Assembly (NCBI RefSeq): GCF_021513255.1
Contig: NZ_CP090977.1
Location: forward strand, 2,418,001-2,482,000
Length of the DNA stretch: 64,000 nt
DNA from: Planococcus sp. 107-1
GTDB lineage: Bacteria > Bacillota > Bacilli > Bacillales_A > Planococcaceae
Direction: 5' to 3'
The position numbers were made by a program, and so were the translations under genes. The notes under the pieces were generated by a model. That model searched no databases, was not told the origin of the DNA, and was given only the letters and a program-made list of their open reading frames with translations. Numbering within the stretch: the stretch's first letter is position 1; each line of letters opens with the position of its first letter. Positions 1 through 64,000 of the stretch are shown piece after piece.

Positions 1-432
1 ATATTGCAAGGGAACTTATACGTATCGCGCCAAATCCCTCTAGGAAACGGCAATAAAGTCCAGGAACTGCGCCACGAAATTCCTGATCTCACTATAGAGG
101 AAGGCAGTTTGCTAAAAAGCTTCTGGCTCCCGCCAAAACACCAAGTGCAAACGTGGTTTATGTTGGCCCAAACTCCATTTTTCGAATCCGAAGAAACGGA
201 AGACGAATGGGTTCAATTTGCCGCTGAAAACCGGCAACAGCAACTGAATTGGCTGACGCCTGCTGGACCATTGGTTAAAGTCGAACAAACAGACGATCTT
301 CGCACAGAGCTTGCCTATGATTTAAACGAAAATCGGACAGCAGATACGGTTTCAGCAGAATGGAATGAAAAATCCCCTTCCCTCTTTTTTGAATCGATGA
401 TGCTGAACGCTGACATCAATTCAGGTAAATGA
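1..432 (+). CDS. Hypothetical protein, C-terminal part (cut by window edge)
   Basis: The frame is open from the first base to the TGA at 430-432, so the gene almost certainly starts outside the window. The visible 143 residues are acidic, with no signal peptide or membrane segment and no motif I recognise. The tail carries a short aromatic/proline stretch (PSLFFESMML). It is followed after 5 bases by a strong hairpin terminator. I cannot assign a function. Confidence 0.6.
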   Translation: MLQGNLYVSRQIPLGNGNKVQELRHEIPDLTIEEGSLLKSFWLPPKHQVQTWFMLAQTPFFESEETEDEWVQFAAENRQQQLNWLTPAGPLVKVEQTDDLRTELAYDLNENRTADTVSAEWNEKSPSLFFESMMLNADINSGK

Positions 433-437
433 TTAGG

Positions 438-474
438 ATCCGTAAAAGCAGTTTCGCTTTTGCGGATTTTTTTT
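438..474 (+). terminator. Rho-independent terminator
   Basis: Inverted repeat ATCCGTAAAAGC / GCTTTTGCGGAT around a short loop, followed by a run of T. It lies directly after the stop of the partial first gene. Confidence 0.8.
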
Positions 475-525
475 GTAACAATCGTCCTCTTCAAGCGTCT
501 AACTCTAAAAATACGGGAGGATCTC

Positions 526-1095
526 ATGGCCAAAATATGGACAATCGTTTTCTTCATGCTCGCCGCTTTTCCTGCAATTGCACTCGCAGCACCCGATCCA
601 AATGAAGTGAAAGCGATTAAACAAGCAGCGCCAGTCCATCTGATTGGCACCGTTATTGAAGACGAGATGCTCGAACAAATCGATGACTCGAATTTCCCAT
701 ATCAGGAACGGAAGATGGTTTTACAGATCACCTCGATCGTTAAGGGCCTTGAAGAGGCAGATGCCAGTTCCTCTGTGGAAGTGCATTATACGTTTATTCC
801 GTCTTGGCTCGAGATGGAAGGCGGAGCCCGGATGGACATTGCTAAATCGGACGAAATCGAAATTTGGCTAAAAAAAGAGGCAGGTGTCTTAAAACCCGCT
901 CTTTCAGGAAATACGGTTGTGCATCTATATAAAAATGAGAAGCGTCCGCAACACATGCTTCTCCCTGCAACAACCGTGCCAAATTTTATTAAAAGCAAAT
1001 TGAGTGCCATGCCTCTCGGAATAATCGTAGCGGTCCTGCTCTTTTTCTCCTTATTTCTAATTGCCGGTATTTCAAAACGATTTTCTGCTCGTTAA
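526..1095 (+). CDS. Exported membrane-anchored protein of unknown function
   Basis: The start at 526 is chosen because GGGAGG lies 5 bases upstream; longer in-frame starts from 460 lie in the preceding terminator. The 189-residue product begins with a clear signal peptide (MAKIWTIVFFMLAAFPAIALA, cleavage probably after ALA). A soluble middle part follows, and the C-terminus has one hydrophobic helix (GIIVAVLLFFSLFLIAGI) with a basic tail, so the protein is probably displayed outside the membrane and anchored at its C-end. There are no cysteines or catalytic motifs that I recognise. It sits alone between a terminator and a small gene. Function unknown. Confidence 0.75.
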   Translation: MAKIWTIVFFMLAAFPAIALAAPDPNEVKAIKQAAPVHLIGTVIEDEMLEQIDDSNFPYQERKMVLQITSIVKGLEEADASSSVEVHYTFIPSWLEMEGGARMDIAKSDEIEIWLKKEAGVLKPALSGNTVVHLYKNEKRPQHMLLPATTVPNFIKSKLSAMPLGIIVAVLLFFSLFLIAGISKRFSAR

Positions 1096-1210
1096 CACGC
1101 AAATCCGAGTTCATTCGCTTCCAATAAAACAGAATAATCAGTATAATTAACAGAGAGAGAATAATTCATCCTTCAGCTAACGATTTTATTCATAAGGAGG
1201 CTATTTCATC

Positions 1211-1378
1211 ATGGAACGCGCTCGAGTGGACCAAAAAGAAATTACCCGTCTCTTGGATGAAGATTATTATGCGGCTTTGAATATGATTGGCGAAGGCGGA
1301 CCGGATTTTGCGGCTATTGAGGATGATGCACCTGAAGAAGTGAAGCGAGACGCCAAGAAGGCGGAAGAGCTTCACTAA
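1211..1378 (+). CDS. Small acidic protein, 55 aa, unknown function
   Basis: A short frame with ATG at 1211 and a near-perfect ribosome binding site AAGGAGG at 1194-1200 (10 bases upstream). The product is soluble and highly charged: an amphipathic N-half (MERARVDQKEITRLLDEDYY), a GEGGPDF turn, and an acidic then lysine-rich tail. A terminator follows 20 bases after the TAA. The good initiation site plus terminator argue for a real gene despite the size. I do not recognise the family. Confidence 0.65.
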   Translation: MERARVDQKEITRLLDEDYYAALNMIGEGGPDFAAIEDDAPEEVKRDAKKAEELH

Positions 1379-1400
1379 AATTTTATCTTAGAACAAAATA

Positions 1401-1439
1401 AGGCCCCGAGAAAGCCATGCTTTCTCAGGGTCATTTTTT
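1401..1439 (+). terminator. Terminator between convergent genes
   Basis: Hairpin with arms CGAGAAAGC and GCTTTCTC extended by flanking CCC/GGG pairs, followed by a T run. It closes the 55-aa gene and lies against the 3' end of the convergent oxidoreductase gene. Confidence 0.75.
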
Positions 1440-1441
1440 GC

Positions 1442-2449
1442 TCATTCCATTAATTCGGCAATGATTTCATAAGAACGCAGACGATCTTTCTGGTGGAAAA
1501 TCTGCGAATTGATGATTACTTCGTTCGCTCTTGTTTTATTGATGAAACTGCGCAGTTTTTCACGAACCACATCCGGTGTCCCGACAATCATCGATTCCGA
1601 ATCCAATTTCTCACGGAAAATCGCAATTTCACGGTCCGTCCATTCCTCTTCCAAATTATCGATTGGCGGCATGAAAGTTGTTGGCATTCCGCGCATCAAA
1701 GCAAACATTTGCGCTTGGCTTGAAGTCGCTAACCACTCAGCCCGTTCTTGAGTATCGGCTGCGATCACATTGACCCCAACCATTGCATAAGGCTCTTGCA
1801 AGTCTTTCGATGGTTTGAAATTCTGATGGTACAATTGCATGGCTTGCATCGTAAAGTCCGGTGCAAAATGGCTGGCAAACGAAAAAGGCAATCCTTTCAC
1901 TGCTGCAAGCTGGGCGCTATAGCCGCTTGAGCCCAATAGCCATAAAGGAATATTCAAGCCGATTCCTGGATAAGCCTTGACGCGGCCAACCGGGTTATCG
2001 GAAAAATAATTCTGCAGTTCAGCGACAGACTGCGGAAATTCATCCACATTGCTCTGCAAATTTCGGCGGAGCGCATAAGCCGTTGCCTGGTCGCTCCCTG
2101 GCGCCCGTCCCAATCCAAGATCGATCCGTCCTGGATAAATCGTCTCGAGCGTTCCAAACTGTTCAGCAATGACGAGCGGTGCATGGTTAGGCAGCATAAC
2201 CCCACCTGACCCCACTCGGATCGTATTCGTATGGCCTGCAATATGGCCAATTAATAAAGAAGTCGCAGAACTGCCGATTCCTGGCATATTGTGATGCTCA
2301 GCAAGCCAGTAACGGTTAAAGCCCCATTTCTCTACATGCTGGGCAAGTTCTACACTATTTGCAAAAGACTCAGCCGTTTCGCTGCCTTCATTGATCGGCG
2401 CTAAATCCAAAACGGATAAGGGAACATTTTCAAATTTCTTTTGATTCAT
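1442..2449 (-). CDS. Luciferase-like (LLM class) flavin-dependent oxidoreductase
   Basis: A TIM-barrel protein of the bacterial luciferase family, predicted to oxidise an unknown substrate with reduced flavin and oxygen. The opening [10 protein letters not shown], the motif [13 protein letters not shown] near residues 44-56, the SGGVMLPNH loop, [14 protein letters not shown] near 107-120 and LLGSSGYSA in the middle are typical of the MsnO8/YceB-like branch. The start at 2449 (MNQKKF) is preferred: AAGGAGTG lies 8 bases upstream, while the longer frame to 2503 has no ribosome binding site. The length of 335 aa is usual. The gene is monocistronic by appearance. The substrate cannot be told from sequence. 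Confidence 0.85.
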
Positions 2450-2518
2450 CTGATCTTCACTCCTTGTCACTAATATTGTAGCGATTTTGCCAAATAAAGG
2501 CATGCAATCAGCTCAGAC

Positions 2519-2800
2519 GAGAAAAGCGCAAGCGCCCATCTAGCCCCGACAGGCTTAAGGCAGAACACACAGGAAATCCTGATTTCCGCAGTGGGCTGAC
2601 TTAAGACCCCGAGGGGCTGGGCGCTGGAAACTGGACAACGAAAAGCGCAGGCAGCTCGCCAGCCGCGACAAGCGCTGGAAGCCTTAGCGGTAATGGCGGG
2701 TTTTGCCATTGCTGATAAGGCTGAAGCGACCTCGAGCGGCTAGCTGCCGGAGTCTGGACAATCAGAAAAGCGGAGCCGCCTTGACAGCCGCGACAAGCTT
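2519..2800. repeat. Tandem array of palindromic intergenic repeat elements
   Basis: Three units begin with GAAAAGCG at about 2521, 2640 and 2765. The first two are about 120 bp long and end in TGGACAA; the third is cut after about 36 bp. Each is GC-rich and largely self-complementary: in unit one AGCGCCCATCTAGCCCC pairs with GGGGCTGGGCGCT; in unit two TAATGGCGGG sits opposite a complementary stretch in TTTTGCCATT. Reading frames across the block have no ribosome binding site and differ between units, so it is not coding. It fills the gap between the oxidoreductase promoter and the PAS-STAS operon terminator. Confidence 0.75.
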
Positions 2801-2837
2801 AGGTCCCCCCATATCCCCACGCTAATTTCTGCCACAT

Positions 2838-2876
2838 AAAAAAGCCGACTCGGGATTTTTCGAGTCAGCTTTTGCT
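2838..2876 (-). terminator. Terminator of the PAS-STAS/B12 operon
   Basis: On the minus strand AAAGCTGACTCG / CGAGTCGGCTTT frames a small loop and is followed by a T run. The hairpin begins inside the last codons of the PAS-STAS gene. Confidence 0.8.
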
Positions 2877-3641
2877 GGTTTCTGGGCGCAAAGCAATTAC
2901 TTCCTGCAAAGAAGAAATAAACTTTACGGACAATAGCGATTGAAGATGATGAAGCTTTTTAGCATGAATCGGTTTCACTCCGCAAATAATGCTTTCTGTT
3001 CCCATCACGGAGATTGTCTGCAAAAGAGATTCTAAGCTGGTCAATCCCTGACTTGTAATTTTAGTCATTGCAGTAAAGTCCAGAATGACCATTTCCGCAT
3101 CTACTTGATAAATATTTTCCAACAAGCGGGAACTGACTGCTTCCACTTTTTCTCTGGATAATTCCCCAAATAACGGTATTAAGAGCCGGTCCCTATCCAA
3201 TTGGATGCAAGGAGCGGATAACTCTTGGACTTGCTGCAACAAGTCCGCAGTCCGTTCTTTTTCCAAAAATAAATCATAATCGGTTTCATTTAGACGGGAA
3301 CGGAGCTGGCCAAGCTGCTGGATGACTCTCTCCATTTTACCGTCTTTAGGCACAAGTATTACAGATAAGCTAAATTGGCTGTCCCATTTTGCAAAAACAT
3401 CTGCCAAAATCAGATTGCTTGGCTGGGCGATCACATTCAGTTCAAATTTTTCGACCACCGTTCCAGAAGCAAGCATCTTCTTTGCTTTGTTTGCACTCGC
3501 TTCATCCACGATTTCTAAGAATGACGAAATCTCGCCAAACAAACGCCGAGCTTCGTCGGAACAATTGACCACGGAGAGCTTTTCGTTTAACCGAAAAGCC
3601 GGGAGCGGCAATGCATCATATTGATATTCTGTATTCATCAT
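2865..3641 (-). CDS. PAS-STAS domain protein, RsbR-like
   Basis: The protein has 258 residues. Residues about 10-98 look like a PAS-type sensor fold (FRLNEKLSVVNCSDEARRLFG), 103-138 form a long charged helix, and 142-250 are a STAS domain. The STAS part follows the RsbR pattern: LLIPLFGELSREK, VILDFTAMTKITSQGL, then IICGVKPIHAKKL. Thr196-Ser197 occupy the place of the phosphorylated residues in SpoIIAA/RsbR proteins. In Bacillus, RsbR paralogues form stressosomes that control sigma B; YtvA joins a light-sensing LOV domain to such a STAS domain. The start overlaps the preceding B12-domain gene by 26 bases, so the two are coupled in translation. A signalling role is inferred; the partner is unknown. 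Confidence 0.8.
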   Translation of the reverse strand: MMNTEYQYDALPLPAFRLNEKLSVVNCSDEARRLFGEISSFLEIVDEASANKAKKMLASGTVVEKFELNVIAQPSNLILADVFAKWDSQFSLSVILVPKDGKMERVIQQLGQLRSRLNETDYDLFLEKERTADLLQQVQELSAPCIQLDRDRLLIPLFGELSREKVEAVSSRLLENIYQVDAEMVILDFTAMTKITSQGLTSLESLLQTISVMGTESIICGVKPIHAKKLHHLQSLLSVKFISSLQEVIALRPETSKS

Positions 3642-4269
3642 CCGGCTCCTCTCCCGTTTTAATCCAGTGTTCCAGTTGCTCGAGGTCCTTCACTAAAATG
3701 GCGCCTTCATCAATCAGGATGCGGCTGCTTTCAAATGCAGCCGCTCGGCCACCGACGATGATTGCAGGAGCATGCGCCAGCTCTTTGAAACTTTTGATAT
3801 AAGCTTTTAAAGTTGGCAGACGATAGACAAGCGCCGCTGATAAAGCGATGGTGTCTGGCTGCCAGCGATTGGCCGCTTCTATAGCATGGTCAAGCGGCAT
3901 ATTCGGCCCTAAATAATGGACAACCCAGTCGTTTTCACGGAAAAGGCTTGAGACCATCTTCAATCCGATATAATGTTCTTCACCCTCAGGCCCTAATACC
4001 ATGACTTTTCGTTTTGAAGAATGCGTTTCTTCTCCCCGCTTATCAATTATCGAAACGACAAAATCGCAAATCGCCGTAGCAAGATGTTCATCTGCCACTG
4101 AAATGGTATTCGTTTCCCATAACTCACCGATATGGTACATGGCAGGTGTTAATAGCTGATCAAAAAGTTTTTTCCGGTTATGGCTGTCGAGAAATTGCTG
4201 AACTTGCACCAGCGCTTCCCGGTCGTTGCCTTGTAAAAAAAGTTCGGCTAATTCGGTTGGTTGGATCAT
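3616..4269 (-). CDS. Stand-alone cobalamin-binding photoreceptor-like protein (CarH/LitR sensor half)
   Basis: The protein has 217 residues in two parts. Residues about 5-80 are a helical cap with Trp51 followed by Glu61-His62, spaced exactly as the W-x9-EH signature of the light-sensing B12 domain of CarH. Residues about 87-205 form the Rossmann-like cobalamin domain, with the E-x-H-x-x-G motif at Glu97/His99/Gly102 that gives the lower cobalt ligand in this class, and SAALVYRLP and IVGGRAA further on. CarH and LitR carry an N-terminal MerR helix-turn-helix; here it is absent, so the protein cannot act as a DNA-binding repressor itself. It lies between a helical small protein (4 bases away) and PAS-STAS (overlapping). 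Light or adenosylcobalamin sensing is inferred from motifs only. Confidence 0.8.
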   Translation of the reverse strand: MIQPTELAELFLQGNDREALVQVQQFLDSHNRKKLFDQLLTPAMYHIGELWETNTISVADEHLATAICDFVVSIIDKRGEETHSSKRKVMVLGPEGEEHYIGLKMVSSLFRENDWVVHYLGPNMPLDHAIEAANRWQPDTIALSAALVYRLPTLKAYIKSFKELAHAPAIIVGGRAAAFESSRILIDEGAILVKDLEQLEHWIKTGEEPDDEYRISI

Positions 4270-4273
4270 CTGA

Positions 4274-4645
4274 TCAACCTCCCTTCTTCAAATTGCTGCC
4301 TTTCAACAAATCGATCGCCTCTTGAAGGCATTGTTGCATAAATTCTCTTTCTTTCAGTTCAACTTCTGCATCCAATAATCCAATGAGTCTTTCAAAATTA
4401 TCTATGATCAAGTCTGACTCGACATTTCGGCTCGTTAATACCTTTTCCAGCCATAATGTATATTCAAGAAACACCTGTCTATCGTTCAAACCATACGCCG
4501 TCTCCAAATGGTCGAGATGATGCATATTGTCTTTTTCGGTATGGTCAAATCCGCGTTCTCCAAAACGATCCCATAGGGTTGGATATGCTTCATATATTTG
4601 AATCGCGATGCTTTTGGCAATTTGCTTCTTTAAATCTTGCTTCAT
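4274..4645 (-). CDS. Small all-helical protein of the B12-sensor operon
   Basis: This is an alpha-helical protein of 123 residues with no signal peptide or membrane helix. Its centre, HTEKDNMHHLDHLETAYG, then LEYTLWLEKVLTSRNV, resembles the helical N-terminal extension I recall from some larger cobalamin-binding proteins (pattern D-x-x-x-H-L-x-x-L then Y-x-x-W). That comparison is from memory. It may be a separated domain that works with the B12 protein encoded next. Its ATG overlaps the stop of the monooxygenase gene (ATGA), and its own last codons carry the AGGGAGG site of the next gene. Function unknown. Confidence 0.7.
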   Translation of the reverse strand: MKQDLKKQIAKSIAIQIYEAYPTLWDRFGERGFDHTEKDNMHHLDHLETAYGLNDRQVFLEYTLWLEKVLTSRNVESDLIIDNFERLIGLLDAEVELKEREFMQQCLQEAIDLLKGSNLKKGG

Positions 4646-4947
4646 TCTGCCACCACCTCATACTGATGGACTTTTGGCACTATGCCGGCAAGCGCTTTGT
4701 CCGGATAATGCTTTTCGAGATCATGGATTTCCTTGAACTCATTGCTTCTTACCCATTCCATGTAGGCCTCTTTTGAATGCCATTCCAAGTGGACAGTCAA
4801 TTCATTGCGTTTCTTTGTATTCTGGATCAGCCGGAAAGAATGGAATCCAGGAGCTTTATCTACTCGTCTTGAACGTTTGCGATAAATATCAATGAGGTCC
4901 TGAGTCTTCTCTTCAGGCACCACAACAGTGGATGTCACAATATACAT
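4642..4947 (-). CDS. HmoA-like antibiotic-biosynthesis-monooxygenase (ABM) family protein
   Basis: A single ABM/IsdG-like ferredoxin-fold domain of 101 residues. It opens with MYIVTSTVVVPEEK, very like HmoA of B. subtilis, and has the middle motif VHLEWHSKEAYMEWVRS and a later FKEIHDLEKH. In heme-degrading IsdG/HmoA enzymes an Asn, a Trp and a His are catalytic; Trp and His are present, but the early Asn is Ser here, so heme oxygenase activity is uncertain. The start at 4947 has AAGGGGT about 9 bases upstream; the longer frame to 4983 covers the promoter. It is the first gene of the operon with the B12 sensor and PAS-STAS genes. Confidence 0.75.
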   Translation of the reverse strand: MYIVTSTVVVPEEKTQDLIDIYRKRSRRVDKAPGFHSFRLIQNTKKRNELTVHLEWHSKEAYMEWVRSNEFKEIHDLEKHYPDKALAGIVPKVHQYEVVAE

Positions 4948-4981
4948 CAGATTACCCCTTTGAAATAAAGTGTTAATATCC

Positions 4982-5010
4982 ATTATAACCTTTCGTCTTT
5001 CGAATTAAAA
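4982..5010 (-). promoter_or_regulatory. Candidate promoter of the B12-sensor operon
   Basis: On the minus strand a TATAAT lies about 35 bases before the first start codon, but no good -35 sits 17 bases upstream of it. Instead TTTTAA, 13 bases, AGGTTA resembles a sigma B promoter (GTTTAA ... GGGTAT). Which one is used cannot be decided by eye. Confidence 0.35.
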
Positions 5011-5157
5011 GAAATCGCCCATTTGCCTATAAAGCGTTTAAATCTTAAAACGTTTTTTCCATTTAAAAGAATATTTTCACAATTTCTCTTGCAGTTTCTG
5101 GTGAGATGGTTTAAGCTTGAAGACATCGCAACATCCATAACTTCATATTATTTATTT

Positions 5158-5262
5158 CTTATCAAGAGAGACGGAGGGATTTGGCCCTTTGATGTCTCAG
5201 CAACCAGCCTGACGAAGGCCACGGTGCTAATTCCAAAAGGCATATGCCTTAAAGATGAGAAG
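5158..5262 (+). promoter_or_regulatory. SAM-I (S-box) riboswitch
   Basis: All conserved S-box blocks appear in order: CTTATCAAGAGAG, GGAGGGA, GGCCC, GATG, CAGCAACC, GGTGCTAATTCC and GATGAGA. It is followed by a perfect terminator hairpin and then metC. High S-adenosylmethionine should favour termination, and low levels antitermination. Confidence 0.95.
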
Positions 5263-5280
5263 AACGCGTTCCCTATAAAA

Positions 5281-5316
5281 CGGGGCTTTCTTCTTGCTGA
5301 AGAAAGCCCCGTTTTT
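5281..5316 (+). terminator. Riboswitch expression-platform terminator
   Basis: CGGGGCTTTCTTC / GAAGAAAGCCCCG hairpin plus T run, 18 bases after the S-box core and before metC. Confidence 0.9.
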
Positions 5317-5362
5317 CTATGCATTAACCAGAACCGTTCTCTACAACTAATAGGAGGTTTTC

Positions 5363-6541
5363 ATGATGGCAAATCATTTAGAGACTCGTTTTATCCATTC
5401 AACTGGCGTAGACAAAGAAACAGGGGCAGTCAACGTCCCTATTTACTTGTCCTCCACTTATCATCAGCCCAATATCGATGAGTTCGGACCATTCGACTAC
5501 AGCCGTTCAGGCAATCCAACGCGTCAAAAATTAGAGGAAACGATTGCGAAACTCGAAAACGGCACCCGTGGATTTGCCTTTTCTTCCGGCATGGCTGCGA
5601 TCTCCTCTGCTTTCATGCTTTTATCTGCCGGAGACCATGTTCTCGTTTCTGAAGATGTCTACGGCGGAACTTATCGTTTCGTCACAGAAGTGCTGAATAA
5701 ATTCAATATCGACTACACATTCGTCAATATGACCGATCTCAGTGAGATGGCCGCTGCCATCCGCGAAAATACAAAAGTCATCTATATTGAAACGCCTTCT
5801 AACCCGGTGATGAACATCACAGATATTGAAATCGCAGCTAAACTTGCAAAAGCGAACGATTGTTTAACTTTTGTCGATAATACATTCATGACGCCTCTTT
5901 ATCAAAACCCACTTGACCTTGGAGCAGACATCGTCTTGCATAGCGCTACAAAATTCCTTTCCGGCCATAGTGACATCATTGCCGGACTCGCTGTGACAAA
6001 AGACGAAGAGCTCGGCAGCCGGCTCGCTTTTATCCAAAACACATTCGGTTCGATTTTAGGGGCGCAAGATTCTTATTCACTTATCCAAGGCATTAAAACA
6101 CTTGGTGCCCGTATGAAACAGTCGTCCGCATCAGCTCGAATTATTGCCGATTATTTGCATAGCCATCCCGTAGTAGAAGAAGTATATTACCCCGGTTTCC
6201 GTTTCCATCCGGGAAATCCGATACATGAACGCCAAGCACGTGGAGCAGGTGCAGTTCTGTCCCTGCGCCTCGCCGATAAAGCCGCAGCCAAAATTTTCGT
6301 CGACAGCTTGCAAATTCCGGTTTTCGCAGTATCGCTCGGGGCAGTTGAAACAATTCTTTCCTACCCAGCGACCATGTCTCATGCATCTATGCCAAAAGAA
6401 CAGCGTGAGCAGCGAGGAATCACCGACGGTTTACTGCGATTGTCCGTTGGTTTGGAATATGCTGATGACTTGCTCGAAGATCTCGAACAAGCATTAAAAA
6501 AAGTACGCGAAGCTAGCCCACAACCTGTATTAACTAAATAA
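5363..6541 (+). CDS. metC: Cystathionine beta-lyase (trans-sulfuration, methionine synthesis)
   Basis: A PLP enzyme of the Cys/Met-metabolism family that splits cystathionine to homocysteine, pyruvate and ammonia. The 392-residue length matches B. subtilis MetC (about 390), and stretches such as FDYSRSGNPTR (44-54), GTRGFAFSSGMAAIS, HVLVSEDVYGGT and LSYPATMSHA follow that protein closely. The PLP lysine is Lys197 in HSATKFLSGHSD. AGGAGG ends 5 bases before the first ATG; a second ATG three bases on is equally possible. The S-box upstream ties it to methionine metabolism, favouring MetC over a generic gamma-synthase. No metI partner lies next to it. Confidence 0.9.
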   Translation: MMANHLETRFIHSTGVDKETGAVNVPIYLSSTYHQPNIDEFGPFDYSRSGNPTRQKLEETIAKLENGTRGFAFSSGMAAISSAFMLLSAGDHVLVSEDVYGGTYRFVTEVLNKFNIDYTFVNMTDLSEMAAAIRENTKVIYIETPSNPVMNITDIEIAAKLAKANDCLTFVDNTFMTPLYQNPLDLGADIVLHSATKFLSGHSDIIAGLAVTKDEELGSRLAFIQNTFGSILGAQDSYSLIQGIKTLGARMKQSSASARIIADYLHSHPVVEEVYYPGFRFHPGNPIHERQARGAGAVLSLRLADKAAAKIFVDSLQIPVFAVSLGAVETILSYPATMSHASMPKEQREQRGITDGLLRLSVGLEYADDLLEDLEQALKKVREASPQPVLTK

Positions 6542-6595
6542 AGCAAGATACGAACCCGGACAGACATCAAGTTTTCTCATGCTTCTACACAACCT

Positions 6596-6636
6596 AAAAA
6601 GCCGTTCACCTTTACAAAAGATGAACGGCTTTCTTC
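6596..6636. terminator. Bidirectional terminator between metC and malic enzyme
   Basis: AAAGCCGTTCA / TGAACGGCTTT hairpin with A run on the left and T-rich right side, between two convergent genes. Confidence 0.8.
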
Positions 6637-6645
6637 TATATATTG

Positions 6646-7887
6646 TTATTCTCTGACAATAGCTGCAGTTAAATCATCTTTGTTTTCATTAACTTGATTT
6701 AGGCAAGCAGCATAGTTGGCAACGCCTGTTTCGATTGCCGCAGCAGCTACCGCTTTAGCAACTGCTGTAGCCACGCGCAGATCAAAAGGAGTTGGAATGA
6801 CATAATCCTCGTGGAGTTCATCTTCTTCAATCAAATCGGCAATGGCTTCAACTGCTGCAATTTTCATCGCATCATTGATTTCACTGGCTTGCACGTCTAA
6901 CGCCCCTCTGAATATGCCTGGGAAAGCTAATACATTATTCACTTGGTTTGGAAAATCCGACCGTCCTGTACCAATTACTTTGGCTCCTGCACGCTTAGCC
7001 TCATGCGGCAAGATTTCAGGATTCGGATTTGCCATCGCAAAAATAATGGGGCCTTCCGCCATGGTTCTCACCATTTCTTCAGTTAATGCACCTTCTGCAG
7101 AAACACCGATAAAAACATCCGCGCCGATAACGACCTCGTGGAGCAAACCTTCGTTGCGCTCGAAGTTGGTTATCTCTGCAACTTCTTCTTTAAACGGATT
7201 CATACCATAAGTTCGGCCTTTGAAAATCGCACCTTTTGTATCGCACATGATTACGTCGTTAAAGCCGAATTTACAAAGAAGCTTAACCACAGCAATTCCC
7301 GCAGCACCTGCCCCGTTAACGATGATTTTCGTCCCTGCAATCCCTTTTCCTATCAGCTTTAGCGCGTTAATCAAGCCGGCTAAAGTGACAATGGCGGTTC
7401 CATGCTGATCATCATGGAATACAGGTATATTCATTTCTTCTTTTAAACGCTGTTCTACGATAAAGCAAGTCGGTGCAGAGATATCCTCTAAATTCACACC
7501 GCCAAATCCAGGTTCCAATAATTTCACGGTCTGGATAATGGTTTCGGCATCTGTCGATCCAAGGCAAATTGGAAAAGCATCCACTCCAGCAAACTCTTTA
7601 AAAAGTACGGCTTTTCCTTCCATGACAGGCAAGGCAGCTTCAGGACCAATATTTCCGAGTCCAAGTACAGCGGTTCCATCTGTGACAACGGCTACTGTAT
7701 TGCCTTTCATCGTGTAATCGTAGACTTTGGCGGGCTCCTGCGCTATTTCCTTGCACGGTTCGGCCACTCCAGGAGAATACGCAAGACTTAGATCGCGTCC
7801 ATTTTCCACCGCCACTTTCGACCGTACTTCCAACTTCCCTTTATGCTGCAGATGCAATTGCAAAGAGTCATTTCTCAGATTCGACAT
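6646..7887 (-). CDS. ytsJ: Malic enzyme, YtsJ type
   Basis: This enzyme decarboxylates malate to pyruvate using NAD(P). The 413-residue protein follows B. subtilis YtsJ (about 410 aa) nearly throughout: LSLAYSPGVAEPCK, YDYTMKGNTVAVVTDGTAVLG, VFHDDQHGTAIVTLAG, the dinucleotide loop NGAGAAGIA, and IFAMANPNPEI. The start at 7887 is set by AAAGGAGATG upstream; the longer frame to 8028 runs through the promoter. A cre-like box lies about 100 bases upstream. YtsJ prefers NADP, but cofactor choice cannot be settled from these motifs alone. Confidence 0.9.
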   Translation of the reverse strand: MSNLRNDSLQLHLQHKGKLEVRSKVAVENGRDLSLAYSPGVAEPCKEIAQEPAKVYDYTMKGNTVAVVTDGTAVLGLGNIGPEAALPVMEGKAVLFKEFAGVDAFPICLGSTDAETIIQTVKLLEPGFGGVNLEDISAPTCFIVEQRLKEEMNIPVFHDDQHGTAIVTLAGLINALKLIGKGIAGTKIIVNGAGAAGIAVVKLLCKFGFNDVIMCDTKGAIFKGRTYGMNPFKEEVAEITNFERNEGLLHEVVIGADVFIGVSAEGALTEEMVRTMAEGPIIFAMANPNPEILPHEAKRAGAKVIGTGRSDFPNQVNNVLAFPGIFRGALDVQASEINDAMKIAAVEAIADLIEEDELHEDYVIPTPFDLRVATAVAKAVAAAAIETGVANYAACLNQVNENKDDLTAAIVRE

Positions 7888-7917
7888 CGCTTCATCTCCT
7901 TTAACACATAATGGTTC

Positions 7918-7946
7918 ATTATAGAGTGATTTCTGGAAATTGAAAG
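7918..7946 (-). promoter_or_regulatory. Putative promoter of the malic enzyme gene
   Basis: Minus-strand TATAAT at 7918-7923 with a poor -35 (CTTTCA) 17 bases upstream, about 30 bases before the start codon. Confidence 0.4.
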
Positions 7947-7989
7947 TCTTTTTCGTAATATTCGGACTTTTGACTGAGAGTTTAAAAAT

Positions 7990-8003
7990 TGAAAACGCTT
8001 TCT
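7990..8003. promoter_or_regulatory. cre-like CcpA box upstream of malic enzyme
   Basis: TGAAAACGCTTTCT matches the cre consensus TGWAANCGNTNWCA at 13 of 14 places. It lies about 45 bases upstream of the putative -35, a place where CcpA can activate (as for ackA/pta in B. subtilis) as well as repress. Confidence 0.5.
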
Positions 8004-8029
8004 TTTCGGTATTTTGGATCACAAACAAA

Positions 8030-8054
8030 AAAGCCCCATTAGGAGCTTTTTAGC
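8030..8054 (-). terminator. Terminator of the 109-aa gene
   Basis: Minus strand AAAAAGCTCC / GGGGCTTTTTT hairpin with T run, 15 bases after the stop of the small gene. Confidence 0.7.
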
Positions 8055-8069
8055 TTCATGTTAAGATTT

Positions 8070-8399
8070 TCATAAATGAAACGATTCATCGTAAATCGGT
8101 TTCATATGCAAATCGAATTTGCCTTTTACTTCCTCAATATCGTAAATGTTTCCGGGAACTTCACCTTTTTCGATTTTATCAATATGCGTCTTTACAAGAT
8201 CGGCAAAATATTTTCCGCAAGCGACGTCATTGGGGTATTGCGCTTTTACTCTTTCCACAAGTTCTTCACTCATAATTTCCTTAAAGGCATAATACAAGGC
8301 TGCATTTATAAGCGTCAATGAATCTTTGCCAGCATACGAAACGAAATAATAATTGCCATACCGGTCTTTTAACAAATCCCTTTTCGCTACAACTTCCAT
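8070..8399 (-). CDS. Conserved-looking small soluble protein, unknown function
   Basis: The product has 109 residues from ATG 8399, with AAGGAG about 10 bases upstream; an in-frame GTG at 8408 lies too close to that site. The protein is a soluble alpha/beta mix (MEVVAKRDLLKDRYGNYYFVSYAGK, LINAALYYAFKEIMSEEL, a basic-acidic C-half) without membrane segments or metal motifs. It has its own terminator and no operon partner. I do not recognise the family. Confidence 0.65.
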   Translation of the reverse strand: MEVVAKRDLLKDRYGNYYFVSYAGKDSLTLINAALYYAFKEIMSEELVERVKAQYPNDVACGKYFADLVKTHIDKIEKGEVPGNIYDIEEVKGKFDLHMKPIYDESFHL

Positions 8400-8501
8400 T
8401 TCATCCACTCTCCTTATGTCCTTTGTGATTCCATACCCTTAGCCCTTCTTCAAAAAACGTTTACCCCTAGATTCTCAATCGGAGTAAGCTTTTCCTCCAT
8501 A

Positions 8502-8535
8502 GAAAAAGCCAGTGGCACTTGCCACTGGCTCCTTT
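8502..8535 (-). terminator. Terminator of the YeiH-like transporter gene
   Basis: GGAGCCAGTGGCAAGTGCCACTGGC-type hairpin (arms GCCAGTGGCA / TGCCACTGGC) followed by T run on the minus strand. Confidence 0.85.
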
Positions 8536-8542
8536 GTATTAT

Positions 8543-9685
8543 TTACACGGAAATCAATCCGCCAAATAACGATATCAGCAGTAAACTGACCATCCCGACG
8601 GAAATGGCTGCGATAAATCCGATATAGAATGGCTTAATGCCCATTCCTTTAAATACTTTCAAATTCGTACCAAGCCCTACTGCTGCCATCGCTAGGCCGA
8701 GCATGTAAGTAGAACCGAACGAACTCCAAAAACTATAGAAACTTTCCCAAGTACCCGGATCCCATATTCCAAAAGCCGAGCCGGAAGAAGCCATTGTAGA
8801 ATCACCGATTGTCCGCAACAATGACAAGAATAAAAATCCTAAAATAAACAATGGGAATAATTTATACCATTTCGGCAATTGGGCTGCCTGTCCATTTTCT
8901 TTGTTGTTCCGGTAGAACAAGAACGAAACAAACGGGATGACTGCAATGATAAAAACATTGCGGGTCAGTTTGGTGATGGTTGCAACATCTACCACTGTTG
9001 ATGAATTATATAATTGATCGTATATTAAGGCTGCACCTGTGACTTGCGCAGTGTCATGGATAGCCGTTCCAAGGAATAACCCGGCTTTTATCGGCTCATC
9101 CGCGAAAAAAGCATTGGCCAAGTACGGATAAAAAAGCATGCCAAGCAAACCGAAAATCGTGATATTGGCGACTGCATAAGAAATCTCATTTTCCTTCGCT
9201 TTAATGACGGGTGCTGTCGCCATAATGGCTGTAACGCCGCAAATCCCGGTGCCTGTAGCGATTAAAGTCCCTAATCGCTTGGATTGATTCATTTTTGCTG
9301 TAAAAAATAATGTGACAAAAAGTCCTACGGAAATACATGCCACAATGAGCGGCAATCCCCATGCCCCTAATTTTAAAGCTTCGGTCATGCTCAGACGCAA
9401 ACCAAGCAAAATAATTCCCGCACGCAATGCATATTTAAGGGCAAAACTGATTCCTTTAGCAAATGCATCCGGCAAACCGATAAGATTGCGGATCAGGATT
9501 CCGAGAACGATGGCTACAAAAATGCCTGATATCGGGCTAGCACCGCCTTCCGGTAAAATTCCCGCAGCCTGCAATCCGATGCCAATCCAATCCGCACCGA
9601 TGATTCCTGCCATCATGACAATAAAACAAAGCACTAAACCTGGAATCAGGCGGAGAATAGATGCTTTCTTACCATTTTCAACCAT
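8543..9685 (-). CDS. YeiH/UPF0324 family membrane transporter (putative sulfate exporter family)
   Basis: A 380-residue integral membrane protein with about ten hydrophobic helices. Family marks are GIFVAIVLGILIRNLIGLP, YALRAGIILLGLRLSM, LIATGTGICGVTAIMATAPV (repeated glycine/threonine motif) and GLFLGTAIHDTAQVTGAA. Members have been proposed to export sulfate or related anions; that is not proven for most. The start MVENGKK at 9685 has GAGGAG 10 bases upstream; the ATG at 9703 has none. No LysR regulator adjoins it, unlike the E. coli yeiH arrangement. Confidence 0.85.
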   Translation of the reverse strand: MVENGKKASILRLIPGLVLCFIVMMAGIIGADWIGIGLQAAGILPEGGASPISGIFVAIVLGILIRNLIGLPDAFAKGISFALKYALRAGIILLGLRLSMTEALKLGAWGLPLIVACISVGLFVTLFFTAKMNQSKRLGTLIATGTGICGVTAIMATAPVIKAKENEISYAVANITIFGLLGMLFYPYLANAFFADEPIKAGLFLGTAIHDTAQVTGAALIYDQLYNSSTVVDVATITKLTRNVFIIAVIPFVSFLFYRNNKENGQAAQLPKWYKLFPLFILGFLFLSLLRTIGDSTMASSGSAFGIWDPGTWESFYSFWSSFGSTYMLGLAMAAVGLGTNLKVFKGMGIKPFYIGFIAAISVGMVSLLLISLFGGLISV

Positions 9686-9779
9686 AATACTTCTGCTCCT
9701 CATCTCTAACTAGTCTTTTTCTATCGTAACATTTCCAAAGCATTTCGGGGAACGAACAGGCTTCTGAAGCACACCATGA

Positions 9780-9808
9780 AAAAAGAACAGGAATTTCTTC
9801 CTGTCCCA
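9780..9808 (-). terminator. Terminator of the CapK-like/kinase operon
   Basis: GGACAGGAAG / TTCCTGTTC hairpin with T run on the minus strand, 17 bases after the stop. Confidence 0.7.
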
Positions 9809-9824
9809 CCTTTGAAATCATACT

Positions 9825-11183
9825 TTAATTAGCCAGTTTATTAATGATGAGCTGAAAATCTTCGTCCATATTTTTAGGCATTTCTTCAACCACCCGGATA
9901 TTAAATTTCATATCCTGGCTGAATGCAGACTGCAAGTTTTGATGAATCGTTTTGGAGAGTTCATTTGTATAGGTTTCCCCGGCTTCCACAAACACTTCAA
10001 TCTCTTCCTTTTTATGCTGGACAAATTGCATTTTCTTTACACTTTCGGAAAACGCAATGTCGGTTTCATCCAACTGAGGCAATTGCACTTTTATATTATC
10101 CGCTATGGTTAAACAGCTTGAATCGGATTCTTTGCGGCATTCAATGATGGGCTGAGACGATCCACATGTACAATTTGCAGCCCCATTATTCAGCTCAGCA
10201 TATACCCCAGTTTTACAACGGATGATCGGCGTTCCGTAGCTCATAAAATTGGTGACAATCATTTCCCCGTCTTCAGCCAATTCAATGATACCGGCTCTTG
10301 GGTGGATGTGAAACTTTCCTGTTGAGCATTCGGACATGATCGGAAATTCGTAAGAAGGGACAAAATAAGTGCGCACGGGACAGGTAAAAGCTTTTTCGAT
10401 TTCTATTTGCTGAGCCGGTTCCATCAACCCACCTTGCAGAAAGATTGCTTGCGGCGAGAATGCCAGTTTCTCCTTTGTTTCGTTCAAAAAAATGGCAAGC
10501 TTATATAAGATCGGAGAAGTTCCAGTGATAAAGGCAGGTTGAAATTCATTCAGGTTTCGTATATACAATTCGGCATTCTCTTGTGTGCAATGATAGTTCG
10601 AATATAACCGAATATTTTCCGGACGGTTATCCCGCCAATAGGCTTTCTTTTGCTGAGCTTTTGGAACAATCTTTCTGGAAGTAAAAATCGCTTGTTTCAT
10701 TGCCCTGGAGGCTCCACCATCCTGCTGTTTGTAAAAATCCATAAACGCATTGCGCTTTTGAATATCTTCTTTTGTGAGCAGAAACTTCAGCGGAACCCCT
10801 TCTCGGTCAATTTCGTGGGCAACGGCAGCAGCCGCGCCCTCTACTGCATGCATCTGATGAATATGCTGTTGAATGGCTTCTCTGTCCAGTAAGGGAAGTT
10901 TCGGCAAATCACCGATTCCCTGAATCGCCTTTAACTCAATCCCTTGATAAATCTTCCGATAGAATGGGCTCTGCCCGATTGAATGCTCCAGCAGTCTGCG
11001 AAATTCATTCCACCGGGCTTCTTCTCCACGTTCAACATTTGTTTTGGACATAAGTTCGCGCATCAAGGCCGCATAAGTATCCCCATATCGCTCTTCTTTC
11101 ACCTTTTTGTTTTCAACGCTTATATAAAGATTTTGGAAGTATATCGGCAAATGATTATAGATAATCGATAAGAAATTTTGCAA
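9825..11183 (-). CDS. CapK/PaaK-like adenylate-forming family protein with degenerate active site
   Basis: The fold is recognisable as phenylacetate-CoA-ligase/CapK-like: SPFYRKIYQG, LPKLPLLDREAIQQH, FLLTKEDIQKRNAFMDFY, FQPAFITGTSPILYKLA. Two normally catalytic stretches are altered. The phosphate-binding TSGSTGxP loop reads HEIDREGVP, and the R-x-x-TGD motif reads RCKTGVY. A CTCGSS cysteine pair follows. The TTG start at 11183 has AAAGGAGG 7 bases upstream; longer frames run into the kinase gene. It lies 16 bases after the tyrosine kinase gene and is probably co-transcribed. In capsule loci CapK-like proteins have an unsettled role; here activation of an acid looks doubtful, so a binding or scaffold role is possible. 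Confidence 0.75.
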   Translation of the reverse strand: MQNFLSIIYNHLPIYFQNLYISVENKKVKEERYGDTYAALMRELMSKTNVERGEEARWNEFRRLLEHSIGQSPFYRKIYQGIELKAIQGIGDLPKLPLLDREAIQQHIHQMHAVEGAAAAVAHEIDREGVPLKFLLTKEDIQKRNAFMDFYKQQDGGASRAMKQAIFTSRKIVPKAQQKKAYWRDNRPENIRLYSNYHCTQENAELYIRNLNEFQPAFITGTSPILYKLAIFLNETKEKLAFSPQAIFLQGGLMEPAQQIEIEKAFTCPVRTYFVPSYEFPIMSECSTGKFHIHPRAGIIELAEDGEMIVTNFMSYGTPIIRCKTGVYAELNNGAANCTCGSSQPIIECRKESDSSCLTIADNIKVQLPQLDETDIAFSESVKKMQFVQHKKEEIEVFVEAGETYTNELSKTIHQNLQSAFSQDMKFNIRVVEEMPKNMDEDFQLIINKLAN

Positions 11184-11199
11184 TGCACTTCCTCCTTTG

Positions 11200-11892
11200 C
11201 TACTGATGGTAGTCCTCATAATATTGGTTATTCTCCAATTCATGATTGTTTAAGATAACACCTAAAATAGTGGCTTTTGAGGAGATTAATGCCTCTTTTG
11301 CTTTCACGATTCTTTTTTTATCGGTTTTCCCGCTGCTCACTACCAAAACGGTGCCATCGCATTTGTTGGCTAAAATCTTCGAATCTGCAATGGTCAAAAT
11401 AGACGGCGAATCGAAAATGATGACATCGTAATATTTTTTCATTTCCGTCATTAATTGTTCCAAAGCGGCAGTTCCTAAAAGTTCTGCAGGATTGGACGGG
11501 ACATGGCCACATGGAAGTACTTCCAAGCCGACAATGCCAGTTCGCTTAACCGTATCCAGAAGTTCGCCTTTTTTCAGAAGCAAGCTCGAAAAACCATTGC
11601 GGCTTGCAATACCGAAAAAATGATGGACTGAGGGCCTGCGCATATTCCCATCCACCAATAGAACTTTTTTGCCCGATTCTGCGTAGACAATGGCTATATT
11701 CAAAGCAGTTGTGGTCTTCCCTTCCCCATTCTCAGCGGAAGTGAATAGAATGGTTCTTACATTCGAATGCGGCATCGTAAAATTCAAGTTTGTGCGTATG
11801 CTTCTATATTGCTCAGCAGCAAGCGAATTCGTTTTTGGTATTTCAATCGGCTTACTCCCGCTTGCCCGCTTCGTTTTCTTTTGAATCCCCAT
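11200..11892 (-). CDS. CpsD/CapB-family bacterial tyrosine kinase
   Basis: This is a cytoplasmic P-loop tyrosine kinase that normally works with a CpsC/CapA membrane activator to control polysaccharide polymer length. Residues about 22-35 carry LAAEQYRSIRTNLNF, the Walker A is NGEGKTTTALN, Walker A' is LLVDGNMRRP and Walker B is VIIFDSP. The tail ends in a tyrosine cluster (YYEDYHQ), the usual autophosphorylation site. The start at 11892 has GGAGGAG about 10 bases upstream; upstream in-frame codons lack a site. No CpsC/CapA-type activator gene is adjacent, which is unusual; it could be elsewhere. Confidence 0.85.
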   Translation of the reverse strand: MGIQKKTKRASGSKPIEIPKTNSLAAEQYRSIRTNLNFTMPHSNVRTILFTSAENGEGKTTTALNIAIVYAESGKKVLLVDGNMRRPSVHHFFGIASRNGFSSLLLKKGELLDTVKRTGIVGLEVLPCGHVPSNPAELLGTAALEQLMTEMKKYYDVIIFDSPSILTIADSKILANKCDGTVLVVSSGKTDKKRIVKAKEALISSKATILGVILNNHELENNQYYEDYHQ

Positions 11893-11990
11893 CGGGTGCC
11901 AACTCCTCCGTACTGCAAGATTTCCGCTCGCCTTTCTTAAACGAGCAGTTCCTCTTGGCAAACATCGTTTGCTTGAATGTCATTGAAGCT

Positions 11991-12689
11991 TCAATTCATG
12001 TTATGGGCGAATTTATAGCCGAACCCTCGAATGGTGCGGATATAAATTGGATTAGCAGGATCTTTTTCGACTTTTCTTCTCAGGTTGCTAATATGGACCT
12101 TTACCGTTTGAAGTTCGCCAGCGGAATAATAGCCCCATATTTGGTTATATAGCTGTTCAGCTGTCCAAACCCGATTCGGTTGTTGGGCCAGCAATAAGAG
12201 CAGCTGAAACTCTTTGTGATTTAAGTGAATAGGGTTGCCACCTATATACACTTGCCTTGCATCTGCATGAATATGTAAATCCCCGTAACGAAGTACTGTT
12301 AAATCGACCGTTTCCTGCGTCCATCCCGTTCTTCTTAAAACAGCTCGGATTCTTGCTTCCAGCTCGTTGAAATCAAAAGGCTTTGTAATGAAATCATCTC
12401 CGCCTGCATCTAGGCTTTGAATTTTGAAAGACAACTCTTTCCGATAACTGATGAAAAGGATAGGCAGCCTTGAACGGGAACGAATTTTTGCACAGACTTC
12501 CAAGCTATTGATGCCTGGCATTTCCGCATCCAATAAAATCAAATCCGGTTCTCTTATTTTAAGAAGTTCAATGACTTCAGAACCTTCGTTTACCTCTATG
12601 ACTTTATATCCTTTCTCCTTTAAAAACGTATGGATCAACTCCCGTACCCACTTTTCCTCTTGGATTACCATGACTGTCGCGCTTATCAT
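11991..12689 (-). CDS. OmpR/PhoB-family response regulator (orphan)
   Basis: Receiver domain (1-115) with phosphoacceptor Asp54 (LILLDAEMPG) and Lys103 (ITKPFDF), followed by a winged-helix DNA-binding domain (about 130-230; KEFQLLLLLAQQPNRVWTAEQL ... RTIRGFGYKF). The acidic pair that normally helps bind Mg near residue 10 reads QEE rather than DDE, and the conserved Thr after strand four is Ser. AGGAGG lies 8 bases upstream. No histidine kinase gene is next to it. Position between the tyrosine kinase and the divergent LCP gene suggests control of cell-surface polymer genes; this is inference. Confidence 0.85.
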   Translation of the reverse strand: MISATVMVIQEEKWVRELIHTFLKEKGYKVIEVNEGSEVIELLKIREPDLILLDAEMPGINSLEVCAKIRSRSRLPILFISYRKELSFKIQSLDAGGDDFITKPFDFNELEARIRAVLRRTGWTQETVDLTVLRYGDLHIHADARQVYIGGNPIHLNHKEFQLLLLLAQQPNRVWTAEQLYNQIWGYYSAGELQTVKVHISNLRRKVEKDPANPIYIRTIRGFGYKFAHNMN

Positions 12690-12986
12690 CCCTTTTCCTC
12701 CTATCCGAAATCCGCCAGACCGGTAATATCTAAATCATTCTAGTTTAATTAATAAAATATTCAGAAATTATAGAATCACCAATATTCCATTTTATGGACC
12801 GAGTGTAGGTTTATTCGTACAAAAATCATACCATTTTTATCATTAAAAAAGTATATTAATTTTTCGGAAAATTCAAATAAAACTATTGACCTAATTAAGA
12901 AATCGGTTTACCCTATAAAAAAGAACCTTAGTGGTTCAAATGTCTCTCATTCCTTTTCTTAGAAATTTCCTAAAAGGAGAATGCAA
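12690..12986. other. AT-rich divergent promoter region
   Basis: About 300 bases without a gene between the response regulator and the LCP gene. It is strongly AT-rich. On the plus strand TTGACC (12888) and a CCTATAAAAAA stretch are possible promoter elements, but their spacing (22 bases) does not fit a standard sigma A promoter. No small gene or repeat was seen. Confidence 0.5.
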
Positions 12987-13910
12987 ATGGCTAATTATCC
13001 TGTAAAGCCTAAAAAGAAAAGATACACAAAGTGGCTTTTGATTGCTCTCGCTTCTTTCGTCCTTGTAATATCCCTTGGCCTGATGGCTTTGTTTCCAAAA
13101 GCTACAAGTACCTTAGACGAAATTCACGAACCTTTAACCCGCCAAGTATCAGCTAAGCGGCCTGAAAAGATTGTATTAGAAGAGAAAGAACCGCTGTCCA
13201 TCTTGCTGCTGGGGGTTGATGAGCGGGAAAATGATAAAGGGAGATCGGACACGATTGTGGTTCTTACGGTTAACCCCTCTGCCCAGTCGATTAAAATGGT
13301 CAGTATTCCAAGAGACACTTATACCGAAATAGCGGATATGGGCAGATACGATAAAATTAATCATGCATTCGCTTTCGGTGGTGCCGAAATGTCTTTGGAA
13401 ACGGTAGAACAGTTATTGGATATTCCCATCGACTATGTGATGCAAATCAATATGGAAGGTTTTAAAGACATTATTGATGCTCTTGACGGAATCACCGTCA
13501 ACAATGAATTTGCTTTCGATGGATTTAGCGAAGGTGAAATTTTACTGAGCGGCGAAGATGCCTTAGACTTTGTTCGAATGAGAAAAGAAGATCCTGATGG
13601 TGATTTTGGAAGGCAGAATCGCCAAAAGCAAGTTTTGAAAAGTGTTTTAGCAAAAACCGCTTCCGCCAATACCCTTTTCAATTATTCCAAAATCATGGAT
13701 GCTCTAGGAGACAACGTTAAAACCAATATGAGCTTTTCAGAGATGATGGATGTTCAAAGCAATTACCGTTCAGCCATCAACTCCATTGAACAGCTCAATT
13801 TTGAAAGAGGCAGCGGAGAAATAATGAATGGCATTTGGTATTACCGAATGGATGACGGAGAACTTACGGAAGTACAAAATCTTTTAAAAGAACATCTAGA
13901 GATGGAATAA
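12987..13910 (+). CDS. LytR-CpsA-Psr (LCP) family cell wall polymer ligase
   Basis: Membrane-anchored enzyme that transfers teichoic acid or capsule from undecaprenyl-diphosphate to peptidoglycan. A basic N-tail, one membrane helix (WLLIALASFVLVISLGLMALF) and a long extracellular LCP domain are seen. Key arginine/aspartate motifs are present: LLGVDERENDKGRSDTIVVLTVNP, VSIPRDTYTEI, KINHAFAFGG, and the late DFVRMRKEDPDGDFGRQNRQ cluster. ATG at 12987 is 8 bases from AAAGGAG; the ATG at 12981 is too close. The length of 307 aa is usual. The neighbouring kinase and response regulator are divergent and may belong to the same surface programme. Confidence 0.9.
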   Translation: MANYPVKPKKKRYTKWLLIALASFVLVISLGLMALFPKATSTLDEIHEPLTRQVSAKRPEKIVLEEKEPLSILLLGVDERENDKGRSDTIVVLTVNPSAQSIKMVSIPRDTYTEIADMGRYDKINHAFAFGGAEMSLETVEQLLDIPIDYVMQINMEGFKDIIDALDGITVNNEFAFDGFSEGEILLSGEDALDFVRMRKEDPDGDFGRQNRQKQVLKSVLAKTASANTLFNYSKIMDALGDNVKTNMSFSEMMDVQSNYRSAINSIEQLNFERGSGEIMNGIWYYRMDDGELTEVQNLLKEHLEME

Positions 13911-13953
13911 AAATAAGCAAGGCTTCTGCTGTTCGCAGAGCCTTGCTTATAAT
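13911..13953. terminator. Bidirectional terminator after the LCP gene
   Basis: ATAAGCAAGGCTTCTGC / GCAGAGCCTTGCTTAT, a 16-pair hairpin with one mismatch and A/T-rich ends. Confidence 0.8.
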
Positions 13954-14010
13954 TGGTTTATTGTGGGTTAGCTTTATTCAACCTTGCCATTTGTTATAAG
14001 ATCACCTTGG

Positions 14011-15009
14011 TTACTTTTTCGGAGCAAGCTCCACCGCTTGTCGCAGAGCTTCTACTAAACTCTTTTCATCGGCAATTCCAGTGCCAGCAATATCAAAAGC
14101 TGTGCCGTGATCAACACTTGTACGGATAATCGGCAAACCTACAGTAATATTCACTCCTGCTTCCAAACCGAGAACTTTGACAGGCGCATGCCCCTGGTCA
14201 TGGTACATCGCAACCACTATATCAAAATCGCCTCGCACCGTGCGGAAAAACAAAGTGTCAGCCGGCAATGGCCCTTGAACGTTGATGCCTTGGGCTATTG
14301 CTTTTTCTACTGCCGGTATCACCTTCTCTTCCTCTTCGCCATAACCGAATAATCCATTTTCCCCTGCATGTGGATTAATTCCACAGACTGCAATTTTCGG
14401 GTTTTCAATTCCTGCTTTCGTCAACGTTTCATGAGCCAATTGAATAACATGAAGCACACGTTCCGGATTTATCATTTTAATCGCATCAACAATGCCTACA
14501 TGAGTAGTCACATGAATTACTTTTAAATTTGGCGCAGAAAGCATCATCGAATAGTCTTTCGTTCCGGTCAATTCTGCTAAAATTTCCGTATGGCCAGGAT
14601 AGCGATGACCGCCTTTTTGCAATGCTTCTTTATTTAGCGGAGCTGTACATATTGCGTCAATTTCCTTGTCATTTGCTAAGTTGATAGCTTTTGACAAATA
14701 TTGAAATGCCGCATCTCCCGCTGCGGCTGATACTTCTCCAATTGGCAGATCAATTGGCAATAACTTTAAGTCTAAGCAATCAATCGTATCTTTTTCAAAT
14801 TTAGCTTCAGAAGGATGCGATATGCGGTTTATGATTTTAGTACTGCCTGTATATTGTTTAGCACGTTCTAAAATGTCGGCATCTCCAATAACGAATGAAT
14901 GGCTTGTTTCGAATACGATGTCATGCTCGAAACTCTTCAAGATAATTTCTGGCCCTACTCCAGCTGCATCCCCCATCGTAATGCCTATAACCGGTTTAGT
15001 TGTCTGCAT
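14011..15009 (-). CDS. PdxA2-type dehydrogenase (four-carbon acid sugar 4-phosphate dehydrogenase)
   Basis: The PdxA-fold enzyme has 332 residues with metal-binding motifs HRYPGHTEIL, VTTHVG and MYHDQGHAPVK, plus GITMGDAAGVGPEI at the start. PdxA itself makes vitamin B6, but the neighbouring DUF1537 kinase and KdgT permease place this copy in catabolism. There, PdxA2 enzymes oxidise and decarboxylate D-threonate or D-erythronate 4-phosphate to dihydroxyacetone phosphate. The ATG overlaps the last 14 bases of the kinase gene. Which four-carbon acid is used cannot be read from the sequence. Confidence 0.85.
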   Translation of the reverse strand: MQTTKPVIGITMGDAAGVGPEIILKSFEHDIVFETSHSFVIGDADILERAKQYTGSTKIINRISHPSEAKFEKDTIDCLDLKLLPIDLPIGEVSAAAGDAAFQYLSKAINLANDKEIDAICTAPLNKEALQKGGHRYPGHTEILAELTGTKDYSMMLSAPNLKVIHVTTHVGIVDAIKMINPERVLHVIQLAHETLTKAGIENPKIAVCGINPHAGENGLFGYGEEEEKVIPAVEKAIAQGINVQGPLPADTLFFRTVRGDFDIVVAMYHDQGHAPVKVLGLEAGVNITVGLPIIRTSVDHGTAFDIAGTGIADEKSLVEALRQAVELAPKK

Positions 15010-16293
15010 CTAATCCTGCTCCCTTCAGATAATTCACTGTGTTCGATAATGATTCGGCAACTCCGAACCCTCCCGCTTTTGTAACGACAATCAGTTCTTT
15101 TCCATTTCTGCTCACCCGGCCAAGAGGTAATCCAGCCTCTACTTCAAAACGCAATTCCAGATCGTAAATCCCCAATACATTGCAAATGTCTTTGGCAGTG
15201 TCTCCGCCCGTCATTACGAGAGCATTAAATGCTGACAAACCCATAGCTTCTTGTACAAGATGGCCCAATCCTTTTGAAATTCCTTTAGCCGTTTGATTTG
15301 CAGAATGGCCATGGATGGTTGCCCACTCTTTTACTTTATCGCGATTCTGTTGGTAAGCGCCAACGTAAATAACTGCACTGTCCCACCCATCTTCACGTTT
15401 CAATGATTCAAGCATGGCAACTGGCTCTTGAGAATTTTCAAGCAGCATGATTGGATCTATCTCGATCATTTTAGTGCGCGATCGCTTTTTTAAAATTTCT
15501 ATTTGCTCTCGAGTTTGAGCGGATAAGCTCCCCGATATAACAAGAACTTTTTCGATTGGCACCTCAAGAACGCGGTGAATTGGCTTTCATCTCCAAACTC
15601 TCCGTATAGATGATTAATCATACCAGCTGATCCAGCCCAGCCCAGGTTCAAATTTAGGTTTTTTTCAATATTTGCCAGTAAAGCGAAATCAGCTTCTTCC
15701 TTAACATCACAAACGATCCATTGAACACCTTTCGCTACTTGATCAAGCACCCATTTCTCAGGATGATCTCCATGCAGCTGTTCTGTTTTCAACACAGCAA
15801 TATCAACGTTTTCACGAGCTACTAAATCGGGAATGTAACTATGCCGAACTGGCGTTTTAGGGTCTCGTCCAAACTCTGTATCGGCTACAGGTACGCCGTT
15901 TACATATAAAATACCATTTTCCACCGTTCTTCCCATGCTAGGAAAGGCGGGTGCAATAAGTATGACATCCACTTCCGCGGCATCTTGCATGGCTTTGAGT
16001 TCTGCAGAAACAGATCCTCTTAGAGTCGAATCCACTTTTTTATAAAACTGGCTGACTCCACGGGCTTTAAGCTGGTTAATCTCTTTTACAACCGTTTCAT
16101 AAGCCTCGTTCTCTTCCATTGCCCGGCTATTCGTATCTACAATCCAGACATCAATCTCGTTATTCGGCCTAGCAATTTCGTTTTCAACATTTGCCAAGAC
16201 GACTCGGGATTTAAGTCCTTTTTGAGCGAGCCTAACCCCCGAATCATTAGCTCCTGTAAAATCATCTGCAATGATGCCAATCTGAGTTGCCAA
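14996..16293 (-). pseudogene. Four-carbon acid sugar kinase (DUF1537 family), single-base frameshift
   Basis: The N-part reads IGIIADDFTGANDSGV, VDTNSRAM, KKVDSTLRG and AFPSMGRTVENG. The C-part reads VLVISGSLSAQTREQ, GLVMTGG-like ALVMTGGDTAKD, and GGFG. Together they make a normal 430-residue kinase that phosphorylates threonate/erythronate-type acids. The two parts are in different frames; they join if one G is added to the GG at 15562-15563 (minus strand TTGAGGTGCC), giving FLRVPIEKVLVISGS. Without that base the N-part ends at 15499. The TTG start at 16293 has AAAGGAG 9 bases upstream. Either a sequencing indel or a real mutation; domains on both sides show no other decay. Confidence 0.8.
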
Positions 16294-16307
16294 ATTCCGC
16301 CACTCCT

Positions 16308-17300
16308 TTAAACTTCTTTTTTTATCAAATCTCCATTATCAAACAAATAGCCTTTTTTTTCGAGTCTCTTCACTAAAAATGCAACATAAAGCGGCAATAG
16401 AATCGCTGTTGTTACAGTCGATGCCGCTACTTGTACAGTGGCAATATCCACAACTGAAGCAAACCCGGTGCTTGCTGCTGCAATGGCGGCAGGTGTTGCT
16501 ACAGCATTTCCGGCTGTCGATCCTTCCGCTGCCCCGACAATCGGATTCCATTTTAATGCTTTAAATACAAAATAACCTGCAGTACCCGTTATAAATACCG
16601 TCATTAAACCGAGTGCAATTCCTCCAAGTCCCCCTTCAATAATCGCTTTAAAGTTAATGCCCATCCCCAAAGCGAAAGCAAAGAACGGAATTAGCATAGA
16701 ACTGCCCTGATCTAAGAAAGAACGCATATCTTCATCCAAATTTCCGATGATCATCCCAATCACAATCGGCAATAATACAGCGATAAAAGAAATCGGAGAA
16801 AATAGGCCATCTACAAAGCCCATAGCGCCAAAGATTGTCAATGCTACCATCGTTAAGAATGGCCCGTCATTCAATGCTAGTAATGAATAGGCAGCCCGAT
16901 CCTCTTTGTTTCCATATTGGCCAACTAAAGCAACGAAAAGACCGCCATTGCTATTCGTCATTGCAGCAATGACTGCAATTGGTGCAATACCTAGCCACAA
17001 TCCATTATCACCAGCCAGCATATAGGCAATCAACCCAAAAATTGCGCCGACCACCCATTTAGTTGTCAGCAATGTGGCTCCTTTTGCCAACGAAACGCCA
17101 AACGTTTTAACATTTATTTGTGCACCTGTACAAAGCAAGAAAAGTGCAATCAATGCATTTGCGCTATCAACAAAAAGAGCCTGCGTGAAACCGCCAATAC
17201 GTAATAAATCTGGTGCCAATGTGTTGATTATAGCCGCCAACAACAATGGAACAACCATCATACCCCCTGGAATACGTTCAAGTGTCGCTTTAATCTTCAT
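16308..17300 (-). CDS. 2-keto-3-deoxygluconate permease-like transporter (KdgT family)
   Basis: 330 residues, about ten membrane helices, with KdgT marks IKATLERIPGGMMVVPLLLAA, FLLCTGAQINVKTFG, AAMTNSNGGLFVALVGQYG and AAEGSTAGNAVATPAAIA. It is the first gene of the operon and is followed by the DUF1537 kinase and PdxA2 genes, so the substrate here is more likely a four-carbon sugar acid than ketodeoxygluconate. GAGGGGT lies 6 bases before the ATG. A promoter with an overlapping cre box lies upstream. Confidence 0.85.
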   Translation of the reverse strand: MKIKATLERIPGGMMVVPLLLAAIINTLAPDLLRIGGFTQALFVDSANALIALFLLCTGAQINVKTFGVSLAKGATLLTTKWVVGAIFGLIAYMLAGDNGLWLGIAPIAVIAAMTNSNGGLFVALVGQYGNKEDRAAYSLLALNDGPFLTMVALTIFGAMGFVDGLFSPISFIAVLLPIVIGMIIGNLDEDMRSFLDQGSSMLIPFFAFALGMGINFKAIIEGGLGGIALGLMTVFITGTAGYFVFKALKWNPIVGAAEGSTAGNAVATPAAIAAASTGFASVVDIATVQVAASTVTTAILLPLYVAFLVKRLEKKGYLFDNGDLIKKEV

Positions 17301-17348
17301 CCTATACCCCTCTTTTCTATAAATATAAAACTATGCGAATTTTTCATG

Positions 17349-17397
17349 AGTAATCGCTTTCATTTGTAACTATAAAAAGAATTGTATAATAAAGCAA
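17349..17397 (-). promoter_or_regulatory. Promoter with cre box for the four-carbon acid operon
   Basis: Minus strand: TTGCTT (17392-17397), 17-base spacer, TATAGT (17369-17374), then TGAAAGCGATTACT at 17349-17362, which matches the cre consensus at 13 of 14 places. The cre box sits at the expected transcription start, a classic place for CcpA repression. Confidence 0.65.
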
Positions 17398-17456
17398 CAG
17401 TATTTATATAATATCTTTCTTATTTCATAAAATAGTTTAAAAATGCAACACTTTAG

Positions 17457-17490
17457 ATAAAAAAACACAAACTCATTTATTGAGTTTGCG
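17457..17490 (-). terminator. Terminator of the PrpR-like regulator gene
   Basis: CGCAAACTCAATAAATGAGTTTGTG hairpin (arms CAAACTCA / TGAGTTTG) with a long T run on the minus strand; it overlaps the last codons. Confidence 0.8.
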
Positions 17491-19181
17491 CCATAAAGTT
17501 GCCCGGTTTATTCCTAAACGTTGAGCAGTTTTAGTTTGATTGAAGTCTTCTTCTTTAAGAACCTGTTCAATAATTTGCTGTTCAATTTCTTTTAAGCTCT
17601 GGTTTCCATAGGAAATTTTCGGTTCTTTTGAAGAACACGCGGAATGAAAAGGGATACTTAGCAAAGTCGTTTTTTCGATAACATAATCTTTCTCGACTAA
17701 GGCTAATTTTTTCACATACATTTTTAAATCCATCAAATTTCCTGGCCATTCGGTTTGCTTGAGTTGATCCATTGCATCTTCACGGACTTTTATCGCTTGT
17801 GTACCCAAGCTTTGATGGAATTCCAATAGAAATTGGCGAACCAAAAAAGGGACGTCTTCTTTTCTTTCAGCTAAGGAAGGTAAAATAATCCGCATCGCAT
17901 CGGATATTCCTGTTTCCATTAAGAATTCATTGCTGATTTTTGTACCAGCAAATATAACCTGAACGTTTTTTCCCTGCGCCCATGAAACTGCAGAACGCAC
18001 AGAAACTATCTGATCATCGGTAGTTTTGCTTTTCAACTCTATCAACAGTGTGGATGCTTCCTCTATGTCAAAACGTGGGGGGAAAGTTTCAAATTCTTCC
18101 AACGAAAGATGGATAATCGCTCCGCTTTTTTGATGGAAATGATGGAGGTACCGCACAATTTCTTTTTTTCCAGTTCCTATTTCCCCTTCTAGCAACAGGG
18201 CTTCTTTGGCCATGGCAGGCTCTTCAATCAGTTTTTTTATGCCTTTCATCACTGGACTCTCGGTTACGAGAGAAGGAAGTAATGAAATATGCTCCAAATG
18301 CATCCCTGGAATAACCGCTTTATAATTTTCAGGATGTTTTAAAGCGTAGATAAACACATCGCCATCGCGGTCTTTCATTCGATCTGCTTGTATTTCAACT
18401 AACACTCCATTTTTATCAGCCATTTTAACAATAGTCTTTTCTTTCTCTAGAACTTGTTGATGAATTTCCTGTAGAGCAGCCGAAGAGAGAGGCGATTCGC
18501 TAAATGAAACCCAATTCTCAAATAGAACCCGTCCATCTTTTGAGAGAATCACTATATCCTGTTTTTTTATCTTCAAAAGGTTGCGCATCACTCGGAGTAA
18601 TTGTTGGCTATCTTTTTGCGACTTAAATATTCTTTTCGCTTCTTGAAAAGATTCCAATATCGATTCTTTCCCCGATTGGAGCAGTAAGCCATTCATTCCT
18701 AGCTTTCCAGCCGCTTCAACGGTTACCACATCTCCAAGAACACTCCTGTAGCCCTCTTCTTTTAATTTTAGCAAGACCGCTTCTACTTCTGTCGCTTCTT
18801 TAAGCGTTACAACTTCCATTTCAATATCCAATAGACTCACGATAGAAGCTGCCCCTAAAGTAATATTCGAAAAACCGACTAAAGCTTTTTTTCGTCTGAG
18901 TAGCCGTTGGCGAGCATAATTGAACGCAATAAATCATAACCCGATATGTGGACATCAATAACTGGTACAGATACAGCTTCGCGAACTAAGTTCGCTGTAC
19001 CGCCACGGCTAATTAAAATATCGATTCCTTGCTTTTCCATGGCCAGCGCATAATTGACACCCGCTTCCAGATTCCCGACTTGCACAATGATATCAAAATC
19101 ATCGTTGCCCTTATTTAATTCCTCAATTAGCGGAACCATCGCCACATATGGCGAAATAAATCCTAATCTGATTTTTCTCAT
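17473..19181 (-). pseudogene. PrpR-type transcription regulator, single-base frameshift at an A7 run
   Basis: Joined across 18886-18892 the product is about 569 residues. Residues 1-190 form a PrpR N-terminal sensor domain (RLGFISPYVAMVPLIEEL, ILISRGGTANLVRE, VPVIDVHISGYDLLR ... GYRSVLGDVVTVEAAGKLG). A PAS-like linker follows, then a AAA+ region and a Fis-type helix-turn-helix (FNQTKTAQRLGINRATLWRKL). The AAA+ part keeps a Walker A-like GEIGTGKKE but lacks the GAFTGA loop needed to work with sigma 54, in line with the sigma A promoter of the neighbouring operon. Seven A are present where eight would restore the frame (SDEKKALVGFSN). The start at 19181 follows GGAGG by 8 bases. It probably controls the permease-kinase-PdxA2 operon. 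Confidence 0.8.
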
Positions 19182-19214
19182 TGCGGCAGCCTCCATTTTA
19201 AGAACTCTTTTGCC

Positions 19215-19242
19215 ATTATATCAAGCTGTTGAAAACCAGCAA
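19215..19242 (-). promoter_or_regulatory. Promoter of the PrpR-like regulator gene
   Basis: Minus strand TTGCTG (19237-19242), 16-base spacer, TATAAT (19215-19220), about 35 bases before the start codon. Confidence 0.6.
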
Positions 19243-19256
19243 TAAAAAACGAATAG

Positions 19257-19286
19257 AAAAAGCCATCCTGCTAAAAACAGGATGGC
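19257..19286 (-). terminator. Terminator after the DUF3100-like gene pair
   Basis: GCCATCCTG / CAGGATGGC hairpin with T run on the minus strand. It lies about 90 bases after the stop of the small membrane gene. Confidence 0.75.
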
Positions 19287-19377
19287 ACAAGGTAAGGCAC
19301 ACATAACATAAAGTTAGTGTATCAAATCGTTTTAGGGGATTCAAGGTATAATTGTGGTTATTTCTAAAAATTTTCTG

Positions 19378-19830
19378 TCAAATTATTCCTTGCCATCTTA
19401 AAATTACCTCTGCAATTAATGCAGATCCTAAAAAGGTTCCAAGGAAGACAGCAAAAGCGACGATTACACTTCGGAATCCGAGCTTTTTAAAATCTGCCCA
19501 GTTTGAACCGATGGATATTCCAGCGTACGCCAGAATAGGCGTTGCTAGTGCTAAGATGCTTATTTTCTCGGTCCATTCAACGAATAATGCCGATCCCGGA
19601 AACATAGGTAAAGATATGGCGATTGCTATCAACCCGATATAGCCGACTGCCGGGATATTTACAGGGATAATTTTTTCAAGCACCAAGCCAATCACGCTGA
19701 CAGCTACAAGCAAAAGCATACCTGGCACCGCTTCCCATGGCAGGACGCCATAACCAAGCCAGTTGCCGAAAAGAGCCGAAAATCCGAACACAACCAAAAC
19801 GAGTATCCATTCAGTAATTGTTTTAAGCAT
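19378..19830 (-). CDS. Small membrane protein, second subunit of a two-gene putative transporter
   Basis: 150 residues with four to five membrane helices (ITEWILVLVVFGFSALFG, PGMLLLVAVSVIGLVLE, YIGLIAIAISLPMF, ILALATPILAYAGISIG, VIVAFAVFLGTFLG). Its start overlaps the end of the larger upstream membrane gene by 8 bases, so the two are probably one complex. It resembles the small partner found next to DUF3100 proteins; that is from memory and unproven. Substrate unknown. Confidence 0.7.
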   Translation of the reverse strand: MLKTITEWILVLVVFGFSALFGNWLGYGVLPWEAVPGMLLLVAVSVIGLVLEKIIPVNIPAVGYIGLIAIAISLPMFPGSALFVEWTEKISILALATPILAYAGISIGSNWADFKKLGFRSVIVAFAVFLGTFLGSALIAEVILRWQGII

Positions 19831-20653
19831 TCGGCTTGCCCCCCTCTTCTTTTAAGCGGTCTTTTTTATCTTTTCTTCTTGTCATGATTTCATACAGCTT
19901 CTCAGTCAGCGGCAAGCCGATAAAGATACTTACATATAGTCCGGTAGATAACGAAAGAAGATTGCTTGCACCGGCAAAGGCGACAATTTGATCTTCCATC
20001 TCCGGAAATGCAGCGATCAACGAACCACTAGCAGCAGCCATCATACTCCCGCTTCCTACACCGGATGCCATCGCAAAAGATAAAGGATGAAGCGGTGTAG
20101 CTGTAGCTAATAAACCAGATATTAAACCTAAAAAAGCTGCACCAAAAACGGTGCCGAAAATATAGATGGCCATAACACCGCGTCCCTCGGGCGACTCAAA
20201 ACCGAATTTATTGACAATGAGCCCTACGTTCGGCTCACGTGCTATGGAATGGGTCATCCCCACAGCTTCCCTTTTGAATCCAAGCCACACTGCTAACGGC
20301 AAGGCTAAAAAGATCGTCCCTAAATTCCCAAGTTCCTGAAGTAAAAGAGCCGGCCCTGCCGCGATTATCGCTTCAATCTGCGGTCCAATCGTAAACCCGA
20401 TTTTAGCAATCAGCAACGTAACCCCTAATACAATCAGCGGTTCCGCATTCTTGGAATTCTTTTCATTGATCATGGGTGTAAAATACAACCCTAGTCCGAT
20501 GAAAAATGCATACAGCATAGGCAATAGCAAAATGACGCCTGGCCCTAAACTGATGCTGAACTGCCCGATAGCTTCCGTAATGCATACTAATATAAAGACA
20601 ACGCCGTGCAGCCGCCAGTCTTTAAGCACAGTCAACAGATCTTTTTTCTCCAT
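19823..20653 (-). CDS. DUF3100-like integral membrane protein
   Basis: 276 residues, seven or eight membrane helices. Distinctive stretches are GVTLLIAKIGFTIGPQIEAI, LGNLGTIFLALPLAVWLGFKREAVGMTHS cut by a REPNVGLIVNKFG loop, and a glycine/serine/alanine-rich MASGVGSGSMMAAASGSL helix like those lining ion-coupled transporters. A lysine-rich cytoplasmic tail ends it. Assignment to DUF3100 is from memory. The overlapping downstream membrane gene is probably its partner. Confidence 0.75.
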   Translation of the reverse strand: MEKKDLLTVLKDWRLHGVVFILVCITEAIGQFSISLGPGVILLLPMLYAFFIGLGLYFTPMINEKNSKNAEPLIVLGVTLLIAKIGFTIGPQIEAIIAAGPALLLQELGNLGTIFLALPLAVWLGFKREAVGMTHSIAREPNVGLIVNKFGFESPEGRGVMAIYIFGTVFGAAFLGLISGLLATATPLHPLSFAMASGVGSGSMMAAASGSLIAAFPEMEDQIVAFAGASNLLSLSTGLYVSIFIGLPLTEKLYEIMTRRKDKKDRLKEEGGKPNA

Positions 20654-20810
20654 ATTCCCGCCTGCCTTCTCTATGTAATCGCGGTTTTTAAAAAACCACC
20701 TTCCACTAGTCTAACTGTTTTTTCAGACAATTTATACTGAATTTTAATTTTTATTCTATTTTATTTATTTTTATTCAAATCTTTTTTTCTTATTATAAAG
20801 CTATTACGGA

Positions 20811-20849
20811 AATAAAAAACCGCTAAAAGCTTATGCTTTTAACGGTTTA
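20811..20849 (-). terminator. Terminator of the PAS-GGDEF gene
   Basis: AAACCGTTAAAAGC / GCTTTTAGCGGTTTT hairpin with T run on the minus strand, overlapping the last three codons. Confidence 0.85.
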
Positions 20850-22493
20850 GCTGAAAATTATTTTTTCCGGAGTTTTTCGCTTCGTATAATGCATGATCTG
20901 CATTTTTCAGGACATCAGAAGGATTGAAAGCCTCTGCAGAAGCAATGTGAATTCCAATACTCGTCGTAATCTTTAAATCAGTGTCCCATGCATTCCAGGA
21001 TAATTCCATAGATTGGCGAATAAGCCCCGCTTTTTCCATAACCTCTTCAGGAGAAATCGGGCCTTTATAAAGAATGACAAACTCATCTCCACCGAGCCTT
21101 GCTGCTAAGTCACCTTCCCCAATGTTTCGGGTTAACCTTTGCGCAAATTCCTGGATGACCTGGTCCCCAACTTCATGGCCCCATTCGTCATTAATTACTT
21201 TAAAATCATCGATGTCTAATATCATTACGGCAAATTCTTCATTTTGCTCAATTTTTCTAAACATGGCTTCTTTGAGCATCCTGCGGTTTGGCAATCCGGT
21301 CAAAGAATCGTGGTAAGCGAAAAATTCAAGTTTGGATTCATACTCTTTTTGCTTCGAAATATCGCGCAAGATCAAGACTTTATGAATAAACTCCCCATCT
21401 TTATCGAATACTGGCGTACCCAAGAGCTCAGACCAAACCCAGCCTCTTGTCTTATGTTGGACACGCAATTGCATTTTACAGAGCTTGCCGGTTAAAATCG
21501 ATTCTGTAAGTTTTCTGTCTAACTCTTCATTGTCTTCTGGATGGATAAGCGAAAGAAGGGCTTGGGCTTCGATTTCTTCTCTAGTCGATCCGTACACATT
21601 TAAACACGAAGGGGAGATATACATAAATTGACCACTATTATTCAATAACACGATAACATCGTGCGCATTTTCCGCGATAATTTGAAAGAGATTTTCACTT
21701 TCAGCAAACTTTCCGGCCATTTTGTCGAGCTCAGTCATATCTTTCAAAATGGCATATATCCCTACTCTATTGCCGCCGACAATAATTGGGACGAGTTTGA
21801 GCAAACAATTCACCTCATTGCCGGCGCTTGTTAAAAATCGGATGCGGCTATCTTCTAACGGCGTCGACAGCGCTTGTTCCAAGTAAAGCCGGAATCTTTC
21901 AGGATCATCTGCTGCTACATAATCCAGAAAACGGTTTTCTTTCAATTCATCGATAATGAATCCAGTCAGTTTCGACGCCGTTTGGTTCCCTTCCAAGATC
22001 CGGCCTTCCAAATCGAGAGTAAACACAGCATCCGTATTATTTTCATAAAGTGAGCTGTATCTTGAACGGCTTTCTTCTAAATGCCTCCATGTTTCACTGG
22101 CTTTCTGTTCTGCTTTTTTTCTTTTGTCACGTCTTTTACAAATGCAGAGATATGCGTGCATTCCTGTTGATCATTTAAAAGTGGCGTCAAGGCAATTTGG
22201 TAAAAGTGAATTTCACCGGAACTCAATTTATACGCATCTTCGAATTCCATTTTTTCTCCACTTTCGACTACTTGTTGATAATGGCTTTCCAAGTATTCCC
22301 CCATTTCAGAAGAGTGCACTTCACGCATATTCTTTCCAATGGCACTTGCATCGAATCCAATTTGTTTTATCGCTTCTTGATTAAAAAATTCATAAAAGAA
22401 ATTCCCGCAGCCATCCACTTTTACGATGAACACCATCTCTTGTGTACTATCCATTAATACCCGTTCGATCAAAAGCTCCTCAGTTGCCCCCAC
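20839..22493 (-). pseudogene. PAS-PAS-PAS-GGDEF diguanylate cyclase, single-base frameshift at an A7 run
   Basis: Joined across 22114-22120 the product is about 551 residues: PAS (about 5-125, ending SAFVKDVTKEKK), PAS (SLYENNTDAVFTLDLEGRIL), PAS (NAHDVIVLLNNSGQFMYISPS) and a GGDEF domain. The active-site ARLGGDEFVI is intact, as is NDEWGHEVGDQV, so it should make cyclic di-GMP. The first PAS and the rest lie in different frames: seven A are present where eight would give KEKKAEQKASETWRHLEES. GTG start with GGGAGGA 8 bases upstream. It follows the GGDEF-EAL gene by 21 bases and is probably in the same operon. Confidence 0.85.
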
Positions 22494-22514
22494 AGCCTTG
22501 TTCCTCCCTAATCT

Positions 22515-24542
22515 TCATTCAATCGCAAATTGATACTGCTTGCGCAGATACTTCTCTTCAAAATTCTCTACTGTTAAAGGTTTATCAAAGTAATAACCTT
22601 GAAAATGGATGCAATCGTGTTTCTTTAAAAAAGCCACTTCCTCAACCCGTTCCACGCCTTCAGCGAGCAATTCGCATTCAATGCTTTTGGCTAAATGAAT
22701 AAGTGATGTTAGCACCGCTTCCGACTTTTTGTCTTCTCCTATTTTTTGAACAAAAAATTTATCGAGTTTTATTTTATTGATTGGAAATTGAGTCAAATAA
22801 GCGATCATCGAAAAACCTGTACCAAAATCATCTATGGCGATGGAAATGCCTTTTGATTTGCAAAGCTGCAAGTTTTCCAAGGTACAGTCGGAGTAGGTCA
22901 ATTCAGCCTGTTCTGTAATTTCAATTTCAATCAGTTCCGGTTTTATTTCGTAGCGGTCAATCAATGCAAAGAATTCTTTGAAGAATTCCGGATTGGCGAG
23001 TAATGACGGCGTCATGTTAATCGCTGTCTTTAAGTTCCACCCAAAACGCAATTGCCAATCCTTCAATTGGGTAAAAACTTCGTTTAATAGATGCGTTGTC
23101 AATGCGACAATCGTCGAAGACTGTTCAGCGACTTGGATAAATTCCAAAGGCGACAGTTCACCTAATTCCGGATGATTCCATCTGGAGAGAATTTCAACCC
23201 CCGTAATACTTCCGGTAACTCCATCAATTTGAGGCTGAAGCGTGAAATAATAGCCAAGGCCATTCAAATTTTCGAGCAGCCCTTTTTCAATTATAAGTTT
23301 TCTTTCCCGTTCTGAATTCATTTCTTTCCGATAAAATCGGAAACTTGTTTCTTTTGTTTTTTTGGCTTCGAACATCGCCGTTTCAGCGAAGGAAAGCACT
23401 TCACCTAGATTTTTTGAATCATAAGGAAAACAGGCAATTCCGATACTGGCTGTGATATTGACGGATTGTTGGTTTTCCAGCAGAAAAGGATGCATGAAAA
23501 TCTCTTTCAGTTTCTCCGCGAAATCCTCAAGTTTCTCTTTGCCTTGCGGCTGGCGAACCACTATAAATTCATCCCCGTCTAACCGTCCAACTTTGCAATT
23601 CGGATCGGCCAATTCTTTTAATTTCGCAGCAACAGAAACAAGAACTTTATCGCCAGAATTGAAATTATGCATGGCGTTCACAATTTTTAAATTATCGAGA
23701 TTGACAAAAAACAATGTGAACTTTGTTCTGCTGTGGATTAAGGAATTCGCCAGTTCGGACATTGCTCTGCGATTCGGCAAACCGGTCAAGAAATCGGTAT
23801 ATGCATATTCCCAAAGCTTTTCTTCATTTATTTTTCGTTCATTGATATTCTGAAAATATAAAGCTATTCCTCCACTTGCCAATGGATAGGCGTTCAGACG
23901 GAACCAAGTCGTTAGCGGTGCATAATATTCTTCAAAATGAACAGTGGCTCCTTGATGGATCACTTTGTCAAACTCCTTCTGGAATTTCGAACCGACAGCT
24001 TCAGGAAATAAATTCCACCAGTTCATTCCGACATTTTCTTCACGAGGGCATTTTAATACTTCTTCGCCATATGCATTCAGGTAATGGATTTTGTAATTCT
24101 CATCCAATAGCGCGAAACCTTCTGCCATATTTTCGAGCACATTTTCTGCGGTGATGGCCTGGATGCTATGAAGGTTTACCAGCCTCAGTGAAATAACCGT
24201 TCCCTTTGAATTTTCATTCAAGGTTTTCATCGGACGCGCTTTGATCGAGAACCATTGCAGTGAATTGTCTTTTAATATGACCGGTATCATATCTAAATAT
24301 TCCTTTAGTTCTTTATCTATGACTTTTTGCAGCGTCTTTAATTCGTCGCCTTTCCCAAAGTCCTCGATAAAGGAAAAAAAGTTTCCGTTAGTCTTCCAGT
24401 ATTTCTCGATTAATCCATGTTCTTTCCCAAACTCATTCCATCCTTCGATATTTCGAATAATCGATCCAGTTTCGTCAAGAATGAGAACGAGTTCTTTGTT
24501 AGGTTCAGTCAATTCCCTTAAGGTTTTTTTATCGTTCTCCAT
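22515..24542 (-). CDS. PAS-GGDEF-EAL protein, probable cyclic di-GMP phosphodiesterase
   Basis: 675 residues: two PAS-like regions (about 15-240), a GGDEF domain (about 250-410) and an EAL domain (about 425-665). The GGDEF signature is altered to RLDGDEFIV, so cyclase activity is doubtful. EAL residues are present in order: EILSRWNHP, TAINMTPSLL, EIEITEQAE, IDDFGTGFSMI, KLDKFFV, LAEGVE. Hence it should cleave cyclic di-GMP, with the GGDEF domain possibly binding GTP as a sensor. The second gene of the operon encodes a cyclase, so the pair may set local cyclic di-GMP in opposite directions. No membrane helices. Confidence 0.9.
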   Translation of the reverse strand: MENDKKTLRELTEPNKELVLILDETGSIIRNIEGWNEFGKEHGLIEKYWKTNGNFFSFIEDFGKGDELKTLQKVIDKELKEYLDMIPVILKDNSLQWFSIKARPMKTLNENSKGTVISLRLVNLHSIQAITAENVLENMAEGFALLDENYKIHYLNAYGEEVLKCPREENVGMNWWNLFPEAVGSKFQKEFDKVIHQGATVHFEEYYAPLTTWFRLNAYPLASGGIALYFQNINERKINEEKLWEYAYTDFLTGLPNRRAMSELANSLIHSRTKFTLFFVNLDNLKIVNAMHNFNSGDKVLVSVAAKLKELADPNCKVGRLDGDEFIVVRQPQGKEKLEDFAEKLKEIFMHPFLLENQQSVNITASIGIACFPYDSKNLGEVLSFAETAMFEAKKTKETSFRFYRKEMNSERERKLIIEKGLLENLNGLGYYFTLQPQIDGVTGSITGVEILSRWNHPELGELSPLEFIQVAEQSSTIVALTTHLLNEVFTQLKDWQLRFGWNLKTAINMTPSLLANPEFFKEFFALIDRYEIKPELIEIEITEQAELTYSDCTLENLQLCKSKGISIAIDDFGTGFSMIAYLTQFPINKIKLDKFFVQKIGEDKKSEAVLTSLIHLAKSIECELLAEGVERVEEVAFLKKHDCIHFQGYYFDKPLTVENFEEKYLRKQYQFAIE

Positions 24543-24796
24543 CTTTTAACACCGCCTTCACACATCTTGAAAAATCAAATATATACTTTATTAATAGTTA
24601 TTATATACTAATTTTAAATAATTTATTGGATTATTTTTCCTATAATAAATAAAATTTCTTATACATTTCTACTTATCTATTCCCCAAAAACTTTTCACTA
24701 ATCAATTACTTCCATTTTAATCTCACATTTTTCAAACTTCTTTTCTGTTTTCATTTTATTTCCTTCTATATAATGAATACAAAAGGAGTGAAGGCG

Positions 24797-25561
24797 ATGT
24801 GCTTAATCAATTTTAGTTTTCATGCTCACCAGCGCTACAAACTGGTCATTGCCGCTAACCGCGATGAGTTTTATAAACGGCCAACAGAAAAAGCGCATTA
24901 TTGGAACGATGAACCAGACATTTTGGCTGGCCGTGATCTCTTGCAGATGGGCACGTGGCTTGGCGTCACAAAAACGGGTAGAATTGCAGCCCTCACTAAT
25001 TTCCGGGATCCTTCTATGCCAGAAGCGGGAAAATTATCACGAGGTGCCCTTGTCCGGGATTTTTTAGCAACTGACGAAGCGCCCGAAGTTTTTATCCATT
25101 CTTTAGCTGCCGAAGACTATACGGGATTTAACTTAATTGCTGGCACAGCGGATGAACTCTTCTACTACAACAATATCGATAAAAGGCTTTCTGCGATCCA
25201 TAACGGCGTACACGGACTAAGCAATCACTTTTTAAATACTCCCTGGCCGAAAGTAATTAAAGGCAAAAATCAATTGGACCGGTATCTCTCAGAACACGAA
25301 GAGCTTGATTTAGGCCTGATTTTTGAACTGTTGGCGGATGCAGAACAAGCTGACGAAACAGATTTGCCCAATACAGGCGTTGGCTTGGAATTCGAAAAAA
25401 TGCTCTCACCGATGTTCATTAAAACCGCTGACTACGGAACCCGCTCTTCAACCATCGTGGCTGTGGATGTGGAAAATAACCTTACCTTTGCAGAACGCGT
25501 CTATAAGGACGGGGTATTGAAAGAAGAACAAGTTTTCAATTTCAAGATCAGTAATCTCTAG
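24797..25561 (+). CDS. NRDE/TANGO2-family protein
   Basis: 254 residues starting MCLINFSF, with AAGGAG 8 bases upstream of the ATG at 24797. The family-defining ANRDEFYKRPTEKAHYW lies near 23-40, followed by LAGRDLLQMGTWLGVTKTGRIAALTNFRDP and GLSNHFLNTPWPKV. The N-terminal Cys after Met is typical of Ntn-hydrolase-like members. The eukaryotic homologue TANGO2 is linked to heme or lipid handling; the bacterial role is not settled. It stands alone with its own terminator. Confidence 0.85.
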   Translation: MCLINFSFHAHQRYKLVIAANRDEFYKRPTEKAHYWNDEPDILAGRDLLQMGTWLGVTKTGRIAALTNFRDPSMPEAGKLSRGALVRDFLATDEAPEVFIHSLAAEDYTGFNLIAGTADELFYYNNIDKRLSAIHNGVHGLSNHFLNTPWPKVIKGKNQLDRYLSEHEELDLGLIFELLADAEQADETDLPNTGVGLEFEKMLSPMFIKTADYGTRSSTIVAVDVENNLTFAERVYKDGVLKEEQVFNFKISNL

Positions 25562-25566
25562 CATTT

Positions 25567-25606
25567 AAAAAGGAGTTGTCCCAAATTACTTTTGGGACAA
25601 CTCCTT
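25567..25606. terminator. Terminator hairpin, copy 1 of a repeated element
   Basis: AAGGAGTTGTCCCAAA / TTTGGGACAACTCCTT around TTAC, flanked by A and T runs. The same 16-base arms recur at 37565-37602. Confidence 0.85.
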
Positions 25607-25629
25607 ACACATTCCCGCATTAAGTTTTC

Positions 25630-26115
25630 TTATCCTAAGGAACCGGTAAGGCTATCCAGCAGCCGCTGATACGCGGGGAGTTCTTTTTCCCATTCTTGTT
25701 CTCGGACTATTCCCTTCTCATCCAATTGCGCTTGGATTACATCGAGACACACATGCCAGCCGGCAAGGTCTTTTGCGGTGTGTGGCGTCAGTTGGCGAAT
25801 CGTTTCGATTAAGATGAGTTGAGTTTTGCCTTCCAACGGCTGCACCTCAAAATGGACTTCGTCTTCTCCCCACTCAAATCCCAGGATGCTTCCTTCTTTA
25901 TAATGCAAAATGGCCATTTCTTCATAAGATCCATTGCCGAAATCGAATCGAATGGCGCCTCCTTCCTTCAACTCCTGAATCGATAATTCTGGAAACCATT
26001 GCTTAATCTTTTGGTTGTCGACCAGCATTTTCCACACAGATTCTGGTGCATGCGACAATATGCGCGCAAATGTAGCTGTATATCCATGCTCATCTTGAAT
26101 AATTTCTGCTCTCAT
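25630..26115 (-). CDS. SRPBCC (AHSA1/START-like) domain protein
   Basis: 161 residues with a single AHSA1-type lipid/ligand-binding fold: FARILSHAPESVWKMLVDNQKIKQWFPE, IRFDFGNGSY, GSILGFEWGEDEVHFEVQPL, and a C-terminal helix GWHVCLDVIQAQLD. Bacterial members often bind hydrophobic ligands or act in stress responses; no specific role can be named. ATG with GAGGAGG 7 bases upstream. Convergent with the NRDE gene. Confidence 0.8.
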   Translation of the reverse strand: MRAEIIQDEHGYTATFARILSHAPESVWKMLVDNQKIKQWFPELSIQELKEGGAIRFDFGNGSYEEMAILHYKEGSILGFEWGEDEVHFEVQPLEGKTQLILIETIRQLTPHTAKDLAGWHVCLDVIQAQLDEKGIVREQEWEKELPAYQRLLDSLTGSLG

Positions 26116-26251
26116 CCATTTTCCTCCTCGATTTAGATGCTTTATTATTCCTTACCCTTGTAGAAGGGATTTTCTCCAAAAGCCCTAAAATTTTTTGAAG
26201 CCGATAAATGAAAGAAAATCTGGGTATACAGCGTTTAAGGAGTTGAATAAT

Positions 26252-27130
26252 ATGAGACTGGGTTATGCTTGTATGAATACTGAATTGAAAACCGTGTTCC
26301 GGACTTTGCGTGTTGCAACAGCGGAAGCTGAAGGCATCGCGAAGATTAAAGACTTAACATTGAAAAACATGCAGACGACTTTGGAGATTCTCCAATGGAA
26401 TCTTGAACATGATATTTATTTCTACCGCGCTTCAAGTTCGATGATTCCGCTTTCCACCCACCCCATCAATGATTGGATTTGGTGGGAAGATCCTGATTTC
26501 CTATCGATTGCCGCTCAAATAAGAGAGATTGCAGAAACGCATGAGATGCGTGTTTCGATGCATCCTGGCCAATACACGGTCCTGAATTCCCCAAAGCCCG
26601 AAGTGGTGGAGAAATCCGTCCAGGATTTGGTGTATCACGACCGGCTTATTGCATTGTTAGGAGGCAATGACTTGATTGTCCATACAGGCGGTGCCTATGG
26701 AGACAAAGAGCAAGCAAAAATGAGATTCGCTGAAAACTATGCTTTATTGCCAGCTAGCATAAAACAGCGGCTCCGTTTAGAAAATGACGACAAAACATTT
26801 ACTGTCCGCGATGTCCTGGACGTCAACAAATTATGCGGTGTCCCGATTTGCTTTGATATTCATCACCATAATTGCAATAACGACGGGAATCCTGTTGATT
26901 ACGCCGAAATCTTGGCAACTTGGGATGGCTTCGGCACACCCAAAATCCATATCAGCACTGGCAAGGAAGGATTTACAGACCTGCGCCATCATAATATTGT
27001 CACGAAAGAAGACTTTGACGAATTGCTGCTGCTTCTAAAAGGGACAGATGCGGACATCATGTTTGAAGCCAAGATGAAAGAACAAGCGGTCCTTCCTTTT
27101 ATCGAACAATTAACGGGTAAAAAATCGTAA
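26252..27130 (+). CDS. uvsE: UV damage endonuclease UvsE/UVDE
   Basis: A TIM-barrel nuclease that nicks DNA 5' of UV photoproducts, an excision route independent of UvrABC. The 292-residue protein begins MRLGYACMN and holds FYRASSSMIPLSTHP, the metal ligands in MHPGQYTVLNS, LIVHTGGAYGDK, RLENDD, FDIHHHN, KIHISTGKEG and MFEAKMKE. AAGGAG 9 bases before ATG 26252 fixes the start; the frame to 26195 is longer but lacks a site. It has its own terminator. UvsE is common in Bacillus and Deinococcus. Confidence 0.92.
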   Translation: MRLGYACMNTELKTVFRTLRVATAEAEGIAKIKDLTLKNMQTTLEILQWNLEHDIYFYRASSSMIPLSTHPINDWIWWEDPDFLSIAAQIREIAETHEMRVSMHPGQYTVLNSPKPEVVEKSVQDLVYHDRLIALLGGNDLIVHTGGAYGDKEQAKMRFAENYALLPASIKQRLRLENDDKTFTVRDVLDVNKLCGVPICFDIHHHNCNNDGNPVDYAEILATWDGFGTPKIHISTGKEGFTDLRHHNIVTKEDFDELLLLLKGTDADIMFEAKMKEQAVLPFIEQLTGKKS

Positions 27131-27163
27131 AAATTCCGGAGAAAACCTTCTCCGGAATTTTTC
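27130..27163 (+). terminator. Terminator of uvsE
   Basis: AAAATTCCGGAGAA / TTCTCCGGAATTTTT hairpin right after the stop, with a T run. Confidence 0.85.
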
Positions 27164-27180
27164 ATGAACAGCCGAACATT

Positions 27181-27675
27181 TTATCTAGACAATGTGATTT
27201 GATCTTGGTTGATGTTTTCTTTTAGCTTTTTTAAAACACGCTCCCTCCTTTTTTTCATGCCAGCTAGCGAGAGCCCTTCCCGAGCTGCAAGTCTAGTTAA
27301 GCTGTTTCCTTTAACGAAAAGTTCTTCCAATAGTCTTCTTTCTTCATTTTTTAAATAGAGGGCATCTATCCATTCCGGCAATTCATCTTCTTCTGATGAA
27401 ACAGCTACGTCGTCAAATTCATGATTTTGCTGCACAAGATTTCGTTCAATGTATTTCGTCTCTTTTTTCAAATGATCAAGCATCGCGCCATGAATGGTCC
27501 GATAAGCAAATGTGGTGAAACTTCCTTTTGATTCGTCGTAGCGGATACTCGCTTGCCAAAGTGCAATTTTTCCTATCTGGCGAAAGCTTTCAAAATCTCG
27601 GTATATATGCAGTTTTCGAATGAGCGCGGTAATCATTGGTGCATATTGAACAGCTAATTCTTCGTATTCTTCCAA
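27181..27675 (-). CDS. Sigma-70 family RNA polymerase sigma factor (short, no linked anti-sigma)
   Basis: 164 residues. Region 2 is clear: FRQIGKIALWQASIRYDESKGSFTTFAYRTIHGAMLDHL (about 31-70). Region 4 is a helix-turn-helix near 110-150 (EERRLLEELFVKGNSLTRLAAREGLSLAGMKKRRERVLKKL). It resembles short sigma H-like alternative factors of Bacillales rather than classical ECF factors. The TTG start at 27675 has AAGGA 7 bases upstream. No anti-sigma gene is adjacent, so the signal that controls it is not visible. Confidence 0.8.
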   Translation of the reverse strand: MEEYEELAVQYAPMITALIRKLHIYRDFESFRQIGKIALWQASIRYDESKGSFTTFAYRTIHGAMLDHLKKETKYIERNLVQQNHEFDDVAVSSEEDELPEWIDALYLKNEERRLLEELFVKGNSLTRLAAREGLSLAGMKKRRERVLKKLKENINQDQITLSR

Positions 27676-27902
27676 GTTCGAATCCTTCTGGATATCCTTT
27701 TGTATTCCCGGGTATTTCCAGAATAGCTGTTGATTTTTCCAGCAGCAAAATCGGATTTATGGCGTTAAAGCCTTCATATCGCTCTTCTCAACAACTCTAG
27801 AGCCCTATACTGCCAAGCAAAACTTTTGTCCTTAGCCGATTCCAAGAAATTCCGAACAATTTTCTTTTCAATCAATTGGCAAATCAAACTCGAATCTCTT
27901 TA

Positions 27903-27961
27903 AAAAACACTGCATTGGAGATCGGGAACATCTTCCCATTCTTCCAATGCAGTGTTTTTAA
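27903..27961 (-). terminator. Long hairpin terminator of the GyrI-like gene
   Basis: AAAACACTGCATTGGA arms on both sides of a 25-base internal part, with a T run on the minus strand. The 240 bases to its left, up to the sigma factor start, hold no recognisable gene or repeat. Confidence 0.75.
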
Positions 27962-28479
27962 GCGATTTCATCACGCAAAATCAAAAAGGATATTTCGATT
28001 TCCCATTTGGTTAAATCCGGCTCCGTTTCAGGATCCGTTAAATACTGTTCGAAGCGCCCGTTCCAAATTTCAGTATCTCCTTCAAAGCGTTTATCAAAAG
28101 ACAAACCTTCCTTTAGCGCCCATTTTTCCACTTCAAGCACGGAATCCCGGAGCCTATCTGGATGCCCTTTATGGATGGCTCGAACGTAAGACCCTTCAGG
28201 AATCGAACTGGCAATTACCCGCTCATCGCCAATCACCATCCTTTCTAATGGGACTCCGACTTCCAGATCAAATTCATTATTGCCCTCTTCCAGACACCAA
28301 TACCGATAGAACGGCGCTCCTGCTGGCATTAAGTTTTTGTTTTCCAGCCACTGAAAGAGCTCCGGCACTAAAGCAGTGGTCCTACTCCACTCCTCCATTG
28401 CCGCTTTTACAGGGATTGCTGCATACGGCTGTTCAATTCTATATTCCACGCTTGGTCCAGATAATAAATACGATGCCAT
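27958..28479 (-). CDS. GyrI-like / effector-binding domain protein
   Basis: 173 residues with the SHV-type ligand-binding fold seen in GyrI and the effector domain of AraC/MerR regulators: IEQPYAAIPVKAAM, GAPFYRYWCLEEGNNEFDLEVGVPL, IPEGSYVRAIHKGHPDRL, and a final WEIEISFLI strand. There is no DNA-binding domain, so it is a stand-alone binding protein. Such proteins bind hydrophobic or cationic compounds, which would fit the divergent TetR/RND efflux pair, though they are separate units. Role unproven. Confidence 0.75.
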   Translation of the reverse strand: MASYLLSGPSVEYRIEQPYAAIPVKAAMEEWSRTTALVPELFQWLENKNLMPAGAPFYRYWCLEEGNNEFDLEVGVPLERMVIGDERVIASSIPEGSYVRAIHKGHPDRLRDSVLEVEKWALKEGLSFDKRFEGDTEIWNGRFEQYLTDPETEPDLTKWEIEISFLILRDEIA

Positions 28480-28639
28480 TTATAACCTTCCCTTCCTTAA
28501 AACGCTTTTATTGAATATGAAATACCGCTACTTTTTTGCTATTTCCTCTCTATTTACCCTATTTTCTTGATGTAAACGCTAGAGGCACTCAGCACCTTTT
28601 GCAGACACAAAATAGACACAGGATAAGAGTTCCTATAAA

Positions 28640-28711
28640 TTGACTCTGTTTTTTCCAAGCTTTATCCTAAAGTATGACCGAAGGGTTACTTAAAATGACC
28701 AACTGGTTTTA
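28640..28711 (+). promoter_or_regulatory. Promoter and possible operator of the TetR-RND operon
   Basis: TTGACT (28640-28645), 17-base spacer, TATCCT (28663-28668). Downstream, AAAATGACCAACTGGTTTT at 28693-28711 holds the inverted repeat ACCA-AC-TGGT between the start site and the ribosome binding site. It is a possible site for the TetR protein encoded next. Confidence 0.55.
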
Positions 28712-28723
28712 AGGAGGGTTGTC

Positions 28724-29542
28724 ATGGACAAACGGCAGGAATTGATGAATCATGCTGTACATTTCTTTTCCATCAAAGGATTTCATCAAACATCTGTCCA
28801 GGAAATAGCGAAGGCGGCGGGAATCTCAAAAGGGGCTTTCTATAAGCACTTCGATTCGAAAGAAGGTATATTCGTAGAAATCCTCAAGCAATATCACGAA
28901 GATTTGACAAGAGATTTGAATAGCACCGACTTTGAGCCTGGCTTGACTAACCGTGAATTTTTCAAGAAAAAACTATTATTGGAGATCGAACGGACAGTTA
29001 TGAACAAAGAATTCTTTTTAATGGTCTTCAAGGATTTTCCGGCAAATGATAATGAACTTATGCAAAATCTGCTGCAAGAACTTCGGATCGCGCAGCTAGT
29101 CTTACATAAATACAGTTTGCTTGAAGTCTACGGGAATAGAGCCGAACCTTTCATCTACGATCTTGTGACCATCTTTGAAGGGATTAAAAAGGAATATTAT
29201 TTCTATTTGATTTTTGAGAACCGGCCTATCGACAAAGAGCTGCTGGCTGAATTCATCGTTTCAAGCCTCGATGCCATCGTCAACCACTCTGAGAAACTTA
29301 ACCCTGTCCTTACCGACTTCACCTCTTCTATTTCTCCACTGGAAGAAGCTTTCAACCAATTGGAAGGGCAGATCAAACAAACTTCTTCCAAAAGAGAAGA
29401 GCATCTCTCTGCTTTTCTCATGCTGAAAGAAGAAATGGGCAAAAAAGATTCCAAGTCATTTTTGATCGATGCCCTACTGGATTATTTAAGACAAGAAGAA
29501 TCATTAGCAACCGAACTTTCAACTTTAGAGAAGTTCATTTGA
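28724..29542 (+). CDS. TetR/AcrR-family transcription regulator
   Basis: 272 residues. The N-terminal helix-turn-helix is canonical: MNHAVHFFSIKGFHQTSVQEIAKAAGISKGAFYKHFDSKEGIF (about 8-50). The rest is a helical ligand-binding domain, longer than the usual 190-210 aa, with a charged C-terminal extension (EEHLSAFLMLKEEMGKKDSKSF). AAGGAGG lies about 7 bases before the ATG. Its stop overlaps the ribosome binding site of the RND gene, so it is co-transcribed with, and probably represses, the efflux pump. Confidence 0.9.
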   Translation: MDKRQELMNHAVHFFSIKGFHQTSVQEIAKAAGISKGAFYKHFDSKEGIFVEILKQYHEDLTRDLNSTDFEPGLTNREFFKKKLLLEIERTVMNKEFFLMVFKDFPANDNELMQNLLQELRIAQLVLHKYSLLEVYGNRAEPFIYDLVTIFEGIKKEYYFYLIFENRPIDKELLAEFIVSSLDAIVNHSEKLNPVLTDFTSSISPLEEAFNQLEGQIKQTSSKREEHLSAFLMLKEEMGKKDSKSFLIDALLDYLRQEESLATELSTLEKFI

Positions 29543-29555
29543 AGGAGTGTATGGA

Positions 29556-32500
29556 TTGAAGAAAATTATTGATTTTTCATTGAACAACAAGTTCGCTATT
29601 TGGATCTTGACGATCATGGTTGTTGTTGCCGGCCTTTATGCAGGCTTGACTATGAAACAAGAATCCATCCCAAGCATTACCCTTCCTGCCGTGACCGTCG
29701 TCACGACGTATCCGGGCGCTGCACCGGATGAAATAATGGAAGAGATTACAATTCCTATGGAACAGCGGATTCAAAACATGAGCGGTGTCGAACTGATGAC
29801 ATCCACTTCGCTTGCCAATGCTTCCACGATCCAAGTCCAATATGCTTTTGAAGTGGATATGGACGAAGCGACACGCGAATTGGAAGATGCTTTATCACAG
29901 ATTTCCATTCCGGAAGCTGCAAATGAACCGCAAGTATCACGCGTCAGCTTAGATGCTTTCCCGGTTCTTGCATTAAGCGTCAGTAAGCCTGGCAGTTCGT
30001 TAGAAGAATTGACTGCAGACGTAGAAGAACATGTCCTTCCAGCTATCGAAGGCATTGAAGGGCTATCCGAGGCGCAAGTTTCTGGGCAGCGCGTCCAGAA
30101 AGTGACGATGACTTTTGATAAAGCTGCTTTAGCGCAGTATGGATTGACGGAAGAAACGATCCAACAATTGATCCAAGGTTCGAATCTCACCTTCCCGTTA
30201 GGATTGACGAATTTCGATGGCGAATTGAAAAACTTGGTCATCGATGGCAATGTGACGACTGTTGAAGATTTGAAGAACCTTCAAATTCCAGCAGTCCCTC
30301 AATCGGCACAAGCACCTTCGGGTGATGCCGCTGGAGCTCCAGGAGCACCGGGAGCTGCGCCTGAGGCACCATCTCAACCGGCAGCACCTTCCACACCTGC
30401 TGCTGAAGTGCCTGCTGCAGCTGCAATCCCAACTGTCGCATTAAGTGATTTAGCGGAAATTGAAGTTGTCAGTGAAGCGGAATCCATTTCACGGACAAAC
30501 GGCGAAGAGTCGATCGGCCTTTCGATTGTAAAATCTCCGGAAGCCAATACAGTGGAAGTTGTAAATGGCGTAAAAGACGTCATCACTGATTTGGAAAAAG
30601 ACTTTGACTTAACCGTTGCCACCACATTTGACCAAGGAGAGCCGATTGAACAATCGGTTGAAACGATGCTGAGCAAAGCCCTTTACGGCATCTTGTTTGC
30701 CGTTGTTATCATCTTGCTCTTCCTGCGCAGCTTTAAAACAACATTAATATCGATCATTTCGATTCCTCTATCTTTATTGATGGCGATTTTCCTACTGAAT
30801 CAACTCGATATTACGTTAAACATTATGACACTCGGCGCTTTGACCGTCGCAATCGGACGTGTCATTGACGACTCGATCGTAGTCATTGAAAATATTTACC
30901 GCCGCATGGCATTGCCTGGCGAAAAATTGCGCGGCAAAGAATTGATTCGTGAAGCAACACGCGAAATGTTCCTTCCAATTTTCTCTTCTACTGTCGTAAC
31001 GATCGCCGTATTCTTGCCGCTGGCGCTTGTCAGCGGACAGATCGGTGAATTGTTCTTGCCATTTGCATTGGCAGTAGTCTTTGCACTTGCCGCATCTCTG
31101 CTCGTTGCAGTTACAATCGTGCCGATGATGGCCCACTTGATGTACGGCAAACAATTAAAAAACTTGGATGCCAACAAATCAGTTACTAAAGAACACAAGC
31201 CTGGGAAAATGGCAGCTGGCTATAAACGCATCTTGGAATGGTCGTTGAACCATAAGATCATCACATTCGGCGGAGCTGCTGTGCTTCTCGCAGCGAGTCT
31301 TTTCTTAGTGCCGGTAATCGGTGTAAGTTTCTTGCCTGAGCAGGAACAGAAACTGGTAATGGCTACTTACAGCCCAGAACCTGGACAGACGCGTGAAGAC
31401 GTTGAAGAAATTGCCCTTAATGCAGAAAGCGCAATCGGAGAACGCGATGGCGTCACTTCTTATCAATACTCGCTTGGCGGTGGAAATCCATTGACAGCGA
31501 TGGGCGGCGGCGGAGATAATTCCGCGTTGTTCTATATTGAATATGATTCTGATTTTGAAGAATTCAGCGAAGAAAGCACAAACTTAATCGAAGAGTTGAA
31601 CGAAAATACAGAAGCAGGCGAATGGAGCAGCCTCGACTTTGCCGCCATGGGTGCAACAGGACTTGAACTGTTCGTCTACGGCGATAATATCGAAGACATC
31701 CAATCCGCTATTGACCAAATCCAACCTATCATGGAAGAACATGATGAATTGGAAAACACAGAGTCCAGTTTGACTGAAGCTTACGATCAATTTACTTTAG
31801 TCGCAAATCAACAGGCGCTAAGTGAAAAAGGGCTGACTGCAGCTCAAATCGGCATGGCATTAAGCAATGTCGGTGAAGCACCAATCTTAACTACCGTAAA
31901 AAATGAAGACAAAGACATTAATGTTTATATCGAAACAGAAGAAACAACGTATGCAGGAATTGACGACGTGACTAACGTGCAAATTCCGACAGCACTTGGC
32001 ACGACTGTTTCGGTCGGCGATGTAATGGAAGTCGAAGAAGGCAAATCACCGGATACCATTAACCGCAGAGACGGCCAAATGTACGCTTCATTGACTGCAG
32101 ATGTGCTCGGAAACAACGCAGCTGCCATCACTACTGAAATTGATGAAAAAGTGGCGGACCTTGATTTGCCTTCTGGCGTTTCAATTGACCACGGCGGCGT
32201 TACCGAACAAATCAATGAATCATTCAGCCAGCTTGGCTTAGCAATGCTTGCTGCGATTGCCATTGTCTACTTCGTTCTTGTCGTAACATTCGGCGGAGCA
32301 CTTGCTCCATTCTCAATCTTGTTCTCGCTGCCTTTCACAGTTATTGGTGTATTGGTCGCGCTATGGATTACAGGAGAGTCGTTGAGTGTCAACGCATTGA
32401 TCGGTGTCCTGATGCTGATCGGCATCGTAGTGACGAACGCAATTGTCTTGATTGACCGGGTTATCCACATGGAAAAAGCCGGACTTACGACACGCGAAGC

Positions 32501-32735
32501 GCTTCTTGAAGGCGGCGTCACACGTCTCCGTCCGATCTTGATGACGGCCCTAGCAACTATTGGCGCATTGATTCCACTGGCTATCGGCGCTGAAGGCGAC
32601 GGCGGTGGATTGATATCCAAAGGACTTGGCATCACCGTAATCGGTGGACTTGTCAGCTCCACTTTATTGACTTTGGTAATTGTACCGATTGTCTATGAAG
32701 TGACAGCGAAATTCCGTAAAAAGCAAGTCGATTAA
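29556..32735 (+). CDS. RND-family efflux transporter (SwrC/YerP-like)
   Basis: 1059 residues. It is a proton-driven RND exporter with twelve membrane helices and two large outer-face domains. Recognisable parts are KKIIDFSLNNKFAIW at the start, GLTMKQESIPSITLPAV, TTYPGAAPDEIMEEIT, the TM4 region ALTVAIGRVIDDSIVVIENIYR with its paired acidic residues, and GVLMLIGIVVTNAIVLIDR. A 40-residue Ala/Pro/Gly-rich linker near 250-290 lies in the first outer domain. The TTG start at 29556 has AAGGAG 8 bases upstream; the GTG at 29547 overlaps that site. No adaptor or outer-membrane gene, as expected for a Gram-positive. SwrC in B. subtilis exports surfactin-like compounds; the substrate here is unknown. 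Confidence 0.92.
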   Translation: MKKIIDFSLNNKFAIWILTIMVVVAGLYAGLTMKQESIPSITLPAVTVVTTYPGAAPDEIMEEITIPMEQRIQNMSGVELMTSTSLANASTIQVQYAFEVDMDEATRELEDALSQISIPEAANEPQVSRVSLDAFPVLALSVSKPGSSLEELTADVEEHVLPAIEGIEGLSEAQVSGQRVQKVTMTFDKAALAQYGLTEETIQQLIQGSNLTFPLGLTNFDGELKNLVIDGNVTTVEDLKNLQIPAVPQSAQAPSGDAAGAPGAPGAAPEAPSQPAAPSTPAAEVPAAAAIPTVALSDLAEIEVVSEAESISRTNGEESIGLSIVKSPEANTVEVVNGVKDVITDLEKDFDLTVATTFDQGEPIEQSVETMLSKALYGILFAVVIILLFLRSFKTTLISIISIPLSLLMAIFLLNQLDITLNIMTLGALTVAIGRVIDDSIVVIENIYRRMALPGEKLRGKELIREATREMFLPIFSSTVVTIAVFLPLALVSGQIGELFLPFALAVVFALAASLLVAVTIVPMMAHLMYGKQLKNLDANKSVTKEHKPGKMAAGYKRILEWSLNHKIITFGGAAVLLAASLFLVPVIGVSFLPEQEQKLVMATYSPEPGQTREDVEEIALNAESAIGERDGVTSYQYSLGGGNPLTAMGGGGDNSALFYIEYDSDFEEFSEESTNLIEELNENTEAGEWSSLDFAAMGATGLELFVYGDNIEDIQSAIDQIQPIMEEHDELENTESSLTEAYDQFTLVANQQALSEKGLTAAQIGMALSNVGEAPILTTVKNEDKDINVYIETEETTYAGIDDVTNVQIPTALGTTVSVGDVMEVEEGKSPDTINRRDGQMYASLTADVLGNNAAAITTEIDEKVADLDLPSGVSIDHGGVTEQINESFSQLGLAMLAAIAIVYFVLVVTFGGALAPFSILFSLPFTVIGVLVALWITGESLSVNALIGVLMLIGIVVTNAIVLIDRVIHMEKAGLTTREALLEGGVTRLRPILMTALATIGALIPLAIGAEGDGGGLISKGLGITVIGGLVSSTLLTLVIVPIVYEVTAKFRKKQVD

Positions 32736-32745
32736 ACGAACTAGC

Positions 32746-32781
32746 TTAGCCCCTTTCTTATGAAAGGGGCTATTTTTTTAA
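32746..32781 (+). terminator. Terminator of the TetR-RND operon
   Basis: TAGCCCCTTTC / GAAAGGGGCTA hairpin followed by seven T. Confidence 0.85.
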
Positions 32782-32800
32782 AAAAACATGGACGAATAAA

Positions 32801-32862
32801 GGCGAAAGCACCTCGCATCCAAGTTTTCGCACCTCAACACGTCAACTTCGCACCTCACACAC
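32801..32862. repeat. Short repeat: GCACCTC three times at 21-base spacing
   Basis: GCACCTC begins at 32808, 32829 and 32850, an exact 21-base period; the second and third copies share TTCGCACCTCA. The rest of the 430-base gap between the RND pump and the deacetylase is AT-rich, with no gene. Confidence 0.6.
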
Positions 32863-33169
32863 AAAAAACATCCAAAAGTCCGCTGAACTAAAAAATTTAG
32901 CAGGCATTCTCTTTCTTCTTCCATGATGACAACCTTTTCCATCAATCATGGTGTGTTCTGTTCAATTAAACTCCGAGAAAATAACTAGTACTTTTTAAAT
33001 ATATTTTTTATAATATAGATAAATAAATGATATTTTATTGATTAAAAATGATATAATATAATCATAAAATAGAACAAAATAATATTTTAAGTTATTACTA
33101 AAATTATTCATTCCAAACTTATACATACGCATTCAACTAAAATGCGTTATGAAAAAAGGGGTGGACAAT

Positions 33170-34198
33170 GTGAAAAGCAAACTTCTCAAAATTGCCGCAG
33201 CCTTCTTATTAATTCTTTTTACCGCCCTCTCATTCTCACCATCTGCTGAAGCAGCCAGCTCTAAATTCATTTCAAAAGCCACTACCTCAAGCAAAGTTGT
33301 CGCTTTGACGTTTGATGATGGATCTGACGGCACCAATATCCAAAAAATCCTCAATACTTTGTCGGCGAATAAAATCAAAGCGACATTCTTTCTGACGGGA
33401 TCCGGTGCAAATAATCATCCACAAGCCATCAAAAATATTGCAGTGGGCGGCCATCAACTTGCCAACCATTCCTACTCTCATCCCGACTTCACAAAATTGA
33501 CTGCGTCTCAAATAAAAGCTGAACTGGACAAAACAGAAGCTGCTGTCAAAAAGATCACGGGCAAATCCACGAAGCCTTTGTTCCGTGCACCGTTTGGAGC
33601 TTCGAACGCAGCCGTCTTTGCGGCAGTTGGAAATGCCGGATACACCCATACAATTCAATGGAATATTGATACTTTGGATTGGAAAGGCGTATACTCTACA
33701 GCCATCACCAATAAAGTCGTCAATAATATCGTGCCGGGTTCCATCGTCTTAATGCACACGGGCGCTGGGGCATCCGGAACTCCGGGTGCGCTTCAAGGCA
33801 TCATCACCAAATTGAAAGCAAAAGGCTATTCTTTTGTGACAGTCTCTCAATTGCTGAAACTGCCTTCCGCCCCTCCACCTGCTGCCGGCAATAAGTATAC
33901 GGTCAAAGCGGGAGATACGCTTTACAGCATCGCGAAACGGTACAATGTCACAGTAAATGCTTTGGCTTCCGCCAATAAGATATCAAGCCCATATATCATC
34001 CGGGTCGGCCAAGTATTGATCATCCCAGGCAAGGCTGCACCTCCTGTTGCTTCGGTGAAATATACCGTCAAAGCTGGAGACACGCTTTATAGTATTGCGA
34101 GAAAATATAATTCAACTGTAGCTAAAATTGCCGCAGCCAATAAAATCCCAAGCCCTTACCTTATAAAAGTGGGACAAGTCTTGACGATCCCGAGATAA
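33170..34198 (+). CDS. Secreted polysaccharide deacetylase with two LysM domains
   Basis: 342 residues: signal peptide (to about 28, cleavage near AEA-AS), NodB-type deacetylase domain (about 40-235) and two LysM repeats (YTVKAGDTLYSIAKRYN near 248 and again near 300) that bind peptidoglycan or chitin-like glycans. Catalytic TFDDGSDG (Asp49/Asp50) and metal ligands His100 and His104 (ANHSYSH) are present, as are RAPFGASN and VLMHTG. It should remove N-acetyl groups from wall glycan or an exopolysaccharide. The GTG at 33170 is chosen because AAGGGG lies 9 bases upstream; an ATG at 33149 is in frame but has no site. Confidence 0.9.
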   Translation: MKSKLLKIAAAFLLILFTALSFSPSAEAASSKFISKATTSSKVVALTFDDGSDGTNIQKILNTLSANKIKATFFLTGSGANNHPQAIKNIAVGGHQLANHSYSHPDFTKLTASQIKAELDKTEAAVKKITGKSTKPLFRAPFGASNAAVFAAVGNAGYTHTIQWNIDTLDWKGVYSTAITNKVVNNIVPGSIVLMHTGAGASGTPGALQGIITKLKAKGYSFVTVSQLLKLPSAPPPAAGNKYTVKAGDTLYSIAKRYNVTVNALASANKISSPYIIRVGQVLIIPGKAAPPVASVKYTVKAGDTLYSIARKYNSTVAKIAAANKIPSPYLIKVGQVLTIPR

Positions 34199-34206
34199 TT
34201 TTTTGA

Positions 34207-34238
34207 CAAGCAGCCATTTCCACTGGCTGCTTTTTTGT
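34207..34238 (+). terminator. Terminator of the LysM deacetylase gene
   Basis: AAGCAGCCA / TGGCTGCTT hairpin with six T. Confidence 0.8.
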
Positions 34239-34364
34239 TTGAATCTTTTTCCTCTTCGTTTTGAAAATCACCTCTTTCAGCCTAAGTAAAATACAATAAT
34301 TCCAATATAATGTACGCTATAATTGAAGCTGGATTCAATATTGCAGAAGAAAAGAGGAATGCCG

Positions 34365-37300
34365 GTGCGAAAAATTCTATTTTCCATCTTTGGGCTCATC
34401 ATTATAGTAGCGTTACCTTTCGCTTTCTGGTTTTTACAAGAAAAAGAAAATTTGCAAGTCGCCATTATCGACAAAACGGTGCCTAACGAATCCTACCGTG
34501 AACACCACGGTTTGACATGGCTCTTAAATCATATGGGCTATTTGAAAAATGATGATTCAGCTTATCAAGCAGGTGTAGACTATTTTGGCTTTAAGCCGGA
34601 TGAACAAAACGAATCCTATGAGTTAAATGAAATTCCGGAGGATTTCGGCGAAACGGATTTTATTTATTTAGCCGATACTTACGGAGTCTACCAAGAAGAT
34701 CTGGCTTGGAATGAACAAAGCCAGGAAGCAGAAAATGCTCCTTCATTGGTCTATGGAGGACTCGAAATGGCCGAATGGCAAAGCATCCAAAATCAGGTTG
34801 ATGCTGGAGACAGCGACCTTGTGGTGGAATTTAACACGCTCGCCTCCCCCACTTCCACGGAAGTCAGGGACACGGCAGCAGATTATTTAGGGATTCAGCC
34901 GACTGGCTGGAGCGGCCGGAAATTCAATGAATTGGATGAACAGCAAGAGGAAGTTCCGAAATGGGTTATTTCCCGTTATGAAGAAGCAGGAGATCGCTGG
35001 AACTTTGCCGGCGCAGGTTTTGTCCTGGCAAATGATCAGTCTGGTGAGATCCTCGTACTCTCTGAACAGGAAGGGCTGATTGGCGATGATGGGATTCAAC
35101 TGGATTTCACAGAAGCCGGGCAAGAGCTGTTTTCAATGGAGGATTCTCCTGAATTCACTTATTGGTTTGATATCAATGAAGCAGCTGAAAGCAGCATCTT
35201 AGCCAATTACAAATGGGACCTTTCGGAAAAAGGAAAAGCATTATTAGCTGAAAATGGAATTCCCTCGTCTTTCCCAGCTATCGTCCATCAGCAAAAAAAT
35301 ACGGCAGAGACGTTTTATTTTGCGGGAGATTTTGTGGACATTGCAGAAGTTCCGAGCTTTTATCAATTTGCCGGATTTGCGAAAGTGCGGTCTTGGCTAT
35401 CGTTTGAAAGCATCTCTGGAGATACGAGCTTCTTTTGGAAAACTTACGCTCCGATGATGAAGAAGATTCTCGAAAACACCGCTTCCCCTGAAACGGTTGC
35501 CGCAGCTCCGGAATTGGCAAGCGATGAAGGGATCGCTTATCCTGCCCGGGTCAATGGCCAGGATTTCCAAGTCTATGAAAACGGCGAATGGGAGAACTTC
35601 ACTGTCAAAGGGGTTAACATGGGGATGGCAAAACCGGGAACTTTCCCAGGGGAAGCAGCAATTACCCGGGAAGAATACGATCGCTGGTTTAAACAGATCG
35701 GTGAAATGAATGCCAATGCCATTCGGGTTTATACATTGCATCCCCCTGCTTTCTATCAAGCTTTGAAAGCCTATAACGAGCGAGCAGACAAGCCAATTTA
35801 TGTGTACCATGGCATCTGGATTGACGAAGAGCCGCTAGCTGAGAAACTTGATGCTTTCGATCCGGAAATCACGGAAAGGTTCCAAGCGGAAATTCGGACA
35901 TTGGTTGATGTCGTCCACGGCAGCGCAGAAGTGGAACCCCGTCCCGGCCATGCTGCCGGAACATACGATGCGGATATTTCACCTTACGTGATCGGCTGGA
36001 TTGCCGGCATCGAGTGGGATCCGGTAATGGTGGATCAAATGGTGAACAAGTATCCAGATCTCGGTGAGTTTGAAGGAAAGCATGTTTATACAGAAGGCGC
36101 CAGCCCGATGGAAAATTGGATTGCGCAGCAGCTGGACATGCTTGCTTCATACGAATTGGACAATTATCAGAGCATGCGTCCATTAAGTTTTACGAATTGG
36201 GTGACTACGGATAATTTAGAGCAGCCTTCAGAGCCAAGTGAAAAAGAAGATATTGCAGAAATCGATCCCAACCATATCAAAATGACAGGGCAAACTGAAA
36301 ATGTCGGGATGTTTGCTTCTTATCACATCTACCCTTACTATCCTGACTTCTTGAATTTAGAGGAAAAATATACGGAGTTTATTGATCATCGCGGCGAGAA
36401 AAACAACTACGCCGGCTATTTAAAAGACTTAAACGACTCGCATGAAATGCCAATATTAGTAGCCGAATTCGGTGTGCCCGCTTCCCGCGGAAAAACGCAT
36501 GAAAATCCATCCGGATGGAACCAAGGCTTCATATCCGAGACGCAGCAAGGCGATATTGCCCAGCGTCTTTATGAAGATATTCTAAATGAAGGCATGCTTG
36601 GCGGACTTGTGTTTACGTGGCAAGACGAATGGTTTAAGCGGACTTGGAATACCATGGATTACGACAATCCGGATCAGCGTCCATTCTGGTCGAATGCCCA
36701 AACAAACGAGCAGCAATTCGGCATCTTGAGTTTTGACCGCCATAAAGTGAAAGTTAATGGCGTGGATGACTGGGAAACGGGTGAAACGCTTTATGAAAAA
36801 AATGAGGGGCCAATGCAGTCGATCGAAATGGACCATGATGAACGCTACCTCTACATCAAAACCACTTTCGATGAAGCACATAAAGCCTGGTGGAACCTTC
36901 AGCAATTCCATTTGTATTTCAATATTCGCGACGGCAAAGGAATTCCGGTAGAAACTGGTGCTGCTGCACCATTCAATGCTGATTTCCATTTGCAGATTGA
37001 CGGTAAAGAATCCGCCCATCTATTAGTTGCAGGAGATTACGATTCGTTCTACTACGATTATGCAGAGAGGCTTGAAATGATTCCGGAATCGAAAGAAGAC
37101 ATTTCGACCGTCTTCCATCCGATCCGTCTTGCTTTGAGCAAAGAATTTACACGTCCCGATACCGGGGAAGTCTTCCCGTTCTCTTCTTATGAAACCGGCG
37201 TGCTGCAATTCGGAGTTGCAGATCCGGAAAGTGAAGACTACGACTCATTGAACGATTATTTCTATTCGGAAGAAACCGGTGTACTGGAAATCCGGATTCC

Positions 37301-37562
37301 ATGGATGCTGCTCAACGCCAAAGATCCGGGCCGAAAGGAATTTGCGGGTGATTTCTGGAAAGAAGGCCTTGAATCTTCCATTACCGCAGAACGGATCGCA
37401 GTTGCAGCAACATTGACCGATCAGGATGAGAAAATCGTTGATTCATTTGCTGGCAAAAATCCTGCGGAGTACACGTGGGAAACTTGGGAGCTTCCTGAAA
37501 CAAATGAACGTTTAAAACAATCCTATTACATCCTCCAAGAATTCTTTGGAAAGATTGAATGA
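34365..37562 (+). CDS. Very large membrane-anchored glycosidase-like protein (clan GH-A-type barrel)
   Basis: About 1065 residues: an N-terminal membrane helix (ILFSIFGLIIIVALPFAFWFL), an outer domain of unknown type (about 30-385), a TIM-barrel-like domain (about 400-780) and a C-terminal beta-rich part (about 800-1055). The barrel opens VKGVNMGMAKPGTFPGE, holds NANAIRVYTLHPP and ASYHIYPYYPDF, and has VAEFGVPASRG, which looks like the nucleophile-Glu strand of GH-A enzymes; GLVFTWQDEWFKRTW follows. The acid/base Glu may be in IAGIEWDP. GTG 34365 has AAGAGG 7 bases upstream. It converges with a GT2 synthase gene. It may cut or remodel that polymer; this is inference. Confidence 0.75.
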   Translation: MRKILFSIFGLIIIVALPFAFWFLQEKENLQVAIIDKTVPNESYREHHGLTWLLNHMGYLKNDDSAYQAGVDYFGFKPDEQNESYELNEIPEDFGETDFIYLADTYGVYQEDLAWNEQSQEAENAPSLVYGGLEMAEWQSIQNQVDAGDSDLVVEFNTLASPTSTEVRDTAADYLGIQPTGWSGRKFNELDEQQEEVPKWVISRYEEAGDRWNFAGAGFVLANDQSGEILVLSEQEGLIGDDGIQLDFTEAGQELFSMEDSPEFTYWFDINEAAESSILANYKWDLSEKGKALLAENGIPSSFPAIVHQQKNTAETFYFAGDFVDIAEVPSFYQFAGFAKVRSWLSFESISGDTSFFWKTYAPMMKKILENTASPETVAAAPELASDEGIAYPARVNGQDFQVYENGEWENFTVKGVNMGMAKPGTFPGEAAITREEYDRWFKQIGEMNANAIRVYTLHPPAFYQALKAYNERADKPIYVYHGIWIDEEPLAEKLDAFDPEITERFQAEIRTLVDVVHGSAEVEPRPGHAAGTYDADISPYVIGWIAGIEWDPVMVDQMVNKYPDLGEFEGKHVYTEGASPMENWIAQQLDMLASYELDNYQSMRPLSFTNWVTTDNLEQPSEPSEKEDIAEIDPNHIKMTGQTENVGMFASYHIYPYYPDFLNLEEKYTEFIDHRGEKNNYAGYLKDLNDSHEMPILVAEFGVPASRGKTHENPSGWNQGFISETQQGDIAQRLYEDILNEGMLGGLVFTWQDEWFKRTWNTMDYDNPDQRPFWSNAQTNEQQFGILSFDRHKVKVNGVDDWETGETLYEKNEGPMQSIEMDHDERYLYIKTTFDEAHKAWWNLQQFHLYFNIRDGKGIPVETGAAAPFNADFHLQIDGKESAHLLVAGDYDSFYYDYAERLEMIPESKEDISTVFHPIRLALSKEFTRPDTGEVFPFSSYETGVLQFGVADPESEDYDSLNDYFYSEETGVLEIRIPWMLLNAKDPGRKEFAGDFWKEGLESSITAERIAVAATLTDQDEKIVDSFAGKNPAEYTWETWELPETNERLKQSYYILQEFFGKIE

Positions 37563-37564
37563 AA

Positions 37565-37602
37565 AAAGGAGTTGTCCCAAATATAATTGGGACAACTCCT
37601 TT
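37565..37602. terminator. Bidirectional terminator hairpin, copy 2 of a repeated element
   Basis: AAAGGAGTTGTCCCAA / TTGGGACAACTCCTTT around ATATAA, between two convergent genes. Arms are the same as at 25567-25606. Confidence 0.85.
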
Positions 37603-39012
37603 TTAGGTAGGCGTATCGTCTGAGAAAACGCCTTTTCGTTCCATGTCTCCCCATGCGTGCTTTTTGCGGAGCGAATAAACCAAGCCTTGCACGCGCCAGA
37701 AGTTGGCCAAAATCCGGTACCAGAATATTTCTGTCAGTGCATAGATGTATAAAATGAAAATGCTTTTGACATCCGGATATTTATGATATGTCCATTCTTC
37801 TAGCAGCACGGCAAGAGCTGATAAAAGGGAGCCGTATAAAATCATGACGAGAAGCATCACTAACGCAATCTCGGTATCAACAAATGAAAACAGCAGTCCG
37901 CTGATAATGATGCCATAGCCGATGACTTCAAAAACGGCACTCAACAGCTCGATGAACAAATAATAAGGCATGGAAAACATGCCGATGCCTTTATATTTCG
38001 GATTGAACAGCATTTTCCGGTGGATCCAAATCGTTTCCGCTAATCCGCGCTGCCAGCGGATGCGCTGTGCCCGCAAGGAAGCGATTGTGCTCGGTGCTTC
38101 TGTCCAGCAAACCGGATCTTGGATATATTCGATGCGCTGATTGGATTTCTCCTCTTTGATCGAACGATGGATCCGGACGATCAATTCCATATCTTCGCCG
38201 ACCGTTTTCGTATTATAGCCGCCGACTTTAATAACGCGGCTTTTCTCGAAAACACCGAATGCTCCAGAAATGATCAGTAAAATATTCGCGCGGCTAAAAC
38301 CTAGGCGGCCAATCAAAAAGGCCCGGAAATATTCAACGATCTGCATCACTTCCAACGGCCGTTTCGGCAATTTGATTTCTGTGACTTCGCCTTTTACGAT
38401 TTTACAGCCGTTGGCAATCCGGACCGTTCCACCCGTTGCAGTTACTCTGCCGCTTGAATCGATGATCGGCTTCATGGTCTTCAATAAGGCGTCTTTTTCC
38501 AAAATGGAGTCGCCGTCAATCGCAGCAAAATAAGGGTATTGCGAGAAATTCACCCCAGCATTCAATGCATCGGCTTTTCCCCCATTCTCTTTTTCGATCA
38601 AATAGAGATTCGGATGCAATTGGGATTGATAAGCAGCCGTCAGTTTGCCGGTCTTAAAATAGCTTCTCGCAGCCAATTCGATTCGCTTCATTTTAAAGAC
38701 ATCCATTAACTTTTCACTCGTTTTATCTGTCGAACCATCATTGACCACGATGATTTCGTATTGTGGGTAGTTTAATGCCAGCAAAGACCGAACGGTGCTC
38801 GCCACTCCCGCCTCCTCATTATAGGCCGGAACCAAAATAGAGATCGGATAGGTGTCTTTATTGATCATGATTTCTTCAATTTGTTCCGTCCGGTTCAATT
38901 TTTTCTCCCGGTTGATTTTTGGGCCGGCTACCATAAAAAGTACGAGATAAATACTGCCGGCTGCCAACATGTAAATAATGATGCCGAAGGATATTAGTTC
39001 AACCACATTCAT
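37603..39012 (-). CDS. Membrane glycosyltransferase family 2 (processive synthase type)
   Basis: 469 residues: one N-terminal membrane helix, a GT2 domain (about 55-330) and three to four C-terminal helices, as in PgaC/IcaA or hyaluronan-type synthases. Motifs in order: ILVPAYNEEAGVASTVRSLL, VVNDGSTDKT, AIDGDSILEKDAL (metal-binding D-x-D), VGEDMELIVRIHR and QRIRWQRGL (the Q/RxxRW motif of processive enzymes). GGGGAGG lies upstream. The ATG overlaps the stop of the HEAT-protein gene (ATGA). It probably makes and exports a beta-linked polysaccharide; sugar unknown. Confidence 0.85.
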   Translation of the reverse strand: MNVVELISFGIIIYMLAAGSIYLVLFMVAGPKINREKKLNRTEQIEEIMINKDTYPISILVPAYNEEAGVASTVRSLLALNYPQYEIIVVNDGSTDKTSEKLMDVFKMKRIELAARSYFKTGKLTAAYQSQLHPNLYLIEKENGGKADALNAGVNFSQYPYFAAIDGDSILEKDALLKTMKPIIDSSGRVTATGGTVRIANGCKIVKGEVTEIKLPKRPLEVMQIVEYFRAFLIGRLGFSRANILLIISGAFGVFEKSRVIKVGGYNTKTVGEDMELIVRIHRSIKEEKSNQRIEYIQDPVCWTEAPSTIASLRAQRIRWQRGLAETIWIHRKMLFNPKYKGIGMFSMPYYLFIELLSAVFEVIGYGIIISGLLFSFVDTEIALVMLLVMILYGSLLSALAVLLEEWTYHKYPDVKSIFILYIYALTEIFWYRILANFWRVQGLVYSLRKKHAWGDMERKGVFSDDTPT

Positions 39013-40061
39013 CGATTTCCTCCCCCTTTCTTTGTCAGCATATGTCTTGCAACATCACGGGCGTAGGCGTCTTCGCTGGTTGAAGCAATTTCATGCAGCA
39101 AGGCATTGCCATCTTCAAACTCCTGAAGATTATCTGCTGCTGAAAAGCGCACCCACCAAACAGGGTCCGTGAATAAGTGGATAAGCTGTTCTTTAAAATC
39201 GCTCAATTTGCAAGCTCCGGCCAATTTCGCCGCATACATGCGTTCTTCCCAAAAGATGGAGATAAAGAACGCTGATAACTTTTGGGGTTCTGAAATTTTG
39301 CCGTAATGCGTCAAACTCTTCATCGCTTTGATCCGCACTTCTTTTCGTTCGTCCGTCATCATTTTTTCGACAAACGGGAAAAAGCGTTCACTTTTCCGTT
39401 CGCCGTTTAGCATAATAAATGCATATAGAAGGTTTTCAGGTGCATCATCTTTCATAAACATCCTGGCCATGATTCTTTGATGAAGTTCTTCGTCCATTCT
39501 CATCAATAATTCTTTGGAAAAGCCGATAGATAAGGTCTTTTGTTCGAACAACACATCCACTACTTTTGGGTCCTGCAAGATGGCGGCGGCCCGAAGGCAT
39601 TGCCAATATTCATCGTCCTGTTTTTGTAAACCTTTGAAATGTGCAAATACATCTTCCTTTAAAGATGCCATCCGAAAATCCTCGATGAAATAAAGGGAAT
39701 TGATCCGTTCAGCCCATCCCCCATTTTTCAGGATGGATTTATAGCGCGGAGCCAAATGGCGTTCTGCCAATTCCGTAATTCGTCCTCGCTCTTCTTGGTC
39801 TTTATAAGTCTCTTGAAAACCGATGAGCATTTCTTCTAATGCAGCTTGTCTGATGGATTTGTTTGAAGGAAGTTGAGGTTCCAACCATTTTTGTTCGGGA
39901 GTTTCGATAAACTTTCTGTAAATCGGCATGACTTGGCTTTTAACCCATGCTATTTTCCGTTGCCGTTTAAGTGCCTTCTGTTTGCCGAAAATTAAAATAG
40001 CCAACAATATCAATTGCACTGCTAGCAATCCCATAACTATCCAGAGGAATGTCTGTACCAT
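39009..40061 (-). CDS. Membrane-anchored HEAT-repeat protein
   Basis: About 350 residues: N-terminal membrane helix (FLWIVMGLLAVQLILLAILIFG), then a cytoplasmic helical solenoid with repeated pairs such as EVRIKAMKSLTHYGKI, ERMYAAKLAGACKLSDFKEQLI and WWVRFSAADNLQEFED. HEAT repeats serve as binding scaffolds. Gene overlap with the GT2 synthase (ATGA) indicates a joint role, perhaps as an activator or assembly subunit. Start 40061 is preferred over 40067 by spacing to AGAAGGGG. No catalytic motif. Confidence 0.8.
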   Translation of the reverse strand: MVQTFLWIVMGLLAVQLILLAILIFGKQKALKRQRKIAWVKSQVMPIYRKFIETPEQKWLEPQLPSNKSIRQAALEEMLIGFQETYKDQEERGRITELAERHLAPRYKSILKNGGWAERINSLYFIEDFRMASLKEDVFAHFKGLQKQDDEYWQCLRAAAILQDPKVVDVLFEQKTLSIGFSKELLMRMDEELHQRIMARMFMKDDAPENLLYAFIMLNGERKSERFFPFVEKMMTDERKEVRIKAMKSLTHYGKISEPQKLSAFFISIFWEERMYAAKLAGACKLSDFKEQLIHLFTDPVWWVRFSAADNLQEFEDGNALLHEIASTSEDAYARDVARHMLTKKGGGNR

Positions 40062-40203
40062 TCTCATACGCCCCTTCTTTTACACGGCTCATACTTTTTC
40101 ATACCCTATTATTCCTAAAATAAGTTAATTAGTTTTGACAAATTGTAAATATCAAACAATAGCAAGCTTAATCTTACAACATACAGCTAGAAAAAACAGA
40201 TGA

Positions 40204-40239
40204 AAAAAGCCCCCTATTGGTTATAATAGGGGGCTTTGC
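40204..40239 (-). terminator. Terminator of the SGNH hydrolase gene
   Basis: AAAGCCCCCTATT / AATAGGGGGCTTT hairpin with T run on the minus strand. Confidence 0.85.
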
Positions 40240-40241
40240 AT

Positions 40242-40946
40242 TTAATTCTCTAAACTTTTTATCCATCTATCGTAACCGATCCCTTTTAAATGGATGCCGT
40301 CAATTGTGATTTCATTTTCCAACTGCCCATTTGCTCCTTCAAATTCCGGATGCAAATCCACAAAACCAAGCTCATATTCGTTAGCCAATCTTTCAAGAAT
40401 TTGATTGAATTCATCGACTGTCTCATTGGACAGTTCATTATTGAAATCTTTGTTATTGATGGGCAAAATCGACTGCAGGACAAGCCGGCTTTTTGACAGA
40501 TCAAACGATTCGATGATGTTACGCATATTCTTTTCATAAGTGGCTGAATTTGTCCCTGCCCCAATATCATTAATGCCGATCATTATGTATACTTCTTTCG
40601 GATTTCGATCTACGACTTCCGCAATCCGGTTCAGGACGCCTGTTGAGGTATCTTCTGCGATTCCTCGATTCAATACTTTCTCTTTTGGATAGTATTCCTG
40701 AAATTCTCCATGGTCGGTGATGCTGTCACCTAGAAAAATTTTATCCGGCGCCTCCGTATCCAGTGATTCAAAAATCGCTTTTTTCTGCAGGTAATAATCT
40801 GGAAATTTTTGATCCGAAGCCAGTGAATCCCATTGTTCTTTGATAAAACCGATTCCTCCTTGTTTTGCCAGGATGAATCCCGCAATGCCGACAAAGGCAA
40901 GATTCAACGCTACGGATATGCTTAAAAACACTTTAAACTTCTTCAT
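40242..40946 (-). CDS. Exported SGNH/GDSL-family hydrolase
   Basis: 234 residues with an N-terminal signal-anchor (FKVFLSISVALNLAFVGIAGFILA). All SGNH blocks are present: FLGDSITDHGEF (nucleophile Ser), NRGIAEDTS (Gly), IMIGINDIG (Asn) and IDGIHLKG (Asp/His). Such enzymes add or remove O-acetyl or other ester groups on glycans or lipids outside the cell. The start at 40946 follows AGGAAGTGG; the longer frame begins in upstream non-coding DNA. It lies about 180 bases upstream of the HEAT-GT2 pair on the same strand but has its own terminator. Confidence 0.85.
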   Translation of the reverse strand: MKKFKVFLSISVALNLAFVGIAGFILAKQGGIGFIKEQWDSLASDQKFPDYYLQKKAIFESLDTEAPDKIFLGDSITDHGEFQEYYPKEKVLNRGIAEDTSTGVLNRIAEVVDRNPKEVYIMIGINDIGAGTNSATYEKNMRNIIESFDLSKSRLVLQSILPINNKDFNNELSNETVDEFNQILERLANEYELGFVDLHPEFEGANGQLENEITIDGIHLKGIGYDRWIKSLEN

Positions 40947-41026
40947 GCTGTCCACTTCCTGTTTCTCTAGTTGCTTTTCTTCGCACAATAGGAAGTATTT
41001 CCTTCTTAGCCAGGCTTTAAACCCGG

Positions 41027-41584
41027 CTAAGCAGCTCTTGGCCTTGAAAAGAACTTGCGGTAAAGTTTCAGGAAAACGATGGCGAGCACAACCAAGAAGA
41101 CAATCGCTAAAACGGGCACAATTAAAATTAAAATTGGTACAGTTGTCGCCGTTGCATCTTCAATTCCCGCTACCACCGGACTCATCAGCACGGTTTCACT
41201 TGCTCCTTTGACGGATGCCACTGCAGCATGTGAAGCGCTGGCAATGCCCCCGCCTCCAATAATGGCGATGCTCCATTCCAAAAATGGACTCATATCCCCG
41301 ATAAATGATGCCGTCAATAAAATTCCTGCAAGTGCTGCGAGAGGCGTCTCCAATACTTTCATGAATGAGCCGACGGCCGGAATGTAATTGACCGACACTT
41401 CCAGAACCGTCGCTATGGCAAATGCGATCAGTGCCGGAGTACTTCCGATCCAACTAAACCCTTCTGAAAGCGATAGCCAATCAGCCCGCACGAATATGCC
41501 GGTAATCAATAAGGGCGTAAAAACCCGGAAACCTGTAGTGGCACTTAAAGCCAATCCGATGCAAACTGCAAGTATCGTCTCCAT
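41027..41584 (-). CDS. DUF4126-like integral membrane protein
   Basis: 185 residues, five to six membrane helices, with ILAVCIGLALSATTGFRVFTPLLITG at the start, NYIPAVGSFMKVLETPLAALAGILL in the middle and a glycine-rich IIGGGGIASASHAAVASVKG segment. These fit the DUF4126 family as I recall it. GGAGG lies 6 bases before the ATG at 41584. No function is known for the family. The 290 bases upstream of it, up to the TagE-like gene, hold only divergent promoter DNA. Confidence 0.75.
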   Translation of the reverse strand: METILAVCIGLALSATTGFRVFTPLLITGIFVRADWLSLSEGFSWIGSTPALIAFAIATVLEVSVNYIPAVGSFMKVLETPLAALAGILLTASFIGDMSPFLEWSIAIIGGGGIASASHAAVASVKGASETVLMSPVVAGIEDATATTVPILILIVPVLAIVFLVVLAIVFLKLYRKFFSRPRAA

Positions 41585-41872
41585 CCTAATCCTCCATCCT
41601 TTGAAACGCTTTGTTCTTACTATACCTGAAAAGCGTCTCTTCAAACTTTTACTTGGAACAACTCGTAAGAACAAGTAAAATAATTAGAATTTAATGACAT
41701 GGAAGGAAAAAAGATTATCATTGCTACTACGGTAATAAATGATTTGAATCCTCATTTGCCCTATTCATCCCAGAAACACTCCACCTTATAGTTAATCCCA
41801 TCAAATCGAGAAAGAGAAGATTAAGAAAGTATACGGACCAGACGATTTACTTTGACCAAGGAGGATGTTTGT

Positions 41873-43390
41873 ATGCATTATGTGGTGACTTCAACCTTGC
41901 CTGCTGAATTTGCAGGGCGTACAAAAGCATTATTGAAAAGAACTCGCTTGCTCAGCGAACAAGGGCAGCTTCCGATCGCCATTATTTCAACCAATTATAA
42001 TCCGAATTACAAAAGCGTCTACCGCCTTTATTACAAAAACGGCTATATCCCTAAGCAAGTGAAATTAATGAATATCTATGACTTCCTATCAAAAAGAACT
42101 CATGAAGTGCCAGAAATTGAACACCCGCCTGAAGAAAAAGGATTAACTCGCTATGAACTGGAAAAAAACAAGGTTTACCGCTTTTTCGATAATGGAAAAT
42201 ATGTTTTATACAAAAATTATGAAAGTCCAGGCAATCGCTTGAAATTCATCGATATCATGGATCCCCACCACCGCATCCGAAAAATACGGAAAGAGTATAA
42301 TCTTGCCGGACTCTGCCATAAGGAAATCATCTACAAACAAGGGACAACCTATATCTTAGAAGAGATTTTCTTAGATGAATCCGGAAAAGCCTATCTGAAT
42401 AAAACTTATAACGGAACGGCAGAACAAAAACTGATACGCATCTATCTTTTCCAAGAAGGAGAGGCATTTGGATTCAAAACGGAAAAAGAATGGATTCGCC
42501 ATTGTTTTGAACAAATGATTGAGAAGCATTCCACCGTCATTTGCGATGCCCGCTTTTTGGATCGCCCTTTACTGGAAATGGACGTGCCAAAAGTTAAAAA
42601 AATCCTGCTATTCCATAACTCACATTTGAACAGCAATGATGTAGCCGACGTGAAATCGTCCTACCGCTACGCACTTGAACATTTGGATGATCTAGACGAA
42701 ATTGTGGTCTTAACGAACAAACAACAGGCGGATTTAGCTGAAGTCGTACCGGATACTCAAAAAGTAAAAGTTATCCCCCATTCCGTTGAACTGAAAAACT
42801 TGGGCTCCTCTTCAAAAAGAGAAAATAAGCTGGTGTTTATCGGGCGTTTGGATGAACAAAAACAGGTCCACCATTTGATTGAAGCTTATCGCTTAAAGCG
42901 GGATGTGCTGCGTGCACACCCACTCGAAATATACGGCGATGGCGATTACAAAGAACAGCTGAAGCAGCAAATTAATGACGCCGGGCTTCAAGAACAAGTA
43001 AAATTGATGGGGAAAACCGCCACTCCGGAAAAAATATTTGCACAAGCAAAAGCTTCTTTTCTAACGAGCCGTTTTGAAGGCTTCGGATTAGTGATGATCG
43101 AAAGCTTAAATAATGGCTGCCCAGTGGTCGCTTATGACATCAAATACGGGCCGAGCGACTTGATTGTTTCCGGACAAAACGGCCTCTTGGTCCCACCTGA
43201 CGATATCTATGCTTTATCCGAAGCGATGGCAGAAGCCGTAGAGACGGAGTTTCCTGATGTCCGGCCCGCAGACCGTTTCAGCGACGAACAATTCCTCGAA
43301 AACTGGCTGTCTCTTTTAAAAGAACCGCGGCCCGGCCAGCCCCTTCAGCAAATTTTTCAAACGGGCTTAGTGGAACGGGTAATCGAGTGA
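41873..43390 (+). CDS. Glycosyltransferase family 4, TagE-like (teichoic acid alpha-glucosyltransferase type)
   Basis: 505 residues, starting MHYVVTSTLPAEFAGRTKALLKRTRLL, with AAGGAGG 8 bases upstream of ATG 41873. A long N-terminal half with KVYRFFDNGKYVLYKNYE and ICDARFLDRPLLEM is as in TagE-type poly(glycerol phosphate) glucosyltransferases. The C-half is a retaining GT-B fold: FIGRLDEQKQVHHLIEAY, IYGDGDYKEQLK, and the E-x7-E motif in RFEGFGLVMIESLNNGCPVVAYDIKYGPSDLI. It should add a hexose to a wall polymer in the cytoplasm. It converges with the TarS-like gene, 30 bases away, which supports a teichoic acid role. Confidence 0.85.
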   Translation: MHYVVTSTLPAEFAGRTKALLKRTRLLSEQGQLPIAIISTNYNPNYKSVYRLYYKNGYIPKQVKLMNIYDFLSKRTHEVPEIEHPPEEKGLTRYELEKNKVYRFFDNGKYVLYKNYESPGNRLKFIDIMDPHHRIRKIRKEYNLAGLCHKEIIYKQGTTYILEEIFLDESGKAYLNKTYNGTAEQKLIRIYLFQEGEAFGFKTEKEWIRHCFEQMIEKHSTVICDARFLDRPLLEMDVPKVKKILLFHNSHLNSNDVADVKSSYRYALEHLDDLDEIVVLTNKQQADLAEVVPDTQKVKVIPHSVELKNLGSSSKRENKLVFIGRLDEQKQVHHLIEAYRLKRDVLRAHPLEIYGDGDYKEQLKQQINDAGLQEQVKLMGKTATPEKIFAQAKASFLTSRFEGFGLVMIESLNNGCPVVAYDIKYGPSDLIVSGQNGLLVPPDDIYALSEAMAEAVETEFPDVRPADRFSDEQFLENWLSLLKEPRPGQPLQQIFQTGLVERVIE

Positions 43391-43420
43391 GGCGACTCAT
43401 TGGATTACCATTCTTTTTTG

Positions 43421-45264
43421 TTATCTTGCCCATTTAATATCCGGCATTTTCAATGCCACATCATTCACTACAAACGCTACATAACTATTTGCCAGTTTGC
43501 GCCTTTCGTGCTTGCTTAAATAAATGTCCATGCAGAAGAAATAATCGCCATTTTTATATTGAGTGGTCAGCCCGGTGCCGGAGATGGACCATTCGCCAAC
43601 AGCTAAAAAGACCTGCTCCACCTCATCTAAAAATCCATCGTATTTCGAGTGGACATGCACACAAATGCGCACTTCATCGCCGTTCTGATAAAAAACCGCT
43701 TCCTCAACCGAAAGCTTGTCTGAGATTTTATCGGGTTCTTTAAAAATTGCCGAGAAATTCCCATGCTTTGTGCGATAGGGCTTAACATCAAAATAGCCGA
43801 TTTTAGCTGTTCCGAACAAACCGAACGAATCTTCAAAATAGCGGGCATCCGCCATTAGACGCGTCTGGACTTTGTACCCCTCGTAATCGCTGACCAATGA
43901 AAAATCAAAATAATGCGGTTCTTCAATTTCCCGTACAAATGACAAATCGAGTATGGCATGGAAATAGCCGTGTTTTTCTTTTCCTTCCGGCACTGTCAAC
44001 AAAGGCGATCCTGAGCTCTTCTCTGCTAGTCCGAGTTTTGCTGGAATCCGGTAGACTTCTTCCGTATCGCGCCTGCTCATCAGCACCGTCAAAAAAGGAT
44101 TCTCGGGTAAAAAGCGGCTATGGTATTGATGCCCTTCAATGATGAAGTTCTGCCCTTTAATATAAGCATTGATGACACAAGCTGTGTATTTATTGGCTTG
44201 TGTAAAACTGATTCGCTCGTCAATCGCTATTTTAAAAGCGGCATTAGTGGCCGGGTATAATTCTCCTCGGTAAACTTGCAGATCTTCCTGCTTTTTCTCG
44301 CTGTCGAGATAATCCATTAACTCATTTGCTTCCCCATGCTCCAATAAGCGGAATTTCACTTTTTGGATAGGCGTGAAGAATTGAAAGCTTTCGCCTGGTC
44401 CATAATCTTTCAATAAAGGCGCTAAACTGGCGAGATGTTGTTTTTTTCTGGAGTAATCCAGTTTTTTATTCACTTCATACATGACTTCGAAATTCATTAG
44501 CCGGTCCCAATACTGCTGAAGCCCGCGATTGATTTTGCTTTCTTCCACGTTAAGCGAAACGATCGCTTGAAGCGCTGCCTGAATAAAACGGAAGACTTTC
44601 GAAAATGGCCTTTCCTGCTTTGTCAATTGGACTTTAATGGCATCTGGATTGCGGTCGCATAATAACAGTCATAGTCTTTTACGATGGCTATGCCATTCGA
44701 ACAGATATAAGCAGGGACCGTAAACGTATGGGCCTCGCCAATATTGGTTTCTTCAAAAAAACGGATCTGGTGTTCATGAAGCAAAGAAACTTTGAACATC
44801 TTCAATGAGCTGATAGTCGTTAACGCGTTGGATCCGTAAAATGAGAAAAACTCCGGATTTTTTGAAAAAATCGCTTCCGGGACGCCTCGATTCACCCCTT
44901 TGTATTTTCCGACAACAATATCGCTATCGTATTTTTCTCCTACCGCCACCATTCGTTCCAGCGCTTCTTCCCCTAAAAAATCATCTGCATCCACAAAGTA
45001 AATATACTGGCCATTCGCTAGTTCAATCGCTTTATTCCGCGGACCGCTCGGAGAGCCTGAGTTCATCTGATGCTCTACGTGAATATTCGGGAATTCTTTC
45101 TCGTAGCGATCCAGGATGGCGCCGCTTTGGTCAGTAGAACCATCGTCTATACAAATAATTTCCAGAAATTGCTGGTCTAATGTCTGATTCAGGATGCTGG
45201 CAATGCAACGTTCAATAAATTGTTCGTCGTTGTATACGGGAATAGCTACAGTCACTTTAATCAT
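43421..45264 (-). pseudogene. TarS-like wall teichoic acid glycosyltransferase (GT2), single-base frameshift
   Basis: The N-part (213 aa frame) is a GT2 domain: VTVAIPVYNDEQFIERCI, CIDDGSTDQSG, SGSPSGPRNKAIE, YFVDADDFLGEEAL and KGVNRGVPEAIF, matching TarS of Staphylococcus, which adds beta-GlcNAc to ribitol teichoic acid. The C-part (401 aa frame) is the helical linker and beta-domains that TarS also has after its catalytic domain. They lie in different frames and join if one C is added to the CC at 44653-44654 (minus strand GACCGC to GACCCGC), giving CYYATRNPDAIKVQLTKQ, like the YYYATKREG of TarS. Total about 614 residues. A TagE-like gene converges with it. Confidence 0.8.
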
Positions 45265-45344
45265 GCTTCCCCCTCTTTCCTCTCCTAATTAAGCAATGGC
45301 TTGCTATAAATTATACCAGTTATCTGAAAATTTAATCAATTTAA

Positions 45345-45382
45345 AAAACCACTGCCGCTTTCTCTTAAGGCAGTGGTTTTTA
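45345..45382 (-). terminator. Terminator of the cobalamin operon
   Basis: The sequence on the minus strand is AAAAACCACTGCC ... GGCAGTGGTTTTTT, a strong hairpin 7 bases after the btuF stop. Confidence 0.85.
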
Positions 45383-45388
45383 ATGAAC

Positions 45389-46339
45389 TTATTTCAATAA
45401 ATCAGGATAAGCGGTTTCGGCTACCAGTTTCACGGCTTCTCCTATTCTTGGCCCCGGCCGTGAGGTGATATCTGAATCCAACAAGAAGACTTGCTCATTT
45501 TGGACAGCCGCAATTTCCGACCAGCTATCGCGGGCTTTGATTTCATCTACAGCGTTCTCCACATAGGATACCGTTGTAAAAATCAGTTCAGGATTCCGGT
45601 TCACCACTTCTTCTTCAGAAAGTTGCGGCCAGCCTTCCAAATCTGCAAATACGTTTTCCACTTGAGCGTGGTTCATAATTTCCTGTTGGAAAGTCTTATC
45701 GCCCGTTGTATAGATTTCAGGCAACGGGCTGATTTCGATGTAAGCTTTTTTCTTTTGCTCAACTTCAGCGAGCTTGTCTTGGACGTCTTTAATTTCTCCT
45801 TGAATGGAAGCAATCAGTTCTTCGCCTTTTTCTTCCACTCCCATTACTTGCGCGATTTGTTCGATGTCGCCATATACATCTTCAAACGAAGCGGCGGATT
45901 CGATGACGAATACCGGAATATCCGCTTCTTCTAAAACCTCGAGTCCGGTCGGTCCGCCAGTCGAATAAGCGAGGACAATATCCGGATCCAATTGGATGAT
46001 GCGTTCTGCATTGAATTTCACAGAATCAGAAACCCGCTCAACTTCCAAAGCTTCCTCCGGGTAGTTATCAAAATCCGTGGCCCCGATCAATTTGTCTCCT
46101 TCTTCTAATGCATAAAGGATTTCCGTATTGCTCGGAATAAGCGAAACGACGGTTTCCGGAATTTCTTCCAACTTCACTTCATTGCCTAAATCATCTGTCA
46201 CTGCGTAAGACTCAGCCACTTCCGTTTCCGTGTTTGCATTGTCTGCAGTATTAGTTGTTTCCGCACTTTCCTCACTTTGGCAGGCTCCGAGAAATACAGC
46301 CAGTGCAAGCGTTCCACTCAATAAATAAGATTTTTTCAT
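45389..46339 (-). CDS. btuF: Cobalamin-binding lipoprotein of an ABC importer
   Basis: 316 residues. Signal peptide with lipobox LGAC (Cys20), an acidic spacer, then a BtuF/FhuD-type binding fold: VTDDLGNEVKLEEIPETVVSLIPSNTEILYAL, GATDFDNYPEEA, ADIPVFVIESAASFEDVYGDIEQIAQVMG, and ITSRPGPRIGEAVKLVAE. The match to BtuF and the upstream cobalamin riboswitch make vitamin B12 or cobinamide the likely ligand rather than heme or siderophore. The ATG overlaps the stop of the adenosyltransferase frame (ATGA). Permease and ATPase genes are not in the window. Confidence 0.88.
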   Translation of the reverse strand: MKKSYLLSGTLALAVFLGACQSEESAETTNTADNANTETEVAESYAVTDDLGNEVKLEEIPETVVSLIPSNTEILYALEEGDKLIGATDFDNYPEEALEVERVSDSVKFNAERIIQLDPDIVLAYSTGGPTGLEVLEEADIPVFVIESAASFEDVYGDIEQIAQVMGVEEKGEELIASIQGEIKDVQDKLAEVEQKKKAYIEISPLPEIYTTGDKTFQQEIMNHAQVENVFADLEGWPQLSEEEVVNRNPELIFTTVSYVENAVDEIKARDSWSEIAAVQNEQVFLLDSDITSRPGPRIGEAVKLVAETAYPDLLK

Positions 46340-46885
46340 TTGCTCTTTTCCTCTTCTTTCTTTTTCGGTCTCGTTGGATAGGATTTGCTGATGAACGGAA
46401 TCTCTTCCACCCCGTGTTTGCGATTGGTATAAACTGCCATGACAAATAAGACGTTAGCGAGCAATTGCGCATAATCAAATAAAATCTCGGGAACTTCCCC
46501 GCTCCAAACTCACTTTATGCAATGCCCTAACTGATTTTTTCGCTTCGCTTCGGCACACATGCAAGCTACAGGCAGCCTGACTCCCTTGTGGCAAGACAAA
46601 ATTTCCGATACTGTCTTCCACCTCTGCCACGTAAGAATCGTATAAACTGCTCAGTTTTTCAAGGTCTTCTTGGTCAATCGCTATTTTGCCACGCACCGAA
46701 CCGTTCAAATGATAGGCCATAGGCTGTAAATAACGAAGATCCCGCTCTACTTCCGGAATGTCTTTCGTCAACGAAATGGCTTCACCAATGCGTGTCGTGA
46801 GTGAATCGGTGCGAATTTCAAAATCCACTGTGGATGCGGACTCCCGCATGAATGGATAGCAAATATAGCGCATTTCTTTTTTCAT
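46336..46885 (-). pseudogene. Cob(I)alamin adenosyltransferase-like protein, single-base frameshift
   Basis: Makes adenosylcobalamin from corrinoid and ATP. The helical PduO-type C-core is clear: NFVLPQGSQAACSLHVCRSEAKKSVRALHKV. The N-terminus is unusual (YICYPFMRESASTVDFEIRTDSL) and lacks the TKTGDxGxTSL loop that opens most PduO enzymes, so the exact subfamily is open. The frame breaks in a G4 run (46497-46500); with three G it continues SLEREVPEILFDYAQLLANVLFVMAVYTNRKHG and runs on to a TGA overlapping the btuF start. This is the only one of the window's frame breaks that needs a base removed. About 182 residues when joined. Confidence 0.7.
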
Positions 46886-46948
46886 TCATATCACCTCTTC
46901 TCCTGCTTTACTCAGTGGTAATCTTCCGCATCGCACTTCAGATAAACA

Positions 46949-46982
46949 GCAAAAAGCCGCCCTCATAAAAAGGGCGGCACCA
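46949..46982 (-). terminator. Attenuator terminator after the cobalamin riboswitch
   Basis: GCCGCCCTTTTTATGAGGGCGGC hairpin followed by T run on the minus strand. It lies between the riboswitch and the adenosyltransferase start; cobalamin should favour it. Confidence 0.8.
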
Positions 46983-47074
46983 TAACAATTAAACGGCTCG
47001 TCTATAAAGCCGCAATTGAAAAAGTTGCCGTATGATTCCCTTATCTTCCGAAGAGTAAAAATACGTTCAAAAAA

Positions 47075-47238
47075 AGGTAGGTCTCCTGGCTTGTGCATCG
47101 TTTTACTCTAAGAACCTTCCCGTCGGATGATCACTCATCTAAGACAGTGGCATTTTCTTATTTCATACGCACTTACAGTTGCGGAAACAGCTCCGGATTC
47201 GCACCGGATTCCCTGTTATACTGACGAATCAGTACCTT
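47075..47238 (-). ncRNA. Cobalamin riboswitch
   Basis: Minus strand: GGTAC at the 5' side, AACAGGGAATCCGGTGCGAA, TCCGGAGCTG, CCGCAACTGTAAGTGC, GCCACTG (the B12 box partner region), GGGAAGG and, at the end, GCCAGGAGACCTACC. These are the conserved blocks of cobalamin riboswitches in the right order. It controls the adenosyltransferase-btuF operon. Confidence 0.95.
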
Positions 47239-47310
47239 TTTTCTGCATGATTATTCACTTGTTTCAAGTGTAGCATAATTTATTCCTCAGGAAAGCCTAA
47301 TTTTCCGATT

Positions 47311-47324
47311 AGAAAGCGCTTCCA
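47311..47324. promoter_or_regulatory. Weak cre-like box
   Basis: AGAAAGCGCTTCCA matches the cre consensus at 12 of 14 places. It lies in the 220-base gap between the cobalamin riboswitch and the GIY-YIG gene. CcpA binding is only a possibility. Confidence 0.3.
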
Positions 47325-47456
47325 GATATTTGAATAATATGACTTTTACTTCTGCTCTCGCTTATTAATCGTTTATTGGTTAAACTAATAATCAGATAAG
47401 TCGAAAATATGAAATAGGAATGAATTTTACGACCGACAACTAAGGGGGATTATTAG

Positions 47457-47861
47457 ATGAAAGAAAAGATTCATGAGCTTCTGAGAAAAGAAAACTATGC
47501 ATTCGATAATGAAAATTGGAAGTCCATCGAAAATGTTCCTTTTCTTTTAAATGATGAGACCACGATGTTGTTGAACAAGATTAAATTGAACATGGGGATG
47601 GCTAAAGGCATCTATATTTTCTGTGACTCCAATCAAAACATCCTCTATATCGGAAAAGGCGCACCAATCTACAACCGCATACGCCGCCATTTCGCAAAAC
47701 TGAAAAAGACAAATCATGCCCCTCACGGATTTTCCCAAGAGATCCAGGCACCTATCACGATTCATTGGGTCGAAATCGAACAGCCTGAAAAAAGGGAAAT
47801 CGTTGAGCATATGCTGGCATATACCTTAGAACCGGTGTACAAGAAATGGTACGTAGGATAA
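47457..47861 (+). CDS. GIY-YIG-like nuclease-fold protein
   Basis: 134 residues. GIY at 51-53 and YIG at 64-66 in GIYIFCDSNQNILYIGKG, then Arg74 in IYNRIRRHF and a late Glu in the KREIVEHMLAYTLEPVYKKW helix complete a GIY-YIG fold like the UvrC N-terminal domain. AAGGGGG lies about 9 bases before the ATG. A single-domain protein with no linked partner. It could cut DNA or RNA, but the target is unknown. Confidence 0.8.
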   Translation: MKEKIHELLRKENYAFDNENWKSIENVPFLLNDETTMLLNKIKLNMGMAKGIYIFCDSNQNILYIGKGAPIYNRIRRHFAKLKKTNHAPHGFSQEIQAPITIHWVEIEQPEKREIVEHMLAYTLEPVYKKWYVG

Positions 47862-47865
47862 ATAG

Positions 47866-47907
47866 AAAAAAGCCTGTAAAGGACGCTTACTGTCTTTTAC
47901 AGGCTTC
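47866..47907. terminator. Terminator between GIY-YIG and threonine aldolase genes
   Basis: AAGCCTGTAAA / TTTACAGGCTT arms enclosing GACGC...GTC, with A and T runs on both ends; serves two convergent genes. Confidence 0.8.
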
Positions 47908-47910
47908 TTT

Positions 47911-49005
47911 CTATTTTAGAGTTTTCATTTTTTCATTAAGCTTGGCAAATAGCTCTTCTACCTTCTCTGCCGGCAAAGTTTCATACAAATCACCTAGGCT
48001 GACTTCATAGGAGCTGCCCCCGTTTTCCAATGTTTTAAGGTAGCTTGTAAGCCCGATTCCCGTTTCCTGATGAAGCTCAGCAAGCAGCTCTTCCATCGTG
48101 TCATTGGCATAGCTGAAATGGACATGGAACATATTCGATACAGGCTCCACGGGCAGAGTGGTAATCCCTTCACAGCTATTGAAAAAGCCGGCCAGTTCTT
48201 TTGCATGTTCATGATACATCGCCATCTTTTTAGATCGCTTGTCAAAATAATAGTCAGCGGAAAGGATATACGGATACAGCGAAATCAAATCGCCGCCGTG
48301 GCGCCGTTTCCAAACTTTTGACTGAGCCATGAACTCTTTATCTCCTGCCAGTATCGCTCCTGCGATGCCGCCAATTCCTTTATAGAGCGAGATATAGACA
48401 CTGTCAAAAAGGCCGCAGACTTCACTTGCGGTTTTACCGTAATAAGGCAGCACTTCCAGAAGCCGCGCCCCGTCCAGATGCAGTTTGATCTCGTTCTTGC
48501 GGCAATAAGCCGAAATCTCTTCCAAAGTTATGTAGCTTGGCAATTGCCCGCCAATTTCACGCTGCGGCAACTCCAACAGCACACAGGCCACTTTCTCGTC
48601 CATTTGGAGGACATCTTCTAGCTCAATGACGCGATCCTTATCAGCGAGCAGCACAGACTCGATTCCATGCAATTCTTGAAGCCCTTTTTCTTCGTGGATC
48701 TCCAGATGGCTCAATGGATGATAAGCTACTTTCCGAATGCCTGCCGCGTCGCACCAGATACGCAAGGCAATTTGCTGCGCCATTGTCCCGCTCGGGAAAA
48801 ACACCGCATTTTCTTTTCCTAGCAGCTCCGCCATCTTCTCCTGAAACTCTTCAATAACCGTTCCTTGGCCGTAAATATCGCTTTCTACATTTCCATCAAT
48901 ACCCTCAAATGCCTCTTTCAGCACCTTCACATCACGCTTGCCGTGGCCAGCCAACTGGTGCTCACTCTCGAGAAAACTTCGCTTCAACCGTTCATTGGAT
49001 GTCAT
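47911..49005 (-). CDS. Low-specificity threonine aldolase / beta-eliminating lyase family
   Basis: 364 residues, PLP-dependent fold type I. Motifs: YGQGTVIEEFQEKMAELLGKENAVFFPSGTMAQQIA, LHLDGARLLEV, and the PLP lysine in VYISLYKGIGGIAGAIL. The family splits L-threonine to glycine and acetaldehyde, or removes amino-acid side chains. The C-part (NMFHVHFSY, GSSYEVSLGD) resembles the Bacillus branch annotated as beta-eliminating lyase rather than classical LtaE. The start at 49005 has AGGAG 7 bases upstream; the longer frame lacks a site. Confidence 0.85.
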   Translation of the reverse strand: MTSNERLKRSFLESEHQLAGHGKRDVKVLKEAFEGIDGNVESDIYGQGTVIEEFQEKMAELLGKENAVFFPSGTMAQQIALRIWCDAAGIRKVAYHPLSHLEIHEEKGLQELHGIESVLLADKDRVIELEDVLQMDEKVACVLLELPQREIGGQLPSYITLEEISAYCRKNEIKLHLDGARLLEVLPYYGKTASEVCGLFDSVYISLYKGIGGIAGAILAGDKEFMAQSKVWKRRHGGDLISLYPYILSADYYFDKRSKKMAMYHEHAKELAGFFNSCEGITTLPVEPVSNMFHVHFSYANDTMEELLAELHQETGIGLTSYLKTLENGGSSYEVSLGDLYETLPAEKVEELFAKLNEKMKTLK

Positions 49006-49130
49006 TGTCTTGCTCCTGTCTCTATTCAGAATACTTGCGCTTTTATCCACTATATCATTTTTAAGGATGCCAGCAAATCGCTGGAAATCGGGAGAAGCCA
49101 ATACCATTCATGTAAGAACCAAGTACACCC

Positions 49131-49172
49131 CAAAAAAACCGCTCTGATCTTAATCGATCAGAGCGGTTTATC
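49131..49172 (-). terminator. Terminator of glpD
   Basis: AAACCGCTCTGATCGATTAAGATCAGAGCGGTTT, a 14-pair hairpin followed by T run on the minus strand. Confidence 0.88.
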
Positions 49173-49182
49173 TATGAATTTA

Positions 49183-50886
49183 TTAGTTTACTGCGGCTTT
49201 AAAAGAAGCACTTGAACGGCTTCCGCCAACTTCAACCGGATGTACAGCTTCATATAGAAGCCCTTCCAGCTCGTTATTGTAAGCTGTTGCCTGTTCCTCA
49301 GTCCAGCCAAGCACTTTGCCCATATAAGCATTTACAGCCGCTTTATTGGCGTGTACCCAGTTGATATCGAAGAACAATGCACCTGTACGGCGGATGAAGA
49401 AATCAATCGGTTTGTAGGCTGCTTCGTATTCCAAAGCGTAGCGCAGCATAGCGAAAGCGATTGGGTCGATTCCCTCTTTAGCCGCTTCTTCGTTTCCGGT
49501 AAATAAGAAATTGAAGACTTGGTCAACATTTGATCCGTAGCGTTGAACCAATTTGCGTGCAGCTTCCGGAGAAAGGCCGCGGCTCACACCTAAACGCACC
49601 CGATCTTCAGAGAACTTCACGAACCCTTTTGACCCTCCAACTTCGCCGCCTGAAATCGGCAAATGTTTTGTGGATACTTTTTTGAATTTCAAGCCATGCT
49701 CTTTTTCCAATTGCTCAGCTACCATATCGACGATGCTTTCGCCCATTTTACGGTAGCCGGTCAGTTTACCGCCGGCAATCGACAGCAATCCTGAATTTGA
49801 AACAAAGATCTCATCTTTACGTGAAATCTCTGAAGGGTCTTTGCCTTCTTCGTGAATCAACGGACGCAATCCAGCCCAGCTTGATTCGATATCTTCCGTA
49901 CGGATTCCCACTTCCGGGAACATGAAGTCGATCGCTTTCAAGACATAATCGCGGTCTTCTGTAGTCATCGTCGGATGAGCAATGTCCTGTTTGTAAACTG
50001 TATCTGTTGTACCGACATACACTTTCCCTTCACGCGGAATCGCGAATGCCATCCGGCCATCCGGCATATCGAAATAGATCGCTTGTTTCAACGGGAAGCG
50101 GCGGCCATCGAATACTAAGTGAATTCCTTTTGTTAATTGCAATGTCTTACCTTGTTTAGAATGGTCTTTGTCGCGCAATGTATCCACCCATGGGCCTGCT
50201 GCATTGACGATTTTCTTCGCATAGATTTCGTGGATTTTACCATCGACCTGGTCTTCCACACGGATGCCGACCACTTTGCCGTTATGGTAGATGAAGCTTG
50301 AGACTTTTGCATAGTTCATAGCCAAAGCGCCTTTTTCAACCGCTTTTTTCATGACTTCCATCGTTAGGCGAGCATCGTCTGTTTTGTATTCTACGTAGTA
50401 GCCGCCGCCTTTAATGTCTTTCTTTTTCAATAAAGGTTCACGGCGCAAAGTCTCTTCTTTTGACAGCATTTTACGGCGTTCATCTTTCTTGACTCCTGCT
50501 AAAAAGTCATAGACGCGCAAGCCAACATTTGTACTAAGCGGCCCAAAAGTTCCACCTTTATAAAACGGCAATAGCATCCATTCAGGAGTCGTTACATGCG
50601 GTCCATTTTCATAAACGATTTCACGTTCTTTCCCTACTTCTGCCACCATTTTCACTTCAAATTGCTTCAAATAGCGTAGCCCACCGTGAACGAGTTTGGT
50701 AGAACGGCTGCTTGTGCCTGCAGCAAAATCCTGCATTTCCACGACCGCCACTTTCATGCCTCTCATTGTTGCATCTAGCGTTGTTCCTGCACCTGTAATC
50801 CCACCGCCGATCACGATTAAATCAAGAGGTGTATTTTTCATTTTATTGTACGTGTCTGTTCGGTTTAAGCTGGAAAATTTCATCAT
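49183..50886 (-). CDS. glpD: Aerobic glycerol-3-phosphate dehydrogenase
   Basis: Peripheral membrane FAD enzyme oxidising glycerol 3-phosphate to dihydroxyacetone phosphate. 567 residues; the FAD loop LIVIGGGITGAGTTLDATMRG is near 24-44, followed by GTSSRSTKLVHGGLRYLKQFE, GGYYVEYKTDDARL, NAAGPWVDTLRD, YVGTTDTVY and SIAGGKLTGYRKMGE. All are typical of B. subtilis GlpD (about 555 aa). AAAGGAG lies 6 bases before the first ATG. It follows glpK and has its own leader hairpin that should respond to GlpP. Confidence 0.95.
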   Translation of the reverse strand: MMKFSSLNRTDTYNKMKNTPLDLIVIGGGITGAGTTLDATMRGMKVAVVEMQDFAAGTSSRSTKLVHGGLRYLKQFEVKMVAEVGKEREIVYENGPHVTTPEWMLLPFYKGGTFGPLSTNVGLRVYDFLAGVKKDERRKMLSKEETLRREPLLKKKDIKGGGYYVEYKTDDARLTMEVMKKAVEKGALAMNYAKVSSFIYHNGKVVGIRVEDQVDGKIHEIYAKKIVNAAGPWVDTLRDKDHSKQGKTLQLTKGIHLVFDGRRFPLKQAIYFDMPDGRMAFAIPREGKVYVGTTDTVYKQDIAHPTMTTEDRDYVLKAIDFMFPEVGIRTEDIESSWAGLRPLIHEEGKDPSEISRKDEIFVSNSGLLSIAGGKLTGYRKMGESIVDMVAEQLEKEHGLKFKKVSTKHLPISGGEVGGSKGFVKFSEDRVRLGVSRGLSPEAARKLVQRYGSNVDQVFNFLFTGNEEAAKEGIDPIAFAMLRYALEYEAAYKPIDFFIRRTGALFFDINWVHANKAAVNAYMGKVLGWTEEQATAYNNELEGLLYEAVHPVEVGGSRSSASFKAAVN

Positions 50887-50927
50887 ATACCGCTCCTTTA
50901 GTTTTTTACAATTTTTGGAAAGGAAAC

Positions 50928-50985
50928 AAAAGAGACCAAGCTACAGTCGCAGAATTTCTTCAGCTGAACTGGCTTGGTCTCTCGA
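50928..50985 (-). promoter_or_regulatory. glpD leader hairpin (GlpP antitermination target)
   Basis: Minus strand GAGAGACCAAGC ... GCTTGGTCTCTTTT, a terminator-like inverted repeat in the glpK-glpD gap, ending in T-rich DNA. In B. subtilis GlpP with glycerol 3-phosphate prevents termination at such a leader. Confidence 0.8.
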
Positions 50986-51012
50986 TATCTCCGGCCAAAT
51001 ATTAACTTTTAC

Positions 51013-52556
<1,544 letters not shown>

Positions 52557-53390
52557 TTAAGAAACGATTTTTTGTTCTAATTTATCAGCTACTGTTGAGC
52601 CTTTTCTCAATTCTACACTTGCTGCGCCGAATAAAACCAGCAGGAAGATTGCACTAAGCGCCCAGAAAAGCAAATTGAATTCGCCTAGGAACATTGCTTT
52701 ATAGAATACTGCTCCGTAGATACCGCCGAAAATTGGTCCGACGATCGGCACCCAAGCGTAGCTCCAATCTGAACTTCCTTTGCCTGGAATCGGCAATAAT
52801 GCATGGGCAATTCTTGGCCCTAAATCACGAGCCGGGTTGATCGCATATCCTGTAGGACCACCTAAGCTTAAGCCGATTGCAAGGATCAATGCCCCAACGA
52901 TCAATGGGTTTAAGCCTTCTGTAAATTCGTTTGCTCCGATGAACAATAAGCCCATTACTAAAACAAATGTCCCGATGATTTCTGAAACCAAGTTCGAGAA
53001 TGGCTTACGTACAGCAGGGATGGTTGCAAATACACCAAGTTTCGTCTCTTGGTCTTTCGTACGCTCCCAATGCGGCAAGTAATTGAAAAAGACGATAGCT
53101 GCTCCGATGATCGCACCGATCATCTGCGCCAAAATATAAACTGGAACTTTTGACCAAGGGAAGTCGCCGACTGCCGCAAAGCCAAGTGTAACTGCTGGAT
53201 TCAAGTGAGCTCCGGAGAAATTGCCGACAGCGTAAACCCCCATCGTTACTGCTAAGCCCCAAGCGATTGTTACAACGATCCAGCCGCCGTTTTCTGCTTT
53301 AGAATCCTTTAATGCGATACCAGCTACAACTCCAGCACCAAAAATAATCAAAATCATGGTACCAATTACTTCAGCTAAAAATTCCGTCAT
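52557..53390 (-). CDS. glpF: Glycerol uptake facilitator (aquaglyceroporin)
   Basis: 277 residues with six membrane helices and the two half-helices of MIP channels: SGAHLNPAVTLG and GYAINPARDLGPRIAHA, each with the NPA box; the Asp after the second NPAR is typical of glycerol-conducting members. Lets glycerol diffuse in for GlpK. It is the first gene of the glpF-glpK operon (21-base gap) and is preceded by a GlpP-type leader and a promoter with cre. Confidence 0.93.
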   Translation of the reverse strand: MTEFLAEVIGTMILIIFGAGVVAGIALKDSKAENGGWIVVTIAWGLAVTMGVYAVGNFSGAHLNPAVTLGFAAVGDFPWSKVPVYILAQMIGAIIGAAIVFFNYLPHWERTKDQETKLGVFATIPAVRKPFSNLVSEIIGTFVLVMGLLFIGANEFTEGLNPLIVGALILAIGLSLGGPTGYAINPARDLGPRIAHALLPIPGKGSSDWSYAWVPIVGPIFGGIYGAVFYKAMFLGEFNLLFWALSAIFLLVLFGAASVELRKGSTVADKLEQKIVS

Positions 53391-53430
53391 TTTTCAACAC
53401 TCCTTTATAATTTTGTTTAAGAACCGAAAA

Positions 53431-53500
53431 GAAAAAAAAGACCTCCACTGAAATGAGCAGACTTCTACTTAAGAAGTACTCATATCAGTGCAGGTCTCCA
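53431..53500 (-). promoter_or_regulatory. glpF leader hairpin (GlpP antitermination target)
   Basis: Minus strand GGAGACCTGCACTGATATGAGTA and its near-complement ending CAGTGGAGGTCTTTTTTTT form a long stem with a T run. It is the second GlpP-type leader in the locus and shares the GAGACC start with the glpD leader. Confidence 0.8.
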
Positions 53501-53533
53501 TTTCTCCAACACAGCTCTTAACTTGTTAATCCT

Positions 53534-53562
53534 AAACTATCACTTACTGAAAGCGCTGTCAA
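53534..53562 (-). promoter_or_regulatory. glpF promoter with overlapping cre box
   Basis: Minus strand TTGACA (53557-53562), 17-base spacer, TAGTTT. TGAAAGCGCTGTCA at 53548-53561 is a perfect match to the cre consensus and covers the -35, so CcpA should repress glycerol uptake on better sugars. Confidence 0.75.
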
Positions 53563-53634
53563 CATCAATTTTTTAAAAAGTTTCTGGATTTGACATATTT
53601 TAATCCAGAAACTATTTTAATCTGCAAAGCGCCT

Positions 53635-54179
53635 TTATTTGTCCCATAATTCGGGTTGGGAAGTCGAAATCGCTACAGCGCCGCCTTTATAAGCAAGGCT
53701 TATATCTTCTTCAGTCCGGATCAAACCGCCAGCAATTACAGGGATCCCCGTTTTTTCTTTCACTTCTTTTATAACCGAGGGAATGATTCCAGGAAGAATT
53801 TCAATGTAGTCCGGTTTCACTTGATTGATCAGATTGATATTGTTTTCAAGCGCTTGGCTATCCAGCAAAAAAAGCCGTTGGATAGTCATCAATTTGTTTT
53901 TTTCGCCAGCGTAATCACATTGCTGCGCGTAGAAACGATGCCATCCGGCTTGATTTCCCTTACCAAGTATTCGATTCCATACATATCCGCTTTGAGCCCT
54001 TGGATCAAATCGACATGAAGAATCACTTTTTTATCCGCTTTTTTCGCTGCTTGCACAAGCGTCTTCAGCTGCGATAAACGCACTTCCAAATAAATGATGT
54101 ATTCATGGTCGCTTTTCAATAAGCGTTCAAATTCTTTCATATTGCGCAACGCCGGCAAAACGCCTTTTAATTCATCCAC
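53635..54179 (-). pseudogene. glpP: Glycerol antiterminator GlpP, single-base frameshift at an A7 run
   Basis: RNA-binding TIM-barrel protein that, with glycerol 3-phosphate, stops termination in glp leaders. VLPALRNMKEFERLLKSDHEYIIYLEVRLSQL, VILHVDLIQGLKADMYGIEYL and GIVSTRSNVITLAKK are in the first frame. RLFLLDSQALENN, PDYIEILPGIIPSVI and GIPVIAGGLIRTEEDI are in the second. Seven A at 53897-53903 where eight would restore LAKKNKLMTIQRLF. Total about 182 residues, close to B. subtilis GlpP (192). GTG start with AAAGGAGG upstream. Located just upstream of glpF, as in Bacillus. Confidence 0.9.
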
Positions 54180-54298
54180 GAGTTAAATTCCTCCTTTCAT
54201 CGAAAACTGCTTGAGATATCCATTCATTCCATTATCCACTCCTTTGCAGTGCCTATCAACAGTTTTTCAAATCCTTTTCTGTCTATTAGCTGCTCCAT

Positions 54299-54341
54299 TG
54301 AAAATCCCTGCATCGCAAAGGAGCGATGCAGGGATTTTCTT
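54299..54341. terminator. Terminator of the exopolysaccharide operon
   Basis: GAAAATCCCTGCATCGC / GCGATGCAGGGATTTTC, a 17-pair perfect hairpin 6 bases after the sugar transferase stop. Confidence 0.88.
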
Positions 54342-54346
54342 GGTAC

Positions 54347-55053
54347 TCAATAGGCATCTTTAGAGCCAAACAGCACCAACACTGTTTTTAGTATCAATTT
54401 AATATCAATCAAAGTATTGCGTTCACGAATGTATTTCAGGTCAAGATAAACCCATTCTTCAAAGCCGATATTGCTGCGGCCATTTACTTGCCAGTAGCAA
54501 GTGAGGCCAGGGGTCACACTGAGCCGCTTCATTTCATAAAGCGTGTATTTCTCGACTTCATCCGGCAAAGGCGGCCGCGGACCTACTAGGCTCATTTCGC
54601 CTTTAAGTACGTTCAACAGCTGCGGCAGCTCATCGATGCTGGTCTTCCGGATGAAACTTCCCACTTTTGTTACCCGCGGTCATGCTTGATCTTAAAAACC
54701 GGTCCAGAAACTTCATTTTGCCGCAGCAGCGCTTTCTTTAATTCTTCTGCATTGCAGACCATGGAACGGAATTTATACATATAAAAAGTTTCTCCATCTT
54801 TACCTACTCTTTTTTGCTTGAAGAAGACCGGTCCAGAAGAATCTTCCGCTTTTATCAAAATGGCGACCATCAGGAATAACGGACTTAAGCAAATGATCCC
54901 AACAAGTGCTCCAATCATATCGATAAACCGCTTCGTGAATAAGTATGCATAATTTTCATTGGTTGTGACCTCTTCAAAAGTCAGATGCGGCATCTCATTC
55001 ATCACCGGATCTTTTGTTTTTTCAGGAGTGGAAATTGACAATAAAATCACCAC
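54347..55053 (-). pseudogene. Initiating sugar transferase (undecaprenyl-phosphate hexose-1-P transferase), single-base frameshift
   Basis: Loads the first sugar phosphate onto undecaprenyl phosphate. The N-part has one membrane hairpin (IDMIGALVGIICLSPLFLMVAILI) and FKQKRVGKDGETFYMYKFRSM. The C-part has [30 protein letters not shown] and [19 protein letters not shown], the standard catalytic signatures. They join if one C is added to CC 54678-54679 (minus strand GACCGCGGG to GACCCGCGGG), giving [17 protein letters not shown]. About 235 residues. The start is uncertain: GTG 55053 has a weak site, and a later ATG (MNEMPHL) is possible. Last gene of the polysaccharide operon. Confidence 0.88.
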
Positions 55054-55080
55054 TTTCGCCTAGAAGTTAAATTTCCAAAT

Positions 55081-56406
55081 TCACAGAGAGGCAGTTTCAA
55101 TAATTTCAATTACAGAAGGTCTTCCAATTGAATGATATTCGATTCTCGCTTGCTTCATCGAATCGAGTGAAAAACAATTTCTGCCGTCGATGACGAGCGG
55201 CTGCTTCATTCGTTTAAATACAGATAGATCCATGCTCTTAATTTCATCCCACTCCGTTAATATCAATACAGCGTCACAGCCGACTACAGCTTCTTCAACT
55301 GAATAGGCGTAATCGACAAGCGGATCTAAAATTCTCTTGGCATTGTCGATCGCGATTGGGTCATAGGCGATTACGCTTGCGCCTAAACTCAATAATTCAT
55401 TTGTCACTTGGATAGAGGCAGCTTCTCTCATATCATCCGTATTCGGCTTAAATGCCAACCCAAGTATCCCGATTTTTTTCCCATACAAGTTGGAGAAACA
55501 GCCTTTTAACTTATTCACTAAAATCCGTTGCTGTTTTTTGTTAACGCTGACAACGCCTTTCAGCAATTTAAAATCATATTCGAAGTCTCCAGCAATCTGG
55601 ATAAGCGCTTTTGTATCTTTCGGAAAACACGAACCGCCGTAACCGATTCCAGCCTTAAGGAATTGGCTGCCGATACGCTGATCCATTCCCATGCCAGCTG
55701 CAACGTTTTCAATATTTGCGCCAACCAACTCACAAATATTCGAAATTTCATTGATAAAGCTGATTTTGGTTGCTAAAAATCCATTGGAAGCATATTTAAT
55801 CATTTCTGCACTTTTAATGTCCGTTTTATAGATTGGAATTCCGAACGGCTTATTTATTGTTTCCATCACTTTGAAAGCATGTCCGGTTTCAGCACCGATG
55901 ATGATACGGTCGCCATGAAATGAATCGTGGATAGCGGATCCCTCTTTTAGAAACTCAGGATTCGATACGATATCCACCCTTACCGGATGGACCAAATTCT
56001 GTTTGATTACTTGCAGCAATTTATGATTTGTACCGACTGGAACGGTGCTTTTCGTGACAACCGTGACATGGCTCGTAATGTGTTTAGCTATATCGATTGC
56101 CGCCTTTTCAACGTAATCCAGGTTTGCAGCACCGCTTGGTTCTTCCGGGGTACCGACGGCAATATAAATCACTTCCGCATCTTTAAAGGCTTCTTTATGG
56201 CTAGTAGTGAATTCCAAACCATTCTCCAAGATGTTCTTGTTCATCAGCTCACTGAGTCCAGGCTCATAAATTGGAGAGATCCCTCTCTTCATTTTTTCTA
56301 TTTTCTTCTCATTAATGTCTACACAAGTGACTTGATGCCCGATTTCGGATAAGCTGACACCCGTCACTAATCCGACATACCCTGTACCGACGACCGAAAT
56401 CTTCAT
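55081..56406 (-). CDS. UDP-glucose 6-dehydrogenase
   Basis: Oxidises UDP-glucose twice with NAD to UDP-glucuronate. 441 residues: MKISVVGTGYVGLVTGVSLSEIGH (Rossmann), VTKSTVPVGTNHKL, NPEFLKEGSAIHD, the catalytic Cys in GYGGSCFPKDTKALI, and LGLAFKPNTDDMREAASI. Start 56406 is chosen for its 6-base spacing to GGGGGA. Located between galU, which makes its substrate, and the sugar transferase, so the polymer probably contains glucuronic acid. Confidence 0.93.
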   Translation of the reverse strand: MKISVVGTGYVGLVTGVSLSEIGHQVTCVDINEKKIEKMKRGISPIYEPGLSELMNKNILENGLEFTTSHKEAFKDAEVIYIAVGTPEEPSGAANLDYVEKAAIDIAKHITSHVTVVTKSTVPVGTNHKLLQVIKQNLVHPVRVDIVSNPEFLKEGSAIHDSFHGDRIIIGAETGHAFKVMETINKPFGIPIYKTDIKSAEMIKYASNGFLATKISFINEISNICELVGANIENVAAGMGMDQRIGSQFLKAGIGYGGSCFPKDTKALIQIAGDFEYDFKLLKGVVSVNKKQQRILVNKLKGCFSNLYGKKIGILGLAFKPNTDDMREAASIQVTNELLSLGASVIAYDPIAIDNAKRILDPLVDYAYSVEEAVVGCDAVLILTEWDEIKSMDLSVFKRMKQPLVIDGRNCFSLDSMKQARIEYHSIGRPSVIEIIETASL

Positions 56407-56421
56407 TCTCATTCCCCCAGG

Positions 56422-57312
56422 CTAGATTAATGATGCGGCTGATTTTTGGCTGAGCAATTCTTTCATAATTTCTTCAAGCGGTTTGGAAAACTCTTCATTA
56501 TCCAGTGCAAATTCAATGGTCGTCCGGATAAAACCGAGCATTTCACCAACGTCGTAACGTTTGCCTTCAAAATTGTAGGCAAAGACATTTTGAATTTCAT
56601 TTAACTTTTGGATGGCATCTGTCAGTTGGATTTCTCCACCAGCTCCTAATTCCTGCTGGTCCAGGAAATCAAAAATTTCCGGCGTTAGAATATAGCGTCC
56701 CATGATCGCCAAATTTGATGGCGCTGTTCCTTGTTTCGGTTTTTCCACATAATTGCTGACTTGATAACTGCGGCCGTCTACAGCAACCGGATTGATGATG
56801 CCGTAGCGATGAGTTTCAGTGTCAGGCACTTCTTGGACGCCGATAACCGAAGACTGCAAGCTGTCGTATTGGTCCATCAATTGCTTCAAGCAAGGTTTTT
56901 CGGCCTTCACCACATCATCTCCAAGAAGGACGGCAAATGGTTCATTGCCGATAAACTTCCGTGCACACCATACTGCATGCCCTAACCCTTTCGGTTCTTT
57001 TTGCCGGATGTAGTGAATCTCTACTTTTGAGCTAGCCCGGACTTTTTCCAGCAATTCGTATTTGCCTTTTTTGAAAAGATTATCTTCAAGTTCAAAATTT
57101 TTATCAAAATGATCTTCAATCGCACGCTTTCCTTTGCCGGTAACGATAATGATATCTTCGATGCCAGAAGCGATTGCTTCTTCTACGATGTATTGAATCG
57201 TCGGTTTATCAATTAAAGGAAGCATTTCTTTCGGCATTGCTTTAGTAGCTGGCAAAAATCGCGTTCCAAGGCCAGCTGCTGGAATAATGGCTTTTGTCAC
57301 TTTTTTTGTCAT
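56422..57312 (-). CDS. galU: UTP-glucose-1-phosphate uridylyltransferase
   Basis: Makes UDP-glucose. 296 residues with [40 protein letters not shown] at the N-terminus, [42 protein letters not shown] and [20 protein letters not shown], all standard. GGAGGG lies 6 bases before ATG 57312; the longer frame to 57336 lacks a site. It could be called gtaB; paralogues are common, so the symbol is generic. UDP-glucose dehydrogenase follows after 16 bases. Confidence 0.93.
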
Positions 57313-57713
57313 TAGATTCCCTCCTGAGATTAGCAATCAATTATATCTTCACTTTCCACTAGTCGTGTTGAGATGTTCAAAAGCCTGAGAATAAGGATGC
57401 AGATGTTTTTATCGGATGTTTCATTCCGCGATTGAAACGGATATTCATAAGTATTTGCTAATTCTTCAAGGGAAATTCCATATTTAACCCAATTACATAA
57501 CCCCACAAATTAACTAATACTTTATACCCATCCAAACTATAAATATCAATTTATCACTCCTTTTATGGTTATATATAATTACTAATATTCTTAATAATCG
57601 ATTTATTTAATCATTTTAACATCCATAGTCCTAAATAGGAAGCTTTTTCAGTGAATATATTACATTTTTCTAAATTTTCTAGTAAATTAGAATACTTATA
57701 ATGTGAATATAAA
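57313..57713. other. AT-rich non-coding stretch upstream of galU
   Basis: About 400 bases with no plausible gene on either strand. A minus-strand TATAAT lies about 35 bases before galU without a good -35, and the rest is low-complexity AT-rich DNA. Confidence 0.5.
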
Positions 57714-57757
57714 AAAAAGCTAGAGCGCTTGCCCCTTACAGGACATACACTCTAACT
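57714..57757 (-). terminator. Terminator of the small membrane protein gene
   Basis: GTTAGAGTG / CGCTCTAGC arms (with G-U pairs) and a run of T on the minus strand, right after the small gene. Confidence 0.65.
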
Positions 57758-57761
57758 GCTC

Positions 57762-57923
57762 TCACTTATTATTTTGTTGAACTTCTTTTTCCTTTGGAAT
57801 TTCTCTGTTCAATAATTCCTCGCGGTGCTTTTCTGTTATTTTTTCTGCTCGTGAGCTTGTTTTTGCAAAAGAAAATGCAAAGCCGATCACTACTGCTATT
57901 CCACCTGTTAACGCCATCCACAT
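57762..57923 (-). CDS. Small membrane protein, 53 aa
   Basis: ATG at 57923 with AAAGAGGA 7 bases upstream. The product starts MWMALTGGIAVVIGFAFSFA, a single membrane helix, followed by a charged cytoplasmic tail (SSRAEKITEKHREELLNREI) rich in Lys/Glu that should form a helix. TGA at 57762 and a hairpin terminator follow. It lies in the gap between manA and galU. I know no family; the site and terminator support expression. Confidence 0.6.
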   Translation of the reverse strand: MWMALTGGIAVVIGFAFSFAKTSSRAEKITEKHREELLNREIPKEKEVQQNNK

Positions 57924-58024
57924 AATTGATTCCTCTTTTTATCCGCATATGTATTTTTCAACTTTTCCGACTCCCTACGCAATTTCAACATCATGCCATT
58001 AATTTCATCTTCTAAGTTTACCAT
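57908..58024 (-). CDS. Possible 38-aa small protein overlapping the membrane protein gene
   Basis: ATG at 58024 opens a frame (MVNLEDEINGMMLKLRRESE...) of charged, helix-prone sequence that ends 16 bases inside the small membrane protein gene, as in translationally coupled pairs. No good ribosome binding site is visible, so it may be non-coding. Confidence 0.25.
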   Translation of the reverse strand: MVNLEDEINGMMLKLRRESEKLKNTYADKKRNQLCGWR

Positions 58025-58103
58025 CTAAATGGGAACTTTTAATGAATATGGCAAAAATTTTCCGAAAAATTTTTGTCATTTGAATTTTAAATGCTTCCAT
58101 TAG

Positions 58104-58134
58104 AAAAAGCGATTGCAAATTCCAATCGCTTTTA
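58104..58134 (-). terminator. Terminator of manA
   Basis: AAAAGCGATTGGAATTTGCAATCGCTTTTT (arms AGCGATTG / CAATCGCT) on the minus strand, about 45 bases after the stop. Confidence 0.7.
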
Positions 58135-58179
58135 ATAGATTATTCAGAAATTAAAGCATAGAATAAGAGACCTTCCTCT

Positions 58180-59157
58180 TTACTTCAATCCGATAGCGGC
58201 ATTTGAAGTATGTGAAACGATCATTTCCATCTCGCCGCTAACATAATAATCCTTAATAGTAGCAGGCAGAATAAAATTATCCCCTTTTCTTAATGCCATC
58301 CTACAGTCTTCGGTTCCAAACTCTCCAGACCCTTCGATAACACTGACCATCAGAAACCCCGCTGCTAAGCTGGCTTCCATCTTCCCCTTTAAGAGCCAAT
58401 GATAGACAGTGAAATACGTTTCCTCTATTAAACGTGTAGAAACCAGGTTCCCTTTGTCTTCACGCAATTTCTCGCACAAAAAATCCTGATGCGGATACAT
58501 CGTGCATGTCAAAGCCTGCTCTAAATGAAGTTCCCGCTTGAGGCCATGCCGATCCGTCCGGTCATAGTCATAAACGCGGTAGGTGATATCGGAACTTTGC
58601 TGGGTCTCCAAAATTACAATTCCTTTGCCAATGGCATGCAGCGTTCCGCTCGGCACGTAAATAAAATCCCCTTTTTGGACTTTCATGGTCTGAAGAAGAT
58701 TTTGCCATTCTCCATTCTTCACCATTTCTTGAAATTCCATTTGGCTTTGCGCTTTATGGCCGATAATAATTTCCGCATCTTCATCACAATCCAATATATA
58801 CCAGCACTCTGTCTTACCGCATGGTTTCCCGACGACTTCCCGAGCATAATGGTCGTCCGGATGGACTTGGACAGACAAATTATCGTTTGCATCCAAAATT
58901 TTGACCAATAGCGGAAATTCGTCATCAGAAGCGCTGCGTCCAAACAAATCCGGATGCTCTTTCCAAACCTCTGATAATTTCTTGCCTTTTAATGCCCCGT
59001 TTCTCACCACAGAGGGGCCGTTTTCATGTGCAGAAATCACCCAAGCTTCTCCCGTCAAATGAGTCGGGATTTGATAATCGAATAAAGTTTGCAGTCTGCT
59101 GCCTCCCCAGATCCGCTCTTGGAAAACAGGATCAAGAAAAACCGGCTCTTTATACAT
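58180..59157 (-). CDS. manA: Mannose-6-phosphate isomerase, class I
   Basis: Interconverts fructose 6-phosphate and mannose 6-phosphate with zinc. 325 residues: EPVFLDPVFQERIWGGSRL, TGEAWVISAHENGPSVV, zinc ligands in SVQVHPDDHYA and KTECWYILD, then FIYVPSGTLHAIGKG and VIEGSGEFG. The Bacillus ManA length is about 315. Start 59157 is chosen for its 7-base spacing to GGGGAGG; ATG 59163 is too close. It sits 38 bases after manC, so the pair supplies GDP-mannose. Confidence 0.92.
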   Translation of the reverse strand: MYKEPVFLDPVFQERIWGGSRLQTLFDYQIPTHLTGEAWVISAHENGPSVVRNGALKGKKLSEVWKEHPDLFGRSASDDEFPLLVKILDANDNLSVQVHPDDHYAREVVGKPCGKTECWYILDCDEDAEIIIGHKAQSQMEFQEMVKNGEWQNLLQTMKVQKGDFIYVPSGTLHAIGKGIVILETQQSSDITYRVYDYDRTDRHGLKRELHLEQALTCTMYPHQDFLCEKLREDKGNLVSTRLIEETYFTVYHWLLKGKMEASLAAGFLMVSVIEGSGEFGTEDCRMALRKGDNFILPATIKDYYVSGEMEMIVSHTSNAAIGLK

Positions 59158-59195
59158 GAACATGCCTCCCCATCCCAAAGATAAGAATTTGCATT

Positions 59196-60581
59196 TTATT
59201 GCTGAATAGCCGACAGTCTCCCTTTGCAGACTGCTTCGATTTCTTCCCATTCATTCAAAGCCCGGAATATATCCTCCTCGATCAATTCACTGCCAGTTTG
59301 GACTTCAATGATCTCCATTTCAGTCGTAGCACGAAGGGTATGCTTTGCAGCCAAAGGAATATGAATCACATCGCCAGTTCGCACATGGCTCAGCTGGTCA
59401 TTGATCACAAAAACCCCTTCGCCTTTTACAATTGTCCATACTTCGCTTCGCTTATAATGAACTTGATAACTGAAATTTTTACCCGCATGTACAGTGAGGC
59501 GCTTGATCAGCACTTCATTTCCTTCTGGGTACTTCGTGTGTTCCAATACCCGGTACCATCCCCACCGGCGTTCTTCATACATCGGGCGGCCGCCAAAGCC
59601 GTCGACATATTCTTTTACTTTTGTACTGGCATCTTTATCGGTCACTAAAATCCCATCCGGGCTTGCAGCCACTACGACATTATCAAGACCGAGCAGCGTA
59701 ATCGGCACGTCAAGTTCATTGACGATATGCGAATTTTTCACGTTTTTGCCGATGACGCCTTTCCCAGTAATCGAACCGCCCATTTCTTCCGTTAACGTAT
59801 TCCAGGTACCAAGGTCTTTCCAATAGCCTTCGTACGGCAGCGAAATAATTTGCTTCGCCTTTTCCACCACTTCGTAATCGAAGCTGTTTTTAGGCAAAAG
59901 ATGATAATTTTCGAGGAGCCCTTCATAATCCGTCGGAAGGCCACGTTCAATTAAAAGGTCAATAATATAATCCAGCCGGAACGCAAACACTCCGCAATTC
60001 CATAAAGCATTTTCAGCAATCAGGGTCTCTGCCTCCGTTTCACTCGGTTTTTCCTTAAAATAATCAACGGTTAAATAATCATCGCCATTCAATGCTTTCG
60101 GAATAATATATCCGTATTTCGCAGAAGGATAAGTCGGTTTAACTCCCATTAAAGCCAAATCGGCTCCTGAGTTTTTCAGCGCTTCCTCTAAGTCGTGGAC
60201 TCGTTTGAAAAAAGCATTGTCTACATATGGATCCACAGGAAGCATGCCGACCACTTCATCAAGCCTGCATCCTTTTACAGAAAATAAGTAAACGGCCGCC
60301 AGTGCAATTGCCGGGAAAGTATCTCTTCTTTCCGGTTCGGTCACGATATGGACAGATGGCCCCAATTGAGTTTTAATCATGTCCACTTGAGAATAGCTCG
60401 TTGCTATAATGGAATGGTCTGCTAGGTTGGTTTCCTGCAATTGCTGCCATACACGCTGGACCATCGACACCTTATTGCCCTCTTGGTCATTCAGTACCTT
60501 CAAGAATTGTTTTGACCGTGCATCATTCGATAAAGGCCAAAGCCGTTTACCTGATCCTCCTGACAATAAAACAAGTCTCAT
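59196..60581 (-). CDS. manC: Mannose-1-phosphate guanylyltransferase with C-terminal cupin (ManC/CpsB type)
   Basis: Makes GDP-mannose. 461 residues: nucleotidyltransferase domain (1-290; LVLLSGGSGKRLWPLSND, ARSKQFLKVL, EPERRDTFPAIALAAVYL, GYIIPKAL, FKEKPSETEAETLI, NCGVFAFRLDYI) and a mannose-6-phosphate-isomerase-like cupin (about 345-450; WGWYRVLE, FSYQVHYKRSEVWTIVKGEGVFV, IHIPLAAKHTLRA). GGGAGG lies 7 bases before ATG 60581. A separate manA follows, so the cupin may be regulatory or redundant. Confidence 0.92.
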   Translation of the reverse strand: MRLVLLSGGSGKRLWPLSNDARSKQFLKVLNDQEGNKVSMVQRVWQQLQETNLADHSIIATSYSQVDMIKTQLGPSVHIVTEPERRDTFPAIALAAVYLFSVKGCRLDEVVGMLPVDPYVDNAFFKRVHDLEEALKNSGADLALMGVKPTYPSAKYGYIIPKALNGDDYLTVDYFKEKPSETEAETLIAENALWNCGVFAFRLDYIIDLLIERGLPTDYEGLLENYHLLPKNSFDYEVVEKAKQIISLPYEGYWKDLGTWNTLTEEMGGSITGKGVIGKNVKNSHIVNELDVPITLLGLDNVVVAASPDGILVTDKDASTKVKEYVDGFGGRPMYEERRWGWYRVLEHTKYPEGNEVLIKRLTVHAGKNFSYQVHYKRSEVWTIVKGEGVFVINDQLSHVRTGDVIHIPLAAKHTLRATTEMEIIEVQTGSELIEEDIFRALNEWEEIEAVCKGRLSAIQQ

Positions 60582-60725
60582 ATAATATCCTCCCATCGCC
60601 TTCTAATCTGCTTTATTCACGCTAATTCAGCCGCATTTAACACATGACTCTTAAGTAGGTATAAAGAATGACTTAATCCACACCCAAAGATTCTTTCTAC
60701 CTGCATAAGAAATGGATATAACCCC

Positions 60726-60754
60726 ATTGTACTCACAATTATCTGATAATTCAA
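60726..60754 (-). promoter_or_regulatory. Promoter of manC-manA
   Basis: Minus strand TTGAAT (60749-60754), 17-base spacer, TACAAT (60726-60731), about 145 bases upstream of manC. The rest of the 370-base gap is AT-rich with no gene, apart from the terminator near 60903. Confidence 0.6.
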
Positions 60755-60902
60755 TATAAATATTCACATTAGTTAGAAATATCAGAAATCATTAAATCTT
60801 TTTATGGAAAATATCATTCATTTTTATAAGTAATTAGAATTACTTAACCTAATTAATTTAATTTAATCCCTAAATGAATATGGGTATTTAGGTTTTCCGG
60901 AT

Positions 60903-60945
60903 TTTAAAAAACCGTCTTGTCCCTATGTGGACAAGACGGTCGGCT
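60903..60945 (-). terminator. Terminator after the first glycosyltransferase block
   Basis: CCGTCTTGTCC / GGACAAGACGG hairpin with T run on the minus strand; splits the polysaccharide cluster into separate transcription units. Confidence 0.85.
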
Positions 60946-60948
60946 TAC

Positions 60949-62190
60949 TTATAAAGATTTTAATACTTCCCGGTATTTGCCGATTGAATTTTCCCGCGTA
61001 AGATTCTGTTCTAAATACACACGGCCATTCAATCCCATACCTTTTAGCTCTTCCCGGTTCATCTCATAAAGCTTTTTAATTGAATCGACGATTCCCGCAT
61101 AGTTCTGTGGTTCTACGACGACACCCGATCCGCTTTCCGAGATCAGCCTCTCCACTTCACTGCCTTGTTCCAAAACGCCAAGAATCGGTTTTCCAGCTGC
61201 CATCACCCCGTAAATTTTACTTGGAACCGAAACACCTTTGATCCCTTTCTGATTCACCACTAAGTGGACATCGGCCGCATTCAAGGAATAACGGATAAAC
61301 TCTTTCGGTTGATAGGGAAGAAACATCACATTGTTTAAGTGATTCGCTTTTGCATATTCCTGCATTCGGTTCTTCACAGCACCTTCTCCAATAAATAAGA
61401 ACACAATGCCCGTTTCTTCTCTAAATTCTTTAATGATTTCTACGATATTCTCCAAATCATAGTAGAGGCCCAGATTGCCTGAATACATGACGATGAACTT
61501 ATCCTGCAATCGATGTTTCGCCAAAAAGTCAGCTACCATCGGCTGATTTTTATCAAGCGGGAGGATTTCTTTTTCATTGGTCCAATTGCTGATGACGGAA
61601 TGATCTGGCACGCTCTGATTCGAAAATCGCTGCCTAAGCGTTTCGGCCATGTCCCGACCGACAACTAAAACATGGTCAGCATAGCTGCAATTCCATTTAT
61701 CAACCATTTTTGCGGCCTTAAATATTGCTTGGTTATTCGTGTAGGAAACAGCTTGCGCCTGCTCCGGATTAAAGTCATGGATGCTATATACATGTTGGGC
61801 CCGCTTAAGGAACTTCCCGATCGAGCCGATTAACCCGCCTAAAATTGGGGGTTGAGAAATCGTAAAGATAATATCAATATCCCTTTCCTTGAGCAGTGCT
61901 ACATTCGCTAAACTGAAATACGAAAGGATATAGCGGATCCGGCTAATTTTCGAGTTCTTATTAACTTCAGGCAATTTAATCCGGATAATTTTAATCGTTT
62001 CCAAATAATCTTCCTCGAAAGTCTTCTTTACTACTTTCTTTTCCCCTGCATAGCCAGGCTGTGCCGCAATAACCGTAATCGAAAAGTCTTCTTGGAGATC
62101 TTTGGTCAATTCGGTCAACAATTGGCTGGTGGCTGCTAAGTCCGGATAAAAATAATTGATGACAAAAACGATTTTCTTTTTAGGTTCCAT
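60949..62190 (-). CDS. Glycosyltransferase family 4 (WcaI-like)
   Basis: 413 residues, GT-B fold: IVFVINYFYPDLAATSQLLTELTKDL at the N-terminus, ISQPPILGGLIG, YSIHDFNPEQAQA, IVMYSGNLGLYYDLENI, LPYQPKEFIRYSLNAADVHLVVNQ and the E-rich VPSKIYGVMAAGKPILGV sugar-nucleotide segment. Resembles WcaI-type transferases of colanic acid and related loci. Adds one sugar to the growing repeat unit on the inner membrane face; donor not predictable. The ATG at 62190 is 11 bases after the stop of the neighbouring transferase gene. Confidence 0.85.
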   Translation of the reverse strand: MEPKKKIVFVINYFYPDLAATSQLLTELTKDLQEDFSITVIAAQPGYAGEKKVVKKTFEEDYLETIKIIRIKLPEVNKNSKISRIRYILSYFSLANVALLKERDIDIIFTISQPPILGGLIGSIGKFLKRAQHVYSIHDFNPEQAQAVSYTNNQAIFKAAKMVDKWNCSYADHVLVVGRDMAETLRQRFSNQSVPDHSVISNWTNEKEILPLDKNQPMVADFLAKHRLQDKFIVMYSGNLGLYYDLENIVEIIKEFREETGIVFLFIGEGAVKNRMQEYAKANHLNNVMFLPYQPKEFIRYSLNAADVHLVVNQKGIKGVSVPSKIYGVMAAGKPILGVLEQGSEVERLISESGSGVVVEPQNYAGIVDSIKKLYEMNREELKGMGLNGRVYLEQNLTRENSIGKYREVLKSL

Positions 62191-62201
62191 ACGTCGCCTT
62201 C

Positions 62202-63350
62202 CTATCCTAAAGAATTAACAGAGATTGGTGCTTCCTGATTATCGAAATCACTGAAAATGGCTATAAGCGAATCGGTATATTTGTCTTCTGTATAATATTC
62301 TTCGTAGATCTCCCGGCTGATTTTGCCAAGCAGCTTTCGCTCTTCTTCATTTACAGCTAACTGTTTAATCGCTTGTTTGATATCCGTCACTACAGGTTCG
62401 ACTAAAATTCCGCAGTCTTCTATCAATTCAGCGATAATTCCACGATCCGACGATATAATCGGCAATCCCGCAGCCATGCCTTCGATAATGGACATCGGTT
62501 GGCCTTCCACTTTGTATTTTGTTGGCAGAGCCATCATATCGGCTTGAAGGAAAAACTGCTTTTTCTCTTCCCCACGTTTCGTTCCATGATAGATAATTCG
62601 ATCGGCCATTCCGTATTTATCAATAAACCGTTTCACTTCCTGGAATTCATTTTCACTTTGGATCGCTCCTACCAGATTCAATTCAAGGTCCAACCCTTCT
62701 CTGATCAAACCCACCACAGCATGGATCAATTCAACATACCCTTTTTCAGCCATTAAATTGCTCAAATACAAAATCGATATTCTGTCTTTCTTCCGATTAA
62801 AATCGATTTCACTTTTTCGGATGAAATTTTCAGGTATACCGTTTGAAACCACTTCCACTCGTTTCACGAGATTTTTATAATTGGGAGCCAATTTCCCGCC
62901 TAAAACGATGCCAACATCCACTTTCTTCAAGGTATTTTCGATGAATTTCCGCAACCTCCCGGAAGTCGCATCAATTGTTCCGCCTAGATTATTGCCATGG
63001 AGATGGGTAACCACTCGATTCTTATGGGAAATTTTACAGAAACGGATGAACAGGCAATCGCGGATCAATCCCATTTTAGTTTGAGAAATTGAAATATAAA
63101 GGATGGCATTTTTATTAAACAGACTGAGAAAAGCAGTATATACAAGTTTCACTGAATCAAAAAATAATTTATCAAATGCCAAACCCCCGGGATCTTCAAA
63201 ATCCTTTCGGTTCAAATTCATTTTTTTTACATCATAGATTTCATGGAGCTTTTCTGCTTCATACAGTGATTGAAGAGCGATGCTTTCGCCTAAAATCGGA
63301 GGCGGCAGCGGCCCTACAAAAATTAAAGTTTTCTTTTTCATGTTCCCCAT
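62202..63350 (-). CDS. Glycosyltransferase family 4
   Basis: 382 residues, opening KKKTLIFVGPLPPPILGESIALQSL, with VVTHLHGNN, ISILYLSNLMAEKGYVELIHAV, ADMMALPTKYKVEGQPMSIIEGMAAGLPIISSDRGIIAELIED (the E-x7-E region) and a helical tail. Retaining GT-B enzyme acting on the polysaccharide repeat unit. Start 63350 is preferred by spacing to GGAGAGG; GTG 63359 and ATG 63341 are alternatives. It is followed closely by the second GT4 gene and preceded by the polymerase gene. Confidence 0.85.
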   Translation of the reverse strand: MGNMKKKTLIFVGPLPPPILGESIALQSLYEAEKLHEIYDVKKMNLNRKDFEDPGGLAFDKLFFDSVKLVYTAFLSLFNKNAILYISISQTKMGLIRDCLFIRFCKISHKNRVVTHLHGNNLGGTIDATSGRLRKFIENTLKKVDVGIVLGGKLAPNYKNLVKRVEVVSNGIPENFIRKSEIDFNRKKDRISILYLSNLMAEKGYVELIHAVVGLIREGLDLELNLVGAIQSENEFQEVKRFIDKYGMADRIIYHGTKRGEEKKQFFLQADMMALPTKYKVEGQPMSIIEGMAAGLPIISSDRGIIAELIEDCGILVEPVVTDIKQAIKQLAVNEEERKLLGKISREIYEEYYTEDKYTDSLIAIFSDFDNQEAPISVNSLG

Positions 63351-63378
63351 CCGGTTCACCTCTCCATTCCTAGGATCC

Positions 63379-64000
63379 CTATTTGAATTTCAATACCGGC
63401 TTTCCAGCCAAATCTTTTTCCAATGCATTGACCACCAAATAAATTAAGATAAAGACTGGAACAATGACAAGCATCGGCTTTATATAATAGATATATCCAT
63501 ACCAGAAAACACGCGCGATGGTGGTTACGATTAAGTAATAGCCGAGAGAAAAACCAAAATCTCCGAATAGCTTCCGGAGCAGTAATGCCGGGATAAACAC
63601 CACAAGATACGTTAAAAACGGAGCTAGAATGACTCCCATTACTTGATAATTCAAGAAATACTCCCCGTATATGAACAAGCCATAATTGGTATGTATCGAC
63701 TCCGCCACAAGATGCGCTGCCCCTGGACCTGCTTCCGACCCAAGAAACGAAGGCATTAATTGCGGAATATAACCGAGAAGCGTAGAAACTGTCCCATGAT
63801 CATAGGTCACCTCAATGGCAGCAGCAGTGGAGTAAACCAAATCCTGGACTGTTGGATAATTCACTAAAACTGCAAATGAATCCAAAATGGCTGCTGCATC
63901 AAACACCAATCCGTTATGCCGCACAATCCCTAAATAAGAAAAGACCAAAAGCCCGATGGCAATGATGCTGAATTTCTTAAAATTAAAGTTGGCCTTAAAA
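63379..64000 (-). CDS. O-antigen/polysaccharide polymerase-like membrane protein (Wzy type), C-terminal part
   Basis: The frame is open to the right edge of the window, so the N-terminal part lies beyond it. About 206 residues are visible, with several membrane helices (IIAIGLLVFSYLGIV, MGVILAPFLTYLVVFIPALLL, LGYYLIVTTIARVFWYGYIYYI, MLVIVPVFILIYLVVNAL) and an outer loop with GYIPQLMPSFLGSEAGPGAAHLVAESIHTNYGLFIYGEYFLNY, as in oligosaccharide-repeat polymerases. Position before two glycosyltransferase genes fits. The identity as polymerase is by topology and context, so only moderately sure. Confidence 0.7.
   Translation of the reverse strand, partial: FKANFNFKKFSIIAIGLLVFSYLGIVRHNGLVFDAAAILDSFAVLVNYPTVQDLVYSTAAAIEVTYDHGTVSTLLGYIPQLMPSFLGSEAGPGAAHLVAESIHTNYGLFIYGEYFLNYQVMGVILAPFLTYLVVFIPALLLRKLFGDFGFSLGYYLIVTTIARVFWYGYIYYIKPMLVIVPVFILIYLVVNALEKDLAGKPVLKFK

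Follow-up and report, generated by a model that had tools for sequence, protein, structure and literature searches.

A putative split photocobilin operon with a separate STAS output protein in Planococcus

Within a 64,000-nucleotide stretch of the Planococcus sp. 107-1 genome (hereafter, the window), we find a four-gene operon that probably represents a photocobilin split into two genes, with an output protein that would act in trans. The homology of its products, the fusion of their relatives, their co-occurrence among genomes and their conserved motifs all point in this direction. An initial annotation had proposed that a CarH-like cobalamin protein without a DNA-binding part was coupled in trans to a STAS partner. 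This pairing holds, but was incomplete, since the sensor probably comprises both the B12 protein and a bilin globin.

In the mechanism that we favour, a 123-aa bilin globin and a 217-aa adenosylcobalamin photosensor would associate into a two-chromophore sensor, the bilin being most likely made by the HmoA-like protein or handed over by it to the globin. In photocobilins, according to two studies (PMC10979010, PMC11796333), green light cleaves adenosylcobalamin at its Co-C bond, and red light, taken up by the bilin, acts on this cofactor too; both reactions would be expected here. The changed sensor would then contact and act on the protein encoded next, at its PAS-like N-terminal domain, presumably a constant docking or receiver part with a lineage-dependent C-terminal output. 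In Planococcus, where this output is a YtvA-like STAS domain, it most likely joins the RsbRST stressosome or modulates it, and thereby sigma B, an input that would run alongside the cell's own LOV-type YtvA.

Operon layout and flanking signals

The operon lies on the minus strand (window 2865-4947) in the order HmoA-like, globin, B12 and PAS-like/STAS genes, and its four open reading frames occur where the initial annotation had placed them. The first gene encodes an HmoA/IsdG-type (ABM) monooxygenase-like protein of 101 aa (HMO; 4642..4947, minus strand); its mechanical open reading frame starts at 4983, and 4947 corresponds to a start at the conserved MYIV. It overlaps by 4 nt the gene of the candidate stand-alone photoglobin (123 aa; 4274..4645, minus strand), which is followed by that of the stand-alone adenosylcobalamin photosensor-type B12-binding protein (217 aa; 3616..4269, minus strand). 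The last gene, whose overlap with the B12 gene had already been noticed and amounts to 26 nt (3616-3641), encodes a 258-aa protein with an N-terminal PAS-like adaptor (PASN; 3312..3641, minus strand) and a C-terminal STAS domain, a putative YtvA/RsbR-type output (2886..3227, minus strand).

The B12 gene was found in 20 of the 24 genus genomes searched, and its absence from the other four counts against our explanation. All 20 of the genus loci with this gene keep the four-gene order. Of the named Bacillales loci, a set of 25 that overlaps the genus set, 20 keep it too. Since the order extends far beyond the source strain, the concern that it could be peculiar to this strain falls away. Among the ten neighbouring ORFs (window 4-12689), four have no Pfam match at all, and no carotenoid or photolyase family was detected in the ten at E 1e-5.

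Upstream of the operon, a promoter-like element on the minus strand (4982..5010) reads TTTTAA-N17-TATAAT, with an inverted repeat, TTCG-N5-CGAA, in its spacer. The sigma B-like promoter that had been suggested here was rejected: its best site scores 10 of 12, a value equalled by 46 of 300 shuffles, and the positions read better as TTTTAA and an extended -10 TATAAT. The repeat is perfect in five of 25 Planococcus rows (the window, L002, L003, L004 and L006). In 13 further rows, whose spacer is also 5 nt, 7 of its 8 letters are kept; shuffling the window's upstream stretch gave a perfect 8/8 repeat in 2 of 500 cases, a rate that applies to the perfect repeat only. Throughout the strain's own genome, the putative promoter with its repeat has one match with no mismatch, the operon site itself, and one with three mismatches. 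At the opposite end, an intrinsic-terminator-like hairpin spans the end of the STAS gene (2840..2873, minus strand; -19.3 kcal/mol, z -6.5, none of 200 shuffles as good). Rfam, at its gathering threshold, gave no cobalamin riboswitch at the operon within window 1-9000; its only match in that interval is the SAM riboswitch of a neighbouring gene.

The candidate sensor proteins

The 217-aa protein matches B12-binding_2 (E 6e-14) and B12-binding (E 3.7e-14) of Pfam. As originally described, it bears the CarH photoreceptor signature (W51-x9-E61-H62 and E97-x-H99-x-x-G102) and no MerR domain, for which Pfam gave no match; the B12-binding_2 match begins already at residue 6. All six signature residues (W51, E61, H62, E97, H99 and G102) are invariant in the 42 distinct sequences of the alignment (45 rows with three duplicates), and the signature is thus not a product of chance. 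Excerpts of PMC11796333 and PMC10979010 present the Trp, the Glu-His and the axial His as the defining marks of light-responsive B12 domains, and a plain corrinoid protein, 1y80, lacks the Trp and the Glu-His in the profile alignment. Against the PDB, the domain profile finds the photocobilin SasPcob as the best match (E 2.6e-26) and CarH at E 4e-12, so by profile the domain appears closer to photocobilins than to CarH. In the alignment, TtCarH has a His directly after the Trp, its light-state ligand, where the 217-aa protein has Glu52. When plasmids were searched with the B12 protein, 51 records matched, all under 60% identity and 31 from Thermus; the 20 matches listed are all carH or MerR genes. 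The Planococcus genome also encodes a separate MerR-type LitR/CarH relative (L062), as well as three cobalamin adenosyltransferase matches over the cut-off, two of them strong.

What had been described as a small helical protein does occupy its reported place in the operon, but its identity had been missed: the 123-aa product is, judging from its sequence relatives, a phycobiliprotein-like bilin globin, or photoglobin. A globin profile that includes the fused relatives finds nine PDB matches at E<=1, all nine of them photocobilins or phycobiliproteins (best E 1.2e-4). With the single sequence, the best phmmer match in the PDB is the globin half of SasPcob (E 0.012), and the profile of the stand-alone globins alone recovers SasPcob at E 0.02 among nine matches, which include an unrelated factor H binding protein and an anti-CRISPR; the weakness of these two SasPcob matches counts against our explanation. 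Pfam Phycobilisome is matched by 8 of 22 globin members (best E 1.4e-5), and a comparison with PHROGs was uninformative. Asp39 and Trp65 are invariant in all 69 distinct globin relatives and align with the biliverdin contacts Asp270 and Trp296 of SasPcob; position 36, the counterpart of the Cys in the phycocyanin CXRD motif, holds only Cys (19) or Thr (50). With a bilin globin as its neighbour, the B12 protein would not be a lone sensor but probably part of a two-protein, two-chromophore photocobilin.

Output, bilin supply and gene associations

The 258-aa protein does carry a STAS domain (Pfam E 1.7e-9), but the RsbR pattern ascribed to this domain does not extend to the phospho-acceptor sites. 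The two alignment positions that presumably correspond to the RsbR phospho-Thr residues hold Ser or Thr in 3 and 2 of 27 relatives, respectively, and Ser and Lys in the window protein; RsbR-type phosphorylation of this domain was rejected because these positions are not conserved. The PAS assignment is weak, with no Pfam match in the window protein and marginal matches (best E 0.0013) for 5 of the 22 relatives, and the one PDB match of the PASN profile, an engineered repeat protein, was taken as an artefact. Among NCBIfam families the best match is YtvA_fam, over the STAS half only (E 5.5e-17) and at 62.1 bits for a cut-off of 250 bits; with this score and no LOV match, the protein falls outside the YtvA family. 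Its PDB matches include YtvA (E 3e-8) and RsbR (E 1.6e-6). A full LOV-type YtvA is encoded elsewhere in the genome (YtvA_fam, 321 bits, above the cut-off), which also carries an rsb-sigB region and so has genes for the likely partners in an assembly with RsbS/RsbT.

The loss of both RsbR-type phospho-Thr positions, an N-terminal domain that matches neither LOV nor any other Pfam family, and the missing sigma-B promoter would all suit a STAS domain acting outside the stressosome, either on another partner or as a free-standing antagonist for a different anti-sigma/phosphatase system. We regard this as rather unlikely, because YtvA and RsbR are the nearest relatives of the STAS domain with its linker, the rsb region is present in the genome, and the YtvA of the same genome also lacks a Thr at the second site, YtvA being a known stressosome member. 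Such a role would share the sensor half with our preferred explanation, and the two are not fully exclusive.

The first gene product was rightly called HmoA-like, as indicated by Pfam ABM (E 3.7e-15) and by its best solved-structure match, the heme-degrading monooxygenase 8avh (E 2.5e-8). Trp65 is present in 55 and His75 in all of its 56 distinct relatives, whereas Ser stands in place of IsdG Asn7 in every one of the 54 relatives that cover this position, so that only the Trp and His of the IsdG-type Asn/Trp/His triad are kept. The HMO gene adjoins the globin gene in 17 of 19 split loci and lies beside a fused globin-B12 gene in only one of six. A canonical heme oxygenase, recovered by the same search in 3 of 14 control genomes, was not found elsewhere in the Planococcus genome. 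Given this result and the change of the catalytic Asn to Ser, the source and kind of the bilin are presumed, HMO being the most likely protein to make it or hand it over.

As a relative of heme monooxygenases, HMO would also fit a module that senses cobalamin or heme/bilin status, or redox, and not light: the B12 protein would report the adenosylcobalamin level, the globin and HMO would report heme breakdown, and the STAS domain would pass on a metabolic stress signal. Cobalamin-dependent changes in oligomer state are a dark property of this fold, as known for CarH, and the ten neighbouring ORFs scanned with Pfam hold no carotenoid or photolyase family. Against this stand the light-type Trp, Glu-His and axial His, which none of the 42 distinct sequences lacks while the plain corrinoid 1y80 has neither the Trp nor the Glu-His, and the invariance of the bilin-contact residues in the globin, which make status sensing improbable.

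The associations of these genes in Bacilli bear directly on the split photocobilin. A single ORF carries both a globin and a B12 match in 22 of the 398 genomes sampled, as confirmed in all six that were fetched. In raw genome counts over 12 families, with kinship ignored, a stand-alone globin occurs in 34 genomes, all of which also have a stand-alone B12 relative, and this relative occurs in 37, with the PAS-like domain in 36 of them; globin and B12 protein co-occur even where their genes are unlinked (L101, L102 and L117). Of the 34 globin places, 25 have the globin gene directly upstream of the B12 gene, and of the 44 B12 places in the Bacilli sampled, 39 have PASN directly 3' of that gene; the five genomes with PASN and no stand-alone B12 relative count against our explanation. 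Placement and co-occurrence counts set aside the 22 fused globin ORFs and globin fragments in two genomes (G126, G212); the B12 counts, matches weaker than E 1e-45 (CarH/LitR, MetH and fused ORFs), as well as a 264-aa ORF in G164 with a B12 match of E 2.1e-35 and no globin match; and the PASN counts, matches in G163 and G418 (E > 1e-4). On the grounds of this fusion and co-occurrence we rejected, as highly improbable, a lone CarH-like B12 sensor acting on the STAS protein next to a globin and an HMO with separate heme-handling functions, even though Chryseomicrobium aureum and Tetzosporium hominis (L037, L040) keep the B12 gene followed by PASN-STAS with no globin match anywhere in their genomes, so that the globin can be dispensable.

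Across lineages, the PAS-like domain is constant while the C-terminal output swaps: PASN is joined either to STAS, to HisKA-HATPase, a histidine-kinase form that occurs in Metabacillus, or to a short tail, with CheB-CheR-PAS-kinase or CheR genes alongside. In family f3, kinase-receiver proteins follow the fused sensor at the four of its six loci that were scanned. Extending the split photocobilin to this diversity, we tentatively put forward, as a possibility of roughly balanced merit, a widespread and undescribed modular photosensory cassette of Bacilli, where a two-colour sensor of B12 protein and globin would act in trans, through a PAS-like docking domain, on a lineage-specific output (stressosome STAS, histidine kinase or CheB/CheR-linked). 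The Planococcus stressosome could thus receive green/red signals in addition to the blue ones from the LOV domain of YtvA, and a non-classical HmoA-like protein would supply the bilin.

Comparison with known systems

The initial annotation knew of no described system with this layout, and no description of the four-gene arrangement was found among the matches listed in the open-licence literature. The gene-neighbourhood figures of the photoglobin paper by Schneider et al. in 2022 may include some of these clusters. Related layouts do exist: in excerpts of PMC10979010, stand-alone photocobilins act by contact with other proteins, a STAS/SpoIIE network is predicted for Saccharothrix, and what such photocobilins control is called less clear; excerpts of PMC10151467 report clusters of separate globin and B12-binding genes.

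The characterised photocobilins of the literature considered are fused, whereas here the sensor, the probable chromophore supplier, the adaptor and the output share one operon, in bacteria that can be cultured and that also encode a LOV-type YtvA. Three questions therefore become directly testable: whether a stressosome can receive green/red light input through cobalamin and bilin, whether a B12 photoreceptor can have a bilin globin as a subunit of its own, and whether one docking domain can serve unrelated outputs. The operon could give Bacillus-group bacteria a further way to sense light, and the output swap behind a constant PAS-like domain would help the design of green/red light switches.

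CarH/LitR proteins have the B12-binding light-sensor domain in common with the 217-aa protein, but carry a MerR DNA-binding domain, absent from the latter, and a His after the Trp, where the latter has Glu. AerR/PpaA (PDB 7te2), a stand-alone B12 antirepressor that acts on a DNA-binding repressor, is likewise a B12 protein free of DNA-binding domains and acting in trans, although distant in sequence (E 9e-5); to our knowledge, no bilin globin is associated with it. YtvA/RsbL (LOV-STAS) and RsbR share with the 258-aa protein the STAS output type, the two-domain layout and a probable stressosome input. However, YtvA/RsbL have a LOV domain in place of the PAS-like domain without Pfam match, the chromophores of the operon would sit on partner proteins, and the phospho-Thr sites of RsbR are absent. 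With the heme-degrading monooxygenases IsdG, HmoA and HmuQ, HMO shares the ABM fold family and the Trp and His of the catalytic triad, with Ser instead of the catalytic Asn.

The BBAG-2/pre-2 clusters, as presented in excerpts of PMC10151467, also hold adjacent but separate genes for a bilin globin and a B12-binding protein, tied to bilin synthesis. They differ in occurring largely in delta-proteobacteria, mainly Myxococcales, instead of Bacilli, in having a bilin reductase and sometimes a canonical heme oxygenase instead of an IsdG-type protein, in the RGMC motif of BBAG-2, and in that those excerpts mention no STAS or PAS-like adaptor. The photocobilins SasPcob and AbDPcob (PDB 8j2w, 8j2x, 8j2y) have the same B12 domain type, with its Trp/Glu-His/axial-His signature, and a bilin globin of the same kind, including the equivalents of SasPcob Asp270 and Trp296; SasPcob, according to excerpts of PMC10979010, is stand-alone and can act on another protein in trans, as the operon's sensor would. 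Both of their domains lie in one polypeptide, whereas the Planococcus operon encodes them in separate genes and adds an HmoA-like gene and a PAS-like/STAS adaptor; AbDPcob has a fused diguanylate cyclase as its output.

Probable operon organization and gene order

Four tightly packed genes were delimited by ORF analysis of the window, all on the minus strand. The first encodes an HmoA-like protein (4642-4947), followed by those for a 123-aa globin (4274-4645, a 4-nt overlap), a stand-alone 217-aa B12-binding protein (3616-4269) and a 258-aa PAS-like/STAS protein (2865-3641, overlapping the B12 gene by 26 nt). The 3' end of the STAS gene runs into a strong terminator-like hairpin on the same strand (2840-2873, -19.3 kcal/mol, z -6.5), and a promoter-like element (4982-5010, minus strand) precedes the HmoA-like gene, so the four genes probably form a single operon. 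The spacer of this element contains an inverted repeat, TTCG-N5-CGAA, which among 25 Planococcus rows is perfect in 5 and keeps 7 of 8 letters with an unchanged spacer in 13 others; it is also perfect upstream of the Chryseomicrobium excrementi operon (L039). This repeat is possibly an operator, and our guess for its binder would be the LitR-type regulator of the genome. A MerR-B12 gene of the LitR/CarH type occurs at ~3.055 Mb (L062:5412-6194; 260 aa, open frame of 266) and may be shortened, since its counterparts in genus relatives are open frames of 300-416 aa. The neighbours scanned with Pfam look ordinary, among them a luciferase-like monooxygenase, a Cys/Met PLP enzyme and a malic enzyme. 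A SAM riboswitch (5156-5261, plus strand, 95.6 bits) precedes the gene (5363-6541) for the 392-aa PLP enzyme of Cys/Met metabolism, and an intergenic repeat (2515-2640) has 42 matches in the genome, many of them partial (40 of 49 first-look candidates scored).

Among named species, Planococcus ruber is the closest to the strain, their B12 proteins being 93% identical. The B12 gene occurs in 20 of 24 genomes of the genus, this one included, and the complete four-gene order is found at all 20 loci. The same order appears at 20 of 25 named loci, from Planococcus (nine, some in the same genomes as the genus set), Sporosarcina (seven), Virgibacillus, Cytobacillus, C. excrementi and Bacillus sp. FJAT-44742, so the arrangement described in the initial annotation is conserved beyond this strain. 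Departures from this order are seen in Chryseomicrobium aureum and Tetzosporium hominis, which have just the B12 and PAS-like/STAS genes; a globin search across both genomes gave no match. In Metabacillus iocasae the order is B12, PAS-like kinase, HmoA-like and globin, while Bacillus tianshenii (B12 followed by the PAS-like domain) and Priestia flexa (B12 alone) carry the HmoA-like/globin pair at another genome site. Loci L101-L132 include 19 distinct ones with a stand-alone globin, and the HmoA-like gene adjoins it at 17 of these, the exceptions being L122 and L132.

The B12, globin and HmoA-like proteins

Both B12 domains were detected by Pfam in the 217-aa protein, where the light signature given for B12 photosensor domains in PMC11796333 (GxxW, EH, GxxH, GxxxP) is complete. 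The residues claimed as a CarH photoreceptor signature (Trp51, Glu61, His62 and the E-x-H-x-x-G at 97-102, that is, E97, H99 and G102) are indeed invariant across the 42 distinct sequences, as are G48, G121 and P125; G96, the first G of GxxH, is kept in 36. Among solved structures, a 25-member profile best matched SasPcob, a photocobilin with globin and B12 domains in one chain (E 2.6e-26), with other corrinoid proteins (8jbs, 1y80, methionine synthase) ranking between it and CarH (4e-12); AerR gave 9e-5. This ranking, together with Glu52 at the position where CarH has His after Trp in the alignment, places the protein by sequence nearer to the photocobilin B12 domain than to CarH.

The 123-aa protein showed no significant match to any Pfam or NCBIfam family; by phmmer, the solved structure ranking first was SasPcob, through its globin half (E 0.012). 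With a profile built from 26 stand-alone members, nine structure chains matched at E <= 10: photocobilin in three chains (0.02, 0.02, 0.24), phycocyanin alpha (0.29), a factor H binding protein (0.21) and anti-CRISPR proteins in four chains (0.75-1.1). When fused relatives were included, the nine matches with E <= 1 came from two protein groups, photocobilins (E 1.2e-4) and phycobiliproteins (1.8e-4 for phycocyanin alpha), and the Pfam Phycobilisome family matched 8 of 22 globin members (best E 1.4e-5). The biliverdin contacts reported for SasPcob, Asp270 and Trp296 (PMC10979010), align with Asp39 and Trp65 after a 6-residue shift (the chain numbering is 6 lower than the paper's, judged from Trp61, Glu71 and His108), and neither varies among the 69 distinct relatives. 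Asp39 further corresponds to the Asp of CXRD, the bilin-binding motif of phycocyanin; at the Cys position of this motif, 19 of the 69 have Cys and the other 50 have Thr. CXQD has been reported for photoglobins (PMC10151467), and the motif is TxQD in the six fused globin-B12 proteins fetched. The initial annotation rightly placed in the operon what it left as a “small helical protein”, which the profiles and Asp39/Trp65 identify as a predicted bilin globin.

The 101-aa HmoA-like protein belongs to the ABM family (Pfam), and its closest structure is the heme-degrading monooxygenase 8avh. Of the IsdG catalytic triad, Asn7/Trp67/His77 (PMC6018153), its relatives keep Trp (55/56) and His (56/56); at the Asn position, which is occupied in 54 of them, the residue is always Ser. 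Hence, the protein may bind heme and carry out altered chemistry, or hand over a bilin. Its role is the weakest link in reading these genes as a split photocobilin. A search of the genome found no canonical heme oxygenase.

The PAS-like domain, its outputs and a possible link to stress signalling

The STAS protein begins with a PAS-like domain of ~110 residues; at 39 of 44 B12 places this domain immediately follows the B12 gene. The other five are four HmoA-like/globin/B12 clusters (G084, G213 and G231, from one genus, and G327) and G158. The PAS fold proposed for it has marginal Pfam matches, in 5 of 22 members. The C-terminal part behind it varies between STAS, HisKA-HATPase (Metabacillus L043, L141, L142) and short tails, with a weak HATPase match under the cut-off in L126; the four short tails scanned (L123, L127, L130, L131) had no Pfam match. 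Short-tail forms adjoin CheB-CheR-PAS-kinase genes in L123, L124, L127 and L130, and a CheR gene in L045 and L131. Three PAS-like kinases (L137, L138, L139) occur in genomes without a stand-alone B12 relative. Fused globin-B12 sensors of family f3, at a guess Paenibacillus-like, are followed by a HisKA-HATPase-receiver protein at the four loci scanned (L104, L105, L107, L108; the scan left out L103 and L106), with an Hpt domain in L104 and L107. A constant domain beside the sensor with exchangeable outputs is how a docking or receiver domain is expected to look, and it would contact the sensor directly.

The STAS domain had been said to follow the RsbR pattern, which fails at the two phospho-Thr sites: Ser and Lys occupy them in the window protein, and S/T occurs in just 3/27 and 2/27 of the family. 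The genome also encodes a full LOV-STAS YtvA (321 bits, cut-off 250) with Ser and Glu at these sites, RsbR-like paralogues, and a region that reads as rsbR-S-T-U-V-W-sigB-X. In this region RsbW exceeds the NCBIfam cut-off and SigB matches a partial ORF; the remaining names come from generic matches and from what we take to be the usual gene order. With an rsb region in the genome and a YtvA that likewise lacks Thr at both sites, it is plausible that the window STAS protein enters the stressosome as YtvA does. The rsbU-like gene (L061:3091-4091) and sigB (L061:4937-5747) each consist of two overlapping ORFs, either a real lesion or an assembly error in a genome rated 94% complete.

Split and fused forms, and known photocobilins

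The globin and B12 profiles were searched in a class-level sample of 398 Bacilli genomes, and the globin matched in 58. In 22 of these the match sits in an ORF of 357-391 aa, with a B12 match to a same-length ORF at the same place; the six fetched were all globin-B12 fusions, one (L108) with the HmoA-like gene directly upstream. In 34 genomes from 12 families the globin is stand-alone, with a stand-alone B12 relative in 34/34, and three genomes have the latter without globin; as the genomes are mutually related, the hypergeometric value for this co-occurrence cannot be taken as a real probability. In the remaining two the matches are globin fragments beside a PAS-like domain match, without a stand-alone B12 relative (G126:C29, ~50.18-50.71 kb; G212:C1, ~549.3-550.2 kb), and these lineages may be losing the cassette. 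A phylum-wide sample gave globin matches in 15 of 398 genomes, seven outside the class, six in ORFs of 359-378 aa and one of 219 aa, known by ORF length only. In genus g50 (L111, L112, L129, L141), each of the three genomes sampled gives 4-5 B12 matches, and HmoA-like/globin/B12 trios lie apart from pairs of B12 and PAS-like genes, an arrangement that would suit one globin shared by several B12 sensors.

The layout had been regarded as undescribed, which holds in part. PMC10979010 already shows a stand-alone photocobilin acting in trans, and suggests STAS/SpoIIE partners in Saccharothrix; PMC10151467 reports clusters, for the most part from Myxococcales, in which a globin, a B12-binding protein and a bilin reductase have separate genes, and finds that such globins bind biliverdin. 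Among the matches listed from the open-licence literature, none describes the split Bacilli form, a PAS-like adaptor that stays constant while the outputs behind it change, a stressosome-type STAS gene in the same operon as the sensor, or an IsdG-type protein as partner of a globin/B12 sensor, so these appear to be new; photoglobin work from 2022 may already contain part of this. The system is predicted to work as a photocobilin does, although its globin and B12 parts are encoded by two genes instead of a single chain.
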